Assembly (NCBI GenBank): GCA_013314735.1
Contig: JABUFD010000002.1
Span: 992,001 to 1,056,000, forward strand
Source of the DNA: Anaerolineae bacterium
GTDB taxonomy: Bacteria; Chloroflexota; Anaerolineae; Anaerolineales; Anaerolineaceae
Direction: 5' to 3'
DNA: 64,000 nt
Below are positions 1 to 64,000 of this stretch, piece after piece (position 1 is the stretch's first letter; each line of letters begins with the position of its first letter). Position numbers and translations under genes: made by a program. The notes below the pieces were generated by a model. That model was not told the DNA's origin, searched no databases, and was given only the letters and a program-made list of their open reading frames with translations.

Positions 1-198
1 GGCTACAAACCCCGCGCTGAGGATCGCCGCCGCAGTTACAGCGGTGGAAAGTGATGCCACCATGGACCATAAATCCTGCTGCAGCCCCAAAAGGCGCAGC
101 ACCCCCCACACGGCAAACAGGAATATGAACCAGCCAGCCGATCCTGCGATCAGGATCAGGAAGAACACAATCATCGTCATTGGTTTTCGGATCTTCAT
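1..198 (-). CDS. Membrane protein, N-terminal part (runs off window)
   Basis: Translating the minus strand from the ATG at 196-198 gives 66 residues, beginning MKIRKPMTMIVFFLIL, with no stop before the window edge. Residues about 8-28 form one hydrophobic segment and about 46-66 another, so this is the start of a multi-pass or two-pass membrane protein. It is divergent from the transporter gene at 454. The family cannot be named from this much sequence. Confidence 0.6.
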   Translation of the reverse strand, partial: MKIRKPMTMIVFFLILIAGSAGWFIFLFAVWGVLRLLGLQQDLWSMVASLSTAVTAAAILSAGFVA

Positions 199-453
199 GG
201 CTTGATTGTATCGTAAAGTTTAAAAAGGATTAGCGAATTCGATCAGCACATGCAATGGTGTTCGCCCTCGGCCGGGCAGACCATTTTTCTGTTGGCCGTC
301 TGGTGATTGCAAAAAAGTGGATGCGATGATACAACTAACGCGGGATGGAAAGGGTACCGTCCGAAACGGTCAGCACCGGCTGGCTGCCGCAAACCCCGTC
401 TGTATCCCCGGCCGGAAAATCAAATGCGGCCAATCAACACATGAAGGAATCGA

Positions 454-1689
454 ATGATGAAACTTTGGACAAAAATCAAACAAACCCCCAGGCTGGGCCT
501 GATCATCCTCGCTTTTGTTGCTTTCATTGCCCTTGGGTTGCCGGATGGGCTACTCGGCACCGGCTGGCCTTCGATCCGCGCCGGGTTCGGCATTCCGCTG
601 GATGCGGTTGGCATGCTGCTGACCTCCGCCGTGGCGGGGTACATGACCTCCAGTTTCCTGAGCGGTTTTCTGCTCGCACGGATCGGTGTGGGCCGGATGC
701 TGGCTGCCAGCTGTTTCCTGACCGGGCTGGCGCTGCTCGGTTATACCCTGGTGCCGGTGTGGTGGATGATGGTTGCCCTGGGGGTGTTGGCCGGATTGGG
801 GGCGGGGGCAATCGATGCCGGCCTCAACACCTATGTCGCATCCCATTTTGGTGAAGGGTTGATGCAGGGGCTGCATGCCAGCTGGGGGGTTGGTATCACC
901 ATGGGACCCATCATCATGACGCTTGGACTGACCTACCTCAATCAGTGGCGCTTTGGCTACCGCGTGGTGGGCATTTTCCAGATTCTCCTGGCGGCGGCGT
1001 TTGTGCTGACGCTTTCGATGTGGAACCAGAACCATGCCACAACCGAAGGTGAAACCGAAAAAAAGCTGACGGACTACAAAACGCCGATGGGCGAAACCCT
1101 GCGCCAGCCGCGGGTGTGGCTGAGCATGCTGTTGTTTGTATTGTATGTCGGTGCAGAAACTGCGTTGGGCACCTGGACCTACACCTTGCTGACCGAATCG
1201 CGTGGGGTTGATCCGACCCTGGCCGGTTTCTTTGCCGGCAGTTATTGGTTCACTTTCACCATCGGGCGCATTCTCGCCGGGTTGTTTGTGAGCAAAGCCG
1301 GCGTGAATAAATTGGTATTGTGGGGGCTGGCCGGGGCGCTGCTGGGTGTGGGGCTGTTGATCTGGAACCCCTCTGAACTGGCGAACGTGGCAGCAGTGGC
1401 GATCATCGGGGTGGCGATTGCCCCCATTTTCCCGGCGATGATGTCCGGCACGCGGACCCGCGTGGGCGACCATTTTGCCGCCAATACCATCGGGATGCAA
1501 ATGGCATCGACCGGGTTCGGCCTGGCATTCATTCCCAGTATGATGGGTGTGCTGGCGCGGCGGTTTTCGCTCGAAATCATCCCGGTGATCCTGCTGGCGG
1601 TGTACGGCGCGCTGCTGTTGCTGTACCTGCTGGCCATGCGCCCCGCGGGGACAACAGCCGTATCGGGTCAAAACGAAGTACAATCATAG
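454..1689 (+). CDS. MFS transporter, fucose-permease-like
   Basis: This 411-residue protein has the length and about 12 hydrophobic segments of a major facilitator superfamily carrier. The first helix holds the GLPDGLLGTGWPSIR pattern typical of FucP-like/FHS-family and related bacterial MFS proteins, and the loop after helix 2 has a Gly/Arg-rich stretch (GFLLARIGVGR) equivalent to MFS motif A. An AAGGA lies 5' of the ATG at 454; the ATG at 457 is an alternative. The gene is followed by a beta-glucosidase on the same strand, so uptake of a sugar or glycoside is a reasonable inference, but the substrate cannot be read from sequence. Confidence 0.8.
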   Translation: MMKLWTKIKQTPRLGLIILAFVAFIALGLPDGLLGTGWPSIRAGFGIPLDAVGMLLTSAVAGYMTSSFLSGFLLARIGVGRMLAASCFLTGLALLGYTLVPVWWMMVALGVLAGLGAGAIDAGLNTYVASHFGEGLMQGLHASWGVGITMGPIIMTLGLTYLNQWRFGYRVVGIFQILLAAAFVLTLSMWNQNHATTEGETEKKLTDYKTPMGETLRQPRVWLSMLLFVLYVGAETALGTWTYTLLTESRGVDPTLAGFFAGSYWFTFTIGRILAGLFVSKAGVNKLVLWGLAGALLGVGLLIWNPSELANVAAVAIIGVAIAPIFPAMMSGTRTRVGDHFAANTIGMQMASTGFGLAFIPSMMGVLARRFSLEIIPVILLAVYGALLLLYLLAMRPAGTTAVSGQNEVQS

Positions 1690-1823
1690 GTATCATCAAT
1701 CTGTTATGGTTATGACGGGTGCCTGCGGCGCTGATTTTGCGCACTTGTGAATCCCTGGATGACCACACAGGGTTGACGAAATCCGGTATCGAAACGTATT
1801 CATTCCATTGTAAGGAGAACCTT

Positions 1824-4028
1824 ATGAAAAAAATCAAGCACGAATCCACGGTTCGGCGAGTGAACGAACTGCTGGAGAAAATGAGCCTCGAAGAAAAAGT
1901 CGGGCAGCTGGCGCAGATCAGCGGGGCGAATTTCTTCTCGGACTATAACCCGGAAGAGATCATCCGCAAGGGTGGGGCTGGTTCGGTGCTGTGGCTGAAC
2001 GACACCAAACGCTTCAATGAACTGCAAAAGGTCGCCATCGAAGAAAGCCCCTCCGGTATCCCGCTCCTGTTTGCGCTGGATGTGATCCACGGTTACCGCA
2101 CCATCTTCCCGGTACCGCTGGCGATGGCAGCATCATGGGATCCGTCTGTCGCTGAACAGGCCCAGGCGGTTGCCGCTAAGGAAGCCCGTGCCGCTGGCCT
2201 GCACTGGACCTTTGGCCCGATGCTCGATATCGCCCGTGACGCGCGCTGGGGACGGATTGTGGAAGGTGCCGGCGAGGATCCCTGCCTCGGCGCAGCCATG
2301 GCGGCTGCCCAGGTGCGCGGCTTCCAGGGCGATGACATTTCTGATCCCGAACGGGTGGTGGCGTGTGCCAAGCACTTCGCCGGCTATGGCGCGGCGGATG
2401 GCGGGCGCGATTACGATCCGGTATTCCTTTCGGAAGCCCAATTGCGCAATGTTTATCTCCCGCCCTTCCAGGCGGCCGTTGATGCCGGGGTGGGCACCTT
2501 CATGAGTGCCTATATGGATTTGAATAATGTCCCCGCCAGCGCCAACCGCTGGCTGATGCGTGATGTGCTGCGCGGCGAGTGGGGCTTTGATGGTTTCATC
2601 GTCAGCGACGCGATGGCGGTCGGCAACCTGGTGATCCAGGGTTATGCCCGTGACAACCGTGAAGCCGCTCTGCGCGCCCTGGAGGCAGGCCTCAACATGG
2701 ATATGGCTTCCGGCGCTTACCAGCACCTGGTGGAACTGGTGAAGGACGGATCGCTTTCCGAGGCGATGATCGATGAAATGGTACACCCGATACTGGCGAT
2801 CAAGGTGCGCATGGGCCTGTTTGAACATCCCTACGTGGACGAATCGCTGCTCGAAACCGTGGTTGCCTTGCCGGAACACCGTGCGGTCTCGCGCATGGCG
2901 GCGCAGCGCTCGATGGTTCTGCTGCGCAATGAAGGCGGCCTGCTGCCGCTTCCCAAAACCCTGCAAAAGGTGGCTGTGATCGGTCCGGTGGCGGATTCGA
3001 TGGAAGCCACCGAGGGCTCCTGGATGGTGTTCGGGCATCAGCCTGGCGCGGTGACCGTGCTGGAGGGCATCCGCACCAAACTGCCCCAGGCCGAGGTCAG
3101 TTACGCGCCCGGCCCGGAAATTTACCGCGAATTCCCATCCATGTTTGACGAAATGAGCCCGGAGGGAAAGAAACCAAAGCAAACCCCCGCAGAAGCGGAA
3201 GCTGCCTTCCAGGAAGCCGTGAAAACCGCGCAGGACGCCGATACCGTGATCATGGTGCTGGGTGAAAGTGCCAACATGGCCGGTGAATTTGCTTCGCGCG
3301 GTTCGCTGGATCTGCCCGGGCGGCAGGAGGAACTGCTGCAAGCAGTTTGCGCGCTGGGGAAACCGGTGGTGCTGGTGCTGCTCAATGGGCGTCCGCTCAG
3401 CATCAACTGGGCGGCGGAGCATGTCCCCGCGATCCTGGAAGCCTGGCAGCCGGGCACCGAGGGCGGACATGCCGTGGCTGATATCCTCTTCGGTGACGCC
3501 AACCCCGGCGGCAAGCTGCCGGCATGCTTCCCGCGCAGCGGCAGCCACGCTCCGCTGTATTACGCCCGTACCCTGACCCACCTGCCGGAAAACAACCCGC
3601 GTTACCGCTCGCGCTACTGGGACAGTCTCACCACCCCGCTCTACCCGTTCGGTTACGGCCTCAGCTATACCAGCTTCACGATCGACAACCTGGCACTTTC
3701 CGCTTCACAGGTCAAGGTGGGTGAATCTCTCACCGTTACTGCCGATGTCACCAATACGGGCAAGGTCGCCGGCGATGAAGTGGTGCAGCTGTATATCCAC
3801 CAGCAGTGGGGCAGTGATTCCCGTCCAATGCGCGAGCTCAAGGGCTTTAAGCGCGTCACCCTGCAACCTGGCGAAAGTAAAACCGTGACCTTCACCCTCG
3901 GTCCGGATCAGCTGCGCTACTGGAGCACCACTGCCAGCGGCTGGGTGAAGGACGCCGCCCCGTTCGATGTGTGGGTTGGTGCGGATTCGACCGCAGATCT
4001 GCACGGGGAATTTGAGGTGGTGACTTAA
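1824..4028 (+). CDS. bglX: Glycoside hydrolase family 3 beta-glucosidase
   Basis: The 734-residue protein matches the BglX-type layout of GH3: an N-terminal barrel, an alpha/beta sandwich domain and a C-terminal fibronectin-III-like domain (from about residue 610, starting after GYGLSYT). The nucleophile motif is visible as GFDGFIVSDAMA, with the Asp in SDA as catalytic residue. Substrate-site signatures such as WGRIVEGAGEDP and KHFAGYG are also present. No signal peptide is seen, so a cytoplasmic enzyme splitting imported beta-glucosides is likely. The start is set by TAAGGAG at 1811-1817 upstream of ATG 1824; the open frame continues further upstream but lacks a ribosome site there. An intrinsic terminator follows at 4062. 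Confidence 0.9.
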   Translation: MKKIKHESTVRRVNELLEKMSLEEKVGQLAQISGANFFSDYNPEEIIRKGGAGSVLWLNDTKRFNELQKVAIEESPSGIPLLFALDVIHGYRTIFPVPLAMAASWDPSVAEQAQAVAAKEARAAGLHWTFGPMLDIARDARWGRIVEGAGEDPCLGAAMAAAQVRGFQGDDISDPERVVACAKHFAGYGAADGGRDYDPVFLSEAQLRNVYLPPFQAAVDAGVGTFMSAYMDLNNVPASANRWLMRDVLRGEWGFDGFIVSDAMAVGNLVIQGYARDNREAALRALEAGLNMDMASGAYQHLVELVKDGSLSEAMIDEMVHPILAIKVRMGLFEHPYVDESLLETVVALPEHRAVSRMAAQRSMVLLRNEGGLLPLPKTLQKVAVIGPVADSMEATEGSWMVFGHQPGAVTVLEGIRTKLPQAEVSYAPGPEIYREFPSMFDEMSPEGKKPKQTPAEAEAAFQEAVKTAQDADTVIMVLGESANMAGEFASRGSLDLPGRQEELLQAVCALGKPVVLVLLNGRPLSINWAAEHVPAILEAWQPGTEGGHAVADILFGDANPGGKLPACFPRSGSHAPLYYARTLTHLPENNPRYRSRYWDSLTTPLYPFGYGLSYTSFTIDNLALSASQVKVGESLTVTADVTNTGKVAGDEVVQLYIHQQWGSDSRPMRELKGFKRVTLQPGESKTVTFTLGPDQLRYWSTTASGWVKDAAPFDVWVGADSTADLHGEFEVVT

Positions 4029-4061
4029 AACAACGATCAGGCAGTGATTCGCATTAATCAT

Positions 4062-4098
4062 TCGGGCTTCCCTGTTTTCGGGGGAAGCCCGATTTTTT
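4062..4098 (+). terminator. Intrinsic terminator after bglX
   Basis: An 11-bp perfect stem (TCGGGCTTCCC at 4062-4072 pairing with 4082-4092) with a 9-nt loop is followed by TTTTTT. It ends the transporter/glucosidase operon. Confidence 0.9.
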
Positions 4099-4312
4099 CA
4101 ACACGGCATACCAATCCATCCAGGTGAAATGCCCTTCCATTCGCAGCGGATTACCAATCTTCATCCACCTGTAAACAGAGCAACTGCCCTCTTGCATATT
4201 TATTGATTGGTGGTAACATTCCGAATGGTTTTTTCGATGAAGAAAACAGCACCAAAACGGTGTTCTTTTCTGGAAATTCAATGAAACAAACAGTGTGATA
4301 AGAGGCACTCAA

Positions 4313-6526
4313 ATGGTTAAACGAACACTGAAACGTCAACTGACGTTGGTCCAGGTGATCATGCTGGGTACGGCAGGCACCCTGGGCTCTGGTATTTTCA
4401 TTCTAACGGGTCATGCGGCAGAAGTGGCGGGTCCGGCTGCGGTACTGGCGGTCATCATCGCCGGGCTGCTCAGCTTCAGCATTGCCCTGAACTACAGCGA
4501 ACTGGCCACCACCTACCCGGAAACGGGTGGCGCGATGACCTATGTCCGCGAAGCCTGGGGCAAGGGGTTGCTGGCTTTCCTGGTGGGCTCCATGGACAGC
4601 ATTTCGAGCACCTTTTACTGCGCCCTTTCGGCAGTCGGGTTTGCTTATTCCTTAAGTATTTTTATACCCGGTTTACCAATTGTACCGGTTGCCATCGCCG
4701 CCATCCTGCTGTTCACAGCGCTAAACATCCTGGGGGTCACCAATATCGGCAACATTCAACTGGTCATGGGCGGGGTTTTGATATTCGCTTTTGTGATTTA
4801 CATTTTTGGCGGATTCATCCTGCCCAACGGTTTTACCCTGAGTACCCTGATGCCGGATGGAAAGTTCTTTATCGGTGATAGTTTCTGGTCCAACCTGATC
4901 ACGATCATGCGCACGGTCGCCCTGATCTATGCCCTGTATGTCGGGTTTGAGGTGATCGCGGATGATGCGGAAGAAGTGAAAAACCCCATCCGGAACATTC
5001 CCATTGCCATCATGGTCAGCCTGGTGGTCATTACGGTCGTCTATTCCACGGCAAGTGCGGTCGCCATGGGAACCATCCCATGGTATGACCTGGCAGGTTC
5101 GGAAACAGCGCTTTCTGATACTGTTGCCAAATTCCTGCCCGGATTCGGCGTGATGCTGATCGCCGCGGCGGGCATGGTCGGAGCACTTACCTCGGTGAAT
5201 TCGTCCATGCTGAGTGCCACCCGTGAAACCTTCACCCTCAGCCGCGATGGGGCGTGGCCTGCTTTCCTGCAGCGCCTGAACCGTGCCCGGGTGCCGTTTA
5301 TGGCCATTCTGCTGATCGGGGTGGTTTCCTCCATGATCACCGGCATCGGGCTGGTGAACTTCCTGAGCTATATCACCTCGGCGGGTTATTTGTTTGTCTT
5401 GTTCTGTTCCAACCTGTCGATGATTACCCTGCGGAAGAAATATCCCGATATTCACCGACCATTCAAGGCACCGTTGTTTCCGCTGACCCCGATTGTCGCA
5501 TCATTCACCTGTCTCGTGGTGATCTTGTTTTCAGAGATCAACGCCATCCTGTTCATGGCAGGCGTACTGCTGCTGCTGATGTTATATTATTATGGCTGGA
5601 TTGGTTTCCAGGCTTACCGGGAGGCGCACTCACGCAGCCTGGCTCCTGGACGCTGGCGTCTACTCGTCCCTTATTTCAACTCGCATGATATGAAAGGCAT
5701 GATCAAAATTGGGACCGCACTGGCTGAAGCCGAAAAGGACTTGAACCTGTGCCTGCTGTTGGTCGCCAATAAAGGAGACCAACCTGCACAGGAAAGCGAG
5801 GAAGAACCGTTTGCGCTCCTGCGCCGGCAGCGCAAGATACTGATGAAAAAATTCATCCAATATGCTGTGGAACGCAACGTTCCCATGTATACCAAGATGA
5901 TCGCTGCGGATTCGATGGCTGACGGCATCATCAATGAGATCAAAAATGACAACAACGTCAGGCTGCTGATGCTGATGGCACCGGAAGATCCGCATACGAT
6001 TAAAGGATATAAGGCAACCGTGAAAAAGCTGATTGATGCGCATTTCGTCAACTTCAGTGTATTCCATGACCGCGGGATCCAACAACTGAAGCGCATTCTC
6101 GTCCCGGTCAGCGGCGGGTATCACATCCGGCTGGCGGTGCGGTTTGCGAATGACATTGCCAACCAGGAAGGCGCGGTTGTCGATTATGTTCGTATCGTCC
6201 CGCCCGGCGAGGACGAAGAAAAGAAAGAAGACCAGGTTGCCCACCTGCAGGAAGTGGTGATGACCGAGTTGAACCAGATACCTTCGAATGCCGCTTTGAG
6301 GACTATCGAAGCCACTGACATTGCCCAGTCAATCATTGATCTGACACATACGAATAGCTATGACCTGGTGATTATCGGGTCTTCGGAAGAATCACAGACA
6401 CAGGGTTCTGTGTTTGGCTACAAGGTGGATACGATTGCCGCAAAGGCCGACTGTTCGGTACTGGTCATTTACCATTACGAAGTCCCGGCTGCGTCCTGGC
6501 TGCGGCGGCAGTTTAAACCCAGGTAA
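4313..6526 (+). CDS. APC-family amino acid permease with C-terminal universal stress (Usp) domains
   Basis: Residues 1 to about 450 hold about 12 membrane segments of the amino acid/polyamine/organocation superfamily; the first helix has the unwound GTLGSGIF motif that binds substrate in this superfamily, and a helix with GFEVIADDAEEVKNP follows in the middle. Residues about 460-737 are soluble and resemble two Usp-like domains; the last has the VIIGSSEES nucleotide-loop signature. This fusion is known in bacteria and archaea, where the Usp part is thought to regulate transport by binding nucleotides. The start is ATG 4313 (AGAGG upstream). Substrate is not certain. A terminator follows at 6588. 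Confidence 0.85.
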   Translation: MVKRTLKRQLTLVQVIMLGTAGTLGSGIFILTGHAAEVAGPAAVLAVIIAGLLSFSIALNYSELATTYPETGGAMTYVREAWGKGLLAFLVGSMDSISSTFYCALSAVGFAYSLSIFIPGLPIVPVAIAAILLFTALNILGVTNIGNIQLVMGGVLIFAFVIYIFGGFILPNGFTLSTLMPDGKFFIGDSFWSNLITIMRTVALIYALYVGFEVIADDAEEVKNPIRNIPIAIMVSLVVITVVYSTASAVAMGTIPWYDLAGSETALSDTVAKFLPGFGVMLIAAAGMVGALTSVNSSMLSATRETFTLSRDGAWPAFLQRLNRARVPFMAILLIGVVSSMITGIGLVNFLSYITSAGYLFVLFCSNLSMITLRKKYPDIHRPFKAPLFPLTPIVASFTCLVVILFSEINAILFMAGVLLLLMLYYYGWIGFQAYREAHSRSLAPGRWRLLVPYFNSHDMKGMIKIGTALAEAEKDLNLCLLLVANKGDQPAQESEEEPFALLRRQRKILMKKFIQYAVERNVPMYTKMIAADSMADGIINEIKNDNNVRLLMLMAPEDPHTIKGYKATVKKLIDAHFVNFSVFHDRGIQQLKRILVPVSGGYHIRLAVRFANDIANQEGAVVDYVRIVPPGEDEEKKEDQVAHLQEVVMTELNQIPSNAALRTIEATDIAQSIIDLTHTNSYDLVIIGSSEESQTQGSVFGYKVDTIAAKADCSVLVIYHYEVPAASWLRRQFKPR

Positions 6527-6587
6527 TTGTGCTGAGCACAGCAAAGCGGTAGCGCTCAGACCCCTTGCGTTACCTGAATATCTTCAG

Positions 6588-6620
6588 AACAACCGTCGTT
6601 TTCGGCGGTTGTTTTTTTTC
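6588..6620 (+). terminator. Intrinsic terminator after the APC permease
   Basis: The stem AACAACCGTCG (6588-6598) pairs with CGGCGGTTGTT (6603-6613), one pair being G-U, and is followed by a run of T's. It lies 61 bases after the permease stop codon, in the gap before the convergent NTPase gene. Confidence 0.9.
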
Positions 6621-6714
6621 GTAAAGTTGGTAAGTATAGAATTGAATGTGTAACTTCACTGAATATCTGTCGTCGGAAGACCGGGTGTGTAGTTTATCAG
6701 TCAAACCTAAATTG

Positions 6715-9700
6715 TCACTCGGTGAGATATACTTTCCAGTCAAAATCACCTTTTTTTTCACCGCGCAGGTTGATGAATGTGTTGGCCAGTTCTTTTGCAT
6801 GCTGATTATCAGAATTTGTGACCGCCCTGAGAATGGTGTGTAAGTCCTCTTCTTTCCACATCCGCCAATCCACTGCCGGGTACTGTTCTGCCGTCAGAAT
6901 CAATCCAACGGCTTTTTCTATATTTTCGTGGCAATGCTCAGCAGCATAACTGGTAATACCCCGCACCGGAAAATCATCATTTGAATAGCGCAGAACAAGC
7001 TCTAAATCGGAGAATGTATCCTTTAGCCCAATTGGGATTTGTTTCATCCACCGGGAAAAACCTCTTAACTCCTGCGAAAAGTGGTTGAATTGTCCATCCT
7101 CACGGATACATCGGAATCGCCATTGCCAGAATTTCCATAAACGCTCCCAGATGCCGGTTTCCTGGGTCAAGTCGATGTTATCAATACCCATGCCAATATG
7201 AAAAACAACACTGCCACGAGTTTCATCATTGGCATGGGTGAAAAAAGATTCCAGTAGATGATCATCAGAATCAATCTCAATCCATTTCCAGATATACATG
7301 AGAAAAATGTGGTCCCCCGTCCTGACGCTCAGACTATCGCCAATGGCTTTCTTTTCGGACAATGATTCAAGATATCCAAGACTTGCCTGGTAATACGGTA
7401 GCAATGTTTTAAAACTGGTTTTCACAGGATTGCGGAAAGTAACATAACCTGCCCAGGTCGCTTGCCAGGTTTCAGAGTCTGATTTGGGGAATAATTGATC
7501 GGCAATTTGTTGGAACCATGCATCATCAAACTGAATGATTGGCGGTAGGAACTGCCCGAATATGAGGTTCACATAGAAATTTGAGAGTTTGAATTGGTCC
7601 TCAAGCAAGTTCTTAATCTGATTTATATATGGTAAATATGTTTCAACCCCACTATGATCAAAATGCAGATAAACCCATAATTGAAGCAATGACTTCAGGC
7701 TGATTGTGTATGAATTACCTGCGCTGGTTGAATATATATCGACTTCGTCGTTCAAGGTCATTGGGTCAATTTGGCTGTCAGCTATTATGGTTGACAGAAT
7801 TTCAAACAACAAATCAACGCATGTTTCACCCAAGACGATAGAATCAATCTCCAATTGCTTGGATACGGTATCTGCAACTGTAAAGAAGGTAGATCTTTTT
7901 TCTTGCGCATGATCATTCCGTACAACAGCAAGCAATGCCTCTGAAAAAGCTTCCGACAGAACAGAGTTTTTGCTATTTCTTGAATATTCTTCATATCCTC
8001 GCAAAAAGCCGTTAAGAATATAGGGGTTAATGTCCATTCCTGCGATCGCGCCAAAAATGGCTTCATATCTTGTTGGATTGTTTTCAACAGAATTCCGAAT
8101 GACTTCAAAGAATCCTTCCAGCCCTTCATTCTTTTGTGAAAGCTCAATAATCAAGGCAACTGAATCTCCATCAGATAAAGCTTCCCATGCTTCTTGTGAT
8201 ACCGGTGATTCATCGGCGGGATTTATCCATTCTGTGATAACAGGAATTTTCCCATAAGTCTCATCCAAAGAAGGTTGGTAATCCGGTTTCAACATCTCTG
8301 CAATTGCCTGTGTTTCACCTTCCAAGCGGTCAATGACTGGCACAAGATACCTTCTCCGTTCATTTTCCAATCTTTGTAGATACTTCTCATCATCGCCTTC
8401 AGGTTCTTTATCAACAATGTAATCCACTATTGCGGCGAATTCATTCTCTGGTATATTCCTGTATTGTTTTCGCCACACACGCCAAAAGTGCATTTCAAGC
8501 AATCCGTTTTCAACATAATCTGGGGTTTCACATACTTGCGCCAAAAGAGAAGGAAACATATTCCCATGATCTTCAAGAGTAACCAGTGTCAAATATTGAT
8601 AAACAGGATTTTCATCTAAAAAATTTCGTAACAATTCCTGCATATAATCTGGATTACTCAAACAACAATGCTTCATCGCAATCACAAGATAATCAAGAAC
8701 TATTTCTAAGTAGTCTTTTCGATGACTATCGCTGACCACTCGCCTGTCATACAAAATTTTGTGGATTAAACTCTGTTCTTTTCCTACCGGGTATGCAGAA
8801 AGTGTTAAGTCATAGGAAGTTTTAAATAGCTTCTGTAAAACATTTACAGAAGCGCAAGGAACTTTGCATATGATTCGTTCCATCCGGTTTTCTTCCTGTA
8901 AGGTTTTTTCCACCCAATAGTTATCAATAAAATTAACTGGCTCTCGAATATAAATATCATCCTCTGATATAGTTTTCCTTATCACCAGTCGAGGAACCAT
9001 TACGTTGATTGCCAATTGTAAAGCCTCCTCATAACGATCATTTTGGAGATACTTATCAAGCAAGTCCGCAACAGGATAGACTAATAATTCATCAAATGCT
9101 ACAGGTCCTTTGTGAAACCAACCACAAATGGAATCGCATGCAGTCACAACATCCTCAATATTGAGAGTTACTATGATTTCCATCAATTTGCTGTATACAC
9201 GGAAATTATTAGTCTCTATATTTTGAACCAAATCCAGAATTACATCCGGATATTGAGTGGCAAATCGTATCAGATAATCGCCTTCCCACCACCAGGGGGA
9301 TTGATAACTGTTATTTTCCAGTTCAATCATTGGTGGAGCATCATAAAAGAAACCTATATTATGGAAAGGTTGAATCCATGCGGAATTTTCAAAATTTTCA
9401 AAGAAATACTTTCTTTCAATTTCATTATCCATAAATTGAATTACTATTTCCGCAAGGTTTATTGTAGGCCGTACAAAATCTCGTAATCCTTCGTATACCG
9501 ATGCTCGAACATAGAAATCTAGCTTTTTATCCGCAAGAACATTTGTAATAAATCTTTCTTGTAAATCAGTCCTTTTTTCGCATATCAACCACGTAAGCCA
9601 CGTTAAAAGGTTTCTCGGTATTGGATGGTTATTCAATACTGACTTAATTTTTGTTAGATCAATTATTTCCTGACTTAGTAGCTTATAAGCGGCAAAGAAA

Positions 9701-10086
9701 TACAGAAGATCGGTATGCCTGAAAGTAATCCTTCCCCACTTCTCATGATGTAACAAACCTCTGCTTAGTAATCTACCATATTTGGCAACATTTAAAAAAT
9801 TGTACTCAATCGATCGATTTTCAGTATTTAATAATTCTATTGCCAAATTGAGTCCTTTATCCAGACTTTCCCTTCCCTCCCGTGTTTTTATGGAATCGAC
9901 ATATTTGTTCCAAAGTGATGCTCTAGATCTAACATTATTTAGATTAGTTTCACCATCTTTCACAATAGATGCAAGTAGACTTAGGTCCAATAAATTTTGA
10001 GCTACTTGTAATAAAGATTCGTTAGGTTCTTTAATTCCCAATATATTAAGGTATTCTAGTGCCTCATTAGGTGATAATCTTTGCAC
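6715..10086 (-). CDS. STAND-like NTPase, C-terminal large part (separated by a frameshift)
   Basis: This 1123-residue frame continues the protein begun at 10739. The reading frames meet at a run of eight A's (10116-10123, minus strand): adding one A, or a -1 slip, gives the continuous peptide ADEEKKIGNLLFHEYIVQRLSPNEALEYL. The GTG at 10086 is the first start codon in this frame and has no good ribosome site, and a stop codon lies just upstream of the A run. The protein is alpha-helical with many short aromatic/Leu patterns and no catalytic motif I recognise, as in the sensor region of STAND ATPases used in signalling and phage defence. The gene is clearly more AT-rich than its neighbours, which suggests horizontal origin. 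Function is unknown; defence is an inference. Confidence 0.65.
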   Translation of the reverse strand: MQRLSPNEALEYLNILGIKEPNESLLQVAQNLLDLSLLASIVKDGETNLNNVRSRASLWNKYVDSIKTREGRESLDKGLNLAIELLNTENRSIEYNFLNVAKYGRLLSRGLLHHEKWGRITFRHTDLLYFFAAYKLLSQEIIDLTKIKSVLNNHPIPRNLLTWLTWLICEKRTDLQERFITNVLADKKLDFYVRASVYEGLRDFVRPTINLAEIVIQFMDNEIERKYFFENFENSAWIQPFHNIGFFYDAPPMIELENNSYQSPWWWEGDYLIRFATQYPDVILDLVQNIETNNFRVYSKLMEIIVTLNIEDVVTACDSICGWFHKGPVAFDELLVYPVADLLDKYLQNDRYEEALQLAINVMVPRLVIRKTISEDDIYIREPVNFIDNYWVEKTLQEENRMERIICKVPCASVNVLQKLFKTSYDLTLSAYPVGKEQSLIHKILYDRRVVSDSHRKDYLEIVLDYLVIAMKHCCLSNPDYMQELLRNFLDENPVYQYLTLVTLEDHGNMFPSLLAQVCETPDYVENGLLEMHFWRVWRKQYRNIPENEFAAIVDYIVDKEPEGDDEKYLQRLENERRRYLVPVIDRLEGETQAIAEMLKPDYQPSLDETYGKIPVITEWINPADESPVSQEAWEALSDGDSVALIIELSQKNEGLEGFFEVIRNSVENNPTRYEAIFGAIAGMDINPYILNGFLRGYEEYSRNSKNSVLSEAFSEALLAVVRNDHAQEKRSTFFTVADTVSKQLEIDSIVLGETCVDLLFEILSTIIADSQIDPMTLNDEVDIYSTSAGNSYTISLKSLLQLWVYLHFDHSGVETYLPYINQIKNLLEDQFKLSNFYVNLIFGQFLPPIIQFDDAWFQQIADQLFPKSDSETWQATWAGYVTFRNPVKTSFKTLLPYYQASLGYLESLSEKKAIGDSLSVRTGDHIFLMYIWKWIEIDSDDHLLESFFTHANDETRGSVVFHIGMGIDNIDLTQETGIWERLWKFWQWRFRCIREDGQFNHFSQELRGFSRWMKQIPIGLKDTFSDLELVLRYSNDDFPVRGITSYAAEHCHENIEKAVGLILTAEQYPAVDWRMWKEEDLHTILRAVTNSDNQHAKELANTFINLRGEKKGDFDWKVYLTE

Positions 10087-10739
10087 GATGTACTCGTGAA
10101 ATAGAAGGTTACCAATTTTTTTTCTTCATCTGCGTCAATTTTACGAATAACACCAATAGAGATAATGTTCTCAGTGCTTGAAAAATCCTTCAACAGTTCA
10201 ATGATTGAATCAAACACACTTGGCTTACGATTAACTATGTCGTCAAGTTGATCCACAATGAAATAACAAGGACCATCTTCCGCCAACATCTTAAATTCTT
10301 GAGTAAATGAACCTTCCAAACCTAACTTTTCAGAAATAAATTCATCAGGTGTCCTGTTGTCAGCTAAGTCATTCGCATCAATGTAAATTACAGGAGTAGG
10401 AGTAATATCCAATGCAAAGCTCTTCGCCAGTTCAATAACTAAACTTGTTTTTCCAGTTCCGCCTTCACCGGTAATAAAAATTCCTTTTTGCTCCGCCCCC
10501 CACAAATGCATTACTTCTGAGATTTTACTAGTGATATCAACATTACCAATAATATCTAATGACGGAGTTTTGAGTTGCCAAAGTAAATTGCTTGTATACT
10601 GACGAATTTTTTTATATAGTGGCCGATTTTTGAGTTTTATTCTATCCAGTTTAACAAAATTTATAATTACTTTTTGGTACAAGAGCTTAAGACCTTGCCA
10701 AAGAAATTTCAAAATTTCGAGAATTCCAGATAACTCCAT
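10056..10739 (-). CDS. STAND-like NTPase, N-terminal P-loop part
   Basis: Translation from ATG 10739 gives about 227 residues. A basic, hydrophobic N-terminus is followed by a Walker A motif, ITGEGGTGKTSLV (residues about 87-99), and a Walker B-like segment, CYFIVDQLDDI (about 152-162), as in AAA/STAND P-loop ATPases. A GGGAG site overlaps the end of comM 14 bases upstream, so the gene could be translated in an operon with comM. The frame reads out of register after the poly-A run and ends 31 bases into the downstream frame. The protein is either expressed as a whole by -1 slippage, inactivated, or split by a sequencing error in the homopolymer. Confidence 0.7.
   Translation of the reverse strand: MELSGILEILKFLWQGLKLLYQKVIINFVKLDRIKLKNRPLYKKIRQYTSNLLWQLKTPSLDIIGNVDITSKISEVMHLWGAEQKGIFITGEGGTGKTSLVIELAKSFALDITPTPVIYIDANDLADNRTPDEFISEKLGLEGSFTQEFKMLAEDGPCYFIVDQLDDIVNRKPSVFDSIIELLKDFSSTENIISIGVIRKIDADEEKKLVTFYFTSTSCKDYHLMRH
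10116..10123 (-). other. Poly-A8 slippery site joining the two NTPase frames
   Basis: On the coding strand the sequence reads GAT GAA GAA AAA AAA TTG. Slipping back one base after the second AAA restores the frame of the downstream 1123-residue protein. A AAA AAA is a known class of -1 slippery heptamer, and A8 also favours RNA-polymerase slippage. I do not see a clear downstream pseudoknot. Confidence 0.6.
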
Positions 10740-10753
10740 AGAAATTTTTCTCC

Positions 10754-11236
10754 CTACATCACATCCATCTTTGTGCGGTACTGCAGGGCTTCCGCCAGGT
10801 GTTGGGTTTCGATCGGGCCGCTGTCGGCCAGGTCGGCGATGGTGCGGGCGAGTTTGAGCACGCGGTGGTAGGCACGCGCGGTCAGGTTCATCTGGCTCAT
10901 CGCGGCACGCATCAGGCGTTCGCCTTCCGGTTTTAACGGGCAGAATGCGCCCACGTCCGCCGGGCGCATGTCGGCGTTGGCATGCACATCTGAGTCTTTG
11001 AAGCGGTCGTTCTGGATCTGGCGGGCGTGTTCCACCCGGGCGCGGATCTCGGCGGAGCTTTCGGCGGGGCGTTCGTCGCTGAGCTGTTCGTATTCCACCC
11101 GCCGCACGTGGATCTGGATGTCGATGCGGTCCAGCAACGGGCCGGAGATGCGCTTCTGGTAGCGGGTGATGATGGACGGCGAGCAGGTGCAGTGCCGTAC
11201 GGCATCGCCGTAATAGCCGCACGGGCAGGCGTGTGG
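10754..11236 (-). pseudogene. comM: comM/yifB (Mg-chelatase-like AAA+ protein), 3' fragment cut by the element
   Basis: About 160 residues match the C-terminal part of ComM/YifB: CPCGYYGD, then CTCSPSIITRYQKRISGPLLDRIDI, and the Mg_chelatase_C region ending LKLARTIADLADSGPIETQHLAEALQYR. A full ComM is about 500 residues, so only the last third is here. Translation upstream of CPCG (SSRSTRRNFCDSKPHA) is not ComM but the tail of the recombinase gene in another frame. ComM is a helicase for branch migration during natural transformation, so the insertion should inactivate it unless the element leaves. The N-terminal part should lie at the element's far end, outside the window. Confidence 0.88.
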
Positions 11237-12858
11237 TTTGGAATCACAAAAATTTCTCCTGGTAGATCTGGAACTTCTGGGCATGGCTCATTGAACCTGT
11301 ATGTAATCGTAACAACTGGGTATCTCTTGCCGTTTATTTCTTGTGGAACGACCTCAATACCTTTGACCAACGCAAGAATGGCATTGCGTTTCTCTTCAAA
11401 AGTCGCATTTTCAATCCGGCTGGATAACGCTTTGAGCCGTTCTGCAACGCCTTCAAGCTCATGCTCCAATGAACGGGAGCGCAGCCGTTCTGCTTGCAGC
11501 CGGCTGATGTATTCGTTAAGTACTTTCTGGCTTTGGCGGTTTTCAGCCATTACCTGATCCAATGATTTTGTGTCCACTTCTTCGCTTTGGGCTGCAATTC
11601 GCAGCAGATTTAGTTCCTGGCGTTTCAATTCGGCTAACCGCTGCTCGGCCTCAGCCAATCGTTCAGCGATTGTCTCGTTGAACGGCTTGTGGTCAGTCCG
11701 AAGCTGGCTTAAGGCGATATCCGGCTGAAGGCAAAATTGTTTTACATCCTGCCAGACAAATTCCTCAATCCCGTCTGAACGAAGATAGACATTCCCGCAC
11801 CGCTCCTGAATTTTCAGCCGTTTCCAGAGGCGGTGCCCATTGCAGGCATAATAACCGCGTTCTGGTGCAGGAGATGGTTTGAATTTCGGTTGGTATGATG
11901 AACGACAGTGATAACCGCAGAACGCCAGTCCACAAATCCCACATCGAATCAGGCCGCGCAGCAGGTATTGATGCCTGGCATTTCGCGGGTAAGCGATCCT
12001 AAAACTGGCAAGGACTTCCGCTGCCTGGGCAAATAATTCCTCTGAGATAATTACCGGTGCGTAACCGTCAATCAATTCACGCCGGCCTTTTTTGCTGCGC
12101 TTGCCATATTGCCAATGACCGGTATAGGATCGGTTTTTCAAGATACGCAATACCTGACCTTGCCGCCAAACGTCCAGGGTACTTTCCGGCCCTCGTTTGC
12201 CTTTGCGCACCCGCCGCCCATCTTTGGCGTAGTGAGTGGGGACGCTCAAAGCATTGAGCCGTTCTGCAATTTGGTAGCTGCTCATGTGTTCTTCCACACA
12301 CCACTGGAAGATGGAGCGAATGACTGTCGCCTCGGTCTCGTTGACTTCCAACATCTTTGTAACTGGATTTAACTCGTAGCCGTAGGCAATAATCCCCCCT
12401 GAATACTTGCCGGCGGCAATTGACCGCAGCAGCCCATCCTGTGTTCGGGCAATGATTTGCTTGCGTTCATTGGATGCCACCGCGCCCAGGATCATCACAA
12501 CCAGGTCATCATGCTTAAGCTGCTGGTGGTGTTCTGCTTCCCAGCAGTCCGCACCCCGGTCAGTGAGCGCTCGCAGATAGACCAGCGTTTCAATCAGGTC
12601 CCGTCCCAGGCGGTCCAGACTAAAAACATACACACGCGAAATGTCGCCCATCTCACTTGCTTTAAGCGACTGTTGGAAGCCCTCACGATCTTCCCCCCGC
12701 AGGCTCCCCGATTCGGCATTCTGCCAGATATGTTCTGATTTGATTTCAAAGCCCTGGCTGGATGCGAATGCCAGGATATTCTCAATCTGTTTTTCCGGGC
12801 TGGTCCCATCCAGTTGTTTCGTCGTTGAAACCCGAATGATTGCTCCCGCCTGCTTCAT
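10933..12858 (-). CDS. Large serine recombinase (integrase)
   Basis: Residues 1 to about 145 form the resolvase catalytic domain with the nucleophile Ser in IIRVSTTKQ (Ser10) and the downstream arginines in SLDRLGRDL. The recombinase domain (about 165-290) follows, then a zinc ribbon (CGICGLAFCGYHC ... CNGH ... CGN) and a coiled coil (about 390-490). These are the hallmarks of large serine integrases such as those of phage phiC31/TP901-1 and Tn4451-type elements. GGAGG lies 9 bases 5' of ATG 12858. The element-encoded part ends near residue 540; the last roughly 100 residues are out-of-frame comM sequence, so the protein's C-terminus differs between integrated and circular states. Confidence 0.92.
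   Translation of the reverse strand: MKQAGAIIRVSTTKQLDGTSPEKQIENILAFASSQGFEIKSEHIWQNAESGSLRGEDREGFQQSLKASEMGDISRVYVFSLDRLGRDLIETLVYLRALTDRGADCWEAEHHQQLKHDDLVVMILGAVASNERKQIIARTQDGLLRSIAAGKYSGGIIAYGYELNPVTKMLEVNETEATVIRSIFQWCVEEHMSSYQIAERLNALSVPTHYAKDGRRVRKGKRGPESTLDVWRQGQVLRILKNRSYTGHWQYGKRSKKGRRELIDGYAPVIISEELFAQAAEVLASFRIAYPRNARHQYLLRGLIRCGICGLAFCGYHCRSSYQPKFKPSPAPERGYYACNGHRLWKRLKIQERCGNVYLRSDGIEEFVWQDVKQFCLQPDIALSQLRTDHKPFNETIAERLAEAEQRLAELKRQELNLLRIAAQSEEVDTKSLDQVMAENRQSQKVLNEYISRLQAERLRSRSLEHELEGVAERLKALSSRIENATFEEKRNAILALVKGIEVVPQEINGKRYPVVTITYRFNEPCPEVPDLPGEIFVIPNHTPARAAITAMPYGTAPARRPSSPATRSASPARCWTASTSRSTCGGWNTNSSATNAPPKAPPRSAPGWNTPARSRTTASKTQMCMPTPTCARRTWAHSAR
11216..11240. other. 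attL junction between chromosome (comM) and integrated element
   Basis: The switch from comM codons (CPCGYYGD) to recombinase-gene sequence falls here. The exact crossover core cannot be fixed without the other end, but the sequence coding for ACPCG is the most likely shared segment. The integrase gene abutting its own attachment site is the usual arrangement. Confidence 0.7.
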
Positions 12859-13090
12859 TGTTTTCGCCCTCCGTGTGATGATCTTGTGTTACCAATAAAC
12901 CGTTGTTCATCCAGGGCGAAAATGCCTGTTTCAGAAACGGTTGCAAATTCGCCGGCGCTGCATACCGCCGGACAATAATCATACCGTTTTGTATGTCTTT
13001 CGATTGAAATTGATTCGATTGAACAGGAGTGTCGTCGGTTATTGCTGGCATGGCTGCCCTTAAGCGAATGGCCGGGCACCGATTTGTCAT
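12782..13090 (-). CDS. Possible small protein upstream of and overlapping the recombinase start
   Basis: An open frame of 102 residues (or 66 from the ATG at 12982, beginning MIIVRRYAAPANLQPF) ends 77 bases inside the recombinase gene. There is no strong ribosome site, and I know no family for it. The 12859-13276 gap has otherwise only an inverted repeat at 13084 and a minus-strand promoter-like -10 at 13198, so this frame may be real or chance. A small excision factor would fit this position, but nothing in the sequence shows it. Confidence 0.25.
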   Translation of the reverse strand: MTNRCPAIRLRAAMPAITDDTPVQSNQFQSKDIQNGMIIVRRYAAPANLQPFLKQAFSPWMNNGLLVTQDHHTEGENNEAGGSNHSGFNDETTGWDQPGKTD

Positions 13091-13108
13091 TCATTGTGCG
13101 AATGACAA
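13084..13108. repeat. 9-bp perfect inverted repeat upstream of recombinase
   Basis: TTGTCATTC at 13084-13092 is mirrored by GAATGACAA at 13100-13108 with a 7-base spacer. It sits between the probable promoter at 13198 and the recombinase gene. It could be an operator for the repressor at 13277 or an RNA hairpin; it has no T-run. Confidence 0.5.
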
Positions 13109-13197
13109 GCGTGTGACCGACTGGTGAGCTTAATAACCGACTTAGTTGAAAAAATTGGTGTTCTACTGGCTGCTTGCGCGTGCCGATTGTTGATTTA

Positions 13198-13206
13198 ATT
13201 ATAGCA
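13198..13206 (-). promoter_or_regulatory. Extended -10 promoter for recombinase
   Basis: On the minus strand the sequence reads TGCTATAAT, an extended -10 (TGn plus a perfect TATAAT). No good -35 is seen, which is allowed for extended -10 promoters. The same TGCTATAAT opens the three repeated leaders at 32.7, 39.8 and 56.6 kb. Confidence 0.5.
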
Positions 13207-13276
13207 CAATCAACATGTACAACGTGCGGAGCGTAAGCAGGTGGGATCATCATCAGCTTTGATTTGCCTTGAAAAA

Positions 13277-13954
13277 TTACTGCTCATCCGGGGCATCACT
13301 AATGTTTATATCGTTCATGTCCAGGAGTGGGAAGCCGGCGTCGAGAAAGACTTGCAGGATGACCGCCTGCCCTTGTTGGCTATCCTCGTCCAATCCCAAT
13401 TCATCAATCTTCCTGGCGGCATCCATACCGGCCAGTTTGAACCGCTGGATATTTTCAGGGGTGTCAAAGCGAAAGCCAACGCCGATGGGGTAAGCAATCC
13501 TGGGAAAACCCGTTATTTGGGACGCCAGTTTATCGGGATTCAGGTCAGGATCAACCCGTTTGCGGAGCATATCAGCCAGCATCCACATAATCTGATCTTC
13601 ATCCGTGATACCCCGCTCCATCAGGAGCGGAATCAGTTCTCGAAATGCAGAGATCACATGCGCCTGGATTTCAGGGGGGAATTGCCTGGCAGCCTGAATA
13701 AGATCGTTGATTTTTTCGTCAAGTTCAGCAGGCATGGGGCGGGGGATACCGAGTACATCGTAAATCTCATAACCCAGCTTTTCAGCTATTTTGGCTAGAT
13801 TTTGTCCTTTGGGGGCGTACTTGCCACGTAGCCAATCAGACAAGGATGCTTGCGACACATCTAAATAAGACGCAAACTCAGCGATTGTTTTGCGTTTCCC
13901 CTCAGAGCGTTGCCAGTCAAGAAACCTCATATTTAACCACTCTGATAAGTCCAT
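13277..13954 (-). CDS. XRE-family repressor of the element
   Basis: The 225-residue protein starts MDLSEWLNMRF and has a helix-turn-helix at about residues 22-70 (TIAEFASYLDVSQASLSDWLRG) of Cro/CI type. The remaining 150 residues are helical with no peptidase motif, so it is not a LexA/CI-type self-cleaving repressor. Start choice: AAGGAG lies 5 bases before ATG 13954; longer starts upstream would remove this site. It is divergent from the early operon at 14158, with back-to-back promoters between them, the layout of a lysogeny-type switch. Repression of transfer/replication genes is inferred. Confidence 0.75.
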   Translation of the reverse strand: MDLSEWLNMRFLDWQRSEGKRKTIAEFASYLDVSQASLSDWLRGKYAPKGQNLAKIAEKLGYEIYDVLGIPRPMPAELDEKINDLIQAARQFPPEIQAHVISAFRELIPLLMERGITDEDQIMWMLADMLRKRVDPDLNPDKLASQITGFPRIAYPIGVGFRFDTPENIQRFKLAGMDAARKIDELGLDEDSQQGQAVILQVFLDAGFPLLDMNDINISDAPDEQ

Positions 13955-14016
13955 TTTGTCTCCTTGCATAAAAAGACACATCCTAATTCGTTCTTGCAAT
14001 CCCCTATTGCACTTAC

Positions 14017-14045
14017 ATAATAACAGAAAACTTGTAAAAAATCAA
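14017..14045 (-). promoter_or_regulatory. Promoter of the repressor gene
   Basis: On the minus strand TTGATT (14040-14045) and TATTAT (14017-14022) are 17 bases apart, a good sigma-70-type match, about 63 bases before the repressor start codon. Confidence 0.65.
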
Positions 14046-14090
14046 TAGATTAATTGAAGATTAGAGTTTTTAGGAAACGAAGGGTCGGTA

Positions 14091-14118
14091 TTGATTTTAA
14101 TTGCATTTATTGTATAAT
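14091..14118 (+). promoter_or_regulatory. Promoter of the early/replication operon
   Basis: TTGATT (14091-14096) and a perfect TATAAT (14113-14118) are separated by 16 bases. It points away from the repressor promoter at 14017-14045 and is 45 bases apart from it, so a repressor bound between them could control both. Confidence 0.7.
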
Positions 14119-14157
14119 CAAAGAAATCTTGTGAAAACAAATAAAACCGAGAAGCGG

Positions 14158-14379
14158 ATGTCCACACCAAAAACACCTGAAAACAACTTCCTGAGTATGC
14201 AAGTCCCATCTCCTTACCGCGAGGAGTTGGCTGCTATCACGCAAGAGGATTTACGTTCCCGGCCAAACACAATTTTGTTGCTCATTCACCAGGAATATTT
14301 GCGCCGTCACCCCGACGGCTTACCAGTGGAAACAGGATCAACTTCGATGCAGGTCGAATCCGATCTGCATCGGGGCTGA
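14158..14379 (+). CDS. Small hypothetical protein, first gene of early operon
   Basis: A 73-residue protein starting MSTPKTPENNF. Transcription from the TATAAT at 14113 would start near 14125, making ATG 14158 a better start than GTG 14131. It contains an amphipathic helix pair (SPYREELAAITQEDLRSRPNTILLLIHQEYLRRHP) resembling a short ribbon-helix-helix or helical regulator, but no certain family. Its place opposite the repressor suggests a Cro-like or early regulatory role; this is inference. Confidence 0.55.
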   Translation: MSTPKTPENNFLSMQVPSPYREELAAITQEDLRSRPNTILLLIHQEYLRRHPDGLPVETGSTSMQVESDLHRG

Positions 14380-14391
14380 TCCCGCCTCGTA

Positions 14392-14447
14392 CCTCTCCTT
14401 TGTGATTGCTGCCGGCGCTCACCCCTTCGCCGGCAGCGAGGGAGAGG
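14392..14447 (+). other. Two-tier hairpin in the 14380-14524 gap
   Basis: CTGCCGGCG (14409-14417) pairs perfectly with CGCCGGCAG (14428-14436), and CCTCTCC (14392-14398) with GGAGAGG (14441-14447) forms an outer stem. There is no T-run, so this is more likely an RNA processing or leader structure than a terminator. Confidence 0.5.
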
Positions 14448-14524
14448 GGGCAATTATCTTCACCAAATCATTCTTAGCACGCCCAATTTAGAAACTTCAA
14501 ATTCACAAAGGAGAAGTTATCAGC

Positions 14525-14569
14525 ATGGCAAAAAGCCAAATTTCACCACGCCAGGAGTGGAATCAATAA
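14525..14569 (+). CDS. 14-residue leader peptide coupled to the Rad52-like gene
   Basis: The ORF MAKSQISPRQEWNQ has a strong AAAGGAG about 10 bases upstream, better than the site before the following gene. Its stop codon overlaps the next start as TAATG. It probably serves translational coupling; the peptide itself need not have a function. Confidence 0.45.
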   Translation: MAKSQISPRQEWNQ

Positions 14570-15432
14570 TGACCGAACAGGTGAACGAAAGCCTGTTCAG
14601 ACGGCTTTCTGATCCGTTCCCATACGAGAACGTATCCTGGGTGGTGGTTGAAACTGCACCAGGCGGGCAGAAAGTCTTTGTTATCCCTCATGTAGTTGCT
14701 CACCATTACAAGGCACGCCTTGACGCCGCTGCTCCGGGATGGACCGCTGATTACGAGGTCATTGATCCAGATGACCCATACATTCGCTGCACCCTGACAA
14801 TTGAGGGTATAAAGCGCGATGGTATTGGAGATGTTTGGGCCTCCGACGATTCCTTTGCTGGTAAACAAGATCGGGCTTTTATCCGAGCCTGCCAGGGATT
14901 TGGCCTGGGCAAGTACCTGCAATTTATCAGCGGGGTTTGGGTGGACTACGACAAAGAAGCCCACAAAATCACACCGCCGTATCTGCCCGTCTGGGCACTA
15001 CCCGGCGGCTGCGGTTATCCAGCAAACGTTCCCGGCAAACGACAACCGCCGCAACTCCCCAAAACCACCCCTGACAAGAATTTGCGGAAACCCGCAAATT
15101 TTCAGCAGCCTCAATCCGCTACAATACAAAATTCCGCAAACTCCAGGGCTAATACTTCTGCCCCTGTTTCTCCATCAAGGCAATCTCCGCAGCCTGGAAA
15201 GGCTCAATCTACTCAGCCAACCCCACCGGCTGCCGAAAAGCAGCCCGACGATGCCATTGCCAATGCGCAGGCGCTGAAAGCCTGGGGCGATCTGGCGCTG
15301 AAAGCGCATCTGGCCGGCATAGCCAACATCGAGTCCGTGCGCCCTCCAATCCGGGTGGGCGAGTTGCGTAAACGATATGCTGCGCTCAAAAAGCAATTGG
15401 ATCAAATCCAAAATGGAGGGCAGACTGCATGA
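14569..15432 (+). CDS. Rad52/DdrA-like single-strand annealing protein
   Basis: Residues about 5-125 fit the Rad52/Rad22 fold of phage annealing proteins: PFPYENVSWVVVE, then VAHHYKARLDAAAPGWTADYEV, an IRCTLTI strand, and the helix AGKQDRAFIRACQGFGLGKYL typical of the family. The C-terminal half (about 150-287) is Pro/Gln/Ser-rich and then helical, probably a flexible tail for SSB or partner contact. The role is annealing complementary strands during replication or recombination of the element. Start ATG 14569 overlaps the leader peptide stop. It heads a co-directional replication block. Confidence 0.7.
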   Translation: MTEQVNESLFRRLSDPFPYENVSWVVVETAPGGQKVFVIPHVVAHHYKARLDAAAPGWTADYEVIDPDDPYIRCTLTIEGIKRDGIGDVWASDDSFAGKQDRAFIRACQGFGLGKYLQFISGVWVDYDKEAHKITPPYLPVWALPGGCGYPANVPGKRQPPQLPKTTPDKNLRKPANFQQPQSATIQNSANSRANTSAPVSPSRQSPQPGKAQSTQPTPPAAEKQPDDAIANAQALKAWGDLALKAHLAGIANIESVRPPIRVGELRKRYAALKKQLDQIQNGGQTA

Positions 15433-15830
15433 GTAGAACGGCGATTTACGAAGAAATCCTGGCAACGATGCCAGAAGGAATTGAATACGATGTTCTGACG
15501 GTCCTGCGCGATCACGTCGGCTCCGAAAACGCGATCACGCTGCAAGCCCTGACCTGCCAGGTATTCGGTAACTGTACCTCCACCACTGAACGCCAAACCC
15601 GCGAGGCAATTGAACGATTGCGCCGCAAAGGGGTGGCGGTGCTTTCTGAATCAGGCAAATCAGGCCGCTGGCTGGCAAAAGACCAGGCCGAGAAGGACGC
15701 CTGCGTTGCCGAGATGGAAGGCCGATCCCGCAACCTGATTCAAGTCATCAATGCCCTGCGCTCTGCGCCTGTTCCAGTTCCCGCAAAAATCAAAGCACCG
15801 TTGCAGCAAATCCGGCTATGGGAGGAGTAA
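15429..15830 (+). CDS. Small winged-helix-like protein
   Basis: A 133-residue protein whose start overlaps the previous stop (ATGA). Residues about 35-80 (ITLQALTCQVFGNC ... TREAIERLRRKGVAVLSESGKSGRWLA) look like a winged helix that binds DNA. No named family is recognised. It sits between the annealing protein and the primase, so a role in replication control is plausible. Confidence 0.6.
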   Translation: MSRTAIYEEILATMPEGIEYDVLTVLRDHVGSENAITLQALTCQVFGNCTSTTERQTREAIERLRRKGVAVLSESGKSGRWLAKDQAEKDACVAEMEGRSRNLIQVINALRSAPVPVPAKIKAPLQQIRLWEE

Positions 15831-15832
15831 CA

Positions 15833-16885
15833 ATGGATATTCAAGAAGTTATCGCCAGTTCCGATCTTTTATCCATTGTCAGTTCCACCGGTGCAGTCCT
15901 GCAAGACAAAGGCCGGGGACGCTGGCGCTGCCAATGCCCGCTCCACAATGGGCATGATTCGACTGGCTTTTCGATTGTAGAAGGCAACGACGGCAAGCTG
16001 CACTGGACCTGTTTTTCGGGTGACTGCGGCAGCGGGGATGTGATTGATTTTGTGATGAAATGGCGAGATCTGGATTTTGTGGAAGCTTGCAAATACCTGG
16101 CCGGCGAAGTGGAATCAGATCCGGCAGAAGTCCGCCGGCTGGCCGAAGAACGAAAACAAAAAGCCGAGCAGGAATACCAGGCCGCCAAAGTACGTCTGGA
16201 AAAAGCCATTGCTGACCTTGAACGGGCGAAAGCCTGGGAAATCTATCACCAGAATCTTATTGATGAGCCTGACAAACGCTTGCTCTGGCAGTTACGGGGC
16301 GTTCCGGATGCCTGGCAAGATATTTGGCGACTGGGGTACACCAGCGACTTTACTGTTTGGGAGCCGGGAGAAGATCAAACCTGGCAGCCGGCATGGACGA
16401 CACCAACCCTGTCAATTCCTGTCTTTCAACCTGGCTGGAAAATTAGCACGATTCGCCACCGGCTTTTGAACCCCCGTGATCCTGGGGATAAATACCGCCC
16501 TGACCGGGCTAACCTGCGATCCCATCCGTTTGTATGCAATCCTGCAACCAGTGTCAAAGGCCCAGTGCTGGTCGTTGAGGGCGAGATCAAGGCTATGGCG
16601 GCGTACATCGCCATTGATGATCCTAACCTGCACGTTATTGGTATCCCTGGTAAGAAGCATTTTCTAAACTACGCCTATTTGTTTGAAGATGCTGACCCGG
16701 TTTATATCCTGCCTGATCCCGATGGGGAGGAAGCTGCAATCCGGCTGGCACAGCAGATTGGCGTGGAGCGCTGCCGGATGATCCAACTTGGGATGAAGGT
16801 GGATGACGCAATCCTCGCCGGTTTGTTGAATCGCACCAGTCTGCGCCGCCTGATCCAATATGCGCCGAAAGTGCCGGCTCTGTAA
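15833..16885 (+). CDS. DnaG-type primase (CHC2 zinc finger plus TOPRIM)
   Basis: The 350-residue protein has an N-terminal zinc finger with Cys35-x-x-His38 and Cys60/Cys65 in the CHC2 pattern (CPLH ... CFSGDCGSGDVIDFV), a coiled-coil linker (about 95-150), and a TOPRIM domain: VLVVEGEIKAMAA holds the conserved Glu and LPDPDGEEAA the DxD pair. It is shorter than DnaG (about 600) and lacks the C-terminal DnaB-binding domain, as in phage and plasmid primases. GGAGG precedes ATG 15833. It would prime replication of the element together with the initiator and ATPase at 17256 and 18348. Confidence 0.85.
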   Translation: MDIQEVIASSDLLSIVSSTGAVLQDKGRGRWRCQCPLHNGHDSTGFSIVEGNDGKLHWTCFSGDCGSGDVIDFVMKWRDLDFVEACKYLAGEVESDPAEVRRLAEERKQKAEQEYQAAKVRLEKAIADLERAKAWEIYHQNLIDEPDKRLLWQLRGVPDAWQDIWRLGYTSDFTVWEPGEDQTWQPAWTTPTLSIPVFQPGWKISTIRHRLLNPRDPGDKYRPDRANLRSHPFVCNPATSVKGPVLVVEGEIKAMAAYIAIDDPNLHVIGIPGKKHFLNYAYLFEDADPVYILPDPDGEEAAIRLAQQIGVERCRMIQLGMKVDDAILAGLLNRTSLRRLIQYAPKVPAL

Positions 16886-16904
16886 GAACGAAAGGAGAGA
16901 TTTA

Positions 16905-17243
16905 ATGTTGCAAGCAAGTAAACACTATTCCGTTTCAATATTCCCTTTGGAAGCCAACCTGGACCGGAGTCTTCCGGATAAGACACTCCTGACGCTTATG
17001 GCTATGGGTGTCTTTACCGAGAAAAACGGGCATTGTTGTGTAACTCGCACTGCTTTGGCCGATATGCTCAAGGTTCGTAAACTGTCTTGTGCTGAGATTG
17101 CCAATCACATCAAGACGCTCGTTGAGCGTGGTTATGTATCAATCGTGGAATGTCCTGAGCCAGAAAACGACAACGCTTTATGTCTGTACCGATTAGAAGG
17201 AATGGACTGCGATCCAAATCAGCCCATTTTCGGCAGGGATTAG
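16905..17243 (+). CDS. Small winged-helix protein
   Basis: A 112-residue protein starting MLQASKHYSVSIF, with AAAGGAG upstream. Residues about 25-85 form a helix-turn-helix of the replication-initiator/MarR type (TRTALADMLKVRKLSCAEIANHIKTLVERGYVSIV). It precedes the iteron-bearing initiator and has a related fold, so it may be a partner or regulator of origin activity. Confidence 0.6.
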   Translation: MLQASKHYSVSIFPLEANLDRSLPDKTLLTLMAMGVFTEKNGHCCVTRTALADMLKVRKLSCAEIANHIKTLVERGYVSIVECPEPENDNALCLYRLEGMDCDPNQPIFGRD

Positions 17244-17255
17244 GACTTGTAATTT

Positions 17256-18335
17256 ATGCCTCTTACAAAAGCGCCTATTCCAATAATGGCCTTTGAAGAT
17301 CAACGGATGAATTACGCTGCGTTGCGTGTATTGGGAATCCTGTGTAGTTATGCCGATAAGGATGGCTACTGTTATCCATCACAGGCGACGATAGCAAAGC
17401 GATTAAACGTATCACGTCCAGCGGTAAATCGCCAAATTCAAGTTTTGGAGAAATTGGGATATGTCGAAGTAGAAAGACGTAGTGGTAAAAGCGGCGGCGA
17501 AACAAGCTGCCTTTACCGCATTATTACCCCGAACACCGAGCTTGAATATTGTACTGAAGATGCCGAATCCCAATGGCTACCAGAAACAGACCGTCTTGAT
17601 GTTACACCCCCTGTAACATCTGATGTTACACCCCCTGTAACATCTGATGTTACACCCCCTGTAACATCTGATGTTACCCCCCCTGTAACATCTGATGTTA
17701 CACCCCCTGTAACACCTGATGTTACACAAAGAGTTAATTTAACATACCAATTTAATTCAGAAAGAGAAGAAGAAGAAAGAGAAGAAGTTAACTTACCACG
17801 CGCGCGCGAAGAACTTGCTGCTGCTGACTTTTCTGATGATCTTCCTGACGATCCTTTTGGCGACTCTCTTTGGGCTACTCCCCCGGAAGCTCCTGAAACC
17901 CCGGAGGAAGTAAACTGCCAGGCCATTTTGCCTGGCAATAAACCTGACCAGGCGCAATACCCTGAAACGTTAGCCGAGGCGCGCAATCACCCTGACATCC
18001 AAATTTACAGGCGCGTGACAGGCGTTCTCCCCCTTCCGGGTGATTACAAGGCCGTCGTAGATGCCGTTCAATTTTTGCGAGAGTCCTGTCCAACAGACGA
18101 TTTGCTGGTTGAGTATCTTACCCCGCACTGGCAGAAGTGGAAGTCATCTAAACGCAAAGATGGCAAACCATACAATCCCAACAAACCTGCCTGGCTGACC
18201 GATTGGGCGGTAGTTGGGGCCAATCCCAACCTGATAAGCCAGGAAAGCGTCGAGGATGGACGTTATTACAGCTACACAGTCACTAACAACCCAACCCCTG
18301 CCCAACGTGCGCAGGCAGATTATCTTGTTTATTAG
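17256..18335 (+). CDS. Lambda O-like replication initiator with iterons inside the gene
   Basis: Residues 1-90 form a winged helix (NYAALRVLGILCSYADKDG, then SQATIAKRLNVSRPAVNRQIQVLEKLGYVEVERR) of the Phage_rep_O / helix_turn_helix_36 type. Residues about 115-155 are five repeats of DVTPPVTS, encoded by the DNA iterons at 17598-17717. The C-terminal half is acidic, with a conserved-looking region near 250-340 (FLRESCPTDDLLVEYLTPHWQKWKSS) that could contact the helicase or its loader. The order DNA-binding domain, iterons, AT-rich stretch, C-terminal domain, then a helicase-class gene is that of lambda O/P. Family-level function is well supported; origin activity is inferred. Confidence 0.75.
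   Translation: MPLTKAPIPIMAFEDQRMNYAALRVLGILCSYADKDGYCYPSQATIAKRLNVSRPAVNRQIQVLEKLGYVEVERRSGKSGGETSCLYRIITPNTELEYCTEDAESQWLPETDRLDVTPPVTSDVTPPVTSDVTPPVTSDVTPPVTSDVTPPVTPDVTQRVNLTYQFNSEREEEEREEVNLPRAREELAAADFSDDLPDDPFGDSLWATPPEAPETPEEVNCQAILPGNKPDQAQYPETLAEARNHPDIQIYRRVTGVLPLPGDYKAVVDAVQFLRESCPTDDLLVEYLTPHWQKWKSSKRKDGKPYNPNKPAWLTDWAVVGANPNLISQESVEDGRYYSYTVTNNPTPAQRAQADYLVY
17598..17728 (+). repeat. Origin iterons: five 24-bp palindromic repeats plus a partial sixth
   Basis: Repeats begin at 17598, 17622, 17646, 17670 and 17694, and a partial copy at 17718. Each contains TGTTACACCCCCTGTAACA, a perfect 7-bp inverted repeat around CCCCC; the fourth copy has one A-to-C change in an arm and the fifth a T-to-C change after the palindrome. 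Dyad-symmetric iterons in tandem inside an initiator gene are the structure of the lambda origin. The period of 24 bp keeps the protein frame. Confidence 0.85.
17727..17791 (+). other. AT-rich / polypurine stretch, candidate DNA unwinding element
   Basis: Directly after the iterons come an AT-rich segment with the inverted repeat GTTAATTTAAC and then a strand-biased purine run (AGAAAGAGAAGAAGAAG...) ending in GTTAAC. Low melting energy plus purine asymmetry beside iterons is what an unwinding region looks like. Confidence 0.55.
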
Positions 18336-18347
18336 GAGGTGAAAATC

Positions 18348-19433
18348 TTGTCAAAACGTGTCCAAAACTCTGATCGTGCTGCATCGGCATCCACACTTGT
18401 ATCTGTGCCGCAGGACGCATCGCGACTTTCTGTAAAGCTTGTCGAAAAACTTCGCCAGGATAGGGGACAGGGCATCCAATTTGGTATTACCCGCCTGGAT
18501 GAAGTCATGAATCCCCTGCGTCCTGGTGAATTGATCAGCGTCTATGGGCTGCCCGGCCATCACAAAAGCAGCATCATGAACTGGTTGTCCACCCGCGCCC
18601 TGGCAATGATTGGCCCTGAAGCAGACGAAGTTGTTGTCCGCGCCACTTGGGAACAATCCATCGAGGAAGATACGCTGGCGTGGCTGGCACGCGACAGCAA
18701 TATTCCCATGACCAAAATGGTGCGCGGCAAACTCAACGAGGCCGAATGGCAGCTTATCCTGGAATCGTCGGTGCGCCGTGCGGTCAGTCCTCTATGGCTG
18801 ATCGGCCATTCACAGATCCAATCCGGGGAACGCCGCCAGGCCCGCCCGCGCATGACACTGACTGATGTTGCCCTGGCATTGGAATATATCTGCGAGGACG
18901 CCACCTCACGCAAGCTGAAAGTCAAGTTGGTGGTACTGGACTACTTGCAACGTATTCGCCCCGATCCCCAGGACGGCGGGGATCGGCGGGAGCAGGTCAT
19001 GGAAATGGTTAACCGGGCAAAGGACTGCGCCTTGTCGTTTGGCTGCCCGGTGCTGCTTGGCGTCCAGGCTCGCCGTGAAGTTGCTGAACGCCAACGGAAA
19101 ATGCCCACTGAACAGGATGCGCAGGAAACCTCGAATGTTGAACAAACCTCCGACAAAGTAATCACCCTCTGGTATCCCCACAAAACTGAAACACCCGGAT
19201 CAGTGGTAACAACGACCCGATTTACGCCGCGCGGGGAAGATGGGAGCGGTGGGCAGCCGGTTGCAGAAAATTGGACTGTATCACCAGACCTTTTGCTGGT
19301 CGGCATCCCCAAACAAAAACTTGGGCCAACAATCGACTCCGTCCCGGTTACCGTTGACCCAGCTCGCGGCCTTTTCAGAAACGCCGTGCATTCATCTGAG
19401 ACGGGAGCCGCCAATGGCCGAAGCTCTCGTTAA
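18348..19433 (+). CDS. DnaB-like RecA-fold ATPase (replicative helicase type)
   Basis: The 361-residue protein has a Walker A of the form GLPGHHKSS (about residues 70-78), a Walker B LVVLDYLQRI (about 205-214) as in DnaB's KLIVIDYLQL, and an arginine/glutamine pattern GVQARREV after it. It lacks the N-terminal DnaB collar domain. The start is TTG 18348: AGGAGG at 18334-18339 is 8 bases away, whereas the GTG at 18339 overlaps the ribosome site. It follows the initiator by 12 bases, the place lambda gives to gene P/helicase functions. Helicase or loader cannot be separated here. Confidence 0.78.
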   Translation: MSKRVQNSDRAASASTLVSVPQDASRLSVKLVEKLRQDRGQGIQFGITRLDEVMNPLRPGELISVYGLPGHHKSSIMNWLSTRALAMIGPEADEVVVRATWEQSIEEDTLAWLARDSNIPMTKMVRGKLNEAEWQLILESSVRRAVSPLWLIGHSQIQSGERRQARPRMTLTDVALALEYICEDATSRKLKVKLVVLDYLQRIRPDPQDGGDRREQVMEMVNRAKDCALSFGCPVLLGVQARREVAERQRKMPTEQDAQETSNVEQTSDKVITLWYPHKTETPGSVVTTTRFTPRGEDGSGGQPVAENWTVSPDLLLVGIPKQKLGPTIDSVPVTVDPARGLFRNAVHSSETGAANGRSSR

Positions 19434-19695
19434 CGCAGCCTACAAGTACGGCAACCGGGTCCACACGCCCATTGGAGAAGGCGACATTGTGGCTTTTGAT
19501 CCAGGCCAAAAGGCATACCTGATTTGCTTTGGCCGGCAGGATTTCACGCCGGAAGCCTGGAAAACGCTTAGTATTCATGGCGGCCCGTGTGTCTTTCGTT
19601 ATTTTTGTGAAACCGACCTTCAACTTGTAGAGAAAAACACGGCCAACACGAATAAACCCGAAAAACCCAACAGGAAGGAGAGGAAAAATGCCTGA
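19414..19695 (+). CDS. Hypothetical small protein
   Basis: A 93-residue protein starting MAEALVNAAYKYGNRV, overlapping the helicase gene by 20 bases. It has a beta-rich core (RVHTPIGEGDIVAFDPGQKAYLICF) and a basic C-terminal tail. No family is recognised. Overlapping ends show it is translated with its neighbours. Confidence 0.6.
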   Translation: MAEALVNAAYKYGNRVHTPIGEGDIVAFDPGQKAYLICFGRQDFTPEAWKTLSIHGGPCVFRYFCETDLQLVEKNTANTNKPEKPNRKERKNA

Positions 19696-19954
19696 TAAAA
19701 AACAACACATCACCAGAACGACAAAGGACGTTCTGGCCTACATCATCCAATACAAAACCCGAACAGGTGGCGCCTCACCCAGTATCCGTGAAATTGGAGA
19801 TGCCTGTAACCTGCAATCCACCAGCGCCGTGCATTATCACCTGGAGCGCCTTCAAGATGCTGGCCTGATTGATCGTGACCCTCACCTGGCCCGGAACATC
19901 CGGGTCGTCGGTGAAACCTGGTCATGCCCATCATCGCAGGCGGCTAATGCTTAA
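19688..19954 (+). CDS. LexA-type DNA-binding domain protein without peptidase domain
   Basis: The 88-residue protein resembles the LexA N-terminal winged helix: TRTTKDVLAYIIQYKTRTGGASPSIREIG, then SAVHYHLERLQDAGLIDRDP. The C-terminal Ser/Lys peptidase of LexA is absent, so it cannot self-cleave; it may compete for SOS operators or regulate the element. AAGGAGAGG precedes ATG 19688. Confidence 0.75.
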   Translation: MPDKKQHITRTTKDVLAYIIQYKTRTGGASPSIREIGDACNLQSTSAVHYHLERLQDAGLIDRDPHLARNIRVVGETWSCPSSQAANA

Positions 19955-20411
19955 TCTGATGACTTCCATTCCCGAAAAAAAAGACGGGTTCTCCGATCTG
20001 GCCCTGGCGGTCATTACCCAGGCCGTCAGGGATTTGAGAAACCCGTCCACCTGTCATTCGGCGCTGACCTGGTTTTTGTCGGATGACTACCTGATGTACA
20101 CAGAACCTTTGGGAATCAATGCTGATTTGTTGATGCTGAAAGTTATGCAGCAGCAGCTTCAGGAATGGAAGAATAAGAAGAAATGGAAACGTATGGCTAA
20201 AACATTCAAACTTGTTCGGCATCACGACATTAGCGGCGTTTCTGGAACAGGAATCGTTGCTGAAGGCGTAACCTTTGACAGCGGACAGACTGTAATCTGT
20301 TGGACCCGCCCACCGCACACCCTGTCTGTGTACCCATCCCCGGAAGCCGTTCTCGATGTACACGGTCACGATGGCTGCACCCGGATTGAGTGGGACGAGA
20401 CGAAGGCATGA
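19947..20411 (+). CDS. Hypothetical protein
   Basis: A 154-residue protein starting MLNLMTSIPEKKDGF. The N-terminal half is helical with a CHSALTWFLSDDYLMY segment resembling short phage helical proteins (DUF-type) that pair with host housekeeping functions; the C-terminal half is beta-rich. Start overlaps the previous stop. No function assigned. Confidence 0.6.
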   Translation: MLNLMTSIPEKKDGFSDLALAVITQAVRDLRNPSTCHSALTWFLSDDYLMYTEPLGINADLLMLKVMQQQLQEWKNKKKWKRMAKTFKLVRHHDISGVSGTGIVAEGVTFDSGQTVICWTRPPHTLSVYPSPEAVLDVHGHDGCTRIEWDETKA

Positions 20412-20641
20412 CGATCCCCACCTGGTTTGCGATTTTTCGGGCACTGGAAGCCCTGGATGCGGCGATTATCGCCGGCCACTGGACTAATTCTGCTGCGGCC
20501 CGATTGGATATTTACGAACATAAACACGCCTCAGCGCAGGAAGTACAGATGGCGTTGTCCACCTTCCGCTACAAGTACGAGCGATATCCAAAAGGCGATT
20601 TTATTTGGAGGAACACTTGGGAACAACAATTGCAGTCGTGA
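20408..20641 (+). CDS. Hypothetical small protein
   Basis: A 77-residue, mostly helical protein starting MTIPTWFAIFRALEALDAA, with ATGA overlap to the previous stop and overlapping the ParA start at 20617. No family recognised. Confidence 0.55.
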   Translation: MTIPTWFAIFRALEALDAAIIAGHWTNSAAARLDIYEHKHASAQEVQMALSTFRYKYERYPKGDFIWRNTWEQQLQS

Positions 20642-21426
20642 ATCAAAAGGGTGGCGTCGCAAAGACCACCACCTCGGTCACACTGGCTCACGGGCTGGCG
20701 CTGCGAGGCTACGGCGTCCTGCTGATTGACCTGGATTCACAAGGTAACGTAGGCGACTGCCTGGGCTTGCCGGCTGGCAATGATTTGTTCTCCCTGCTAA
20801 CACCGGGCAGCGAGATCAAATTGGCTAACGGCGTCACCCCATCAGGCCGGCAAGGGCTGGACGTTATTCGCTCCGACAAGCGCACCTCGAATCTCAAAAT
20901 TATGCTGTCGGCAATGGATATGAGGGAATACACGCTAGACGATCTGCTCAAAGATCACGATTACGACGTGGTGCTGCTGGATGCTGCCCCGTCGGTGGAT
21001 GTGCTGATGACGGCGGCAATTGTGGCAGCGGATTACCTGCTTGTCCCAACCAGGCTGGATCAGCTATCGGTGAAGGGCATCCGTGATTTATTGACCTCCC
21101 TGGAATCGCTGCGGCGATACACCACCTGCGAATTGGGGGCGATCCTGCCGGCGTTTTATGACCGCACCACGAATGAATCGCTGCTGCAACTTCGCCACCT
21201 GGTTGGCAACTTTGGCGAATTGGTCTGGCCGCCCATACCGCAGGATACTGTTTGCCGGGAAGCCTCCCGGCATGGCAAAACCTTGTGGGAGTACGCTCCC
21301 CATACCCGTGCAATTGCCGGCTACCCGGACGGCAAGAACGCCGCGATTGGCGGGTACAAACAGGTTTTGGATCGTTTGGAAAAACAACTCATTCTTGAAA
21401 GGAGAAAAAAGAAAAATGCCAAGTAA
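20617..21426 (+). CDS. parA: ParA-type partition ATPase
   Basis: The 269-residue protein has the deviant Walker A of ParA/Soj (NQKGGVAKTTTSVTLA), the A' segment VLLIDLDSQGN and the B segment VVLLDAAPSVD. It lacks the N-terminal helix-turn-helix of type Ia ParA, so it is of the short (type Ib) kind. The start is TTG 20617 with TGGAGG 5 bases before it. A large dyad-repeat array (22094-22970) and a ribbon-helix-helix protein (23018) follow. ParA, centromere array, RHH-type ParB fits a type Ib partition locus that keeps the excised, replicating form stable. Confidence 0.85.
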   Translation: MGTTIAVVNQKGGVAKTTTSVTLAHGLALRGYGVLLIDLDSQGNVGDCLGLPAGNDLFSLLTPGSEIKLANGVTPSGRQGLDVIRSDKRTSNLKIMLSAMDMREYTLDDLLKDHDYDVVLLDAAPSVDVLMTAAIVAADYLLVPTRLDQLSVKGIRDLLTSLESLRRYTTCELGAILPAFYDRTTNESLLQLRHLVGNFGELVWPPIPQDTVCREASRHGKTLWEYAPHTRAIAGYPDGKNAAIGGYKQVLDRLEKQLILERRKKKNAK

Positions 21427-21952
21427 TACTGTTCAAGTGACCATCGAGGGCCTTTCTGCCCTTCTGCAACACGCCTTTCGGCCTACGCCGGCGGGCTTTG
21501 AAAAAATGTCCCCGGAGGACCAGGCCGAGCTTTGTGCGTATCGAATGCCCGAAGCCAACGAACTGTATGTGCCGGGTATCAACATCCAACGCTGCCTGGT
21601 CAATGCCGCGACCTTCAGCAAGGGTAAAGGGCGCAGTAGCCTCCAAAAGATCGTGGCAGCCTGCGTCTTTGTCACGCCTGAATACTGCGGCCTGGGAACA
21701 ACGGAATACACCGTTGACTCGCGTTCAGTCGTCAACCCGGTAACGAAGGGCCGGATCATTCGCCACCGTCCCCGCCTGGATAGCTGGCAGACTACATTCA
21801 CGCTCCAATACGACCCCACCCTGCTGACTGCGGCTCAACTGCGGCAGGTTGTGGACGATGCCGGCTCCCGCGTCGGTCTGGGTGATTTTCGCCCGGAAAA
21901 GAAGGGCATGTTTGGCCGGTTCCAGGTAACGCACTGGGTTGAAACCCGATAG
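21416..21952 (+). CDS. RAMP/Cas7-like small protein of unknown role
   Basis: A 178-residue protein starting MPSNTVQVTIEGLSALL, with AAAGGAG upstream and an 11-base overlap with parA. The pattern LYVPGINIQRCLVNAA, a KGRSSLQKIV helix, IIRHRPRLDSWQTTFTLQYD, then AGSRVGLGDFRPEKKGMFGRF resembles single-domain RAMP-fold (Cas7-like) proteins found in phages: a ferredoxin-like fold with a Gly-rich loop. No cas gene or CRISPR array is nearby. RNA- or DNA-strand binding is possible; this is inference from pattern only. Confidence 0.5.
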   Translation: MPSNTVQVTIEGLSALLQHAFRPTPAGFEKMSPEDQAELCAYRMPEANELYVPGINIQRCLVNAATFSKGKGRSSLQKIVAACVFVTPEYCGLGTTEYTVDSRSVVNPVTKGRIIRHRPRLDSWQTTFTLQYDPTLLTAAQLRQVVDDAGSRVGLGDFRPEKKGMFGRFQVTHWVETR

Positions 21953-22093
21953 CTTGTAATCTGCGCCAGTCCGGGGCGCGGCGAGGCTGATTGAGGATTA
22001 TCAATCAATCAGGGCAGGGATAAGCACCTTACAAACCGAATAGCGAATTTGCGAGTGTGTGAACGGCAGGCGGGATGATTTCAAGTCATCCCA

Positions 22094-22970
22094 CCCTGAC
22101 GGAGAACGCCTTTTGGGTGTCAGTGCCAAAGGGCTTTCTGGTCAGGGTGAGGTTTGGCACGGTGGGGCGGGGTGGGGTTTGGCAAGGTGAGTCAAGGTCA
22201 GGCCGGGTAAAGCGCGGCAAGGCAAGGCAAGGATACCACTCCCTGACGGAGAGTGCCTTTTGGAGCATGAGTGCCAAAGGGCTTTCTGGTCAGGGTGGGG
22301 CATGGCGTGGCTTGGTTAGGCGAGGTACGGCAATGCAAGGCAAGGAACCACTCCCTGACGGAGAACGCCTTTTGGAGCAAAAGCGTCAAAGGGCTTTCTG
22401 GTCAGGGCGAGGTATGGATGGGCGTGGCTGGGTCAGGCACGGCATGGCACGGCAAAGCTTGGCAAGGCAAGACAAGGCAAGGATACCACTCCCTGACGGA
22501 GAGCGCCTTTTGGAGCATGAGTGCCAAAGGGCCTTCTGGTCAGGGTTGGGCATGGCTGCGCGTGGCAAGGCCTGGCATGGCTTGGCATGGCAATGCGATG
22601 CAAGGCAAGGATACCACTCCCTGACGGAGAGCGCCTTTTGGAGCAAAAGCGTCAAAGGGCTTTCTGGTCAGGGTGAGGCGCGGCCAGGTGAGGCCGGGTG
22701 CGGCAAGGCACGGCTAGGCATGGCAAGGCAAGGAACCACTCCCTGACGGAGAACGCCTTTTGGAGCAAAAGCGTCAAAGGGCTTTCTGGTCAGGGCGAGG
22801 TTAGGGCCAGGTAGGGCAAGGCGAGGCAAGGCTGGGCAAGGCAAGGCAGGGAATACCACTCCCTGACGGAGAGTGCCTTTTGAAGCATGAGCGTCAAAGG
22901 GCCTTCTGGTCAGGGTGCGGCACGGCATGGTGAGGCATGGCACTGCGAGGTAGTGCAATGCAAGGCATGG
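22094..22970. repeat. Array of seven 55-bp dyad elements with GGCAN-pentamer spacers (candidate centromere)
   Basis: Conserved units lie at 22094-22147, 22241-22295, 22353-22407, 22491-22545, 22619-22673, 22741-22795 and 22861-22915. Each begins CCCTGACGGAGA and ends CTGGTCAGGG: 7-bp outer arms CCCTGAC/GTCAGGG and a 9-bp inner stem GCCTTTTGG/YCAAAGGGC. Spacers of 57-93 bases are built from degenerate pentamers (GGCAA, GGCAT, GGCAC and relatives) and mostly end in ACCACT before the next unit. A separate 7-bp hairpin (GGGATGA/TCATCCC, 22072-22092) stands before the first. The array fills most of the 21953-23017 gap. Open frames here are repeat artefacts. Its place between parA and an RHH gene suggests a partition site. 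Confidence 0.8.
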
Positions 22971-23017
22971 AAAACTGAATATCAAAACAAACAAAACAGG
23001 AAAGGAGTCAAAAGTGA

Positions 23018-23425
23018 ATGTGTCCAGCGAAAAAAGACACTGAGGCAGGACTGGTAGATTTCTCGGCCACAGTTGGAGCCGACGCTGCCGTAACATCGCT
23101 GCTCACCAGTGCGGGACGCCGGCAAGCCGAGGCCCGCCTGAGCAAACCGGAGCGGGCGCGCAAAGTGCGGGAGCGCCGCCGGCAGAAGGAGCGGTTGACT
23201 GGCCGGATCGGGCTTGACTTGCCAGTGGACATGAAAGACCGTCTGGTAAGGCTGGCTGAACGCGAGAGCGTCCCTATCAGCCAATTAGTCGCCTTTCTGT
23301 TAGCCGCTCCACTCCATGAATTTGAACATGCTCAAAATCCTCTCTGGGGGTACACGCGCCCGTCACGGTGTGCCAAATTTGAGAACACGATTGATGTGGA
23401 AAAGCGGATTAGAGAGCAAAAGTAG
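23018..23425 (+). CDS. Ribbon-helix-helix DNA-binding protein, probable ParB-type partner
   Basis: The 135-residue protein has a basic middle region (SKPERARKVRERRRQKERLTG) followed by an RHH fold, IGLDLPVDMKDRLVRLAERESVPISQLVAFLL (about residues 65-98). AAAGGAG lies before ATG 23018. RHH proteins such as ParG and omega are the centromere-binding partners of short ParA proteins and also repress their own operon. It is flanked by the dyad array upstream and by 12-bp iterons downstream (23423-23519), either of which may be its target. Confidence 0.7.
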   Translation: MCPAKKDTEAGLVDFSATVGADAAVTSLLTSAGRRQAEARLSKPERARKVRERRRQKERLTGRIGLDLPVDMKDRLVRLAERESVPISQLVAFLLAAPLHEFEHAQNPLWGYTRPSRCAKFENTIDVEKRIREQK

Positions 23426-23519
23426 GCCGCCCTACTCGTAAGAACGTAGGACGGCCTACTAGGGCGGCCTAATAGGACGGCCTACGATTGTCGGATTTTC
23501 AAAAGCATAGGGCGACCTA
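23423..23519. repeat. TAGGRCGGCCTA iterons after the RHH gene
   Basis: Three direct copies of TAGGRCGGCCTA at 23447, 23460 and 23473 have an exact 13-bp period; an inverted copy is at 23423-23434 and a degenerate one (TAGGGCGACCTA) at 23508. The inverted and first direct copies form a near-perfect 15-bp hairpin around TCGTAAGAAC, which could also slow transcription. Short spaced iterons are typical RHH operators. Confidence 0.7.
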
Positions 23520-23572
23520 TAAGCCAACAGGAAGCCCTAAGAGACCATCTTTTTTGGAAAGGAGTATCAAGA

Positions 23573-23995
23573 ATGGCACGAAACAATTCTTGTCAGCATG
23601 TGGTCGATATTACCGGGGACATCCATTTTGGACTTGTCTCTGTCGCAGGAAAGACACTTCCTTTTCTGCGACTGTTTGGATTCGTCAAACCTACCGCCGG
23701 CTCCTCCGGTGTTGAGGGGATGCGGATTGTCGCTTACGGCCCCTGGGCTGAATTGATTTACGCGCATGTGCGAAAGGGTTCACGCCTTTTCATCATTTCG
23801 CATGTCCAGCGCCGGATGGTTGTCGATAAAGAACTGATTGAGTTTGTGGTGGAAGAATGCCAGTTTTTACGCAACATTGACTGGGCTGCCGGCGAAGCCA
23901 AGCGCCTTGAACTGGTGGAACGGGGCGAACTGCGCCCATCTTACAAAGAGCATGATGATCATGTTAGCGGCATTGATGAGGAAACCGAGGTATAA
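23573..23995 (+). CDS. Single-stranded DNA-binding (OB-fold) protein
   Basis: The 140-residue protein has an SSB-like core: FLRLFGFVKP, GMRIVAYGPWAELIYAHVRKGSRLFIISHVQRRMV, and FVVEECQFLRNIDW, matching SSB's pattern of strand, AYGKLAE, KGSxVxVEG and VxExLQFL. The C-terminus (DETEV) is acidic but lacks the usual DDDIPF tip. AAAGGAG precedes ATG 23573. It would cover single strands made during replication or transfer. Confidence 0.7.
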   Translation: MARNNSCQHVVDITGDIHFGLVSVAGKTLPFLRLFGFVKPTAGSSGVEGMRIVAYGPWAELIYAHVRKGSRLFIISHVQRRMVVDKELIEFVVEECQFLRNIDWAAGEAKRLELVERGELRPSYKEHDDHVSGIDEETEV

Positions 23996-23997
23996 AG

Positions 23998-24492
23998 ATG
24001 CCCATCCCTAAGTCGTACTATCTGATCGCGTCCCTGGTGGTTATTGTCATTATCCTGGGCGTGATCGGTTGGCTGGCATCCCCGGTTGACGAAGCCGGGC
24101 GGCCAATGCTGCTCCTGCCGGATGTGAAGCGGGTTGAAGATTATCGCCGGCAGGCCCGCACCTGGGCCAATGACCTGCGCTTGCTGGATGGGCAGCTTGT
24201 CACTTTGCTGGCCGGCACAGGCGATTTACTTTCGCAGTCTCGTGACGGGCAGAACGCTTTTGAGGATAGCCTGGCGATAGCGAAAGATGCTGATGTCACC
24301 GAAGCGCCGCCGGCATTGGCAGGGCTGCGTTCAATGATTGTCAATACATCACTGGCCTATCTGGAAGCATCCCGCAGCGTCTTGCTGTGGATCAGCGCGC
24401 CAAAACAAGAAAACTACGATCAGGCCGTTCTACTCGTTCAGACTGCCCGTGAGCAGTTGTACGAGTTGGAGGCGTCGTCATGGATCAAATAA
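23998..24492 (+). CDS. Membrane-anchored hypothetical protein
   Basis: The 164-residue protein has one N-terminal membrane segment (residues about 7-28, LIASLVVIVIILGVIGWLA) and a helical extracytoplasmic part. No family recognised. It overlaps the next gene by 13 bases, so the two are translated together. Confidence 0.6.
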   Translation: MPIPKSYYLIASLVVIVIILGVIGWLASPVDEAGRPMLLLPDVKRVEDYRRQARTWANDLRLLDGQLVTLLAGTGDLLSQSRDGQNAFEDSLAIAKDADVTEAPPALAGLRSMIVNTSLAYLEASRSVLLWISAPKQENYDQAVLLVQTAREQLYELEASSWIK

Positions 24493-25709
24493 ACACCGCA
24501 ACATTACGCGCCCTGGCAAGAGCAGAGCGCGAGAGAAGGGAGCGTTACGCAAAGCAAATGGACGAAGCGAAGAAGGTATTGATTGAGTTTATCAAAAAGA
24601 TCGGTGAGGAACACAAAATCCCGGTCCGACAATCGGTTGAAACAGAACTGACCCTGGTGGAAGTAGCCCGGTTTGCCACCCAAATGGCTGACCAGGCCAT
24701 CCGTCAATTGAATCACGCCCTTAAGCAAAATGAGCCATCCCAGGCTCAGAATGAAATTACCCGCTTGCAGCGGGAGATCCAACGCTTGCAAACAGAACTA
24801 ACCGCCGCAAGACTCCATACCCCGACAACCCCGGAGGCAATTCCACCGGAGCAATCCAGGGCCAGAGCGCCCACCCTCACAATCGCCTCCGATAACTCAC
24901 CCGCAGCAGATGAGCCTGTTCCCGATCCACTCCCGGATGGATCGCTGGAAGAACGACTCCTGCACCTGGCAGGATCGGCCCGCACGATTCGGCTGCCAGG
25001 ACTGATTGACATCTGCGCTGAAAAACTAAACCTGCCTCGTCCAGAAATTGAAGCCGGGATTCAATCCCTGGTAACTCGCAAACACCTGGTTGTGATTAAG
25101 CCGATGCCCTCTTTTATCCCAAAATCAGGGGTCCCCATTTCTCCAGCATTTTCGCTGACGCCCCAGGGCGTGAGTGCTTACAACTTGAAATCCAGTTCGC
25201 CGGCGATTCCTGTGGGCGAATGGCTGGCAAATTCGGGTCAATTGTGGCTGGAAGAAGCTCCGCTGCTGGCGCACTTTGTGGAAGAAGTGTTACCGCGTTA
25301 TGGGTACACCTTCAACCGCTACCTGCCTGAAAATGCCATTCTGGACCAGGATGGCGCCGGGCAGCACTTGTTTGTGGCCCATGCGCTGCTTTACCATAAC
25401 GGGGAGCCAGTATTGATCATGTATGCCGGTGATCGGTATGTCAAGGGCGGAGTGGACCAATACTATGATGATTTTTATCAGGCAACAAATGGCAGGATGC
25501 ACTTTGTTTGCTTGTACCCCAAAACAACCCGGCAGCTTGTCAGCGATCTAAACTTTCGGGCATCCCGAAATTCGTCCTCGACTGTTACGCCCCGGATCAC
25601 AAATCTTGACGATGTGCTGGTCTATGAGCAGCGGTTGCAGGCTGGGGAAATCAAGGCTGATGAAAATTCGATCTGGTTCTCTACCTTGAGAAAGGAGCAT
25701 AATCGGTAA
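24480..25709 (+). CDS. Coiled-coil and winged-helix protein paired with a replication-relaxation protein
   Basis: The 409-residue protein has an N-terminal helical/coiled-coil part (1-115), a Pro-rich linker, a winged helix (about 155-240, RTIRLPGLIDICAEKLNLPRPEIEAGIQSLVTRKHLVVI) and a C-terminal alpha/beta domain with HLFVAHALLYHNGEPVLIMYAGDRYVKGG. The last part looks like a degenerate nuclease-type fold but has no sure catalytic set. ATGA-type junction with 25709. Likely works with the next protein in DNA processing; family not recognised. Confidence 0.55.
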   Translation: MDQINTATLRALARAERERRERYAKQMDEAKKVLIEFIKKIGEEHKIPVRQSVETELTLVEVARFATQMADQAIRQLNHALKQNEPSQAQNEITRLQREIQRLQTELTAARLHTPTTPEAIPPEQSRARAPTLTIASDNSPAADEPVPDPLPDGSLEERLLHLAGSARTIRLPGLIDICAEKLNLPRPEIEAGIQSLVTRKHLVVIKPMPSFIPKSGVPISPAFSLTPQGVSAYNLKSSSPAIPVGEWLANSGQLWLEEAPLLAHFVEEVLPRYGYTFNRYLPENAILDQDGAGQHLFVAHALLYHNGEPVLIMYAGDRYVKGGVDQYYDDFYQATNGRMHFVCLYPKTTRQLVSDLNFRASRNSSSTVTPRITNLDDVLVYEQRLQAGEIKADENSIWFSTLRKEHNR

Positions 25710-27268
25710 TGACAACAAAACCCGAATCAGCAGCAGGACAAATCATCCCCTGGCGGTCAATGAAACCGGCAGAAAAAGACCGCGCTATTTTGGAGTTTGT
25801 CGGAATGCAAGGGGTAGCCACTTCTGCACAAGGGCAACAGTGGTTCGGCCTTCGATACGAGAAACCCATCCGAGACCGCATGACTAAAATGTCCAACGGC
25901 AATAATCCTTTGTTAACGCATCGGAATTTGCCGCGCCCCTGGGCGTCGAGGTATCGGGTGTATTCGGCCTTTCTAACGGATGCCGGGGCTGCGGTACTAA
26001 ACGAAATGAATGGCACAACGATCCTGGCCCCAAGCCAGGCTACCCAGGAAAAGAATTTCGTGCATGGATTAGGTATCGTTGATATTGCCATAGCCTTGAA
26101 GCGAATGGGGCTTTCGTGCGACATGGAACGCCGGATGGATATTCCTGATGATGACGATGGTGGGTTTATTCGGCCTGACATACTTTGCCATCTGGATGGT
26201 TCGCATATGCTGATAGAGTTTGAACAAACCAGAAGCGAGCAGAATTTGTCAGAACGTTTGCTTGGTCGGCTGCGCCGGTGGCAGGAAATCTTTACCAGTC
26301 CAGTAATGAGAGATGTACTGCCAGACGTTATTGTTCTCTTTGCTATGAAAGAAAGCGAAGATAGATACACAACTTCAACATGGTCAAAAGTCTTGTACGA
26401 ATTGAGTCAGGAGCTAGGCGGCTCACCGGCTTTTTCGGTCTGGTCTATGTCTATTGCCGATTTCTTGAACAATCCGACGCTGGATTTGCGTCGGTATAAA
26501 CGCCTGATACCATCTCTCTATCCCGACTCGGATGCCCTGGCCGATGAACGCGAGCGTTTCTTTCATGCCCAGGCAGTCAGCGTGCCGACGTTGCCCGGAT
26601 TACAAAAGGCGTGGCAGGCTGCTAGATCGTATCACCTCGACTATCGAGGCCGGTTAACCGAAATGCAATTGACAACATCAGTTCGCAAGGCATTCCTGGA
26701 TTGCTGCGACGACTTGTTCTCAATGGTAATTTCTGGCCCAGAATCAAGCAGGTGGAACAACGGTGGAGTCCCCTGGATTGGTATTGGCGTTTTGCGCTGC
26801 TGGTTTGAGCAGCCATCCATGTCGGACTTCAGATTACGCCTGATCAACGCTTTAGAGAGCTTAAAATCCAGTTACGGGCGTGGCCTTTATTCTGCTGCTG
26901 ATACTTTGGAACGGATGGTAGTATGGGGAACCATCCTGCGCCAGTTTGGTTTTGGGCGCGGCGGCCCGTTGGCATTTTACGCGCAAGTTGGTACTAGCGA
27001 AAAAGATCAAGACAGGCGCAGCGGGTTGATACCGGTGTTTACTATCTCGTCCCCCTGGCCGGGTATTCGTGAGGATCAGGATGCCGCCAATGTGACAGTT
27101 CAGGCATTGACCTGGTTGGTGCAGACGCTAATGGATTATCCCGTCGAACTCGGATTGACCAAAGAAAACAAAAAGGCACTGTCTTCGGTTACGCTAAACA
27201 GTCCCAACCATGCCGGCGATATTGCCTTTCAGGATATAAATAGCGATCCCCCCGTAGAAGAACCCTAA
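25709..27268 (+). CDS. Replication-relaxation (Replic_Relax) family protein
   Basis: The 519-residue protein has an N-terminal winged helix (about 20-105, ending RVYSAFLTDAGAAVL), then HGLGIVDIAIALKRMGLSCDMERRMDI, and the PD-(D/E)xK-like segment FIRPDILCHLDGSHMLIEFEQTRSEQ (about 152-177), followed by a basic helix RLLGRLRRWQEI. This order is that of Replic_Relax proteins of plasmids and conjugative elements, which bind or relax DNA at origins. No classical relaxase (HUH histidines) is seen elsewhere in the window, so this protein may serve that role here. The C-terminal 250 residues are of unknown kind. Confidence 0.65.
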   Translation: MTTKPESAAGQIIPWRSMKPAEKDRAILEFVGMQGVATSAQGQQWFGLRYEKPIRDRMTKMSNGNNPLLTHRNLPRPWASRYRVYSAFLTDAGAAVLNEMNGTTILAPSQATQEKNFVHGLGIVDIAIALKRMGLSCDMERRMDIPDDDDGGFIRPDILCHLDGSHMLIEFEQTRSEQNLSERLLGRLRRWQEIFTSPVMRDVLPDVIVLFAMKESEDRYTTSTWSKVLYELSQELGGSPAFSVWSMSIADFLNNPTLDLRRYKRLIPSLYPDSDALADERERFFHAQAVSVPTLPGLQKAWQAARSYHLDYRGRLTEMQLTTSVRKAFLDCCDDLFSMVISGPESSRWNNGGVPWIGIGVLRCWFEQPSMSDFRLRLINALESLKSSYGRGLYSAADTLERMVVWGTILRQFGFGRGGPLAFYAQVGTSEKDQDRRSGLIPVFTISSPWPGIREDQDAANVTVQALTWLVQTLMDYPVELGLTKENKKALSSVTLNSPNHAGDIAFQDINSDPPVEEP

Positions 27269-27410
27269 AATCGAGATACTTTAGGGTGTGAAAAAATGGC
27301 AATCGGACCCCTGTTCTTCGCTAAAACCTCCAAAAACGAGGTCAAAAGATACTCTTATTTTCGATTCGGTGTACTTTTGATGGTTCGCCAAGACCATTCG
27401 CGTAACTGTC

Positions 27411-27717
27411 CCTGTTTTTGGGGTAAAAAAGGGGGGTAAAAACCCCAAAAACAGGCGTTTTAAGGCTTAAAAATGGCCGTTTTCGGTGAAGTTAAACTAT
27501 ATTTCTATACCACCCCTTTGCTTGCTGCTCCTGCAAACTGCAACCTGAAAGAAAACCTGTGTGCTTTGCTCGCTGGCTTGCCTGTTGCAAGCAATCAAGC
27601 GCATGACAACTGTTTGCCTGTAGCCTATGGGCTGTGGTCTCCCGAAGATAGCAAACGGGAAAGGAGCCGGCTTGCAAGCGGTGAGCGAGTGCGCTGGTGG
27701 GTGGGGGAGCAGCGCAC
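27411..27717. other. Hairpin-rich gene-free region, candidate oriT or single-strand origin
   Basis: The 27269-27769 gap holds a 14-bp perfect stem (CCTGTTTTTGGGGT, 27411-27424, with 27442-27455) around a G/A-rich loop, a GCTTGC/GCAAGC hairpin near 27572-27588, and an 8-bp perfect stem GTGCGCTG/CAGCGCAC (27689-27696 and 27710-27717) whose loop is GGTGGGTGGGGGAG-like. The first stem could terminate transcription in either direction. No convincing gene is present. It follows the relaxation-type genes directly, the usual place of oriT. Confidence 0.45.
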
Positions 27718-27769
27718 GGGGTGCTGAGGGCAGTAAGGTGAAAACTGGGCTGCCTGGGTGCGGCAGGGC

Positions 27770-27799
27770 TTGACATAGTGTGTAATATGGTGTAATATG
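27770..27799 (+). promoter_or_regulatory. Strong promoter with overlapping 11-bp direct-repeat operator
   Basis: A perfect TTGACA (27770-27775), 17-base spacer and TAATAT (27793-27798) form a strong promoter. Inside it GTGTGTAATAT (27778-27788) and GGTGTAATATG (27789-27799) are tandem 11-bp repeats whose complement (ATATTACAC) recurs next to the promoter at 32597. The predicted start of transcription falls on the ATG at 27806. Confidence 0.75.
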
Positions 27800-27805
27800 A
27801 TGTAT

Positions 27806-28096
27806 ATGAACACAACGAATGGTGGCTGGAACAAAGCAGACAAAGCGGAAGTGGAAGCCGGCGCACAGTGGGCAGTTTGCCCGGTGTGCGGCGACCTGAA
27901 CGAACTGGACGCTGCGTTCTGGGCGGCGGTTGCGCTGGCCGGCTGCGAGGAAGCGCTGGTGCGGTGCGGCTCATGTGGAGCGGTGTACTCGGTCGAGATT
28001 ACTGGAATACCGGGAACGCCGGAAGCGGAGCCGGCAAGCATGTGCGAGCAGCTTGCAAGCGAGAACCTTAACATCGAAAATAACGAGAATGACTGA
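27806..28096 (+). CDS. Small zinc-ribbon protein, possibly leaderless mRNA
   Basis: The 96-residue protein starts MNTTNGGWNKADKAEVEAG and has two CxxC knuckles (CPVCGDLNE at about 23-31 and CGSCGAVYSVEI at about 52-63), a zinc ribbon. The ATG lies 8 bases past the -10, so the transcript would have little or no leader; ATGs further 5' fall inside the -10. Function unknown; DNA or protein binding by the ribbon is likely. Confidence 0.6.
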   Translation: MNTTNGGWNKADKAEVEAGAQWAVCPVCGDLNELDAAFWAAVALAGCEEALVRCGSCGAVYSVEITGIPGTPEAEPASMCEQLASENLNIENNEND

Positions 28097-28526
28097 GACT
28101 GAAGGGGACCTGCGGCTGCGGATTGCGAAACTGAAGGGATACCGGTGGTACGACAACGGCCAGCGGCCCATCGCGCTTGAAACATACCGGGCATATCCGG
28201 TATACTGGGATGGACTGGGAGCGCAGCCCGAACCTTCTGAATACTGTGATCTGAAACGCCTGCCGGCATGGACGCGAGATGAGACTGCTGCATGGAGTCT
28301 GGTTGAAGAAATGCGCCAGGCGGGAATCGTCTGTGAGGTGTTGGCAATCCCCGAAGAACGAAAATCAAAAAATGGAGCCTACGAGATCAAGCTGTACAAC
28401 GCTGATCTGTTTATCCACGAAGTGGGTGAAACGGCTCCACTGACAATCTGCCGTGGCTGGCTGGCCTGGCAGGAACGTATTCACCACGAAACCAGGGATA
28501 ACCTGGTGAGTGAACTGAGAGAATAG
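28089..28526 (+). CDS. Hypothetical protein
   Basis: A 145-residue alpha/beta protein starting MTETEGDLRLRIAKLKGYRWYDNG, overlapping the previous gene by 8 bases. The first 20 residues and central helix (DETAAWSLVEEMRQAGI) resemble the short phage proteins that begin 'LRxxIAxLxGW'. No function assigned. Confidence 0.6.
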   Translation: MTETEGDLRLRIAKLKGYRWYDNGQRPIALETYRAYPVYWDGLGAQPEPSEYCDLKRLPAWTRDETAAWSLVEEMRQAGIVCEVLAIPEERKSKNGAYEIKLYNADLFIHEVGETAPLTICRGWLAWQERIHHETRDNLVSELRE

Positions 28527-28554
28527 AGTGAGAGAATAGAAAGGAGAGAGAATT

Positions 28555-28932
28555 ATGATGGACAAAATTTTCGAGATAAGTATTACGGTGCTGGGTATTT
28601 TGATTCTGGTCGGCGCGCTAACGGCTTTGGTTAGTGCAGTGATTTTTGTCGTCGAAATCATCCGTATCTGGCGCGCGCCTGGCGGCAAGGGATTTATAAC
28701 AAAGTTGGCAACAACGACGCCGAGCGGTGGCGACATGAGCCAAATCTGGGCAGAGCAGCGCCGGCAGGCGTTGGCGCAGGATCAGCAGTTCCAGCAGGAA
28801 GTATCGTATCGCGGCCTGTATTTTATAACGGGCCACGCCGGCACAGGCAGCGAGGGCAATAGCGGCCCTGACTTAAGCGGTCCCGACATGGGCGGCGGAT
28901 TCTGTGGCGGTGGCTTCGATCAGGGGTTTTAG
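28555..28932 (+). CDS. Small membrane protein with Gly-rich tail
   Basis: The 125-residue protein has a single long hydrophobic segment (residues about 8-36) and a soluble part ending in a Gly/Phe-rich tail (GGGFCGGGFDQGF). AAAGGAGAGAG precedes ATG 28555. No family recognised. Confidence 0.6.
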   Translation: MMDKIFEISITVLGILILVGALTALVSAVIFVVEIIRIWRAPGGKGFITKLATTTPSGGDMSQIWAEQRRQALAQDQQFQQEVSYRGLYFITGHAGTGSEGNSGPDLSGPDMGGGFCGGGFDQGF

Positions 28933-28959
28933 CCCTGGTCAAAGGAGTAGGTAGGTAAA

Positions 28960-29307
28960 ATGACCTGTCCTGCAACCGAAACCGAGATGAGCATCGTGAA
29001 CGCGATCAAGGAATACCTGGAAATGGTTGGCTGCATTGCCGTGCGGATCAACGCTGGTGCGATTGTGGTTCCTGGAGAAGGCAAAAGTCGCCGGTTGTAC
29101 CGGGGCGCGCCGGCAGGGACATCGGATATCCTGGGCTGCCTGCCCGGAGGCCGTTTTTTCGCCCTCGAAGCCAAGCGGCCAGGGATGAAGCCAACGAATA
29201 AACAGAAAGCTTTTTTGGAATCGGTGCGGGCAGCCGGCGGCATCGCGGGTGTTGCATGTTCGATTGAGGAAGCGGCTGAAGTATTGGGCCTGCCAGGTGT
29301 GCAATAA
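28960..29307 (+). CDS. VRR-NUC domain nuclease
   Basis: The 115-residue protein is a stand-alone VRR-NUC: EMSIVNAIKEYLEMVGCIAVRIN at the start, RGAPAGTSDILGCLPGGRFFALEAKRPG holding the D and ExK of the PD-(D/E)xK site, and a final helix that packs the fold. Phage and plasmid versions cut branched DNA (Holliday junctions). It is close to the RecD2-like helicase, a frequent pairing in replication/recombination modules. Confidence 0.85.
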   Translation: MTCPATETEMSIVNAIKEYLEMVGCIAVRINAGAIVVPGEGKSRRLYRGAPAGTSDILGCLPGGRFFALEAKRPGMKPTNKQKAFLESVRAAGGIAGVACSIEEAAEVLGLPGVQ

Positions 29308-29374
29308 GGCGCAAGCAAATGTATAATGACACCATCGGGTGTTATCCCGAAATCGTGTAAGCAAGGATATCGAA

Positions 29375-29605
29375 ATGGCAAAGAAACATCGCACACAAAT
29401 ATTGCTGGAAGAAGAGCAGTTTCAACTTCTATCCAGGATTGCAGAACTGGAAGGCCGGAGCATGTCAGATATTGCCCGGCGGGTGATGGACGCCGGCTTT
29501 GCGGTCTTGCGGGATGACCTTGAATCGGCTGTGAAGCGGGTAAGGATCATCAACGAAGGTCGCGCCGCGTACAACACGGGCAGCGAGAGCAAGGAACAAT
29601 CGTAA
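29375..29605 (+). CDS. Ribbon-helix-helix regulator
   Basis: The 76-residue protein MAKKHRTQILLEEEQF... has an RHH fold (residues about 6-48, ILLEEEQFQLLSRIAELEGRSMSDIARRVMDAGF). AAGGA lies upstream of ATG 29375 and a TATAAT at 29322-29327. No toxin gene follows, so it is more likely a transcription regulator, possibly of the helicase 3 bases downstream, than an antitoxin. Confidence 0.7.
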   Translation: MAKKHRTQILLEEEQFQLLSRIAELEGRSMSDIARRVMDAGFAVLRDDLESAVKRVRIINEGRAAYNTGSESKEQS

Positions 29606-29608
29606 AAA

Positions 29609-31876
29609 ATGGCAGCGATCAAACTGGTTGGACGCGTAAGCAAAATCATCTATCACAATCCCGCAAACGGGTTTGCGGTGATCGTGCTTGATTTAAGCGA
29701 GCCAGCCAGCAACCCGGAAACGGGCATCCTGCAAACCTCAGTCAAAGTCCAGGGTTTGTTCCCAACACTGGCCGAAGGGCTGGACCTGGAAGTAACGGGT
29801 GACTACGGCGTCACGAAATATGGCCGGCAGTTCAAAGCGGAGACGATTACCCAGATCATGCCGGTTGACCTGGAAGGGATTGAACGGTATCTGGCATCGG
29901 GGCTGGTGAATGGCATTGGCCCGACGCTGGCGAAAGCGATTGTCGAGACGTTTGGCGAAAAAACGCTGGATGTACTGGACAATACCCCTGAACGGCTGAA
30001 GGAAGTACACGGCATTGGCGAGGTAAAGTCTGCGCTGATTGCCGCCTCGTGGCAAGAGCAGCAGCACGCCCAGGAAATTATGGGCATGTTGTCTTGCATT
30101 GAAATCACCCTGAACACGGCCCTGAAGATACTGAAAAAGTACGGTGCTGCGGGAGCGGTGGAGATCGTGCGAACCAACCCCTATCAGCTTGCGTATGATA
30201 TTGAGGGAATCGGGTTCAAAAAGGCCGATGCGCTGGCCCGGAAAATGGGCCTGGCGTATGACGACCCCAACCGCTTGCAGGCGGCGGTATTGTTCGCCCT
30301 GACCGAAGCCGCAGAGAAAGAAGGGCATGTATTCCTGCCCAAAGGCATCCTGATCGAGCGAGTGCTTGATCTGACCGGCCTCGAATCGGAGAGGGGAAGC
30401 GGGAGCGGGAATGGACGTCTGGTGGAAGCCGCGATTATTGCCCTGCAATCAGACCAGGAAAGCCGGGTACGGGTAAAAGAAGACTCATTGGACGACGTTG
30501 AATCAGTCATCTACCTGCGGTGGCTGTGGCGGGCTGAGGAAGGGGCGGTGGATCACCTGGTGCGGCTGCTGACTGAACCCACCTGGACGGTAAACCTGCC
30601 GGCGTTTGATATCGAAGCCGATGCAGAATTGGCAGAACTAAACGATGATCAACGGGAAGCCATTAGCATCGCCCTGCGTTGTCCGGTAAGCATCCTGACC
30701 GGCGGCCCAGGTACAGGTAAAAGTTTCACCATGAAAGCGCTGATCAGCGAACTGGAAAAACGGAAGAAATCGTATGTCCTGTGCGCCCCGACTGGACGGG
30801 CAGCGAAGCGGCTGGCCGAGTCCACTGGCCGGGAAGCAAAAACGATTCACCGCACGATTGGTTACATTCCTGGCGAGTCGAGCGATGATGAAGACGATGA
30901 TGGATTTCTGGAAGCCTACCTGGATGAGCGGGAAAAGCGTGAGATTGACACCGCCGACTTTGTGATCGTTGACGAAGCCTCGATGGTGGACATCAGCCTG
31001 GCGAATCGGCTCCTGAAAGCAGCCCCGAATGGCGCGCACCTGCTGCTGGTGGGTGACGTGGATCAACTGCCGCCGGTAGGAGCCGGCAACTTCCTGCGGG
31101 ATGCGATAGATTCGGGAGCGATCCCGGTCACACGCCTGACCCAGATATACCGGCAGGCAGCCGGCTCGAATATTATCGTCAACGCCCATGCAGTCAACCA
31201 GGGCAGAACACCAACGGCGGTGAACGGCGATTACTTTGTTCTGAAAGCCGAAAACGGTGAAGATGCAGCGGCCCAGGTCGTGGATCTGGTCGTCAAAAGA
31301 CTGCCGGCCTACGGCCTGAAACCATCAGACGTTCAAGTTCTAAGCCCGATGCGCCGAGGGCCGGCAGGCGTGAGAGCATTGAACGAAGCCCTGCAAGCCG
31401 CGCTGAACCCGGAAAACCTGTTCAAACCGGAAGTCCGGCTGGCCGGCGGTCTGTTTCGGTTAGGGGATCGGGTCATGCAGACGAAAAACGACTATGACCG
31501 GGGTGTGTTCAACGGTGACGTGGGCCAGATTGTGGATATCAACCTGGCTGGTAGGGAACTGATCGTGGACGTGGAAGGAAAAGGGATCGTGTACCCTTTT
31601 CAGGAAGCGGACAACCTGGTGCTGGCGTATGCGAGTACGGTGCATAAGGCCCAGGGGAGCGAATACCCCTGCGTGGTGATGGTGATGCTGACCGAGCAGT
31701 ATGTTATGTTGCAGCGGAATCTGCTGTACACCGGGATCACCCGCGCCAAAAAGCTGTTCGTGATGATCAGCAGCGCCAAAGCGGTGCAGCTGGCGGTCCA
31801 CAACAACAAGGTTGCGAAGCGGTACACTGGGCTGGCGGTGAAACTGGCCGGCAAAATTGAATTGGTGCCGGCGTAA
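29609..31876 (+). CDS. recD2: RecD2-type superfamily 1 helicase
   Basis: The 755-residue protein matches RecD2 (YrrC): N-terminal OB-like domain, helix-hairpin-helix pairs at about 95-210 (GLVNGIGPTLAKAIVETFG, HGIGEVKSA, IEGIGFKKADALA), then the SF1B motor with Walker A GGPGTGKS at residues 365-372, motif Ia APTGRAAKRL, motif II VDEASMVD, motif III GDVDQLPPVGAG, and motif VI STVHKAQGSEYP ... LLYTGITRAKK. RecD2 is a 5'-3' helicase outside RecBCD. Plasmids and elements carry it for replication or transfer. Confidence 0.92.
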   Translation: MAAIKLVGRVSKIIYHNPANGFAVIVLDLSEPASNPETGILQTSVKVQGLFPTLAEGLDLEVTGDYGVTKYGRQFKAETITQIMPVDLEGIERYLASGLVNGIGPTLAKAIVETFGEKTLDVLDNTPERLKEVHGIGEVKSALIAASWQEQQHAQEIMGMLSCIEITLNTALKILKKYGAAGAVEIVRTNPYQLAYDIEGIGFKKADALARKMGLAYDDPNRLQAAVLFALTEAAEKEGHVFLPKGILIERVLDLTGLESERGSGSGNGRLVEAAIIALQSDQESRVRVKEDSLDDVESVIYLRWLWRAEEGAVDHLVRLLTEPTWTVNLPAFDIEADAELAELNDDQREAISIALRCPVSILTGGPGTGKSFTMKALISELEKRKKSYVLCAPTGRAAKRLAESTGREAKTIHRTIGYIPGESSDDEDDDGFLEAYLDEREKREIDTADFVIVDEASMVDISLANRLLKAAPNGAHLLLVGDVDQLPPVGAGNFLRDAIDSGAIPVTRLTQIYRQAAGSNIIVNAHAVNQGRTPTAVNGDYFVLKAENGEDAAAQVVDLVVKRLPAYGLKPSDVQVLSPMRRGPAGVRALNEALQAALNPENLFKPEVRLAGGLFRLGDRVMQTKNDYDRGVFNGDVGQIVDINLAGRELIVDVEGKGIVYPFQEADNLVLAYASTVHKAQGSEYPCVVMVMLTEQYVMLQRNLLYTGITRAKKLFVMISSAKAVQLAVHNNKVAKRYTGLAVKLAGKIELVPA

Positions 31877-31912
31877 GCATCAAGAAAACAGAAGGAGTAA
31901 TAAAACAAAATT

Positions 31913-32512
31913 ATGACGACTACGGAATTGAATAATGCGAAAACAAATCCGGGCAAGCTGACCTTTGGCCGAGCAGTCAAAGCGGTGCTGCTGTTCCCGT
32001 TCAAGGTACTGTGGTTTGCGTTGAAGGTTGCGCTGGTGCTGGTGCTGGCCGGCGTAGTGACAACGGTGGGCTACGGCGTGTACCGCAGCGGGCAGCCGAT
32101 GGTGGTCCCCGAAGCGCAAGGGATGACCTATCGGGAGTTCTTGAAAGAGCGGATGGGTGCGATGAAGGCATTGGATGATGCTCGTCTTGCAAATGGCGAG
32201 GAACGACGGGTTTGCCTGAATACTGATGTTTTTTTCACGCTGCCAGCGCTTTTTTTCTACGCCGCCCCCCAACACATACTGGCCGTGTTGTACCCGAACA
32301 CAAATTTTGCCCGTGCCGTAGAAGGCGGCAATCATTATTATTATCGTGATGTTCCGACGGCCAGTGAACCGAAGTGGCGTAATGTCCTGCCGCTGTACTG
32401 GGAAGCCGTTGAACGGCAATCCTGGACGTTCCTGGTGATCCGGGGAGCCAAGTCATATAACTGCCCCATGCCCCCGGTGACCTACCCGGAGACAATCTCC
32501 ACCACACCGTAA
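31913..32512 (+). CDS. Membrane-anchored protein of unknown function
   Basis: The 199-residue protein has a short cytoplasmic start, one membrane segment (about 30-56, with VALVLVLAGVVTTVGYGV) and an outside domain of about 140 residues rich in aromatic residues and with two Cys. The size and single anchor recall VirB8-like bridge proteins, but I see no sequence match. A terminator follows. Confidence 0.6.
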   Translation: MTTTELNNAKTNPGKLTFGRAVKAVLLFPFKVLWFALKVALVLVLAGVVTTVGYGVYRSGQPMVVPEAQGMTYREFLKERMGAMKALDDARLANGEERRVCLNTDVFFTLPALFFYAAPQHILAVLYPNTNFARAVEGGNHYYYRDVPTASEPKWRNVLPLYWEAVERQSWTFLVIRGAKSYNCPMPPVTYPETISTTP

Positions 32513-32548
32513 TTGCTTGTTAATCTCCTTTTGTTTTACACACATGGG

Positions 32549-32573
32549 AGCCGGTTGAAAAACCGGCTTTTGT
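32549..32573 (+). terminator. Intrinsic terminator
   Basis: AGCCGGTT (32549-32556), GAAA tetraloop, AACCGGCT (32561-32568), then TTTTGTGTTTTT. It closes the block that starts at the 27770 promoter. Confidence 0.9.
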
Positions 32574-32596
32574 GTTTTTAAGACACAAACTGGGCC

Positions 32597-32651
32597 TTGC
32601 AATCTTCGGGTATATGTGTATAATGGTGCTATATTACACACTATTACACAC
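32597..32651 (+). promoter_or_regulatory. Promoter plus 11-bp direct-repeat operator
   Basis: TTGCAA (32597-32602), 16-base spacer and a perfect TATAAT (32619-32624). Just downstream ATATTACACAC and TATTACACACC (32631-32651) repeat at 11 bp, the reverse complement of the repeats inside the 27770 promoter. The same regulator may act on both, in opposite orientation and position. Confidence 0.7.
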
Positions 32652-32683
32652 CATCATCTGACTGAAAGGAGGCTCGCAACCAC

Positions 32684-32791
32684 ATGCAAAACAAAACATG
32701 CTATAATAAATTTGCAAGTACAACTGAAAAAGGCCATACCAATTTTGCCTCCGGCGGTACGTATTATGCCGGAAAGCATCCAATCGGCTGA
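32684..32791 (+). CDS. 35-residue ORF spanning leader copy 1
   Basis: MQNKTCYNKFASTTEKGHTN... starts 11 bases after a perfect AAAGGAGG and its stop codon (32789-32791) lies in the 5' arm of the attenuator hairpin. Translating ribosomes would therefore sit on and melt the terminator stem. The other two leader copies have no matching open frame, so either this is a copy-specific leader peptide or a chance frame. Confidence 0.4.
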   Translation: MQNKTCYNKFASTTEKGHTNFASGGTYYAGKHPIG

Positions 32792-32850
32792 ACAATCGAG
32801 TCTGCGTAAGGATAAAAAGCGCAGCGATTGTTCGGCTTTTTGTTTTAACC
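32693..32850 (+). promoter_or_regulatory. Repeated promoter-attenuator leader, copy 1
   Basis: ATGCTATAAT (TATAAT 32702-32707) is an extended -10. AGTACAACTGAAAAA and CCAATCGGC are shared with copies 2 and 3. Between them is a hairpin TCCGGC/GCCGGA. The terminator stem is 12 bp (32787-32798 with 32825-32836) with an inner CTGCG/CGCAG stem, followed by TTTTTGTTTTAACC. The stem sequence is unrelated to that of copies 2 and 3, yet the layout is the same. It precedes the exported protein at 32913. Confidence 0.7.
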
Positions 32851-32912
32851 CCCAAATGGGGCATTGTTTTCCAAAACCAAGATTGACCATGAAAAGGAGA
32901 AAAAATAAAACC

Positions 32913-33455
32913 ATGAAAAATAACCTGAAAAGCACGTTGGCGATTGTTGTCCTGTTTGCTGCGATTGCGATCTTTATCTTCACCGGAGCCGCCGGCTGGC
33001 TGGTGAACACGATTGCAGGTCGGACGGCTGCTGCGGAAACCCCGGCGGTTGATCCGGCTGCGGCTGCTGCCGAAGTGGGCATGGAAGCACTGGGTAACGT
33101 TGACTACGAAGCCGGCGTGGATACCTGGCTGGAAAATTTGTGTGCAGTCAGCACGGCAGATGGCTGCGAAATGTTCACGGATATGTCTGCTGATAAAGTG
33201 GCCGAAAACATGGAAACCTACAAAACCGATCAGACCTGCACGGCGACTGCCCTGAAAGTTGTCTCGGTGGAAGAAAATTCGCAGATTTGGATTGTGGAAT
33301 ACAGTGCGTCGGGCTGGAAGGAAGTGGCCTCCGAACTGGCTGCGGTTGCGGTTGAACGCGGTGAAGACGGCGTATGGAAATTTGACATGATTCTGCCCGT
33401 TCCCCAGGATGCCCTGGTGGAAATGCTGACGCCGACCCCGGCCCCGCAAAAGTAA
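32913..33455 (+). CDS. Exported membrane-anchored protein
   Basis: The 180-residue protein starts MKNNLKSTLAIVVLFAAIA with a signal-anchor (about 7-35), then an outside domain with an NTF2-like look (GNVDYEAGVDTWLENLCAV ... VAENMETYKTDQTCTATALKVV ... WIVEYSASGWKEVASELAAVAVERGEDGVWKFDMIL) similar to small 'transport-associated' NTF2-like domains. Start ATG 32913; ATG 32889 upstream is closer to no ribosome site. It is under leader copy 1. Confidence 0.65.
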   Translation: MKNNLKSTLAIVVLFAAIAIFIFTGAAGWLVNTIAGRTAAAETPAVDPAAAAAEVGMEALGNVDYEAGVDTWLENLCAVSTADGCEMFTDMSADKVAENMETYKTDQTCTATALKVVSVEENSQIWIVEYSASGWKEVASELAAVAVERGEDGVWKFDMILPVPQDALVEMLTPTPAPQK

Positions 33456-33461
33456 AAATGA

Positions 33462-33543
33462 CCAGGGAACGCCGCCGACAATCCTGGCGTGGCAGATCGG
33501 AGAGACGATCAATCTGTACCCTGAGCGGCCTCCGCTCTTTGTT
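33462..33543 (+). promoter_or_regulatory. Two-hairpin leader motif with small terminator-like stem
   Basis: CCAGG/CCTGG (33462 and 33483), then GATCG-GAGAGA-CGATC (33495-33510), then GAGCGG-CCT-CCGCTC followed by TTTGTTT (33523-33543). The first two hairpins, with the intervening GCGTG, recur at 37059-37103 at the end of the large RNA region. It could be an attenuator of the gene at 33562. Confidence 0.5.
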
Positions 33544-33561
33544 TGAGAGAAAGGAATTGCA

Positions 33562-34932
33562 ATGAAACTCACAAAAATTACCAAACTGCTGATCGCAATC
33601 ACCCTGGTATTGAGCCAGGTGATTGCCTTTACCCCGCCGGCATACGCGCAGGAAGGCACACAAGACCCCTGGGCGAATGTCTTTGATGCAGAGGGCAACC
33701 TGCTGCCAACTGTCGTGGATCTGGGTGAGGTCGAACTGGACCCTTCCCCGGCGTGGTGGCCGCAGGCCGGCGTCCTTGACCTGATTGGCTTCCATCCAAC
33801 GTATCACCAGTACGTCACCGCCAACGGGGATGTGGTGGTCGTTCCCTCGGCCAGCACACTGTTTCTGATGACCTTGAATCCTGAAGCCTCTGGTCTGGTA
33901 AATGCTGAAGGCTACATTGGCAATGGCGTCGGCTCACTAATGATCAACATGATGCTGGCAACGCAGGGCGGGCAAAGCATCCTGGATCGGATGGGCGAGT
34001 TTGGTTACACGGACCCCAATTTGTTTGCGGATGCCGTAATCAGCGGCGAGGTGAATATCTGGTCGTTTGGTGGAACCGATATTCTCAATATGATGCGGGA
34101 GCTTCTCCAGGTCAGCGGTGAAGATTTCATGTTCGCCACCACCTACCTGCTCTACATCCAGGGAACGTGTGCCAATTCACCCACCGGCTGCCCGGCGAAC
34201 CTGTGCGAGATTGCTCCGGTGGCCTGTCAGGACGATGATGGTGATGGACAGATTGACCCAATCCCGTCCTGCCCGAATGCGACGATTACCCCCGGCAGCG
34301 TATCATATTCAGCGCAGAAGTTGGAGCCAAACAACCCGATCCCTGTGGGCCAGGACCCTGGCCGGCGCGGTGTGGACATTGCCTTCCATGTTGAGATTGG
34401 CCCGACGGTGTACGAGTATTACGTCATGATCCCGGTGCTGGAAGATGTTGAGGAATGTTACGTTCCTGACGGCGGTTATGGCGGCACGTTGAACTGCAAG
34501 ACTGACGACGCTCTGCCGGCGAACAATGGATACTGGCGCACCACGCAGGAAATTGTGGACTTTGAGTGCGAGCAGCACATCCTGGCCTATCCTGAACCCA
34601 TCATTGGCGCAACGGCAATGGCGGCACTATCCGAGGGCAGCGAGGAATGGATTACAGGCAACCTGGCGTCCTATTATTACGAGGCCGATGTCTATCAGAA
34701 CTCATACTCGTTGTTCCCGACCTACGGACTTGTTCAGGTCGGCTGCGATGCGAACAATGTTTGCACAGGTGATGGGTCTGCGCTGCGGGTTCCCTTCCGC
34801 GACCCTGGCCTGTATCGTGTGAATTTGAGTGTCCAGACTGGCGGTACACCTGTTACGACCGGGCGCACCATCACCGGTACAGGCACGGACTTTCAGATTT
34901 ACTTGATCTCGGCTCGCGAGATCATGCCTTAG
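33562..34932 (+). CDS. Secreted protein, paralogue of 34956
   Basis: The 456-residue protein has a signal peptide (MKLTKITKLLIAITLVLSQV, cleavage near AYAQ). An acidic Asp-rich stretch (DDDGDGQIDP, about 225) looks like a calcium-binding thrombospondin type-3-like repeat. Several Cys pairs suggest disulfides. The second half shares landmarks with the next protein: an IPVGQDPG/LVAGQDDG segment, a SEEW(I)/SQEWIKEG segment, and DPGLYRVNLSVQTGGTP near the end. No enzyme motif is seen. Probably a surface component of the pilus or transfer machine. Confidence 0.65.
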   Translation: MKLTKITKLLIAITLVLSQVIAFTPPAYAQEGTQDPWANVFDAEGNLLPTVVDLGEVELDPSPAWWPQAGVLDLIGFHPTYHQYVTANGDVVVVPSASTLFLMTLNPEASGLVNAEGYIGNGVGSLMINMMLATQGGQSILDRMGEFGYTDPNLFADAVISGEVNIWSFGGTDILNMMRELLQVSGEDFMFATTYLLYIQGTCANSPTGCPANLCEIAPVACQDDDGDGQIDPIPSCPNATITPGSVSYSAQKLEPNNPIPVGQDPGRRGVDIAFHVEIGPTVYEYYVMIPVLEDVEECYVPDGGYGGTLNCKTDDALPANNGYWRTTQEIVDFECEQHILAYPEPIIGATAMAALSEGSEEWITGNLASYYYEADVYQNSYSLFPTYGLVQVGCDANNVCTGDGSALRVPFRDPGLYRVNLSVQTGGTPVTTGRTITGTGTDFQIYLISAREIMP

Positions 34933-34955
34933 AAAAACAGAAAAAGAGGTGCGGA

Positions 34956-35801
34956 ATGAAAATCAAAACTTTGTTACTCATTGGGCTACTGCTGGTAGTG
35001 GCTGCGTTGTCGCCTCTTACGGCGCAAGCGGCAGCTACTGAGCCAGCAGAAGCAGGGCAGGCTAATGGCTGCCCGCCGTCCGAAGTCAGGTTTGGCCCTT
35101 ATTACGCCAATCCAGCAGTTTATTTTCTTGAACAATACCCTGACAAGCCGCTTGTTGCGGGGCAGGATGATGGGGTGGGCGTGTCGGGCGTGATTTCAAT
35201 CCACGTTGGCGGCGTAACCGTCAAGTCATACACCGCCGAAGATGTGTACGCAGAAGCGGCGGGCTGCTACTGTGACCACGAATCCTGCGTTGATGAGCCA
35301 GCCGGCAACGGTGGGGCTGAATGCTTTGACGAAAATCATATGGGCGGGCATTGGTACACCGCCGGCCAGCTTATCGGGCATAACTGTACGGCGAAATACA
35401 CGGACTACACTGACCGGGTTACGAGTGTCGGTGTATGGGCGCGCATGACGCCCGAAAGCCAGGAATGGATCAAAGAAGGTCTATCTGTGCGATACCCCGA
35501 AGCGAATGTGCGCCAACTCTCATACGATGTTATGCCTTACAGCACCCTGACATCGTTTGACTGTAATGGGGCCTACGGGACAACTTGCAGCCTGTACTAC
35601 AACGTGAACGGCTTGCAAATCTTTGACCCAGGCCAGTACCGGATCACCTACACCATCACGACAATGGGCACTCCGGCGACCTTGCCGCGCACGTTGATTG
35701 GCACCGCCGTAATTGCCGTTCCCCCCAGCGAACAGTCCTGGTTTGGGCCAGCGCTCCGAGATTATTTTGAAGTGTATGTGTTGAGCTTGTCTGGTCGTTA
35801 G
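34956..35801 (+). CDS. Secreted protein, paralogue of 33562
   Basis: The 281-residue protein has a signal peptide (MKIKTLLLIGLLLVVAALSP, cleavage near AQAA). It lacks the N-terminal half of its neighbour but shares its C-terminal landmarks (LVAGQDDGVGV, SQEWIKEG, DPGQYRITYTITTMGTPATLPRT). A Cys-rich loop (CYCDHESC) is specific to it. AAAGAGGTGCGG precedes ATG 34956. Function unknown. Confidence 0.65.
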   Translation: MKIKTLLLIGLLLVVAALSPLTAQAAATEPAEAGQANGCPPSEVRFGPYYANPAVYFLEQYPDKPLVAGQDDGVGVSGVISIHVGGVTVKSYTAEDVYAEAAGCYCDHESCVDEPAGNGGAECFDENHMGGHWYTAGQLIGHNCTAKYTDYTDRVTSVGVWARMTPESQEWIKEGLSVRYPEANVRQLSYDVMPYSTLTSFDCNGAYGTTCSLYYNVNGLQIFDPGQYRITYTITTMGTPATLPRTLIGTAVIAVPPSEQSWFGPALRDYFEVYVLSLSGR

Positions 35802-35811
35802 TTGATTTACA

Positions 35812-35863
35812 GGGGCGGGGCGCGGGTGCGCCATTGACGCAGGTTCGAGTCCTGGCCGCCCTA
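35812..35863 (+). ncRNA. 51-nt minimal tRNA-like element
   Basis: A 7-bp acceptor-like stem (GGGGCGG 35812-35818 with CCGCCCT 35856-35862, one G-U), one 5-bp hairpin GGCGC-GGGT-GCGCC (35819-35832) in place of the D and anticodon arms, and a T arm with loop TTCGAGT matching the TTCRANY rule (35839-35855, outermost pair G-G). There is no anticodon arm and no encoded CCA, so it cannot be a normal tRNA. It immediately precedes the large RNA region. Confidence 0.5.
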
Positions 35864-35889
35864 TTCCGAACATTAAAAGCCAAATAGTC

Positions 35890-37105
35890 ATTTATCCCTC
35901 CCCTGTCCGTGCCGCGCCTTTGGCGTTAGGCGCAGAGAGTGGTCGTACAGGTGGTACTGTATATCCAACCCTATTGACGGCAGGGAGGGGATTTTGAAGT
36001 GTGAATAGCTGATTGGCGATTTGGAACATCTCACAAAAGCCGGAAGGCCGAGCATCAGGTAAATTACCAGGACTCCACGTTAGGAGTTGCTTGCTGATGG
36101 TGACACCAGCTTACGGGATCGCAACCTGGACACGCAAAGGGAAACTTCCGCGAGATTGTCCGCTATGTCGCAGTCAGTTATTTATCGGCCCAAGCCACCC
36201 GGTCTTTTATGACAGAGGGGGCCGTCGGCTGATAGAAAAAAGTGCCGGTTGGCGAACCAGTCAGGCCCATGCGCAGGGCTGACTTGGGACGCCATTCTGG
36301 ATGTCGGCGTGGGAGAGACACGCTAGGCTGATCAGGTAACGCGGTCGAAGGCCGTCCACTTCCTGTGCGGTTACGGTGCAGGAAGCAAACAGACGCCCCT
36401 TTAGGGCGAGACGGAAGCCAGGATGATCCTGGACATTCAGAACAAGGAGGCCAGCCCTTGAAAAATAGCTGGCGGTTGGCGGTAAAGACGGCCCTTGACA
36501 TGGGCCTAAAGCCTCAAATAAACCGCACAAAGGGAGACTCCTATCCAGAATGAGCCAACGGTTGCATCGGTCAGGATGCGATAACCGGAGCAGAGATAGG
36601 GCGTATGAAGTCCCCATACCGGCTGATAACCAGGCCGGGCAAGGAGCAGCGTTGAAAAGGTCCTGATGCAAAACGTGAAAGCAAGACACACGAAGCATAA
36701 AACAACGCGCCGGATAGTGTAACCGGCAAGCACAGCACCAGCGGAGGTAACTCTTGTCCTGGTCGCCATCGGACGCCGGATTGACAAAAGGCGTGACAGG
36801 TTGCCGAGAGAGGCAAGGCGTATAGCACCGGCCAAACCGGGTGCCGGCGGGTGGATAAGACACCATGCAGACGCTTTGCTGGAAACAGGCGTGACTTTGG
36901 CGGTTTCAGAGAAAACCGCCCGCTTGGGAGCGCCAGGCGGGAGCAAGCCACCTCACCTTGCTTGAAGGATCGTTTCCTTTCGCTCCCCCAGGAGGCGACT
37001 CCATCTGGAAGGGCTAACTTCTGAAATAGGGCAGATTCCAGGCCAAACGTCAGCGGTCCCAGGTTGAAATCCTGGCAAGGCGTGACTGATCGGAGAGACG
37101 ATCGC
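35890..37105 (+). ncRNA. Very large structured noncoding RNA candidate (about 1.2 kb)
   Basis: No credible gene covers 35802-37140. By eye I find more than fifteen hairpins: GCGCC/GGCGC (near 35924), CATCAG/CTGATG enclosing GACTCC/GGAGT (36050-36097), CTTCCTG/CAGGAAG (36359-36385), GCCC/GGGC (36395-36408), CCAGGA/TCCTGG (36418-36432), CCAGC/GCTGG (36451-36472), GGCCC/GGGCC (36490-36506), GCCGG/CCGGC (36709-36728), TTGCC/GGCAA (36798-36813), GCACCGG/CCGGGTGC (36826-36844), GGCGGTTT/AAACCGCC (36899-36920), GGGAGCG/CGCTCCC around two nested hairpins (36926-36988), and CCAGG/CCTGG (37059-37075). A long-range pair ATCCCTCCC with GGGAGGGGAT (about 35894 and 35985) closes the 5' domain. Size and element setting resemble GOLLD/ROOL-class RNAs, but I cannot confirm membership. 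Confidence 0.6.
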
Positions 37106-37140
37106 TAATCCTCAAATTGAAAGGAGAAAATCAAATTCAA

Positions 37141-37392
37141 ATGACTAAACGAGTGAAAAGGAATATCTGTCCCAAGTGTGGGAAGCAGGGTGGAATGCAG
37201 GTGCGCAGCCTAACAAGTGAATATAACGGCGGTCGTCGGCAAAAGCGGTATCGGATTGTATGTGAGTGCGCCCCGCGTGGTTTGATTGGCGTTCTATCGG
37301 CCACCAAGCGGGACGCCTGGCGGTATTGGCGGGTAAAGGCAAGTCCGTCAGGACGCGATTTGTCACTGGATAATCGCCGGCAAATCGCATGA
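37141..37392 (+). CDS. Small zinc-ribbon protein
   Basis: The 83-residue basic protein has CPKCGKQGG (about 10-18) and CECA (about 45-48), a zinc ribbon. AAAGGAG lies 16 bases before ATG 37141. It overlaps the amidase start by 4 bases (ATGA). Nucleic-acid binding is likely; exact role unknown. Confidence 0.65.
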   Translation: MTKRVKRNICPKCGKQGGMQVRSLTSEYNGGRRQKRYRIVCECAPRGLIGVLSATKRDAWRYWRVKASPSGRDLSLDNRRQIA

Positions 37393-38348
37393 CTCCGCGC
37401 GCCTACCAGCTTGTGATTATCGGGCTGCTATCAGCCCTGGTTACACAAATCGCCCTGCTTTATGTCCCGGCAGACCGGCTCTACGATGTCCCCCGACCGG
37501 CGGGAGTGGTGTATGCGCAGGTCATTTCAGTCCAGGTCAGCAGCACTCCGCCTCCTAATCCGCAGCCGTCGCCAACACCTTCCCTTACGCCCACGCCGGC
37601 GGTAGAAAACCTGCCGACGCCCATACCAACCATGCAACCTGAATCCACGCCCACCCCGGCGATGGATCTGCTGGCGCAATGCCGGCGCATAGATGCGTTG
37701 AGTGAATATGATCGCGTCCGCGCCTTATCCGAATTGACCTGGCAGCCAGATTACCAGGGAGCGGTAGTGATCCCATCCTGCAACCTGATTGCCGGCAACG
37801 AACCGAAGGCGGTCGTGCTGCACTATACCGGCGGGAGTCTATCAGGAGCGACAAACCGATTCCAGTCACCTGACGAAGCCTCGGCGCACTACGTTGTGGA
37901 CCGGGATGGAACGGTGTATCAGCTGGTCCCGGAGCGGTACGGCGCATACCACGTCAACTGTTACAGTAAACGCAGCTTTTGTCTGGAAACCTGCCCGATC
38001 TGCGAGGATGAAGAAGGCCGGTTTGTGGAGCCGTATGTGCAAAGCATCGGGATAGAGATTGTGAACTGGGGGCCGGTGGACGAGAATGCTGAATTTGCCG
38101 GCCCATTGTACGAGGACTACCAGATGGCCTTTGGGCATCGGTACTGGGAAGAATACACCCCGGAGCAGATAGCGGCGGTCAAAGCGCTGGTCGAGGACAT
38201 CTGTGCCCGGTGGGGCATCCCGCTGGATGCGGAGCATGTGATTGGTCATTCGCTGATCAATCGAAAAACCGATCCAGGGCCGGCGCTGAACCTGTTTTGG
38301 AATCGGTACGGAGTGCCGGCGCGTGAAGCGATCTGGCCGCAGCCGTAG
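37389..38348 (+). CDS. N-acetylmuramoyl-L-alanine amidase (Amidase_2), membrane-anchored
   Basis: The 319-residue protein has an N-terminal anchor (about 7-27), a Pro/Thr-rich linker (PTPSLTPTPAV..., about 55-95) and an Amidase_2/AmpD-type zinc domain: AVVLHYTGGS with the first His, SAHYVVDRDGTVYQLVPE with the second, HVIGHSLINRKTDPGPAL with the third His plus the Lys/Asp. It cuts the amide between muramic acid and peptide. In transfer systems such enzymes open the cell wall for the pilus or DNA channel. Confidence 0.88.
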   Translation: MTPRAYQLVIIGLLSALVTQIALLYVPADRLYDVPRPAGVVYAQVISVQVSSTPPPNPQPSPTPSLTPTPAVENLPTPIPTMQPESTPTPAMDLLAQCRRIDALSEYDRVRALSELTWQPDYQGAVVIPSCNLIAGNEPKAVVLHYTGGSLSGATNRFQSPDEASAHYVVDRDGTVYQLVPERYGAYHVNCYSKRSFCLETCPICEDEEGRFVEPYVQSIGIEIVNWGPVDENAEFAGPLYEDYQMAFGHRYWEEYTPEQIAAVKALVEDICARWGIPLDAEHVIGHSLINRKTDPGPALNLFWNRYGVPAREAIWPQP

Positions 38349-38398
38349 CAAGATTTTTTGAGAAAACTAGTAGTTTGTTTTGAAAGAAGGAAAGAAAT

Positions 38399-38800
38399 AT
38401 GAAAACTTTGAAAACACGGTTATTTGGACTACTCATCATTGCGCTGCTGCTGGCCGGCTGCACTGGCTGGCAGGTGCGAACAGAGACGCCAACCCCTGTA
38501 CCAGAGGGGACGGAAGTGGTCATAAAGCATGGCGAGCCATACAAATTTGATGGCTTGCCATACGGATTTGATGTCAAACTCACGCTGGAATCCAGCCTTG
38601 ATTGCGCCTCCGAGAAAACCGAAGTCATGCTTACATTGTTTACTTCGAACAAATCAGGAATGATAATGTCAGGCACCTCGGTATGTGTCGTGCCTGGGTC
38701 GGTAGTGACCATACCTGAGTATTCGATCAAGGTGCTTGCTATTGACGAAACGGAAAGCACGCTGACGCTGGAAATCGCCAACCAGGGAACAGACAGGTGA
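38399..38800 (+). CDS. Lipoprotein
   Basis: The 133-residue protein has a lipoprotein signal with lipobox LLLAGC (Cys about residue 21) and a beta-rich domain of about 100 residues. GAAAGAAGG precedes ATG 38399. Fold family unknown; a surface accessory protein of the system. Confidence 0.7.
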   Translation: MKTLKTRLFGLLIIALLLAGCTGWQVRTETPTPVPEGTEVVIKHGEPYKFDGLPYGFDVKLTLESSLDCASEKTEVMLTLFTSNKSGMIMSGTSVCVVPGSVVTIPEYSIKVLAIDETESTLTLEIANQGTDR

Positions 38801-39222
38801 TCAAGCGATTGAGGGCAGCAGTCCACACAGTTTTCGAAAGCGCCAATCTTGGTCTGTTGGGTGCATTTGGTCTTGTGTTGATTGTGATCTCAATCCTCGG
38901 TTACACCAGCAGAACGCATCACCGTCCGTCTTTTGTCATGCTAGGAGCCATTGGTATTCTTATACCGATCCTGATACTCGACTTTGTGGTAAACAGAAAA
39001 AAGGAATTGAAGAGAGGAGAAAAAGTGAAACCTGAATTTGAGTCTGATAAGCCTACGCGCCGAAAAGCGACCATCATCCTCACCATCATCGTTTTCTTGG
39101 CCTTTATGTGCGCATCCGTAACCGCCTTTATTCTCATTTGGAACGTAGTGACCTCTCTCATGGCCGGCGCAAGCCCGGCGGGGTTGTGGGGTCTGTCTTT
39201 GCTGGCAGAGGTGGTGTCGTGA
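38797..39222 (+). CDS. Three-segment membrane protein
   Basis: The 141-residue protein has membrane segments at about 18-36, 46-64 and 92-118. GTG 38797 overlaps the stop of the lipoprotein gene (GTGA). No family recognised. Confidence 0.6.
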   Translation: MIKRLRAAVHTVFESANLGLLGAFGLVLIVISILGYTSRTHHRPSFVMLGAIGILIPILILDFVVNRKKELKRGEKVKPEFESDKPTRRKATIILTIIVFLAFMCASVTAFILIWNVVTSLMAGASPAGLWGLSLLAEVVS

Positions 39223-39437
39223 GCGGCGGGGGTGGTCAATCAGGCGACAAGCTGATTATTGCCGTTGTGCTTGTCCTGATACTGATTGGCTGCTGCATTT
39301 GTGGTGCGGCGGTATGGATCAGCACCGGTCACTTGACATTCGAGGACATCAGCAGCCTGCTTGGAATGGCCGTCGTGGGCTTTCTGCTCCTGCTTATGTT
39401 TGGGCTGGCATTTATCAACCCCAAATGGCTGCTTTAG
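39219..39437 (+). CDS. Small two-segment membrane protein
   Basis: The 72-residue protein MSGGGGQSGDKLIIAVVLV... has hydrophobic segments at about 11-32 and 46-66. GTG 39219 overlaps the previous stop (GTGA), so translation is coupled. Function unknown. Confidence 0.55.
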   Translation: MSGGGGQSGDKLIIAVVLVLILIGCCICGAAVWISTGHLTFEDISSLLGMAVVGFLLLLMFGLAFINPKWLL

Positions 39438-39446
39438 GAACGGATT

Positions 39447-39845
39447 ATGTTAGTTGGTGAGAAAATCAAACGCATTCGCCAACAGGCGGGTTTGAGCCAG
39501 GCGCAGATAGCCCAATTCCTGGGCATTGATCCGGGTGTCGTGGCTGAATACGAAAACGGGCAGCGCCCGATTCCGGTGCATCACCTGGAACGATTTGGCA
39601 GCCTGTTTGGACTGCGCCTGGCCGACCTGGTGCTGGTGGATGATACCAGTGAGGAATCGTGGGATTTGAAGCCGCGAAGCAGGATTGCACTCCCGACTGG
39701 CATTGACGGGGGTGATCTGTCCGGCATTGCCGATGTCGGCAGGATTGCACTAAACCTGGATGAGATGGCGGGGTTGGATCGAAAGCTAAAAACTAAAGCA
39801 CCAGCACCCACTCAAGGTACAAAACATGCTATAATTAATTCGTAA
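39447..39845 (+). CDS. XRE-family helix-turn-helix regulator
   Basis: The 132-residue protein has an N-terminal HTH (about 3-60, IKRIRQQAGLSQAQIAQFLGIDPGVVAEYENGQR). The tail is disordered. Its last codons (HAIINS) overlap the extended -10 of leader copy 2, so the next operon's promoter lies in this gene's end. It may control the surface/transfer operons. Confidence 0.8.
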   Translation: MLVGEKIKRIRQQAGLSQAQIAQFLGIDPGVVAEYENGQRPIPVHHLERFGSLFGLRLADLVLVDDTSEESWDLKPRSRIALPTGIDGGDLSGIADVGRIALNLDEMAGLDRKLKTKAPAPTQGTKHAIINS

Positions 39846-39976
39846 GTACAACTGAAAAAAGCCACCAATAAGCCGGCGAGTGCCGGCGCAGCAAGACCTA
39901 TTTAGAACACCAATCGGCCATACATTCGCAGTCGTTATGGATTAAGACGGCTAATGTATGGCCGTTTTTCGTTTTA
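39821..39976 (+). promoter_or_regulatory. Repeated promoter-attenuator leader, copy 2
   Basis: ATGCTATAAT (TATAAT 39830-39835), AGTACAACTGAAAAA, hairpin GCCGGC-GAGT-GCCGGC, ACACCAATCGGCC, and a terminator stem CGGCCATACATT (39915-39926) with AATGTATGGCCG (39953-39964) followed by TTTTTCGTTTT. An inner AGTCGT/ACGGCT stem continues it. Nearly identical to copy 3. It controls the operon that begins at 40007. Confidence 0.8.
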
Positions 39977-40006
39977 ACCTCCCGGAAAGGAGCCGGGCAA
40001 GCCCTA

Positions 40007-40750
40007 ATGGAAGAATTATCAACCCTGACCAATGTTCTTGTAGATGCGCTGATCTACCTTGCCAACGGCGGGCTGCTGCTGGTTTACCTGCTGGCGAGCA
40101 ACCTGCCGGCGATAGTAAGCCTGGCATCAGCAGGCTTTGTCTTTCTGGTCATGGACAGTGAAGTGCAGCGTCGGGCTGGCTTTCGGCCACAGCGCGGCGG
40201 CCCGATGGGGCAGCCTGGCTTGCCGGAACGTCGGAGCGTGCTGGCGCAGGCAATGGACAACGAAGGTTCAGCCGGAGCGCAGCCGCGCACAGCGCAGATT
40301 CTGACCGGGATTGTCTTTGCCCTGTGGATGATCGCCCAAACCGGGATGGCAGCGCCGGTTCCCTGGATTGGAGCGGCCATGTGGCTGGTGGGCGTCATTG
40401 TCCTGCTGGTCATGCCGAATCATCAACGGTTCAATCAGCTTTGGTTTGTGAAAACCGGCCTGGCGGTGTACGCCCTGCTGGTGATTGGCAGCCGAATCTA
40501 CCTGGCGTATGCCACGCAGCTATCCCCGGAACAGTGGGCCGGCATCATTGGCACCGCAGAAAGCGCAGCTGCGATTATTGCCAACACCAAAGGCAACGTT
40601 ACCACGATCATCCTGTGGGCGTTGTGGCTGGTAGCCCCTCTGGGGTACTTCTCGCTGCTGGTGCAGCAGTTATTTGTCAACCCGATGAACCTGGTCAGCC
40701 CGCTGGCCGGCGCGCAGGATGTCCTGAAGCGGATTCGAGAACGTGTGTAA
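40007..40750 (+). CDS. Polytopic membrane protein
   Basis: The 247-residue protein has about five to six membrane segments (about 18-48, 102-120, 122-138, 150-168, 200-230) with a basic loop between the first and second. The length and profile recall small VirB6/TrbL-like channel proteins, though no motif confirms this. AAAGGAG lies ahead of ATG 40007, after the attenuator. Confidence 0.6.
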   Translation: MEELSTLTNVLVDALIYLANGGLLLVYLLASNLPAIVSLASAGFVFLVMDSEVQRRAGFRPQRGGPMGQPGLPERRSVLAQAMDNEGSAGAQPRTAQILTGIVFALWMIAQTGMAAPVPWIGAAMWLVGVIVLLVMPNHQRFNQLWFVKTGLAVYALLVIGSRIYLAYATQLSPEQWAGIIGTAESAAAIIANTKGNVTTIILWALWLVAPLGYFSLLVQQLFVNPMNLVSPLAGAQDVLKRIRERV

Positions 40751-40766
40751 CTGAACTTTTACAACC

Positions 40767-40936
40767 GCCCTTGTGGATGATGGTAAGGCAGGTTCGACTC
40801 CTGCCGGGGCATTTTATATCTGACCTGAATCTCCCCTAACAGCGCATCGGATCGGACCTGAACTGATACGAGTAGCAACAGGAGTTCGGCAGATACATAA
40901 AGTTGGAATGCCTGGTTTCTGCAAAGAACACCGGGC
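40767..40936 (+). other. Structured intergenic RNA with second T-arm-like motif
   Basis: In the 40751-41042 gap, GCAGG-TTCGACT-CCTGC (40788-40804) is a perfect T arm with a canonical loop, and GCCC (40767-40770) can pair with GGGC (40807-40810) as a short acceptor. Further on, an 11-bp stem with one bulge is capped by GCAA, a GNRA loop (40910-40936). No gene is seen. It may be a leader of the 41043 gene or a small RNA. Confidence 0.4.
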
Positions 40937-41042
40937 GAAATAAGCAAGAAAACAATTTTTTCAATCCTCAACAAGTGATCGAAGGGAAAGGCGGCCAGAA
41001 GCGCAAGCGCCCGGAGGTCAAAACAAATCACAAGGAGAAAAA

Positions 41043-41399
41043 ATGTACGACCTGCACCTTATTAACTCTGTTCTGTTTGTTGGCCCAATCCCCGAATGGG
41101 CCGGCCAGGTTGCCATCGCTCTGGTGGTGGCACTGGTGGCACTCGTGATCACCCTGACAGTTGTAATGGCGACCACGGCTGCGAGGATTGCTGGCAGCTT
41201 CCGTAAAACCGGCAAGCTCCCGGAATCGCTTATGAAATTCGCTGAGGCTCGTCAGCCTCTGCGGGAACATAAGCACATCCATTACTCGGTGGCGGCCACC
41301 GAGCAGATGGAGAGGGAACAACAGGCCGCCGCTACCGGACCAATTCCTCTGGATGAGGCCGGGTACGATTTCTACGGGATTGACAGCGGCATGAACTAG
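41043..41399 (+). CDS. Single-pass membrane protein
   Basis: The 118-residue protein has one long membrane segment (about 20-50, VAIALVVALVALVITLTVVMATTAA) and a charged cytoplasmic tail. AAGGAG precedes ATG 41043. Function unknown; sits ahead of the ATPase gene. Confidence 0.6.
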   Translation: MYDLHLINSVLFVGPIPEWAGQVAIALVVALVALVITLTVVMATTAARIAGSFRKTGKLPESLMKFAEARQPLREHKHIHYSVAATEQMEREQQAAATGPIPLDEAGYDFYGIDSGMN

Positions 41400-41427
41400 C
41401 CGCAATCAATCCACCTCCCAAAAACTA

Positions 41428-41510
41428 CGTCACCCCCATGCGGGGTGGCGCAGGGGGGCGGCTCACGACCTGAATACCTCCTCACAGGAAAGTGGACCTT
41501 CCCCCTGCGC
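41428..41510 (+). promoter_or_regulatory. Structured leader of the VirB4-like ATPase gene
   Basis: CGTCACCCC (41428-41436) pairs with GGGGTGGCG (41442-41450), and GCGCAGGGGG (41448-41457) pairs perfectly with CCCCCTGCGC (41501-41510). The two stems share three bases, so they compete at their edge. Could be a 5' regulatory structure; no terminator tail is seen. Confidence 0.45.
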
Positions 41511-41545
41511 TACCCGGCGCGAAAGAAATAAGGAGTTTTGAACCA

Positions 41546-44500
41546 ATGGTAATTGCAGCACTCAAAGACATTCGAATACCCTGGCTGACTGAAAAGACTG
41601 GAAAGAAGTCAAATCAGTCGTTGATTCCGGATGACCTGCAACTGATGGACAACGGGATCGCCTTCAACGAAGCCAACGACACACTGGATTATCTCTGGTA
41701 CGCCGTCGAAGAAAAGGATAACGGGCGGGTGTATCGCGGTTTTCGGGTGGTGCGGCTGCTGGAACTGAAATTCATCCCTCTGGATGCCCGCGCTGATGCC
41801 GGCCTTTTACAGAAGATGAAATCCGTTCTGCGCTCATTGTACGGAGCAAAGGTATCGTTTGTGTACCTGACTGCCGGCATCTTCACCGATCCTGCGGTGG
41901 GCATCATCCAATGCTACGGTGTCTCGGTATTTGCAAAAGACCTGGAAGAAGCTGCCAAACTTTCGGCGAACGCCCTGAGCGCATTGAAATCAGCCATGAC
42001 CGGTGCGTTCCGGCAGATGAAATTATCCCCCCTGACTCCTGAAACCGGCCAGTGGATTTTTGGCGCAATGGCTGACATGAAACACGCCCTGGTTGTCGTA
42101 GGGCAGCCAGATCCGCGCGAGAACGCCAAAGGCGGCAGCCAGGCATTATTCAACAATCCCCTGACCACTGGAAACAGCGCTGCGCAGCAGTACAGCTTGC
42201 AGCAGAACGAAATCCTGTTTCGCGGCATGAGTACGCTGAAAGAGGACTTTCTATTCCTGGTAATGACTTCCCCGATTGCCCTGTCCGACATCAGCGAAAT
42301 GCTGATCGGCCTGGCCGAGAGTACCAGCACCTGGGCCTCCTGGCAGAATGGTGTGCGGGGAGCCTCGTTTGGGATCAGCCTGCCGGCGATATTGAGCGGC
42401 GCACTGATGCAGTCCTCGGCGCAGGGCTTTGGGGAGAGCGAAGGCACATCGCATACAGACGGCACAGCACACTCGACTGGCGTGGCCCATACGGAAGGCG
42501 AGGCGCATACTGAGGGGTCTGCGTACACCGTAGGCCGTACTCACTCGGTTGGCGAGTCCACAACTGTCACCAGCGGCGTAGCCACTTCTGAAATTCATTC
42601 CGTTTCAGAAGGCGAGGCCCATTCTGAAAGCAGCGGGGTTTCGGACGGTACCATGTCCTCCAGCGGCACCAGCGGGAGCCATACACAGTCCAGCGGTCAG
42701 TCAGATAACGTTGGCGTTGGTGTGAATGCCGGCGCTAACCTGGGTGTGAATGCAGTCGCCCAGGGCGGCGTCAGTGTTGGCGGCAGCGGTAGTTACTCAC
42801 ACGGCTGGACCGAGGGTGTGGCTGATTCATCTGGCTGGATGCAGTCATCGGGATCATCCCATACCGAAAGCAGCGGGGTTTCGGACACCACGTCCCGGTC
42901 TGAAACGCACGCCACCGGCACCACCCGTTCAAATTCGGTGTCGCACGGCACCAGTGAAACCTGGGGAACGTCTGAAGCTGCCACCAGCAGCCAATCGGAC
43001 ACCACCAGCAAATCGGATACGACCAGTGAATCGGATACGGTATCCTCGTCCGATGGCACAACGAAGGGTTCCTCCGTCAGCCAGATGGTTGGTCGGGGAG
43101 CCTCATCGGGACTGGCCGTTGGTGTTGCGCCGTCTTTCTCGCTGAACCAATCCTATCAATGGCAGTTTGATCCGGCCATCCTGGTGACCCAAATCCTGCG
43201 TGTCCAACAGCGGCTGCTGGAAGGTGCGAGCAAGGAAGGCGCGTTCTACGCTGACGCCTACGCTTTTACCCGCACCCCGCAGGGCAAACAGGCCATGATG
43301 GGCCTGATCCCGGAAGCGTTTCACGGCACCGAGGATGTTGTCACTGGCGTCCAAACCCGTGACCTGACGGAAGCAGAAGAACGGTACATCCTCAATCACG
43401 CCGGCGCATTTTCACCATCCAGCCGGGTTGAGACGATCCCAGAAGTAATGAGTGGCTACATGGACTCGACCCTGCTGACGCTCTTGCAGGTGTCGGCCTA
43501 CACCGCACCGGGCATGTTTGAAATGGGCACAGCCGTAACGGTGCAGGAAAGCACTCCCGATTTTGCGTTTTACCCGAACATGTCGGGTGAAGTCGTGCTG
43601 GCAAAACAGTGGGCCAGCGAACTGGCTGAGATTACCCCCATGCCCTTGCGTCTTTCGCTTGAACGGCACTTTCATACTGTATTTTGCGGCGATACCGGTT
43701 TTGGAAAAAGCGTCAGTGCGGAGCGATTGGCATATGAAACCACGCTCAAATGGCACTACCGCACGATCATCCTGGACTTTGGTCAGGGTTGGCGGCGGGC
43801 GATGAACTGGGCCGGCCTGGAAGGGCGGGTGGATGTGCGCCAGGTATTTCCTGGGGCGCAGCGTCCGCTGCGTTGGAACATCTTGCAAGTGCCGAAGCGC
43901 ATGGACCCTGGCCGCTACCGCTCAATGGTGGCTGAACTGCTGGCAAACGCCGGGCGCATGGGACCCCGGCAGTTGGGCTTTTTACGGCGGGCGATCACCG
44001 AAGTGTATCAGGACTGCGGCGTTGTCTCCTGCCCAAACAAGCCAGGCTTTCAGGTGATCCAGAACCAGGCCGAAATTGATGCAATTCAAACCCGGCGGGC
44101 AGAATACAACCATCCCCCGGCGTCCATCACCGTTGGAACATTGCTCACGGGTCTGGAACCGATTGACCTGCAAGCCCTGTATGTGGAGCGCAGCAAGAAG
44201 GCCAGCTTTGCCGAAGTTGTGCGCCGGCTGCGGAAGGCACAGGACGCCCTGGGCAAGAACGATCAAACCTCCCGCACCAGCCTGGAAGGGCTGCTGCTGC
44301 GGGTTGAAACCTTTGAAGAAGGCGAAATGGCCCGGCAGTACGGCCCTGGACCGGACAGCCTGCCGATTGAGGATTTGGGACTGCTTGGCCCGGCTGATGA
44401 TCCCTGGGGCATGGTCGTGATTGAAGGCGGCGCTGAAATGAGCGACGAGTTTGCCAAAAGCGCCATCTTGAGCCTGCTGGCGAGCGTCCTCTATTTTGAT

Positions 44501-45010
44501 GCCGTATCCCGCCGGCGGGAAAGCCTGACCGGGTTGAAATTCCCCCCAATGCAGATTTTCTTTGAGGAAGCGAACAAAATCCTGGCCGGCGTATCGTCTG
44601 GCGGTGCAGCCTCTGATCAGCCCAATTCAACCGGTGGAAGCGTCAGTGAAATCTTCCAAACCATGTGGCGGGACGGGCGCAAATACCGCATCTTCCTGCA
44701 CCTGATGGCGCAAACCATCAGCGAACTGCCGGAGGGAATCGTATCCTCCTGCAACAACATCTTTGTCGTGCAAACCAAGAATGCCAAAGACCGGGATATG
44801 GTCATGGCGCATATTGGCCGGAGCGAGAAGGGCTTTGTGAACACGGAATATAAGCGGTATCTGGCGCGTATTCCAATCAAGATGGCGGTGGTCAAACTCG
44901 GCTACTCCGATGATGTCACCCAACTGGAACCCATGCTGGTCAATCCCCTGTATGTCCCCGGCAGCGAGCCGGACGACAGCGAGATTGTTCGCCGCCTGGG
45001 AGCGAAGTAA
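41546..45010 (+). CDS. VirB4/HerA-like transfer ATPase with long Ser-rich insert
   Basis: The 1154-residue protein has a VirB4-like N-terminal domain (1 to about 290), a Ser/Gly/Thr/His-rich low-complexity insert (about 300-530, many HTEG, SGVSDT and SSG units), and a C-terminal RecA-fold motor with Walker A GDTGFGKS at residues 715-722 and Walker B IFFEEANK at about 1004-1011. LMAQTISELPEGIVSSCNNIFVVQTKN is the typical motif 3/sensor region of VirB4/TraC/HerA ATPases. AGGAG at 41531 sets ATG 41546. It would power transfer or pilus assembly. It stands directly before the Tad genes, which is not the usual type IV secretion context. Confidence 0.82.
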   Translation: MVIAALKDIRIPWLTEKTGKKSNQSLIPDDLQLMDNGIAFNEANDTLDYLWYAVEEKDNGRVYRGFRVVRLLELKFIPLDARADAGLLQKMKSVLRSLYGAKVSFVYLTAGIFTDPAVGIIQCYGVSVFAKDLEEAAKLSANALSALKSAMTGAFRQMKLSPLTPETGQWIFGAMADMKHALVVVGQPDPRENAKGGSQALFNNPLTTGNSAAQQYSLQQNEILFRGMSTLKEDFLFLVMTSPIALSDISEMLIGLAESTSTWASWQNGVRGASFGISLPAILSGALMQSSAQGFGESEGTSHTDGTAHSTGVAHTEGEAHTEGSAYTVGRTHSVGESTTVTSGVATSEIHSVSEGEAHSESSGVSDGTMSSSGTSGSHTQSSGQSDNVGVGVNAGANLGVNAVAQGGVSVGGSGSYSHGWTEGVADSSGWMQSSGSSHTESSGVSDTTSRSETHATGTTRSNSVSHGTSETWGTSEAATSSQSDTTSKSDTTSESDTVSSSDGTTKGSSVSQMVGRGASSGLAVGVAPSFSLNQSYQWQFDPAILVTQILRVQQRLLEGASKEGAFYADAYAFTRTPQGKQAMMGLIPEAFHGTEDVVTGVQTRDLTEAEERYILNHAGAFSPSSRVETIPEVMSGYMDSTLLTLLQVSAYTAPGMFEMGTAVTVQESTPDFAFYPNMSGEVVLAKQWASELAEITPMPLRLSLERHFHTVFCGDTGFGKSVSAERLAYETTLKWHYRTIILDFGQGWRRAMNWAGLEGRVDVRQVFPGAQRPLRWNILQVPKRMDPGRYRSMVAELLANAGRMGPRQLGFLRRAITEVYQDCGVVSCPNKPGFQVIQNQAEIDAIQTRRAEYNHPPASITVGTLLTGLEPIDLQALYVERSKKASFAEVVRRLRKAQDALGKNDQTSRTSLEGLLLRVETFEEGEMARQYGPGPDSLPIEDLGLLGPADDPWGMVVIEGGAEMSDEFAKSAILSLLASVLYFDAVSRRRESLTGLKFPPMQIFFEEANKILAGVSSGGAASDQPNSTGGSVSEIFQTMWRDGRKYRIFLHLMAQTISELPEGIVSSCNNIFVVQTKNAKDRDMVMAHIGRSEKGFVNTEYKRYLARIPIKMAVVKLGYSDDVTQLEPMLVNPLYVPGSEPDDSEIVRRLGAK

Positions 45011-45033
45011 CAAGCAGAAAAGAAGAAAAGGAC

Positions 45034-45282
45034 ATGATTCAATCACTCATCTTACTTCCTGTATTCATCGCCCTGCTGCCGGCCTTTATAGGCGTCTGGG
45101 TGGCAGCGGTCCTGCTCAACCGGCGCGGAAAGAAAAAGTGGGTTTTGGGACTGGGCATTGTTGGCGGTATTCTGGGGCTGGTTATCCTGTTCCTGGGACT
45201 GCTGGCCCTGCTGCCCGTCCTGCCGGCGGTCGAGCCAGAAATGTTCCCGACACCGAATTTTGACTTGATCCCAACAATATAA
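45034..45282 (+). CDS. Small two-segment membrane protein
   Basis: The 82-residue protein has membrane segments at about 4-28 and 36-65. The long ATPase gene ends 23 bases upstream. Function unknown. Confidence 0.55.
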   Translation: MIQSLILLPVFIALLPAFIGVWVAAVLLNRRGKKKWVLGLGIVGGILGLVILFLGLLALLPVLPAVEPEMFPTPNFDLIPTI

Positions 45283-45311
45283 GATGACAGGCGAAAGCAG
45301 CCCTGTTATTT

Positions 45312-45370
45312 GCCGCAGAAACGCCGTTCAGGGGTTTTGCCAATCCCTGAAATGCGGCGTTTCGCGCGGC
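45312..45370 (+). other. Three-tier hairpin in leader of cpaB
   Basis: GCCGC/GCGGC (45312-45316, 45366-45370), GAAACGCCG/CGGCGTTTC (45318-45326, 45355-45363) and CAGGG/CCCTG (45329-45333, 45345-45349) nest in one arm. There is no T tail, and it lies 150 bases before cpaB; possibly an mRNA stabiliser or leader. A 36-codon frame from 45406 has a poorly spaced ribosome site and is not called. Confidence 0.45.
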
Positions 45371-45522
45371 TTGCCTGCGATTCAAGGAGGCAACTGGCAT
45401 CCATCATGAGTGTGATATTGGCGCGATCAGGCGCATTGAGCGCAAACAACGTTATTCAGCCAGTTAGAAAAAGCTGGCAAACAAAACCAATCTTCAGAAT
45501 CAGAAAAGGAGTTTGAAAAAAT

Positions 45523-46530
45523 ATGGAAAAGAAACGATCCCCGATTGTCCCGATTGTCCTGGCCGTAGCGATTGGCCTGCTGACGATCCTGCTGCTGAAC
45601 GGCGTCATTCGCCCGACCCCGATGGTGGTGGCAAAAGTCGCCATTGCGCCTGGCACAGTGTTGAACGCCGAACTGTTGGAAGTCCGCACCGTGCCGGCTG
45701 GCGGGCGGCCTGCTGATTCGTTCAAAACGGTGGAAGAAGTGATTGGTCAGTCATTGGCCGTGCAGCGCGCGGCAGGCGATGCCATTACCGCTTCCACCCT
45801 GGGCGACAATGCCCAGGCTGGCATCCCGGCGCAGCTTGAACCGGGTCATGTGGCGATTGCCGTCAACGTGGACCTGTCCAGCGGCGTCGCTGGATTGCTG
45901 CGTCCTGGTCAGACTGTGACGATCATTGGCCTGTTGACCCCGGATGTTGTCGGCAGCCAGTCGGGACTGTCCAGTGTCATCCCCGCAGCCTCGGTACTTG
46001 TTCCCGACCCATCAGCAGACCCGAACAGCCTGCTGACTCCCACCCCGACCGCAACCCCCATCCCCCTGATGGGGCCGGTAGGCCGTATCTCGATCAGCGG
46101 GCTGCGTGTTCTGATGGTCCCGCAGTCATTCCAGTACCAGGAAATTCCTGCCGGCGCAAGCCAGGAAGAAATGTTTGCCAGTTCAGCCGCCACCAGCAAG
46201 GACAGCGGCGTGATTGTGCTGGACGTGCCGACGACCCCGATGGAAGTCGCACCGGGTGTGTTCGTGAACCCGGCGACCTTGATTGCTGCGCTCGACCAGT
46301 TCGGCGTAGTGTATCTGGCGCTTGAACCGAGCGGCGGGCTGGTGGTTGCCGAAGAAGATATTCTGACGCTCAACCTGGCGAGCCTGTACAAGTCCATCAA
46401 TGGGAACAACCAGGCGTCTATGGCTGCCACCCCGACTATTGTGTACCGGCCAACGGCGACACCCGAACCGGTCGAACCCACCGCCACCCCTGAACCCACC
46501 CTGCTGCCGACCCTGGCGCCCAAGCCCTAA
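45523..46530 (+). CDS. cpaB: Flp pilus assembly protein CpaB/RcpC
   Basis: The 335-residue protein has an N-terminal membrane anchor (about 8-27), an SAF domain (VVAKVAIAPGTVLNAELLEVRTVPAGG, about 36-62) and the RcpC-type domain (HVAIAVNVDLSSGVAGLLRPGQTVTIIG). A Pro/Thr tail (ATPEPVEPTATPEP) ends the protein and may cross the wall. CpaB works at the outer side of Tad machines, usually touching the secretin; no secretin gene is seen here. AAAAGGAG lies before ATG 45523. Confidence 0.88.
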   Translation: MEKKRSPIVPIVLAVAIGLLTILLLNGVIRPTPMVVAKVAIAPGTVLNAELLEVRTVPAGGRPADSFKTVEEVIGQSLAVQRAAGDAITASTLGDNAQAGIPAQLEPGHVAIAVNVDLSSGVAGLLRPGQTVTIIGLLTPDVVGSQSGLSSVIPAASVLVPDPSADPNSLLTPTPTATPIPLMGPVGRISISGLRVLMVPQSFQYQEIPAGASQEEMFASSAATSKDSGVIVLDVPTTPMEVAPGVFVNPATLIAALDQFGVVYLALEPSGGLVVAEEDILTLNLASLYKSINGNNQASMAATPTIVYRPTATPEPVEPTATPEPTLLPTLAPKP

Positions 46531-46552
46531 TTGAATTGAAGGAAATGCTGCC

Positions 46553-47854
46553 ATGTTGAATCAGGAAGCAAAAGTTTTGACCATGCTGGCCGGCACGGGT
46601 GCAGAGACCGTGTTCTACCAGATGATGCCGGCGTTTCAATCGGATACCCGTTTCAGTGTATCGTCGGTTGTCACCGGCTGGTCTGATTTCGAGAAGAATC
46701 TGGAACAGTTGAAGCCGAATCTGCTGGTCGTGCAGGGTGACATTGCGCCCAATCCTGATACGCTGATTGCAGCCCTGGCCCGGATGCAGGTCTGGAATGG
46801 TGTGGCGCTGGTTGTCTTGCAAGCAGCGCACCGCGAGTTTCGGGGTGCGTTTGAGAAGGTCAGTGTGGTGCGCGGCGTGTTTGTCCTCCCGGTGAACTGG
46901 GGCGAAGTGGTCCAGGGCGGCTATGCTGCCGTGTCCACTGAACGGGCGCGCGGAGCGGCACAGGCTCCTCTGCAAAGTGCAATGGGGTTTCGGGCGGCGA
47001 CATCGGTGACCGGAACCCGCGTCGTGGCGTTCCTGTCTGGCTCAGGCGGCGCAGGTCGTTCAACCCTGGCCGAGAACATCGCCTATGAACTGGCCGTGCG
47101 CCTGAACGTCCGCACCCTGCTGATGTCACTGGGCCTGCCGCCCTCAGCGGCAATGAACCTGGGATTGAAATACACCCCCAATGCTGGCGAGTTTTTTGCT
47201 CGTCCAGGGGACGGTTTTGCCAGTGCGATCCAGACGAAGGAAGGTCTGGATGTCATCGTCGCGCCTGAAAACTCGGTGGAATACGCCCGTGCTGCCGAAA
47301 CTTCATCTTCAGCAGGGGGGAAAGCCGAGGCTAACTCGATCTACTCACTGGTGATGGCAAGCTGGACGCGCAGTTATGCCGGCGTCATGCTGGACCTGCC
47401 GTGCAGCGAAGGAATCTGGACGATGCACCCCTTGATGGCGGCCAACACTGCGATCATTGTCTCCCGGCCCACCCTGGCTGACCTGGCAGCAACCCGGCAC
47501 CTGCTGGTGCTGCTGATGGAACGGATGCGCAACGAACACCGCATCCCGCAAGAATCAATCTTTATGGTGCTGAACCAGGCCAGTGACCGGTCGCGAATCA
47601 CGCCAAGCCAGTTTTACCAAGAACTGGTGCAAAGCTATGGATGGGCGCCGCCGGTCCTGGCGGTGATTCCGTATGACCAGAACATCCCGAACACACAGGA
47701 TGATCGCGTCCCGGTGGTTGGGAAGGTGGATGGCTTTACGAAAGGCATCCGCACCATCATCAACGGCCTGTTCCCTGGTGTGGGCGGGGGCGTTGAATCT
47801 GACCAGCCGCGCAAGAAAGGTCTGCTGGGTGGCTTGTTGGGAGGTCGAGGTTAA
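46553..47854 (+). CDS. tadZ: Tad pilus localisation ATPase TadZ/CpaE
   Basis: The 433-residue protein has an N-terminal receiver-like part (about 1-135) and a MinD/ParA-like domain from about residue 155 (RVVAFLSGSGGAGRSTLAENIA). The deviant Walker lysines are replaced by Ser and Arg, so ATP turnover may be weak or lost; degenerate P-loops occur in this family. TadZ places the Tad machine in the cell. It lies between CpaB and CpaF as in other tad loci. Confidence 0.85.
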   Translation: MLNQEAKVLTMLAGTGAETVFYQMMPAFQSDTRFSVSSVVTGWSDFEKNLEQLKPNLLVVQGDIAPNPDTLIAALARMQVWNGVALVVLQAAHREFRGAFEKVSVVRGVFVLPVNWGEVVQGGYAAVSTERARGAAQAPLQSAMGFRAATSVTGTRVVAFLSGSGGAGRSTLAENIAYELAVRLNVRTLLMSLGLPPSAAMNLGLKYTPNAGEFFARPGDGFASAIQTKEGLDVIVAPENSVEYARAAETSSSAGGKAEANSIYSLVMASWTRSYAGVMLDLPCSEGIWTMHPLMAANTAIIVSRPTLADLAATRHLLVLLMERMRNEHRIPQESIFMVLNQASDRSRITPSQFYQELVQSYGWAPPVLAVIPYDQNIPNTQDDRVPVVGKVDGFTKGIRTIINGLFPGVGGGVESDQPRKKGLLGGLLGGRG

Positions 47855-47859
47855 TCACT

Positions 47860-48327
47860 ATGGATAGCATTGTTCAGATCGTCCCCATCAGCGGCTACAC
47901 AGCCGTGTTTGAAAATGTAGATGAAACCGAATACCATCCTACGGATGCAGCCGGCAACCCCATCGAGGGCGGCAAGGTTGTTACGGACATCCTGGCTGAA
48001 ACGGATGCCAATCTGACAATTCTGCCGGTGCTATGTTTCGCCCTGGTAAAGAGCGAACTTCCACGCACCGGCGGGGAAATGTATCGCATGGTCGGGGTCT
48101 TTCTTGACCCCGACTATGGGTATCTCGAATTATGCGAGCGGATGGATAACGAAACAATTTATGCAGGCCGGCTCCTGGGGTATCTCCCTCCTGATCCACA
48201 AACGCACCCTGCGCTGATGAACAATTACCGTTGGATCACCGCCTCGCGAATTGACGGGCGGTATGTTGAAGAAACGGCCTGGCAACAGGTTTTAGAAGAA
48301 AAAGAAAGGAATAAAAATGCCCTCTAA
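47860..48327 (+). CDS. Hypothetical protein in tad locus
   Basis: The 155-residue protein starts MDSIVQIVPISGYTAVF. It is soluble, mixed alpha/beta, with no membrane segment. It overlaps the next gene by 11 bases. It is not a known Tad component. Confidence 0.6.
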   Translation: MDSIVQIVPISGYTAVFENVDETEYHPTDAAGNPIEGGKVVTDILAETDANLTILPVLCFALVKSELPRTGGEMYRMVGVFLDPDYGYLELCERMDNETIYAGRLLGYLPPDPQTHPALMNNYRWITASRIDGRYVEETAWQQVLEEKERNKNAL

Positions 48328-48898
48328 TAATCAACCCTTCTGTGTTGTTGATATTCATCTTTTGGAAAATGCCGAACTTTTGGACATGCAGGAAGATGAG
48401 CAAATGATGGCTGGTCTGCAAGCGATGGGAGCAGTCAGTGAACTGCGCTTTTTGCAGTTGCTAACCGGCAAAAAAGTAGTCCTGCCGGCAGACTGGCGGG
48501 CCGATTTGTTCATGAAATCGGCGGTGATTAGTCGCGCTGGCGAACCGCTGCCGGAAGAATACGCTCAAGCGGCGAAAGAGATTGCGGAAAACCCGGCAGA
48601 GCCAATGGACGATTTTTTTGACTTTGCAGATCAAATCACGGCGCACTTTACGATCAGCACCATCCAGTTTTCGCGTCGGGATGCCGAAAAATTTGTAACT
48701 TTATGGAGCCTTCGCCCTCCGGAGTCGGCGGCTGAAGTGGATATTGAGTTTTTGATGACCTGCAAGTACGCTGCCCTGGCCTGGGCGTTGAACATGCCAT
48801 TCAAGACAAACAATATCCTGTTCTATGAAGTAGTCCAGCAGGCTGATGCAGAGGCTTATGCCTGGGTCGAACTGGTGCATGACACGGTTGAGGGGTAA
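48317..48898 (+). CDS. Hypothetical protein in tad locus
   Basis: The 193-residue soluble, mostly helical protein starts MPSNNQPFCVVDIHLLENAELL, with AAAGGAATAAAA before it, and ends 5 bases before cpaF. No family recognised; a partner of the CpaF ATPase is possible from position. Confidence 0.6.
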   Translation: MPSNNQPFCVVDIHLLENAELLDMQEDEQMMAGLQAMGAVSELRFLQLLTGKKVVLPADWRADLFMKSAVISRAGEPLPEEYAQAAKEIAENPAEPMDDFFDFADQITAHFTISTIQFSRRDAEKFVTLWSLRPPESAAEVDIEFLMTCKYAALAWALNMPFKTNNILFYEVVQQADAEAYAWVELVHDTVEG

Positions 48899-48903
48899 AA
48901 ATA

Positions 48904-50187
48904 ATGAGCCTCTTAAGCGTGTTTGACGACAAACAGACCTCGCAGCAAGCCGTCAGCGGCGACCTGCGGGTTGAAGTCTCCACCGAAGTCATTGATGTCA
49001 TCAATCGGGAGTTCCCGCCGGCCCTGCTGCAACGGCCAAACGAAATGGAGCGGCAGCGGGTCGCGGAGCGTATTGCCTCGCTGGTGACGCAAGCCCTGCG
49101 CCGGCGCAGCGCCAATCCCGGTCAGGGGTTTGAAGCTGAACTGGCCGGTGAACTGGCCCGCCGGCTGATGGGATTGGGCTTTCTCGACCTGCTGCTTCCA
49201 CCGTCCCGGAACGATCTCTCGGAGATCACCGTGTATTCCTCCGGGCTGGTGCAGGTCATGCGGAAGGGCGAAGTCCGGTGGGAGACGATTCCCATGCGGC
49301 CCCAAGCGGAAGAAGTTGAGCGTGTGCTGGACCGGCTGCTCGGCCCGCAGAACAAATCGCTGAACGAAACCAACCCATCCGTGAACGCCAAGCTCCCGCG
49401 CACCGAGGACAATCCTGGCGGTGGGCGCGTGAAGGCCCTGCACCGGGTGATTACGCCCCCAGGGCGCAATCACTCCATCAACATCCGGTTGTACGAACAA
49501 AAGCCGGTGCTTCCTGAATGGCTGATTGAACGCCAGGCGTTAAGCGCCGACATGATGAACACCCTGCGCCGGGGGATGGCATCGGGGCAGCGGATACTGA
49601 TCACCGGCGGCACCCGCACGGGAAAGACCACCCTGCTGTCGGCCATCTGCAACTTTCTCCCTCCCGCCTGGCGTGTCTTGAAGATTGAAGATCCAGAAGA
49701 AATCTGGATTGCCCGTGAGACCGTGCAAACGATTGAAGCCCGCCCCCGTGCCGTCGGCACCGAAGTCCAGCCTTACACCCTGGCCGATGGTGTGGATGAT
49801 GCCATGCGTATGTCGCCGGACTACCTGATCATTGGTGAGGTTCGGGATGGCCGGGCAGCGCAGGCATTGTTCCGGGCCATGATGACCGGTCACTCCGGGG
49901 CTTGCACCTTCCATGCCGACAGTCCGCGTGAAGCGGCCAGCCGGCTGGCAACAATCATGGGTGCTGATGCCGGGGTGCGCAAAGCGGACGCCAATCAGAT
50001 GGTGGCCGATTCGGTGGATATGCTGGTGCAGATCGGCATCCGGCATGAAAAGCGGTGTGTGACCACCATTGCACAAATCGCCCGTGAACTGCGGGGTGGG
50101 GATGTCTGGTTTGATCCCCTCTGGCAGTATGACGAAACCAGCCAACCCGGCGCGCCGCGCTGGGAAAAACTGGCCGAACTGGAATAA
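48904..50187 (+). CDS. cpaF: Tad secretion ATPase CpaF/TadA (VirB11 family)
   Basis: The 427-residue protein is a type II/IV secretion ATPase: helical N-terminus, EITVYSSGLVQVMRKGEV start of the N-domain, Walker A GGTRTGKT at residues 235-242, the Asp box VLKIEDPEEIWI, Walker B MSPDYLIIGEVRDGRAA and the His box MMTGHSGACTFHADSPREA. It powers pilus extension (and retraction) from the cytoplasm. Confidence 0.93.
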   Translation: MSLLSVFDDKQTSQQAVSGDLRVEVSTEVIDVINREFPPALLQRPNEMERQRVAERIASLVTQALRRRSANPGQGFEAELAGELARRLMGLGFLDLLLPPSRNDLSEITVYSSGLVQVMRKGEVRWETIPMRPQAEEVERVLDRLLGPQNKSLNETNPSVNAKLPRTEDNPGGGRVKALHRVITPPGRNHSINIRLYEQKPVLPEWLIERQALSADMMNTLRRGMASGQRILITGGTRTGKTTLLSAICNFLPPAWRVLKIEDPEEIWIARETVQTIEARPRAVGTEVQPYTLADGVDDAMRMSPDYLIIGEVRDGRAAQALFRAMMTGHSGACTFHADSPREAASRLATIMGADAGVRKADANQMVADSVDMLVQIGIRHEKRCVTTIAQIARELRGGDVWFDPLWQYDETSQPGAPRWEKLAELE

Positions 50188-50202
50188 GGAAGGAGTTAAG
50201 GC

Positions 50203-51096
50203 ATGACGGTATATCTCATTGGAATCCTGGCAGCCGCATTGATCTGGCTGCTGTTTGGCCCCAAAATGGGCGGCATGAAAAAGGGCAAGGCAACCGAAGC
50301 CCTGTCTGACGCCTACTCGCTTGAACAAACTCGCAAGCTCAGCGAGATGAACCCTGACTCGCTGGAATACAAACTGGCCGCATCGGGTGTGAACTGGCGT
50401 CCAGCGACGTTCAAATGGGGGCGTATCCTGCTCGGTCTTGGCGGCGCACTGGTCGTCTGGACAGTGCTGCCCGGTGTGCCGGCGCTGGCGATTGGCGGTC
50501 TGTTGTTCTATGCGCCGATGGCCTGGCTGACAGATAAGGTCAAGGGGCGGGGGCGTGAAATTGACAAAGAACTGCCCATAGCCATTGGCCGTATCTCGGC
50601 TGGCCTGCTGGCCGGCGGTTCAATGGCTGATGTGCTGGATGAAGTTGCCGTCTCGATGGGATTGCAGGGCAAAAGCCCACTGTCGGGCGAACTGCACCTG
50701 ACGGCGGCAGAACTGCGGAGCAAGGAACGCAGCGAGGCATTTCAAAACCTGGCGCAGCGATCTCCATCGCTGTCATTGTCGAATCTGGCCTATCTGCTGG
50801 AAGGGTATCTGGAATCGGGCGGCAGCAAAAACAACCAGGTCTTGATTGAATCGGCAACCCGTGTGCAGCAAATCCTGGTCGCCCGCAACCGCACGAAAGC
50901 CAAAGCCGGCGACGCCATGCTGTCAGCCAAAGTGATTCCGGGTGTGCTGGCGGTAGTGCTGATCTATCTGGCACAGGACCCGATGGTGAAACAAAGCCTG
51001 ATGGTAATTCCTGTGCAGATTGTACTGGGCCTGACGATTGGCGCGATGGTGATGGGCTACTTCATCATGCGCTCGATGGTCATGGAAGCCGCGTAA
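50203..51096 (+). CDS. tadB: Tad inner-membrane platform protein TadB
   Basis: The 297-residue protein has an N-terminal membrane segment, another pair at about 80-105, a T2SSF/GspF domain with ELPIAIGRISAGLLAGGSMADVLDEVAVSM (about 122-151), and two C-terminal segments (about 245-262 and 268-290). AAGGAG precedes ATG 50203. With TadC it forms the rotating or docking platform for CpaF. Confidence 0.88.
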   Translation: MTVYLIGILAAALIWLLFGPKMGGMKKGKATEALSDAYSLEQTRKLSEMNPDSLEYKLAASGVNWRPATFKWGRILLGLGGALVVWTVLPGVPALAIGGLLFYAPMAWLTDKVKGRGREIDKELPIAIGRISAGLLAGGSMADVLDEVAVSMGLQGKSPLSGELHLTAAELRSKERSEAFQNLAQRSPSLSLSNLAYLLEGYLESGGSKNNQVLIESATRVQQILVARNRTKAKAGDAMLSAKVIPGVLAVVLIYLAQDPMVKQSLMVIPVQIVLGLTIGAMVMGYFIMRSMVMEAA

Positions 51097-51123
51097 TATA
51101 CAGTAAGAAAGGAGATTTAGAAG

Positions 51124-51987
51124 ATGAGTGGATTGATTATTGTTGTTGGTGTCCTGGCGGCGATCCTGATTCTGGTCGTCACGATGGAGTATGTTCCCAC
51201 CATGCGCCGGGGCAAGGCAGCGCAGGCGCTTGCCGAAAGCAGCGTCCAAACCGATGATAGCATCACCGGGCTGCGGCGGGCATTGATTCCAATGGAAAAA
51301 CCGGTGCAGAAATACGCCGGCCCAAAGATGTTGAAGAAAGCCTGGTACGATCTCTACTGGGCGCAGATGCTGGATAAATATATTGGCTGGACGGCGCTCC
51401 AATTCGTGACCGTGCGTGTGTTCGCGGCAATGGTTGGAGCGGTAGTCGGCCTGGTCGTGTTTGGCAATCCGATTTTCATGGCAGCGGTGGCCTTCATGGG
51501 CTGGCAGTATCCAGCAATGGGTCTGGGTGGAATTGCCCGGCGCGCCCGCCGGCAGTTCCAGTCACAGTTGCCGGAGTACATCAACCTGGTTGCAGCGCAA
51601 ATGTCAGCGGGTATCTCGATGGAGGAAGCCCTGCGGCGCACCTCCCGCTCGGCCAGCCTGCCGGCAAAGTGGATGCGGCGGGTGATCCAAATGGCACAGG
51701 GGCGCACCCTGGTCGGGCAGATTGTCCGGGAGTCCGAAGAATCGCAATTACCCGAACTGATCAGCATGGGCGTCCAGTTGGGCTTTATCCAACGCGGCGC
51801 GGGGCAGCAGCTTTTGCTGGCGCAGTTGTCCACCCAAATTGCAGCCGACTATATCGGGCAAACCGAAATGCGGGCCGAGAAAATTGGCGGCGAACTGGTG
51901 ATCCCGATGGTGTTGTTCTACTTCCTGCCCTTTATGGTCAGCCTGATGATGGTTATTGCCTGGCCGATTGTCGTGGGGATGCTGTAA
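51124..51987 (+). CDS. tadC: Tad inner-membrane platform protein TadC
   Basis: The 287-residue protein has N-terminal and central membrane segments (about 5-22, 95-135), the GspF-type core QLPEYINLVAAQMSAGISMEEALRRTSR (about 143-170) and a final pair (about 255-285). AAAGGAG lies upstream of ATG 51124. Follows TadB as usual. Confidence 0.88.
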   Translation: MSGLIIVVGVLAAILILVVTMEYVPTMRRGKAAQALAESSVQTDDSITGLRRALIPMEKPVQKYAGPKMLKKAWYDLYWAQMLDKYIGWTALQFVTVRVFAAMVGAVVGLVVFGNPIFMAAVAFMGWQYPAMGLGGIARRARRQFQSQLPEYINLVAAQMSAGISMEEALRRTSRSASLPAKWMRRVIQMAQGRTLVGQIVRESEESQLPELISMGVQLGFIQRGAGQQLLLAQLSTQIAADYIGQTEMRAEKIGGELVIPMVLFYFLPFMVSLMMVIAWPIVVGML

Positions 51988-51991
51988 AAAT

Positions 51992-52795
51992 ATGAGCCAG
52001 ACTGAAGATCGTTTTCGTGGATTCTGCCCGGCTTGCGAAGCCGAGTCCGACCTGACCCGGCATATCGGGGATGCCGATCTTACCGTTGACGGCCAAACCG
52101 TTACGGTGAAGGTTGAATACCTGATATGCCTGAAATGCGGCGAGACGTTTGACGATCCGCAGGCCGAAGACCCATTGATTGCTCTTTACCGGGAAATTGG
52201 GCAGCAGCGAGAAGCCCAAAAGCCGAAAGTGAAATCGTCCATTGGCGACTATCTGGGCCTGATGTTCTTTGCGTTTGCGACTGTGTTGGCCGGGATTGCC
52301 GCCTGGGAACATTCGACGCTCCTGGCCTGGCTCTCGGTGCTGCATAATGGACTGCTGGCGGTAATCTACACCATGCGCCGTCCGGCGGTAAAAGTTGATC
52401 AGAAAGGGCTGCTCCTGGGACTTCTGGCGGCAGCCCTGCCAATGGCTTCATACCCGGATGCGATTCCAACCTGGTTGCTTATTCCTGGGCTGGCCGGCTA
52501 CGCGCTCACCATGTTGTCTCTGCTAGCCCTGGGAAAGTCGTTTGGAATTGCGCCGGCAGACCGGGGGCTGGTAAAGCACGGGCCGTATAAGCTGGTGCGC
52601 CATCCGATGTATCTGGGCGAACTGGTTTACCGGTGCATCCTGGTCGGCTCGCACCTGACGCTGGCGAATACTGCGCTGCTGGTGGCGCTGGTCATTGTTC
52701 AGGTGGCCCGGATTAAACGGGAAGAACGGATCATTGGCGGCTATGAAGACTACATGCAGGAAACCCGCTGGCGGCTGCTGCCGGGGATATGGTAG
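51992..52795 (+). CDS. Zinc-finger plus ICMT/PEMT-like membrane methyltransferase
   Basis: The 267-residue protein starts MSQTEDRFRGFCPACEAESD. Residues 10-50 are a YgiT/MqsA-like zinc ribbon (CPAC ... CLKCGE), then an amphipathic helix, about five membrane segments and the C-terminal signature of isoprenylcysteine carboxyl methyltransferase/phospholipid methyltransferases: GLVKHGPYKLVRHPMYLGE and a final EERIIGGYEDYMQETRWRLLP. These enzymes use S-adenosylmethionine at the membrane. Within a tad locus whose prepilin peptidase has no methylase domain, it could methylate pilins or lipids; this is inference. Confidence 0.75.
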   Translation: MSQTEDRFRGFCPACEAESDLTRHIGDADLTVDGQTVTVKVEYLICLKCGETFDDPQAEDPLIALYREIGQQREAQKPKVKSSIGDYLGLMFFAFATVLAGIAAWEHSTLLAWLSVLHNGLLAVIYTMRRPAVKVDQKGLLLGLLAAALPMASYPDAIPTWLLIPGLAGYALTMLSLLALGKSFGIAPADRGLVKHGPYKLVRHPMYLGELVYRCILVGSHLTLANTALLVALVIVQVARIKREERIIGGYEDYMQETRWRLLPGIW

Positions 52796-52807
52796 GAGGG
52801 AAGCAAA

Positions 52808-53101
52808 ATGAATAACCGAATGATGGCGAATCAATTTTTACTGCTGGCCCTGGTGCTGGCATTGACAATCGTACAACCTCTGCCGCTGAAAGCCTTTTTG
52901 GTAATTGTTCTGGCCGTGATCGCGGTGCTGTTCAACCTGCGGGGCATGGAAATCTCTGGCCTGGCGCTGGCTGCCGGCAGCCTGGGCATTCTGTTGAGCT
53001 TCTATGAGCCGAAGTTTATTGTGTTGGTGATCTATGTACTGGTGATCATCGGCGGCGGGTTTAGTCTGCTGGGCATACCTGACAAAAAGCGTGAAAATTA
53101 A
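52808..53101 (+). CDS. Small membrane protein
   Basis: The 97-residue protein has three to four membrane segments (about 7-25, 27-43, 46-63, 68-88). GGAGGGAAGC precedes ATG 52808. It ends the TadC operon before a promoter-like TATAAT at 53138-53143. Function unknown. Confidence 0.6.
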   Translation: MNNRMMANQFLLLALVLALTIVQPLPLKAFLVIVLAVIAVLFNLRGMEISGLALAAGSLGILLSFYEPKFIVLVIYVLVIIGGGFSLLGIPDKKREN

Positions 53102-53190
53102 GTGTGAAAGTATTAACGCGTAAAGGCGAGCCTGTTATATAATAAGTATTCGGAGTTATAGTTTGAAGCGAAAGCAAGAAACGGGTCAAA

Positions 53191-54192
53191 ATGGCTTCTG
53201 GTGATTTACTCAAACGACTATTTGCAAGCTACCGGAGAGGCGACTCAAAGGAGTTCAATAATGCTGCCCTGGAACTGATTGCGGAGGAAGAACAACGGAA
53301 CCATCATGTTCTGGCTCGTGACCTGCAAAAAATCCTGGAGAATGGGAATGGGCGTCCAACCAGTTCAGTTCGCCGGTTTGACCTGGAACAGATTCCACAA
53401 GACCGGGAGCGCGGCACGACGCTTTTGGAAATCCGATCACCGCAGCGATTTCTGAATGAATTGATCATCAGTCCTGAATTGCATGAACAGATTGATGTTG
53501 TCTTGAACGAATACCGGGCGCTTCAGATATTACAGGCCAATAATCTCAGGGCAAGGCAGAAATTACTATTGGCCGGCCCGCCTGGATGCGGCAAGACGCT
53601 TTGTGCCGAGGTCATTGCCTCTGAATTAGGCTTACCGCTTATCTACACCCGCTTTGATGCTGTAATATCTTCGTACCTGGGCGAAACGGCAGCCAACCTG
53701 CGAAAAGTATTTGAGTATGCTCAACGAGGAACCTGGGTTGTGTTCTTCGATGAGTTTGATGCCATTGGAAAATCGCGTGAGGACGTTGAGGATCACGGCG
53801 AGTTAAAGCGGGTCGTCAATACCTTCTTGCAACTGCTGGATAATTTCGAATCGGATAGCATTTTCATTGCAGCCACGAACCATGAACGCCTGCTGGATCG
53901 GGCACTGTGGCGGCGATTTGACGACATCTTATTCTTTGACAAACCGACTGCGGATCAAATCAGAAAACTGATTGATATAAAATTGAGCAGCGTCCGGCAC
54001 ATGGACTTGAATATCGATTCCTTTGTCGATCGGATGGTTGGCTGGTCCCATGCTGATGTTGAAAGAGTATGTTTTGAAGCGATAAAGATTGGTCTGTTAC
54101 TTCGCCAAACTATTGTTACTGATGAAATATTCACGCTGGCCTATGAGCGTCAGCGCAGAAGATTGGAAATCGTGCAAAAAACAACCCAGTAA
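53191..54192 (+). CDS. ietA: AAA+ ATPase of an IetAS-type pair
   Basis: The 333-residue protein is a single AAA+ ATPase: Walker A LAGPPGCGKT (about 127-136), pore-loop region YTRFDAVISSYLGETAANL, Walker B VVFFDEFDAIGK, sensor 1 IAATNHERLLDRALWRRFDD with the arginine fingers. Length, the N-terminal 100 residues and a subtilase gene 20 bases downstream match IetA. IetAS was described as a plasmid-maintenance pair in Agrobacterium and later as an antiphage system, with the ATPase controlling the protease. AT-rich compared with the tad genes; own TATAAT at 53138. Confidence 0.78.
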   Translation: MASGDLLKRLFASYRRGDSKEFNNAALELIAEEEQRNHHVLARDLQKILENGNGRPTSSVRRFDLEQIPQDRERGTTLLEIRSPQRFLNELIISPELHEQIDVVLNEYRALQILQANNLRARQKLLLAGPPGCGKTLCAEVIASELGLPLIYTRFDAVISSYLGETAANLRKVFEYAQRGTWVVFFDEFDAIGKSREDVEDHGELKRVVNTFLQLLDNFESDSIFIAATNHERLLDRALWRRFDDILFFDKPTADQIRKLIDIKLSSVRHMDLNIDSFVDRMVGWSHADVERVCFEAIKIGLLLRQTIVTDEIFTLAYERQRRRLEIVQKTTQ

Positions 54193-54212
54193 GGAAGGGG
54201 GCTATGTAGTAA

Positions 54213-56597
54213 ATGCTTCCATTGTTTGAGGAGAGGGCGCGGGATCACCTGCGAATAAAGCGGACGGAGATTGAGCGGCCACGGCACAAATCAGGCGGCG
54301 GACCTCCCCCGAAGAAAAACAATATTGATCACGGGCGAGGGCTTGGTGACAAAATTGAAGTCGTCATCCGGTCATTCACTGATTCGCTTGCAGTTCAACC
54401 GCCTGAATTTAACCCGGCGTTTATTTTCAAGATCAAAATTGACAAGGGTGACGTATCGGATGATGACTGGCGCAAAAGCAACCTGGTCGTTTTGAGTGAA
54501 GAACCAGACGGCGCGGTTGTTTTATTTTCTCCTGATCAGCTTGCCGAGTTTAGAAACAGGGTAGCTACTTATGGCGGGACGATCCCAGAAGGGCAGAAAA
54601 ACCCAAGCTACGCGTGGATCGCATCCCTGGCTGAAGAAATGGAACTTTGGGGGCGAGAAAACCGTATCGGGCGCAAACTGCGAAATACTGAAATAGATCC
54701 AAACACTGATTATTATCTCGATGTAGAGTTGTGGGTGTATGGACTGGAAGATGATAAACGGAGGCGAATAGACTCGCTTGAACAGTTTGTTAATAATCAC
54801 GGGGGTAGGATCACTGACCGCTACGTTGGAGACAACCTGTTCCTTGCGCGGGTAAAGGTAACTGGTGCGGTGCTTGATCAAATGCTTGAAATCGGAGATA
54901 TTCGCGAAATTGATTTACCCCCTGAACCAGCAATTGGAATACCCGAATATTACAATAGCCAAATTGATAATTTTCCTAACCCGTTGGATAGGCCGGCCGA
55001 CGACTCTCCTGGAATATGTGTTATTGACAGCGGTGTGGCTACCGGCCATCCATTTTTGGAAAACGCCATAGGAGAGGTGGTACCGTTCCCGCGTTCATTG
55101 GGGTCGGCACTGGATCAAAGCGGACATGGCACTATGGTGGCTGGCATTTCGCTTTTTGGCGATGTGAAAGCCTGTATCGATTCTTTGGACTTTACCCCCC
55201 AGGTTTTTATTTATGGGGCGAGAGTTACCAACGCACAAGATAGATTTGACGACGAAAACCTAATCGTCACCCAGATGAAGGAAGCTATTCAGTACTTCAA
55301 GGAGACATACGATTGTCGGGTTTTCAACATCTCGCTTGCTGATCCTGATTTAGTATATGCAGACGGAAAACCTTCCCAATGGGCAAGCGTTTTGGATAAT
55401 CTGGCTCATGAATATGATATCGTAATTGTCATTTCGGCAGGTAATATCCCAGTCACCACCTTTAGAGGACCAGATGCCGAAACAATTCGCGCTAATTATC
55501 CTGCTTATTTATTGGATAATGCGTCGAGAATTTTGGAACCGTCAACAGCAGTCAATGCCTTGACGGTTGGATCATTGTCGCAATATACCGCATCTGTTCA
55601 TGCTGGCCGGCAGCCTGGCGATCTGATTGAACCACTGGGAGAATTGAACATGCCGTCGCCATTTACCCGCAGCGGCCCCGGTGTCAATGGAGCCATAAAG
55701 CCCGATGTTGTGGAGTATGGTGGGAGTTCTACCTGGTACGCGATGCAACGGCGATTTATGGATTTTGATGCCGGCGTGGATATTGTGTCCATGAATTGGG
55801 ATTATCGGCAGCGGCTATTTGCCGCAAGGAGCGGTACGAGTTTCAGCGCGCCAAAAATTGCTCATTTGGCAGCGTTGATTCTAAAGAAATATCCTGGTCT
55901 CTCGGCTAACCTGGTACGCGCCTTGATTGCCAATTCTGCAAAAATACCTGACATTGCTCAGGAACGGATTGCAAATGATGATATTCGCAGAATATATGGA
56001 CACGGGTTGCCGGACCAAAACAGGGCTTTATACTCAACAGATAATCGTGTGTTGCTGATGGGAGAGGATGAGATTCCAAACAATGGGATGCACGTTTATG
56101 AGATCCCGATCCCGGACGAGTTTCGCACCACACGCGGGGAACGAGTAATCACAATCTGCTTGGCTTATGATCCCCCTGTAAGGCATACCCGTAAAGACTA
56201 TACTGGAATCAATCTGGAATTTAGGTTGATCCGGGGGAAAACAACCAATGAAATCTATGAATGGTACAGCGATCAGCGAGCAAAGGAAACTCAGCATATT
56301 GAGGGACCTTATGAATGCAGCCTGTACCCTTCACTGAAAAATCGTGGCGGGGGTACGCTCCACAGGGCAGAATTTCGGGTCAAACAAAATGGCTCCCTGG
56401 AAAGGTATCCTGGTGAATATTTTCATCTGGTCATTCAATCCAAAAAGGGGTGGGTAGATGATTTATATCCGCCTCAACGATATGCGGTAACGGTGACACT
56501 TGAACACCTGAGCATCCAATTAGACATTTACAACTTCCTGCAAAACCACATCCGGCAGGATGTCCGTCAACGTCCACAAGCGAGGGTAAGAGCATAA
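54213..56597 (+). CDS. ietS: Subtilisin-like (S8) protease of an IetAS-type pair
   Basis: The 794-residue protein has an N-terminal domain of about 250 residues (no signal peptide, so cytoplasmic), then an S8 peptidase with Asp272 in VIDSGVATGHPFLE, His305 in SGHGTMVAGI, the oxyanion Asn region VISAGNIP, and Ser543 in SGTSFSAPKIAHLAAL. About 200 further residues follow the protease. Cytosolic subtilases next to an AAA ATPase are the IetAS layout. It is inserted between the tad platform genes and the surface genes, probably acquired as a cargo module. Confidence 0.8.
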   Translation: MLPLFEERARDHLRIKRTEIERPRHKSGGGPPPKKNNIDHGRGLGDKIEVVIRSFTDSLAVQPPEFNPAFIFKIKIDKGDVSDDDWRKSNLVVLSEEPDGAVVLFSPDQLAEFRNRVATYGGTIPEGQKNPSYAWIASLAEEMELWGRENRIGRKLRNTEIDPNTDYYLDVELWVYGLEDDKRRRIDSLEQFVNNHGGRITDRYVGDNLFLARVKVTGAVLDQMLEIGDIREIDLPPEPAIGIPEYYNSQIDNFPNPLDRPADDSPGICVIDSGVATGHPFLENAIGEVVPFPRSLGSALDQSGHGTMVAGISLFGDVKACIDSLDFTPQVFIYGARVTNAQDRFDDENLIVTQMKEAIQYFKETYDCRVFNISLADPDLVYADGKPSQWASVLDNLAHEYDIVIVISAGNIPVTTFRGPDAETIRANYPAYLLDNASRILEPSTAVNALTVGSLSQYTASVHAGRQPGDLIEPLGELNMPSPFTRSGPGVNGAIKPDVVEYGGSSTWYAMQRRFMDFDAGVDIVSMNWDYRQRLFAARSGTSFSAPKIAHLAALILKKYPGLSANLVRALIANSAKIPDIAQERIANDDIRRIYGHGLPDQNRALYSTDNRVLLMGEDEIPNNGMHVYEIPIPDEFRTTRGERVITICLAYDPPVRHTRKDYTGINLEFRLIRGKTTNEIYEWYSDQRAKETQHIEGPYECSLYPSLKNRGGGTLHRAEFRVKQNGSLERYPGEYFHLVIQSKKGWVDDLYPPQRYAVTVTLEHLSIQLDIYNFLQNHIRQDVRQRPQARVRA

Positions 56598-56610
56598 CAC
56601 ACTCACCAAA

Positions 56611-56768
56611 GAGAATATGCTATAATTAATTCGTAAGCACAACTGAAAAAAGCCACCAATAAGCCGGCGAGCGCCGGCGCAGCAAGACCTATTTAGAACA
56701 CCAATCGGCCATACATTCGCAGTCGTTATAGATTAAGACGGCTAATGTATGGCCGTTTTTCGTTTTAA
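56611..56768 (+). promoter_or_regulatory. Repeated promoter-attenuator leader, copy 3
   Basis: Almost identical to copy 2 over about 150 bases: ATGCTATAAT (TATAAT 56621-56626), ACAACTGAAAAA, GCCGGC-GAGC-GCCGGC, ACACCAATCGGCC, terminator stem 56706-56717 with 56744-56755, then TTTTTCGTTTT. Differences fall mostly in loops (GAGT/GAGC, TATGG/TATAG). It precedes the large adhesin gene. Confidence 0.8.
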
Positions 56769-56793
56769 CCACCTGACAGGAGAAGCAAGCGCA

Positions 56794-59700
56794 ATGAAAA
56801 TATTGAAAAACAAGAAAATTCTCATCGGAGTAGTCATCGCCCTGCTTGTGTTGGGCGTTGAAACCGTCCTGGCTGCATACACTGGCCCGGTAGGACGCTC
56901 ATCCTCGGTAACGTATTGGGAGCGGAAGAACTGCCACTACCAGGCCGTGTACAACCCGCCGGGGCCGGAATACTACAGCTGCACCCTGGACTTGTACTAT
57001 ACGCCCAGCGATACCTGCCCTGGCAACGTGGAACCGTTTTTCAACCCGACGGCCTGCGCTGGCTGGCCGGGCGACTGCACGGGCTTAAGCTGCGACATCA
57101 ACGGCACCGAAACCATTGAGGACTGCAACCCAGGGGATGAAGCCTGCACCATGCGGGAAGAGGGCGTTGATTATGACCCGGCCACTGTATCCGGCGCAGC
57201 CGGCTGCACCCTGACCGGGAACAACGGCTGGTGTCGAAATGGCGCAACGGTATCTTTATCTGCAAGTGAACCGGTTGCCGGCTATCGAATCACCTGGCTG
57301 GAAGGCAATCAAGGCGCAGGCGATTTCAGTCTGTGCGATCCAGCGGACGCATCCAGTGTGAACTGCACCTGGCCGGCAGGGGACGGCAACCGCAGCCTGT
57401 CCTTTTGGGCACACAGCACCTTTGGCGACACCAGCGAAATGGGGTCTGTCAACCTCAAAGTGGATGGGACGAACCCAACGGCTGGCCTGGTCATCGGTGC
57501 TACCCCCAATGCAGCGGGCTGGTACAACACCAATGTGCCCCTGTCCACGACAGGGACCGATGCCACCTCCGGGGTGGCTGGCTGGTATGTGCAGGTCAAT
57601 GGCGGCGCATGGCAGCCAAGTCCATATACCCTCAGCGTGGATGGCCTGTACACTGTGCGCGGCGTTGTCCAGGATAATGCCGGCAATCAAACAGCGACAG
57701 CAAACAGCACTGTCAACCGGGATGCAACCGCACCCACCTTTACGGTTGTTCCTGATCGCGCCCCCGAATACGGCGACTGGTATTTTGGGCCGGTTACAGT
57801 CAGCGTCAATGGATCGGATAACCTCTCCGGCTACACCCACAGCACTTATATTCTTTACGATGAATCGGGCGTCCCGACAACCGGTACGATGCCCGTTACG
57901 ATTTCAGCAGAAGGGCAGAACGATCTCAACCTGACCGCCTTTGACCTGGCCGGCAACCACAGCGGTGGCAGCTATCCATACCGAATTGACATCGGCGTAC
58001 CAACAGCCGGCACAATTATCAACGGCACGATGGGCCTGAACAACTGGTACATCAGCCCGGTGGATTTGAGCGTAACGGGTAACGACGCCGGCTCCGGGGT
58101 TTGCTCCGTTTCTCTCAACCTGGACAATACCGGCTGGCAGCCGGCACCCCTGAACGATTATGCCGGGCAGGGGAACCACGCATTCACCGGACAGTCGCAG
58201 GACTGTGTTGGGCAGTTATCAACGGTTACAGCAGCCGAAGCGTTCAAGGTGGATACGGTCTATCCGAGCCTGGACGCCACCTTCCCGGTCTCTGACGGTG
58301 AAAACGGATGGCACATTACGCCATTTACCGTAAGTGTCACTGGTACGGATGCCACCTCTGGATTGGCTCTTGTTCAGGCCCGGTACGCGGGCGGCTCGTG
58401 GCAGGACAATGAACTGCTGGTGAATCGCGAAGGGCTGGTGGACGTGGAATTTCGCAGCCAGGACAACGCTGGCAACACCACAACTAGCCCGGAGCAGTTT
58501 TCGGTTGATTTGACAAACCCGACGCTGACCATGAACCGCACCGGAACGGCTGGACTAGCCGGCTGGTATATCTCACCTGTCACCGTGACGACCAATGGCA
58601 GCGACACCATTTCTGGTCTGCAAAGCGTCCAGATGCGGCAGAATGGCGGCGCATGGGAGACTACCAATTCGCTGCTCCTGTCAGCCGATGGAACGTACAC
58701 CGTAGATGCGCTGGTCGAAGATAACGCTGGCCGGCAAACCCAGGGTCAGGAAACCGTCAATGTGGACGCTACGGCTCCCTCCCTGACCACCATGTATAAC
58801 GGCCCGGACGGGCTGAACAACTGGTATGTCAATCCCGTTGAGGTCAGTATCTACGGTATGGATGACACCTCCGGCGTTATGCTGGCACAGGTACAGGCAA
58901 ATGGCAATGGCTGGTGGAGCAACGGTCTCACCCTGGATGCAGAGGGCGTCAATACGCTTGATTTTCGCGTCCAGGACAACGCCGGGAATCTGACCACCGC
59001 AAACAGCCAGGTCAGCATGGACCTGACAAATCCCACCCTGACGATTACAGCGGCAGGCACAATGGGAACAAATGGCTGGTACACCAGTGCAGCCGCATTG
59101 ACTGCCGCCGGTGCAGATGCCATTTCTGGCTTGATGAACATTCAAATCCGCGAAGGTGCAGCCGGCTGGCAGGTGCGGGATGAAATCACCGTAACCGCAG
59201 ATGGAACGCACCCGTTTGAATTCATGGCAACCGATAACGCAGGCCGGGAAACCCTGATCCAGCGTGAGGTCAAAGTGGACCAGACTGCCCCGACCCTGGC
59301 GCCGACTGCGGCAGGGACGCTGGGCCTCAATGGGTGGTACACCAGCGCCGTCACACTGAAAGCCAATGCTGCCGATGCCACCTCCGGGATTGCATCGGTC
59401 ATGCCGGCGGCAGACGTAACCGTCAGCGAGGATGCTCATTACACCGCCAATTGGACGGCACGAGACAATGCCGGAAACGAAGCCAGCGCAGCCCTGGCAG
59501 TCAAGATTGACCGGACGCCTCCGGCGGTAGCTTTTGACCCGCTTAGCGGATTTGTTGTGGGCAGCGTAACGCTGACTGGCAATGCTGCCGATGTGACCTC
59601 CGGGCTGATGAAGGTCGAAGTCTCCACCAATCTTGGCCTGTCCTGGACAGAAGTGACCGTCAATCCGGCTGATGGAAGCTGGTCAATGCCCTGGGACACG

Positions 59701-60426
59701 CTGCTGCTCCCTGGTGGGCAAATGCTGGTGCTGGCGCGGGCCACTGATCAGGCCGGCAACGTGAACACGGTTAATTTGAGCGCCACCATTGCCAACCGCA
59801 GACCGTCAATCGAACTGACGGACCGTTGGTATGTCTGGGAAAGCGGTGAAATGCGTATAGATGTTGGTGATGTGGATTATGAAAATGTCACCGTCAAAAT
59901 TTGCGACGATCAAAACCGCTGGCCCTGCGTGGTGTACTCGTATGAATCTGGCGAAGCACCGGAATACGTCACCTGGAATCGTAAATTTGGAGACATAGTA
60001 GCTCCGATTGGTGAGTACCCGGTTGAAGCCACTGTCACTGACATCCTGGGGCGCAGCGACACAGCCACAGGCGTGATTGTTATCCCGCCGCCTCTGCCGA
60101 CGGCTACCCCGACGGTAACACTGACCCCGACTGCCACCCCTACGACCACAGGGACACCGCAGCCGAAACCGACCCAGGAGCCGACCCAAATGGCGACTCC
60201 CACCGCAACAGTAGTTATTCCCGTCGTTGCCCCACCTGCTGCGCCGATTGAGGAAATCCCGCTGCCGCAGATGATCAACTACGGCCCATACCTGGTGCTG
60301 ATCGGGCTTTGTTTTGCTTTAGGTACATCTGTCAGTCGTGACCGCCGCCCGCGTGAGTGGCAGCGGCTGGCTGAACAGTTATCCAAAATCACACTGATTC
60401 AATCTCAAAAAGGAAAAGGAGAATAA
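56794..60426 (+). CDS. Giant surface protein with Ig-like repeats
   Basis: The 1210-residue protein has an N-terminal signal-anchor (about 8-30), a Cys-rich head (about 45-140), about nine Ig-like/bacterial beta-sandwich repeats of about 85-90 residues, each starting near G(L/W)NxWYxSPVxVxxxGxDxxSG and ending DNAGNxT, a Pro/Thr linker (about 1105-1150) and a C-terminal membrane segment (GPYLVLIGLCFALG). The open frame begins upstream at 56749 but that ATG is inside the attenuator stem; AGGAG sets ATG 56794. Probably an adhesin or mating-contact protein. Confidence 0.8.
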   Translation: MKILKNKKILIGVVIALLVLGVETVLAAYTGPVGRSSSVTYWERKNCHYQAVYNPPGPEYYSCTLDLYYTPSDTCPGNVEPFFNPTACAGWPGDCTGLSCDINGTETIEDCNPGDEACTMREEGVDYDPATVSGAAGCTLTGNNGWCRNGATVSLSASEPVAGYRITWLEGNQGAGDFSLCDPADASSVNCTWPAGDGNRSLSFWAHSTFGDTSEMGSVNLKVDGTNPTAGLVIGATPNAAGWYNTNVPLSTTGTDATSGVAGWYVQVNGGAWQPSPYTLSVDGLYTVRGVVQDNAGNQTATANSTVNRDATAPTFTVVPDRAPEYGDWYFGPVTVSVNGSDNLSGYTHSTYILYDESGVPTTGTMPVTISAEGQNDLNLTAFDLAGNHSGGSYPYRIDIGVPTAGTIINGTMGLNNWYISPVDLSVTGNDAGSGVCSVSLNLDNTGWQPAPLNDYAGQGNHAFTGQSQDCVGQLSTVTAAEAFKVDTVYPSLDATFPVSDGENGWHITPFTVSVTGTDATSGLALVQARYAGGSWQDNELLVNREGLVDVEFRSQDNAGNTTTSPEQFSVDLTNPTLTMNRTGTAGLAGWYISPVTVTTNGSDTISGLQSVQMRQNGGAWETTNSLLLSADGTYTVDALVEDNAGRQTQGQETVNVDATAPSLTTMYNGPDGLNNWYVNPVEVSIYGMDDTSGVMLAQVQANGNGWWSNGLTLDAEGVNTLDFRVQDNAGNLTTANSQVSMDLTNPTLTITAAGTMGTNGWYTSAAALTAAGADAISGLMNIQIREGAAGWQVRDEITVTADGTHPFEFMATDNAGRETLIQREVKVDQTAPTLAPTAAGTLGLNGWYTSAVTLKANAADATSGIASVMPAADVTVSEDAHYTANWTARDNAGNEASAALAVKIDRTPPAVAFDPLSGFVVGSVTLTGNAADVTSGLMKVEVSTNLGLSWTEVTVNPADGSWSMPWDTLLLPGGQMLVLARATDQAGNVNTVNLSATIANRRPSIELTDRWYVWESGEMRIDVGDVDYENVTVKICDDQNRWPCVVYSYESGEAPEYVTWNRKFGDIVAPIGEYPVEATVTDILGRSDTATGVIVIPPPLPTATPTVTLTPTATPTTTGTPQPKPTQEPTQMATPTATVVIPVVAPPAAPIEEIPLPQMINYGPYLVLIGLCFALGTSVSRDRRPREWQRLAEQLSKITLIQSQKGKGE

Positions 60427-60432
60427 CAAAAA

Positions 60433-60978
60433 ATGTCTGATTTGATTTCGCTGGTTACTTTAGTGGCCGTTCTGTCCCTGGGCCTGATCCTCTGGTTCTA
60501 CAACAGCCGGCAGGCCGATGCTCTGCGGGGCATGGCCCGAACAACCGAGAATATGTACATGATTCAACTGAAAGCCCGGCGTGACGAGCGCAAGAAACAG
60601 CCGATGACCCTTTCGCCGCTGCAATGGTTGGCAGCGCAGGCCGGCAGCGGGACGATTTTGAGTGAAGTGATTGGTACCTCGCACAATCCCGCCTGGATCA
60701 ACCTGCGCGCCGGGGGCGGTGTCCGGTTGGTGGTATCACCGCTGGACCCGGAAGAGATGAAACGTGCGCTTAAAGCAGAAGAAACAAAATCCCGCCTGAA
60801 TGCAGCCTTTGAACCGCTCCTGGGTGACAAATCCCGTACCGTCACGGTGACAGAACGCTCGCTGCAAAACGAAGAATGGTTTGACCTGGAAGCTGCTGAG
60901 GTAGGCGGAAACCTGGGTGTCAATTGGGGCGAAGTGTCCCGGCTTTGGTTCTATGTGATTGCTCCCAAAACGAAGTAA
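60433..60978 (+). CDS. Membrane-anchored protein in tad locus
   Basis: The 181-residue protein has one N-terminal membrane segment (about 5-22), a short charged helix and a cytoplasmic or outside domain of about 120 residues. It starts 6 bases after the adhesin gene and precedes the prepilin peptidase. No family recognised. Confidence 0.6.
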   Translation: MSDLISLVTLVAVLSLGLILWFYNSRQADALRGMARTTENMYMIQLKARRDERKKQPMTLSPLQWLAAQAGSGTILSEVIGTSHNPAWINLRAGGGVRLVVSPLDPEEMKRALKAEETKSRLNAAFEPLLGDKSRTVTVTERSLQNEEWFDLEAAEVGGNLGVNWGEVSRLWFYVIAPKTK

Positions 60979-60984
60979 GAGCCA

Positions 60985-61524
60985 ATGACAACTACGGCGA
61001 TTGTCCACGACGTTTTGATTGCAATCTTCCTGCTGGCTTGCGCCTGGCTGGATGTCAAAACGCGTAAAGTCCCCAACGTCCTGACATTGACAGTTTTGGT
61101 TTATGGCATGATTTCAGCCAGCATCCGGGGCAACTGGCCGGCTGCGCTGCTGGTCGTTTTGTTCGTGATACTGTCTGATTTGCGTCAATCAATCGCCTCC
61201 CCGGTATCGCTGCTGGCACTTGCCATCGCCGGCATCGTATCCTGGCAAAAGCTAGGATTGGGGCTGGATGCGATACTGGTCCAAATTATGATGTTTGTTA
61301 TCTGGCAAATGTGGCTCCACCGACTGACTGGGGGAGCAGATGCCAAAATTCTGCTGGCGCTTACGCTCCTGTATGGGAGCGGGATATTCCTGGCTGCAAC
61401 CCTGGCCGGCGGCGTGTTCGGCCTGGTTGCACTCCTGTTCAAAAAGCGCACCCTGCCCTATGTCCTGCCAATCGCAGCCGGGGCAATCGTGTTCATGGCG
61501 CTCAAACTAACTCAACTTGTTTAG
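60985..61524 (+). CDS. cpaA: Prepilin peptidase (A24, TadV/CpaA type)
   Basis: The 179-residue polytopic protein holds both catalytic aspartates of A24 peptidases: LDVKTRKVPN (about 22-31) and GGADAKILLAL (about 113-123, the GxGD-type site with Ala in place of Gly). It has no N-terminal methylase domain, as usual for TadV/CpaA. It cleaves the Flp and TadE-like leader peptides. Confidence 0.88.
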   Translation: MTTTAIVHDVLIAIFLLACAWLDVKTRKVPNVLTLTVLVYGMISASIRGNWPAALLVVLFVILSDLRQSIASPVSLLALAIAGIVSWQKLGLGLDAILVQIMMFVIWQMWLHRLTGGADAKILLALTLLYGSGIFLAATLAGGVFGLVALLFKKRTLPYVLPIAAGAIVFMALKLTQLV

Positions 61525-61535
61525 GAAAGGGAAAA

Positions 61536-62855
61536 ATGCTAAAACTTGCTCTACTGTTCTCAATGTTTGTGCAAATGCTCAATCCACTGTCTGCCGGTGC
61601 AAACTGGCCGGTGGCGCACCCCGACGACTTCTTTGGCCGGCCTGGTGCAAACCTGGTTGTTCCAGCTCCTGGCTTTCTGGAAAACGATGAACTTCCATTC
61701 CTTGTGTCCATCTCGATCTCTGACACCCCCGACAACGGCAAGCTGGACTTCCCATCATCGGCGTCCGACGGCAGTTTTATCTACACCCCTGATACCGGAT
61801 TCACCGGGATTGACAGCTTTACTTACCGCCTGGTGTGGGAAGGCGGCTCATCCTCGGCGGTAGTTACGCTGCATATTCTGGACGGCTCCGCAGCTACTGA
61901 TGACAAATATCGTGTGTACCAGAATACAACCCTGGACGTACCTGCTCCAGGTGTTCTAGCAAACGACTACCCGGACGATCCCCTGCGTGCCGCCATGTTA
62001 GTCAACGGTACCACTCACGGCAACCTGAATCTGCGTCAGGATGGCAGTTTTCGCTATGTTCCTGAGCCGGGATACCTGGGGCCGGATGAGTTTACCTATG
62101 TATTCGTCATTGGCTCAGAGGAGCCGTCAGCCGAAGCGACTGTTACCCTGAATATCGTTGAACGGCCAACCGCCCGTTTCAAGGCGACTGAAATGACGGT
62201 GAATGAGTATGTTGGCGAAATTACCGTAGATTTGCTGCTGACATCGCAGCACAACGGCGGCGTAGCGCAGATTTACTTCATGCCTCAAAGTGCCAATTGC
62301 TATCGTGCCAATCCTGATTTGGACTGCACCTCGCAATCCGTGACGATTGAACCCGACCAGCAATCGGTTGAGTTCACCATCACGATTTACGATGATCCAA
62401 CGCCCGAATTGGAGCTTGAAGAAGTCGTTTTGGGTTTCAGTATTACCGATGACGATCCCGATTTTATCGAGACTGAACCCCTGTATATGCACCTGTATAT
62501 CTACGATAACGACAACCACCGTCCGATTGCCGTAGATGATGCCTTCACAATGCAGATGAATCAAAGCCTGACTATCGCCCCTCCGGGCGGCGTCCTGGTC
62601 AATGATTACGATCTGGACTCCGGTCTGATCACCATGACAGCAGCCCTTGAAACCGGCCCGGCGCATGGTGAATTGACCCTGTATCCTGATGGTACTTTTA
62701 CCTATACCCCTGCGCCTGGCTTTGCCGGCGTGGACACATTTACCTATACGGCATCGGATGGCTTTGCAAACTCATACCCGGCTGATGTGGTGATCACAGT
62801 CGAGCCATTGCGGATTTACTTGCCGATTATCGTCAAGACCGCATCTGGCCGCTGA
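61536..62855 (+). CDS. Secreted protein with cadherin-like/BIG_9 repeats
   Basis: The 439-residue protein has a signal peptide (MLKLALLFSMFVQMLNPLSAG), three Ig-like repeats of the DGSFxYTPxxGFxGxDxFTY type (about 30-110, 120-205 and 325-420) and a Calx-beta-like domain (about 210-320). It ends RIYLPIIVKTASGR, the hydrophobic tail typical of Chloroflexota exoproteins and probably a sorting or anchoring signal. AGGAAAGG sets ATG 61536. Likely a pilus-associated surface protein. Confidence 0.78.
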   Translation: MLKLALLFSMFVQMLNPLSAGANWPVAHPDDFFGRPGANLVVPAPGFLENDELPFLVSISISDTPDNGKLDFPSSASDGSFIYTPDTGFTGIDSFTYRLVWEGGSSSAVVTLHILDGSAATDDKYRVYQNTTLDVPAPGVLANDYPDDPLRAAMLVNGTTHGNLNLRQDGSFRYVPEPGYLGPDEFTYVFVIGSEEPSAEATVTLNIVERPTARFKATEMTVNEYVGEITVDLLLTSQHNGGVAQIYFMPQSANCYRANPDLDCTSQSVTIEPDQQSVEFTITIYDDPTPELELEEVVLGFSITDDDPDFIETEPLYMHLYIYDNDNHRPIAVDDAFTMQMNQSLTIAPPGGVLVNDYDLDSGLITMTAALETGPAHGELTLYPDGTFTYTPAPGFAGVDTFTYTASDGFANSYPADVVITVEPLRIYLPIIVKTASGR

Positions 62856-62889
62856 TCCAAATGACTGAAAACGAAAGGAGGTGAAAACC

Positions 62890-63048
62890 ATGTTATCCAA
62901 GTCCAATTTCCTGCGTGACAATCGCGGCATCGAATCCACCGAAGTCGCCCTGATCATCGCTGCGGTTGTGCTGGTCGCCTACGGCGCGTATGTGCTGCTG
63001 GGCAACAAGATCAACATTGCCGTGACCGACGTGGCCGATAAGGTCTAG
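62890..63048 (+). CDS. flp: Flp type IVb pilin
   Basis: The 52-residue protein MLSKSNFLRDNRGIESTEVALIIAAV... is a classic short Flp pilin: a basic leader, cleavage after Gly13, and a mature N-terminus with Glu at position 5 (I-E-S-T-E) inside a hydrophobic helix. A perfect AAAGGAGGTGA lies before ATG 62890, the strongest ribosome site in the window, as expected for a major pilin. Confidence 0.88.
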   Translation: MLSKSNFLRDNRGIESTEVALIIAAVVLVAYGAYVLLGNKINIAVTDVADKV

Positions 63049-63082
63049 TCAGTCAAATCGCGGCAGCGAGAGAGTAATCAAC

Positions 63083-63106
63083 GGCCACCCGCTTCGGCGG
63101 GTGGCC
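63083..63106 (+). other. 10-bp perfect hairpin with TTCG loop after the pilin gene
   Basis: GGCCACCCGC (63083-63092), TTCG, GCGGGTGGCC (63097-63106). No T tail follows, so it is more likely an mRNA 3' stabiliser or partial stop that raises pilin mRNA over the downstream genes. Confidence 0.7.
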
Positions 63107-63170
63107 TATGGCGAACATAAACCCCAATAAAGGGGATAGAACCGAAAGAAAGCAAGAAAGGAAGGCAAAG

Positions 63171-63311
63171 ATGGCATTTATCCAAGACGAGGCAGCTTTG
63201 GAAGCCGTCCAGTTGTACTTTGTCGGTGCTGGCGGTCTGGCCTTCCTCACCTACAAAATGTACGATGTCCTGGTCGCGGATACCGTTCGCGATATCGCAA
63301 CAAGGCTCTAA
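63171..63311 (+). CDS. Small Flp-locus membrane peptide
   Basis: The 46-residue protein MAFIQDEAALEAVQLYFVGAGGLAFLTYKMYDVL... has one hydrophobic helix and the E-A-x-E pattern of a pilin-like N-terminus but no basic leader. AGGAAGG precedes ATG 63171. A minor pilin-like or assembly peptide is possible. Confidence 0.5.
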   Translation: MAFIQDEAALEAVQLYFVGAGGLAFLTYKMYDVLVADTVRDIATRL

Positions 63312-63368
63312 AAGCCGATCAAGCCGGGTGGGATGCAAAAGTCCCGACTGGTGGAAAGGAAAGAAAAA

Positions 63369-63779
63369 ATGCTCAAAAACAAATTCATTCGGGACCTGTC
63401 TGCAATGGAAACCCTGGAAGCGGTCATCACCGTTCCGATTGTCGTGACACTCATGCTGGCGATTGTGAACCTGGGGATGCTGGTGTACGGCCAGCAAGCA
63501 GTCCAGGCAGCGGCACGACACGGGGCGCGCATGGGCAGCGTGGCGCAGGGCGGCAGCGGCGCGTCCTATGCGTTTTCATACGCAAGCCAGGCGATCAGCG
63601 ATGCCGCCCTGGTGGAAAACCCCAGTGTCACCATCCTCTCCCCTGGTGGTCCTGCCGGCAGCCTGCTCAATGTGCGTGTCGAGGGCGAAATTCCCAACTT
63701 TATGGCAGGATTCGTCCCTGGGTTGCCCAACCCATTTGTGGTCAGTGCGGATTCGGTGTTCCGGCAGGAAGGGTGGTAG
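63369..63779 (+). CDS. tadE: TadE-like pseudopilin
   Basis: The 136-residue protein starts MLKNKFIRDLSAMETLEAVITVPIVVTLMLAIVNLGMLVYGQQAVQAAARHGARMGS, the TadE pattern of a short leader, Glu-containing hydrophobic helix and the QAVxxAARxGAR segment. AAAGGAAAG sets ATG 63369. TadE-like proteins are processed by TadV and act in pilus assembly. Confidence 0.82.
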   Translation: MLKNKFIRDLSAMETLEAVITVPIVVTLMLAIVNLGMLVYGQQAVQAAARHGARMGSVAQGGSGASYAFSYASQAISDAALVENPSVTILSPGGPAGSLLNVRVEGEIPNFMAGFVPGLPNPFVVSADSVFRQEGW

Positions 63780-63783
63780 GGAA

Positions 63784-64000
63784 ATGATGCACACCTCACT
63801 GATGCGAGATAAGCGCGCCTACTCCATGACCTTTTGGGCGGTGTATATCGGTGCAGTCATTGTCCCTCTGATTGCCCTGGCAACCGGATTGGGCCGGATT
63901 TTCTTCACCCGTGCGCAGCTTGCAGCGGCGGCTGATTCGGCTGCGCTGGCTGCGGCGGTGGAGATTGACCGGGAAGCGTACATGGAAACCGGTGAAGTCA
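63784..64000 (+). CDS. TadG-like/Flp assembly protein, N-terminal part (runs off window)
   Basis: 72 residues are visible, starting MMHTSLMRDKRAYSMTFWAVYIGAVIVPLIALATGLGR, with one membrane helix and the segment RAQLAAAADSAALAAAVE that is typical of TadG/TadE-N (Flp pilus assembly) proteins. It begins 4 bases after tadE. Confidence 0.75.
   Translation, partial: MMHTSLMRDKRAYSMTFWAVYIGAVIVPLIALATGLGRIFFTRAQLAAAADSAALAAAVEIDREAYMETGEV

Follow-up and report, generated by a model that had tools for sequence, protein, structure and literature searches.

The window, by which we mean the whole 64,000-nt stretch of DNA analyzed (G000:C11:992001-1056000), comes from a 4.1-Mb genome and is part of a replicating, secretion-gene-bearing mobile element of Anaerolineae (Chloroflexota), with a putative leader lying in a co-directional run of genes. 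As read from the ORF list, + strand genes extend from ~13 to 63 kb and encode primase-like, O-like replication initiator and DnaB-like helicase proteins, ParA-like, RecD2-like and amidase proteins, and pilus or secretion proteins that are CpaB-, ParA- and T2SSE-like and, weakly, T2SSF-like. The 1172-aa protein encoded at 41492-45010 had no Pfam match; to our eye it resembles VirB4/TraC. It has homologues in 40 of the 301 genomes of the order, its own included, and, in another search, in 31 genome contigs, with none in viral contigs; most of the hosts named for elements that carry one belong to Anaerolineae (Bellilinea, Levilinea, Leptolinea, Flexilinea and MAGs). A 92% identical copy of this protein at locus L032 led to the relative G666, whose counterpart of the RNA described below is G666:C32:196800-197359 (locus L083).

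Among the tblastn loci, p33562 lies within ~0.7 kb of p40007 wherever both genes occur, so the block 34956-39845, RNA included, seems to be confined to the lineage that the window shares with G666. For the same reason p34956, which with p33562 forms a tandem pair of proteins at 33562-35801 (~24-27% identical to each other by tblastn), looks like a duplicate brought in with the RNA block. At L032 1491-8190, several kb of genes that the window lacks lie between the homologues of an HTH gene and p40007; they read as an HNH protein, methyltransferases and a large ATPase-like protein, perhaps a defence island. Two more gene-free gaps interrupt the same run in the window, at 45011-45522 (512 nt) and 52796-53190 (395 nt).

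The region of interest separates the upstream ORF (34956-35801) from the next ATG by 1,339 nt, or somewhat less if the possible TTG start at 37117 is used; the original prediction of a gene-free stretch of about 1.2 kb was thus right, and the true gap is longer. The region is present as a single copy in its own genome, and blastn found no homologues in phages, plasmids, two genomes of the genus or 400 genomes of the phylum apart from the window itself. Against L083, the sole close homologue, it has indels of 1, 2, 5, 6, 7 and 111 nt, so that no reading frame is conserved between the two; a conserved frame was what the original prediction had named as counter-evidence. That the region is coding in an unrecognized way, as a short or frameshifted gene, is highly improbable: − strand ORFs of up to 201 aa exist (36261-36866), but the indels of 1, 2, 5, 7 and 111 nt argue against such a gene. 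The 83-aa protein encoded after the RNA had no Pfam or PHROGs match (searched from 37135), and its gene is absent from G666, also by tblastn. No sigma-70-like promoter was found in 35700-37300, and + strand genes continue far on both sides of the RNA, so that a place at the head of an operon is not evident. The features of the locus are collected in the table.

Table. Features of the non-coding region and its surroundings (positions in the window)
Feature	Position	Strand	Basis
Whole non-coding region (composite leader-type RNA)	35802-37140	+	Gene gap, no Rfam match, indels relative to L083
tRNA-like structure (TLS)	35812-35862	+	Fold, alignment with L083, T-arm scan
5′ hairpin domain	35890-36003	+	Kept in L083 6880-6986; model R1; column identity 88% on average (A4)
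Middle structured domain	36004-36305	+	Conserved in L083; model R2 spans 36052-36243
111-nt window-only segment	36317-36427	+	Missing in relative; inside hairpin loop
72-nt block	36428-36499	+	98.6% identical to relative in a 75-79% background
Phage/mobile-element module	36649-36728	+	Model R3, 53.2 bits; blastn and pattern occurrences elsewhere
Second T-arm-like hairpin, CCAGG-TTGAAAT-CCTGG	37059-37075	+	Repeat D6; fold z −0.5; degenerate loop
Small hairpin, GATCG-GAGAGA-CGATC	37088-37103	+	Fold; 37 nt before next ATG
First gene after RNA	37141-37392	+	Encodes 83 aa; zinc-ribbon look (CPKCGKQG type)
Possible intrinsic terminator (hairpin + T-run)	39945-39975	+	Before gene 40007

A cmscan of the whole window with all 4227 families of Rfam 15 gave no match at the gathering threshold, and 35700-37300 at E ≤ 5 gave three chance snoRNA or viral matches only. 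The original prediction had named GOLLD, ROOL, OLE, HEARO and group I/II introns as the families to be compared; Rfam includes group I and group II intron models. The GOLLD, ROOL and OLE models matched neither the window at gathering nor 35700-37300 at E ≤ 5, and HEARO (RF02033) and both intron groups likewise had no match in the window. With no known Rfam family matched, a new RNA family, as suggested earlier, is a fair reading of the region. Folding z-scores on the + strand averaged −1.72 in 11 200-nt windows inside the region and −0.73 in 53 flanking ones (p = 0.003), with the same shift on the − strand (−1.22 inside, −0.27 in the flanks); some coding windows folded lower, with z down to −4.7. 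The 646-nt 5′ part and the 636-nt 3′ part had z-scores of −2.4 and −2.1 (20 shuffles each, none as stable). The dense hairpins of the original prediction are thus real as structure relative to the flanks, but their density is moderate and both strands are shifted; the long-range closing pairs were seen, but in single-sequence folds only. We conclude that on this mobile element a tRNA-like motif is accompanied by a structured, non-coding RNA that falls outside Rfam. The small hairpin shortly before the next gene has a 25-nt, 92% match ahead of another gene of the relative (G666:C32:194476, E 0.03).

The TLS at the 5′ end consists of a 7-bp acceptor (GGGGCGG/CCGCCCT), a 5-bp hairpin (GGCGC-GGGT-GCGCC) and a T-arm (CAGG-TTCGAGT-CCTG). 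In the window the fold has an MFE frequency of 0.64 and a z-score of −0.9; the copy at L083 6801-6851 takes a matching form in its MFE fold, with wobble changes, at a frequency of 0.03 and a z-score of +0.7, and its T-arm is absent from the centroid. Because neither copy is more stable than shuffles, the case for the TLS rests on form and conservation. ARAGORN found no tRNA or tmRNA genes in the window, and tRNA and tmRNA families of Rfam matched neither the window nor 35700-37300, so a tRNA-array reading was rejected. The tRNA-like motif of the original prediction is therefore real in form, but it lies outside the interval 35890-37105 assigned to the RNA and is not a tRNA to ARAGORN. A further T-arm (GCAGG-TTCGACT-CCTGC) follows p40007 at 40788-40804 and has counterparts in L032, L050 and, one pair shorter, L015. 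Within 40751-41042, this T-arm is followed by a leader that L032 and L050 share and that precedes the next gene; this is possibly a second RNA of the same kind.

Identity between the window and L083 was 79% over 35813-36305 and 98.6% over 36428-36499; the latter near-identity looks as if the block had been co-converted or were under strong constraint. Directly after this block, the relative carries a HEARO RNA (L083 7361-7589; RF02033, 138.7 bits), then a 428-aa ORF that reads as IscB-like, and then the amidase gene. HEARO and the IscB-like ORF (L083 7361-8917) occupy the place of the 3′ half of the relative's RNA; window positions 36500-37388 have no counterpart there, the module having gone with the whole 3′ half.

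The L083 sequence folds strongly: for a 508-nt stretch, with 12 nt of HEARO and a perfect hairpin of 17 bp in it, z was −8.0, with 0/100 shuffles as stable. Conservation of the middle domain is exemplified by GCTGATG-gtga-CACCAGC versus GCCGGTG-gtga-CATCGGC. RNAalifold on the window/L083 pair gave 98 pairs, six of them with compensatory changes. When folds of either single sequence were used instead, the numbers of kept and compensatory pairs stayed within what permutation gives (six compensatory pairs against 3.2, p ~ 0.09, two sequences). A structured 5′ domain is therefore plausible but short of proof. Model R2, run on 396 genomes of the class, matched seven at E ≤ 0.5: its own, five at ≤15.3 bits, and one at 27.3 bits that lies inside a TPR-like gene and was rejected. 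Also set aside were an extra R1 match at window position 25926, inside an ORF (25709-27268); two contigs from a string scan with the 72-nt block, which share only 20 identical nt in coding-looking DNA; and short blast matches inside ORFs (L087, L089) or in a palindromic terminator-like stretch (L088). Viral pattern scans for 5′-domain strings gave no match.

The more interesting content of the region is the module, an 80-nt element in its 3′ half that links the region to phages of unrelated bacteria. It comprises a 6-bp stem I (36649-36654/36703-36708), whose sequence varies between sites, and, directly abutting it, hairpin II (36709-36727), GCCGG-ATAGTGTAA-CCGGC (also written GCCGG-AUAGUGUAA-CCGGC). 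The window thus has the variable stem I and the hairpin II with nine-nt loop A-N-R-G-N-GUAA by which the module family (R3) is defined. Other loci were linked to it by blastn and pattern searches and then by the R3 model. A short blast match to G666:C50 (E 0.005) led to L086, where a T-arm (CAGGTTCGAATCCTG) is followed ~110 nt on by GCCGGATAGTGTAACCGGC, identical to window 36709-36727. Pattern scans of IMG/VR returned eight contigs, with 18 for a C-loop variant and 21 for an AGAG variant; these matches lie partly inside long ORFs, and genomic context is the evidence. Matches in long ORFs were treated as chance (among them L107, L109, L110, L111, L119, L150, L154, L156, L158, L161 and L170). 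A 33-nt query of phages gave only two 17-nt matches, inside tape-measure genes, and the L114 leader found nothing in the E. coli genome.

The 15 sites behind model R3 comprise that of the window and one nearly identical to the site in Pectobacterium phage ZF40, among others, so that the scores of the window and ZF40 (53.2 and 57.4 bits) are largely by construction. The viral contig L100, outside the model, has two copies (39.7 and 30.4 bits). At E ≤ 0.05, R3 matched 14 of 147 host-family genomes, nine of them convincingly on reading: in the model are G000, G105 with two sites, and G1046, whose coordinates show it to be G666 once more, and outside it are G1076, G658, G1051, G1015, G578 and G1066; the matches in G575, G1018, G177, G548 and G484 were judged chance. 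In 301 phylum genomes at E ≤ 0.001 only the model members G000 and G105 were found, with 15 candidates scored per listed genome, so that misses are likely. When 24 module loci were compared with Rfam, L099 gave tRNAs and L127 a Proteo-phage-1 RNA away from the module, with nothing else at gathering; E ≤ 2 added a single chance microRNA match. Judged from listings, no paper was recognized as describing the motif.

Ten stem I rows, picked for showing a perfect 6-bp stem, had 60 of 60 pairs canonical with all six positions varying; permutation of the same rows gave a mean of 46.4, and none of 20,000 permutations did as well. Left out of the ten were L137, L139 and L140 (perfect stems of the same type as L138/L148), L112 (the L148 site), L105 (as L101), L098 (bulged), both L100 sites (4-5 bp), the GTCGT/GCGAC phage group (L114, L115, L120, L123 and the like), L133, L099, L104, L113, L116, L118, L121, L125-L127, L129 and L130, the sites judged coding and all AGAG-variant scan sites. 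The strand just 5′ of hairpin II often pairs with an upstream strand. Unpicked tests were weaker: 7/25 non-redundant sites scored at least 6 as against 16% of random positions (rank test p = 0.003), and 7/21 did so in a later scan as against 15%, one of them inside a 1894-codon frame. In L143, hairpin II is CCCGG...CCGGG, so covariation extends there too. The covariation that the original prediction looked for is thus present for stem I of the module, at chosen sites, but not significantly for the 5′ domain, where two sequences were compared.

Hairpin II keeps company with T-arms and tRNAs. It lies 108-130 nt after a T-arm in L086, L101/L105, L106, L138 and L098, and shortly after tRNA or tRNA-like genes in L099, L155, L160 and L163. 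The order is the other way round in L125, L141 and ZF40, where a tRNA or tRNA-like hairpin comes after it, and upstream T-arms are lacking in L123, L137, L139, L140 and others. Of all 37 sites, 12 show a T-arm between −700 and +250 nt, as against 16% of control windows, a proportion inflated by the same T-arms. In ZF40, the RNA (L132 ~3407-4085) follows cI and precedes gp08 and the exonuclease; gp09 (L132 3615-3938), a small annotated ORF, splits this leader RNA, and the two parts are continuous in L123. L114, where the HTH protein is of repressor type and the exonuclease belongs to phrog_2489, is arranged like ZF40, and L122 appears on reading to be so as well; L120 has an HTH gene upstream, and L123 an exonuclease downstream with other genes upstream. 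In SEN5 the match falls between the gene for tail completion and baseplate gene V and is overlapped by a small ORF annotated on the opposite strand. Elsewhere, what follows the module, in some cases after intervening small ORFs, is RecE (L129), a RecT-like gene (L101), a replication initiator (L137, L138) or an integrase (L139); in L140 the module itself lies downstream of a polymerase/exonuclease-like gene. L116, upstream of terminase, was dropped when the motif was found to read on as the start of an ORF. Most of these leaders are much shorter than that of the window; its nearest analogue is L100, where a 1.14-kb non-coding stretch holds both module copies and a T-arm with a partly matching acceptor.

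Terminators are few downstream of the module: within 600 nt, a strict one was found at 4 of 37 sites, one being weak and two coming from related phages, and a longer-loop hairpin with T-run in ZF40 (~L132 4143-4193 on our own reading) falls outside that strict count. In the window, an identical 31-nt hairpin and T-run occurs at 39945-39975 and 56736-56766, 17 kb apart and each near a gene start. The T-run at 39945-39975 lies inside the open frame ATG GCC GTT TTT CGT TTT, which makes this terminator ambiguous; the pair may be a terminator or a repeated start region (frame MAVFRF). In L032 the MAVFRF frame (window 39958-40161) reads on into p40007, and in the window it is out of frame with p40007 (start 40007), by a frameshift or through a different start.

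RNA-based processive antiterminators are few; one account names put (HK022), EAR, canT (Tn916) and, acting with a protein, conAn2 (pLS20), each serving its own operon (PMC11658703). canT is cis-acting and processive, most likely an RNA, and a predicted complex structure of 452 nt (PMC11658703). Like the window RNA, it is a long untranslated region of predicted structure on a mobile element, upstream of transfer or secretion genes; this likeness is one of description, not of sequence, and its function has been shown by experiment, whereas ours is inferred. No TLS is mentioned for canT in the sections of that account considered here (PMC11658703). The put sites of HK022, described as ~70-80 nt with two adjacent helices (PMC9378689, in part), resemble the module in architecture only, with no claim of membership, and the ZF40 module has an early-operon leader position similar to that of the put/nut leaders described there (PMC9378689). 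The sequence and loops differ, however, and R3 had no match in HK022 at E ≤ 1. HK022 putL and putR lack the module, so identity with HK022-type put was rejected by sequence. GOLLD and ROOL, whose profiles, like that of OLE, come from Rfam (PMC12286853, in part), are also large phage or prophage RNAs near tRNAs; the window RNA differs in having no Rfam match, a TLS instead of a tRNA island, and mosaic halves. HEARO (omega RNA) with IscB sits at the same site in the relative, as an insertion, and has no match in the window.

We tentatively favor, at less than even probability, a composite leader RNA pieced together from modules, in which the 80-nt module would make RNA polymerase terminator-resistant. 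tRNA-processing enzymes may cut the TLS and so separate the leader from upstream mRNA; the module, emerging from RNA polymerase, would bind the enzyme, which would then resist pausing and termination, and the untranslated RNA and downstream genes would thereby be expressed, as with put, canT, EAR and conAn2. Processive antitermination is suggested by the phage position as in ZF40, the two-helix form and the canT precedent. The mechanism is held at this tentative level because of the HK022 mismatch, the few terminators, the ambiguous terminators of the window, the lack of an evident promoter and the loss of the module in the relative. Counting against antitermination, too, are the lack of the module in putL and putR, the sites with no upstream T-arm and the non-significant covariation of the 5′ domain; moreover, the position of the module shortly before a start codon in several elements also fits translational control.

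Another view is that the module and the TLS form a 5′ UTR element for RNA processing or for translation of the next gene, with no part in termination. On our own reading, a few tens of nt separate the module from a likely ribosome-binding site and start in L086, L101, L102, L106, L120, L138 and L140, and the T-arm excess over the inflated control fits such a role. In the window, though, the module ends 412 nt before the next ATG, and in L125, L141 and ZF40 it is followed by a tRNA or a tRNA-like hairpin, so translation of the adjacent gene cannot be the common role; we consider this view unlikely. Somewhat unlikely, too, is a mosaic of mobile-element debris (a tRNA fragment and insertion remnants), with only the 80-nt module, or nothing, functional. 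The HEARO/IscB-like insertion in place of the relative's 3′ half, the 111 nt that the relative lacks and the modest folding z-scores speak for debris. Neither R2 in 396 genomes of the class nor blastn in 400 of the phylum turned up another copy of the 5′ domain, thin evidence, as the relative was missing from these draws too. On the other hand, the 5′ domain is kept with long identical blocks and folds at z −8.0 in the relative, and the module keeps its stem and loop.

A reading close to the original prediction, that of a discrete, trans-acting giant RNA of ~1.2-1.3 kb which works in the manner of GOLLD or ROOL, possibly forms an RNA cage and has the TLS for its neighboring tRNA, is supported by the length, the mobile-element setting and the TLS at the 5′ end, and by the comparable 1.14-kb non-coding stretch of L100 with a T-arm inside. 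It is not borne out as a single RNA: the relative shares only the 5′ half (35813-36305 and 36428-36499), the halves being inherited separately, and the best conserved part, the module, sits elsewhere mostly in shorter leaders. Nor does any Rfam family match at E ≤ 5 beyond the three chance matches, and the 3′ region described as universally conserved in GOLLD (PMC12286853, in part) is here the half missing from the relative. We regard this reading as quite unlikely.

It is a tentative possibility, still well below an even chance, that RNAs of this kind form a new, widespread class of antiterminator-type leaders, defined by a covarying stem I on a GCCGG-ANRGNGUAA-CCGGC hairpin, often linked to a TLS or tRNA, and common to mobile elements of Anaerolineae and phages such as ZF40; the window would then hold an unusually long version, with the module embedded in a 1.3-kb RNA. 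If this is true, a motif of 80 nt that recurs in Enterobacterales phages and Chloroflexota elements, and that Rfam 15 did not match in the loci compared, would be a signal for expressing their operons, and would account for part of the unannotated structured RNA that lies beside phage tRNAs.
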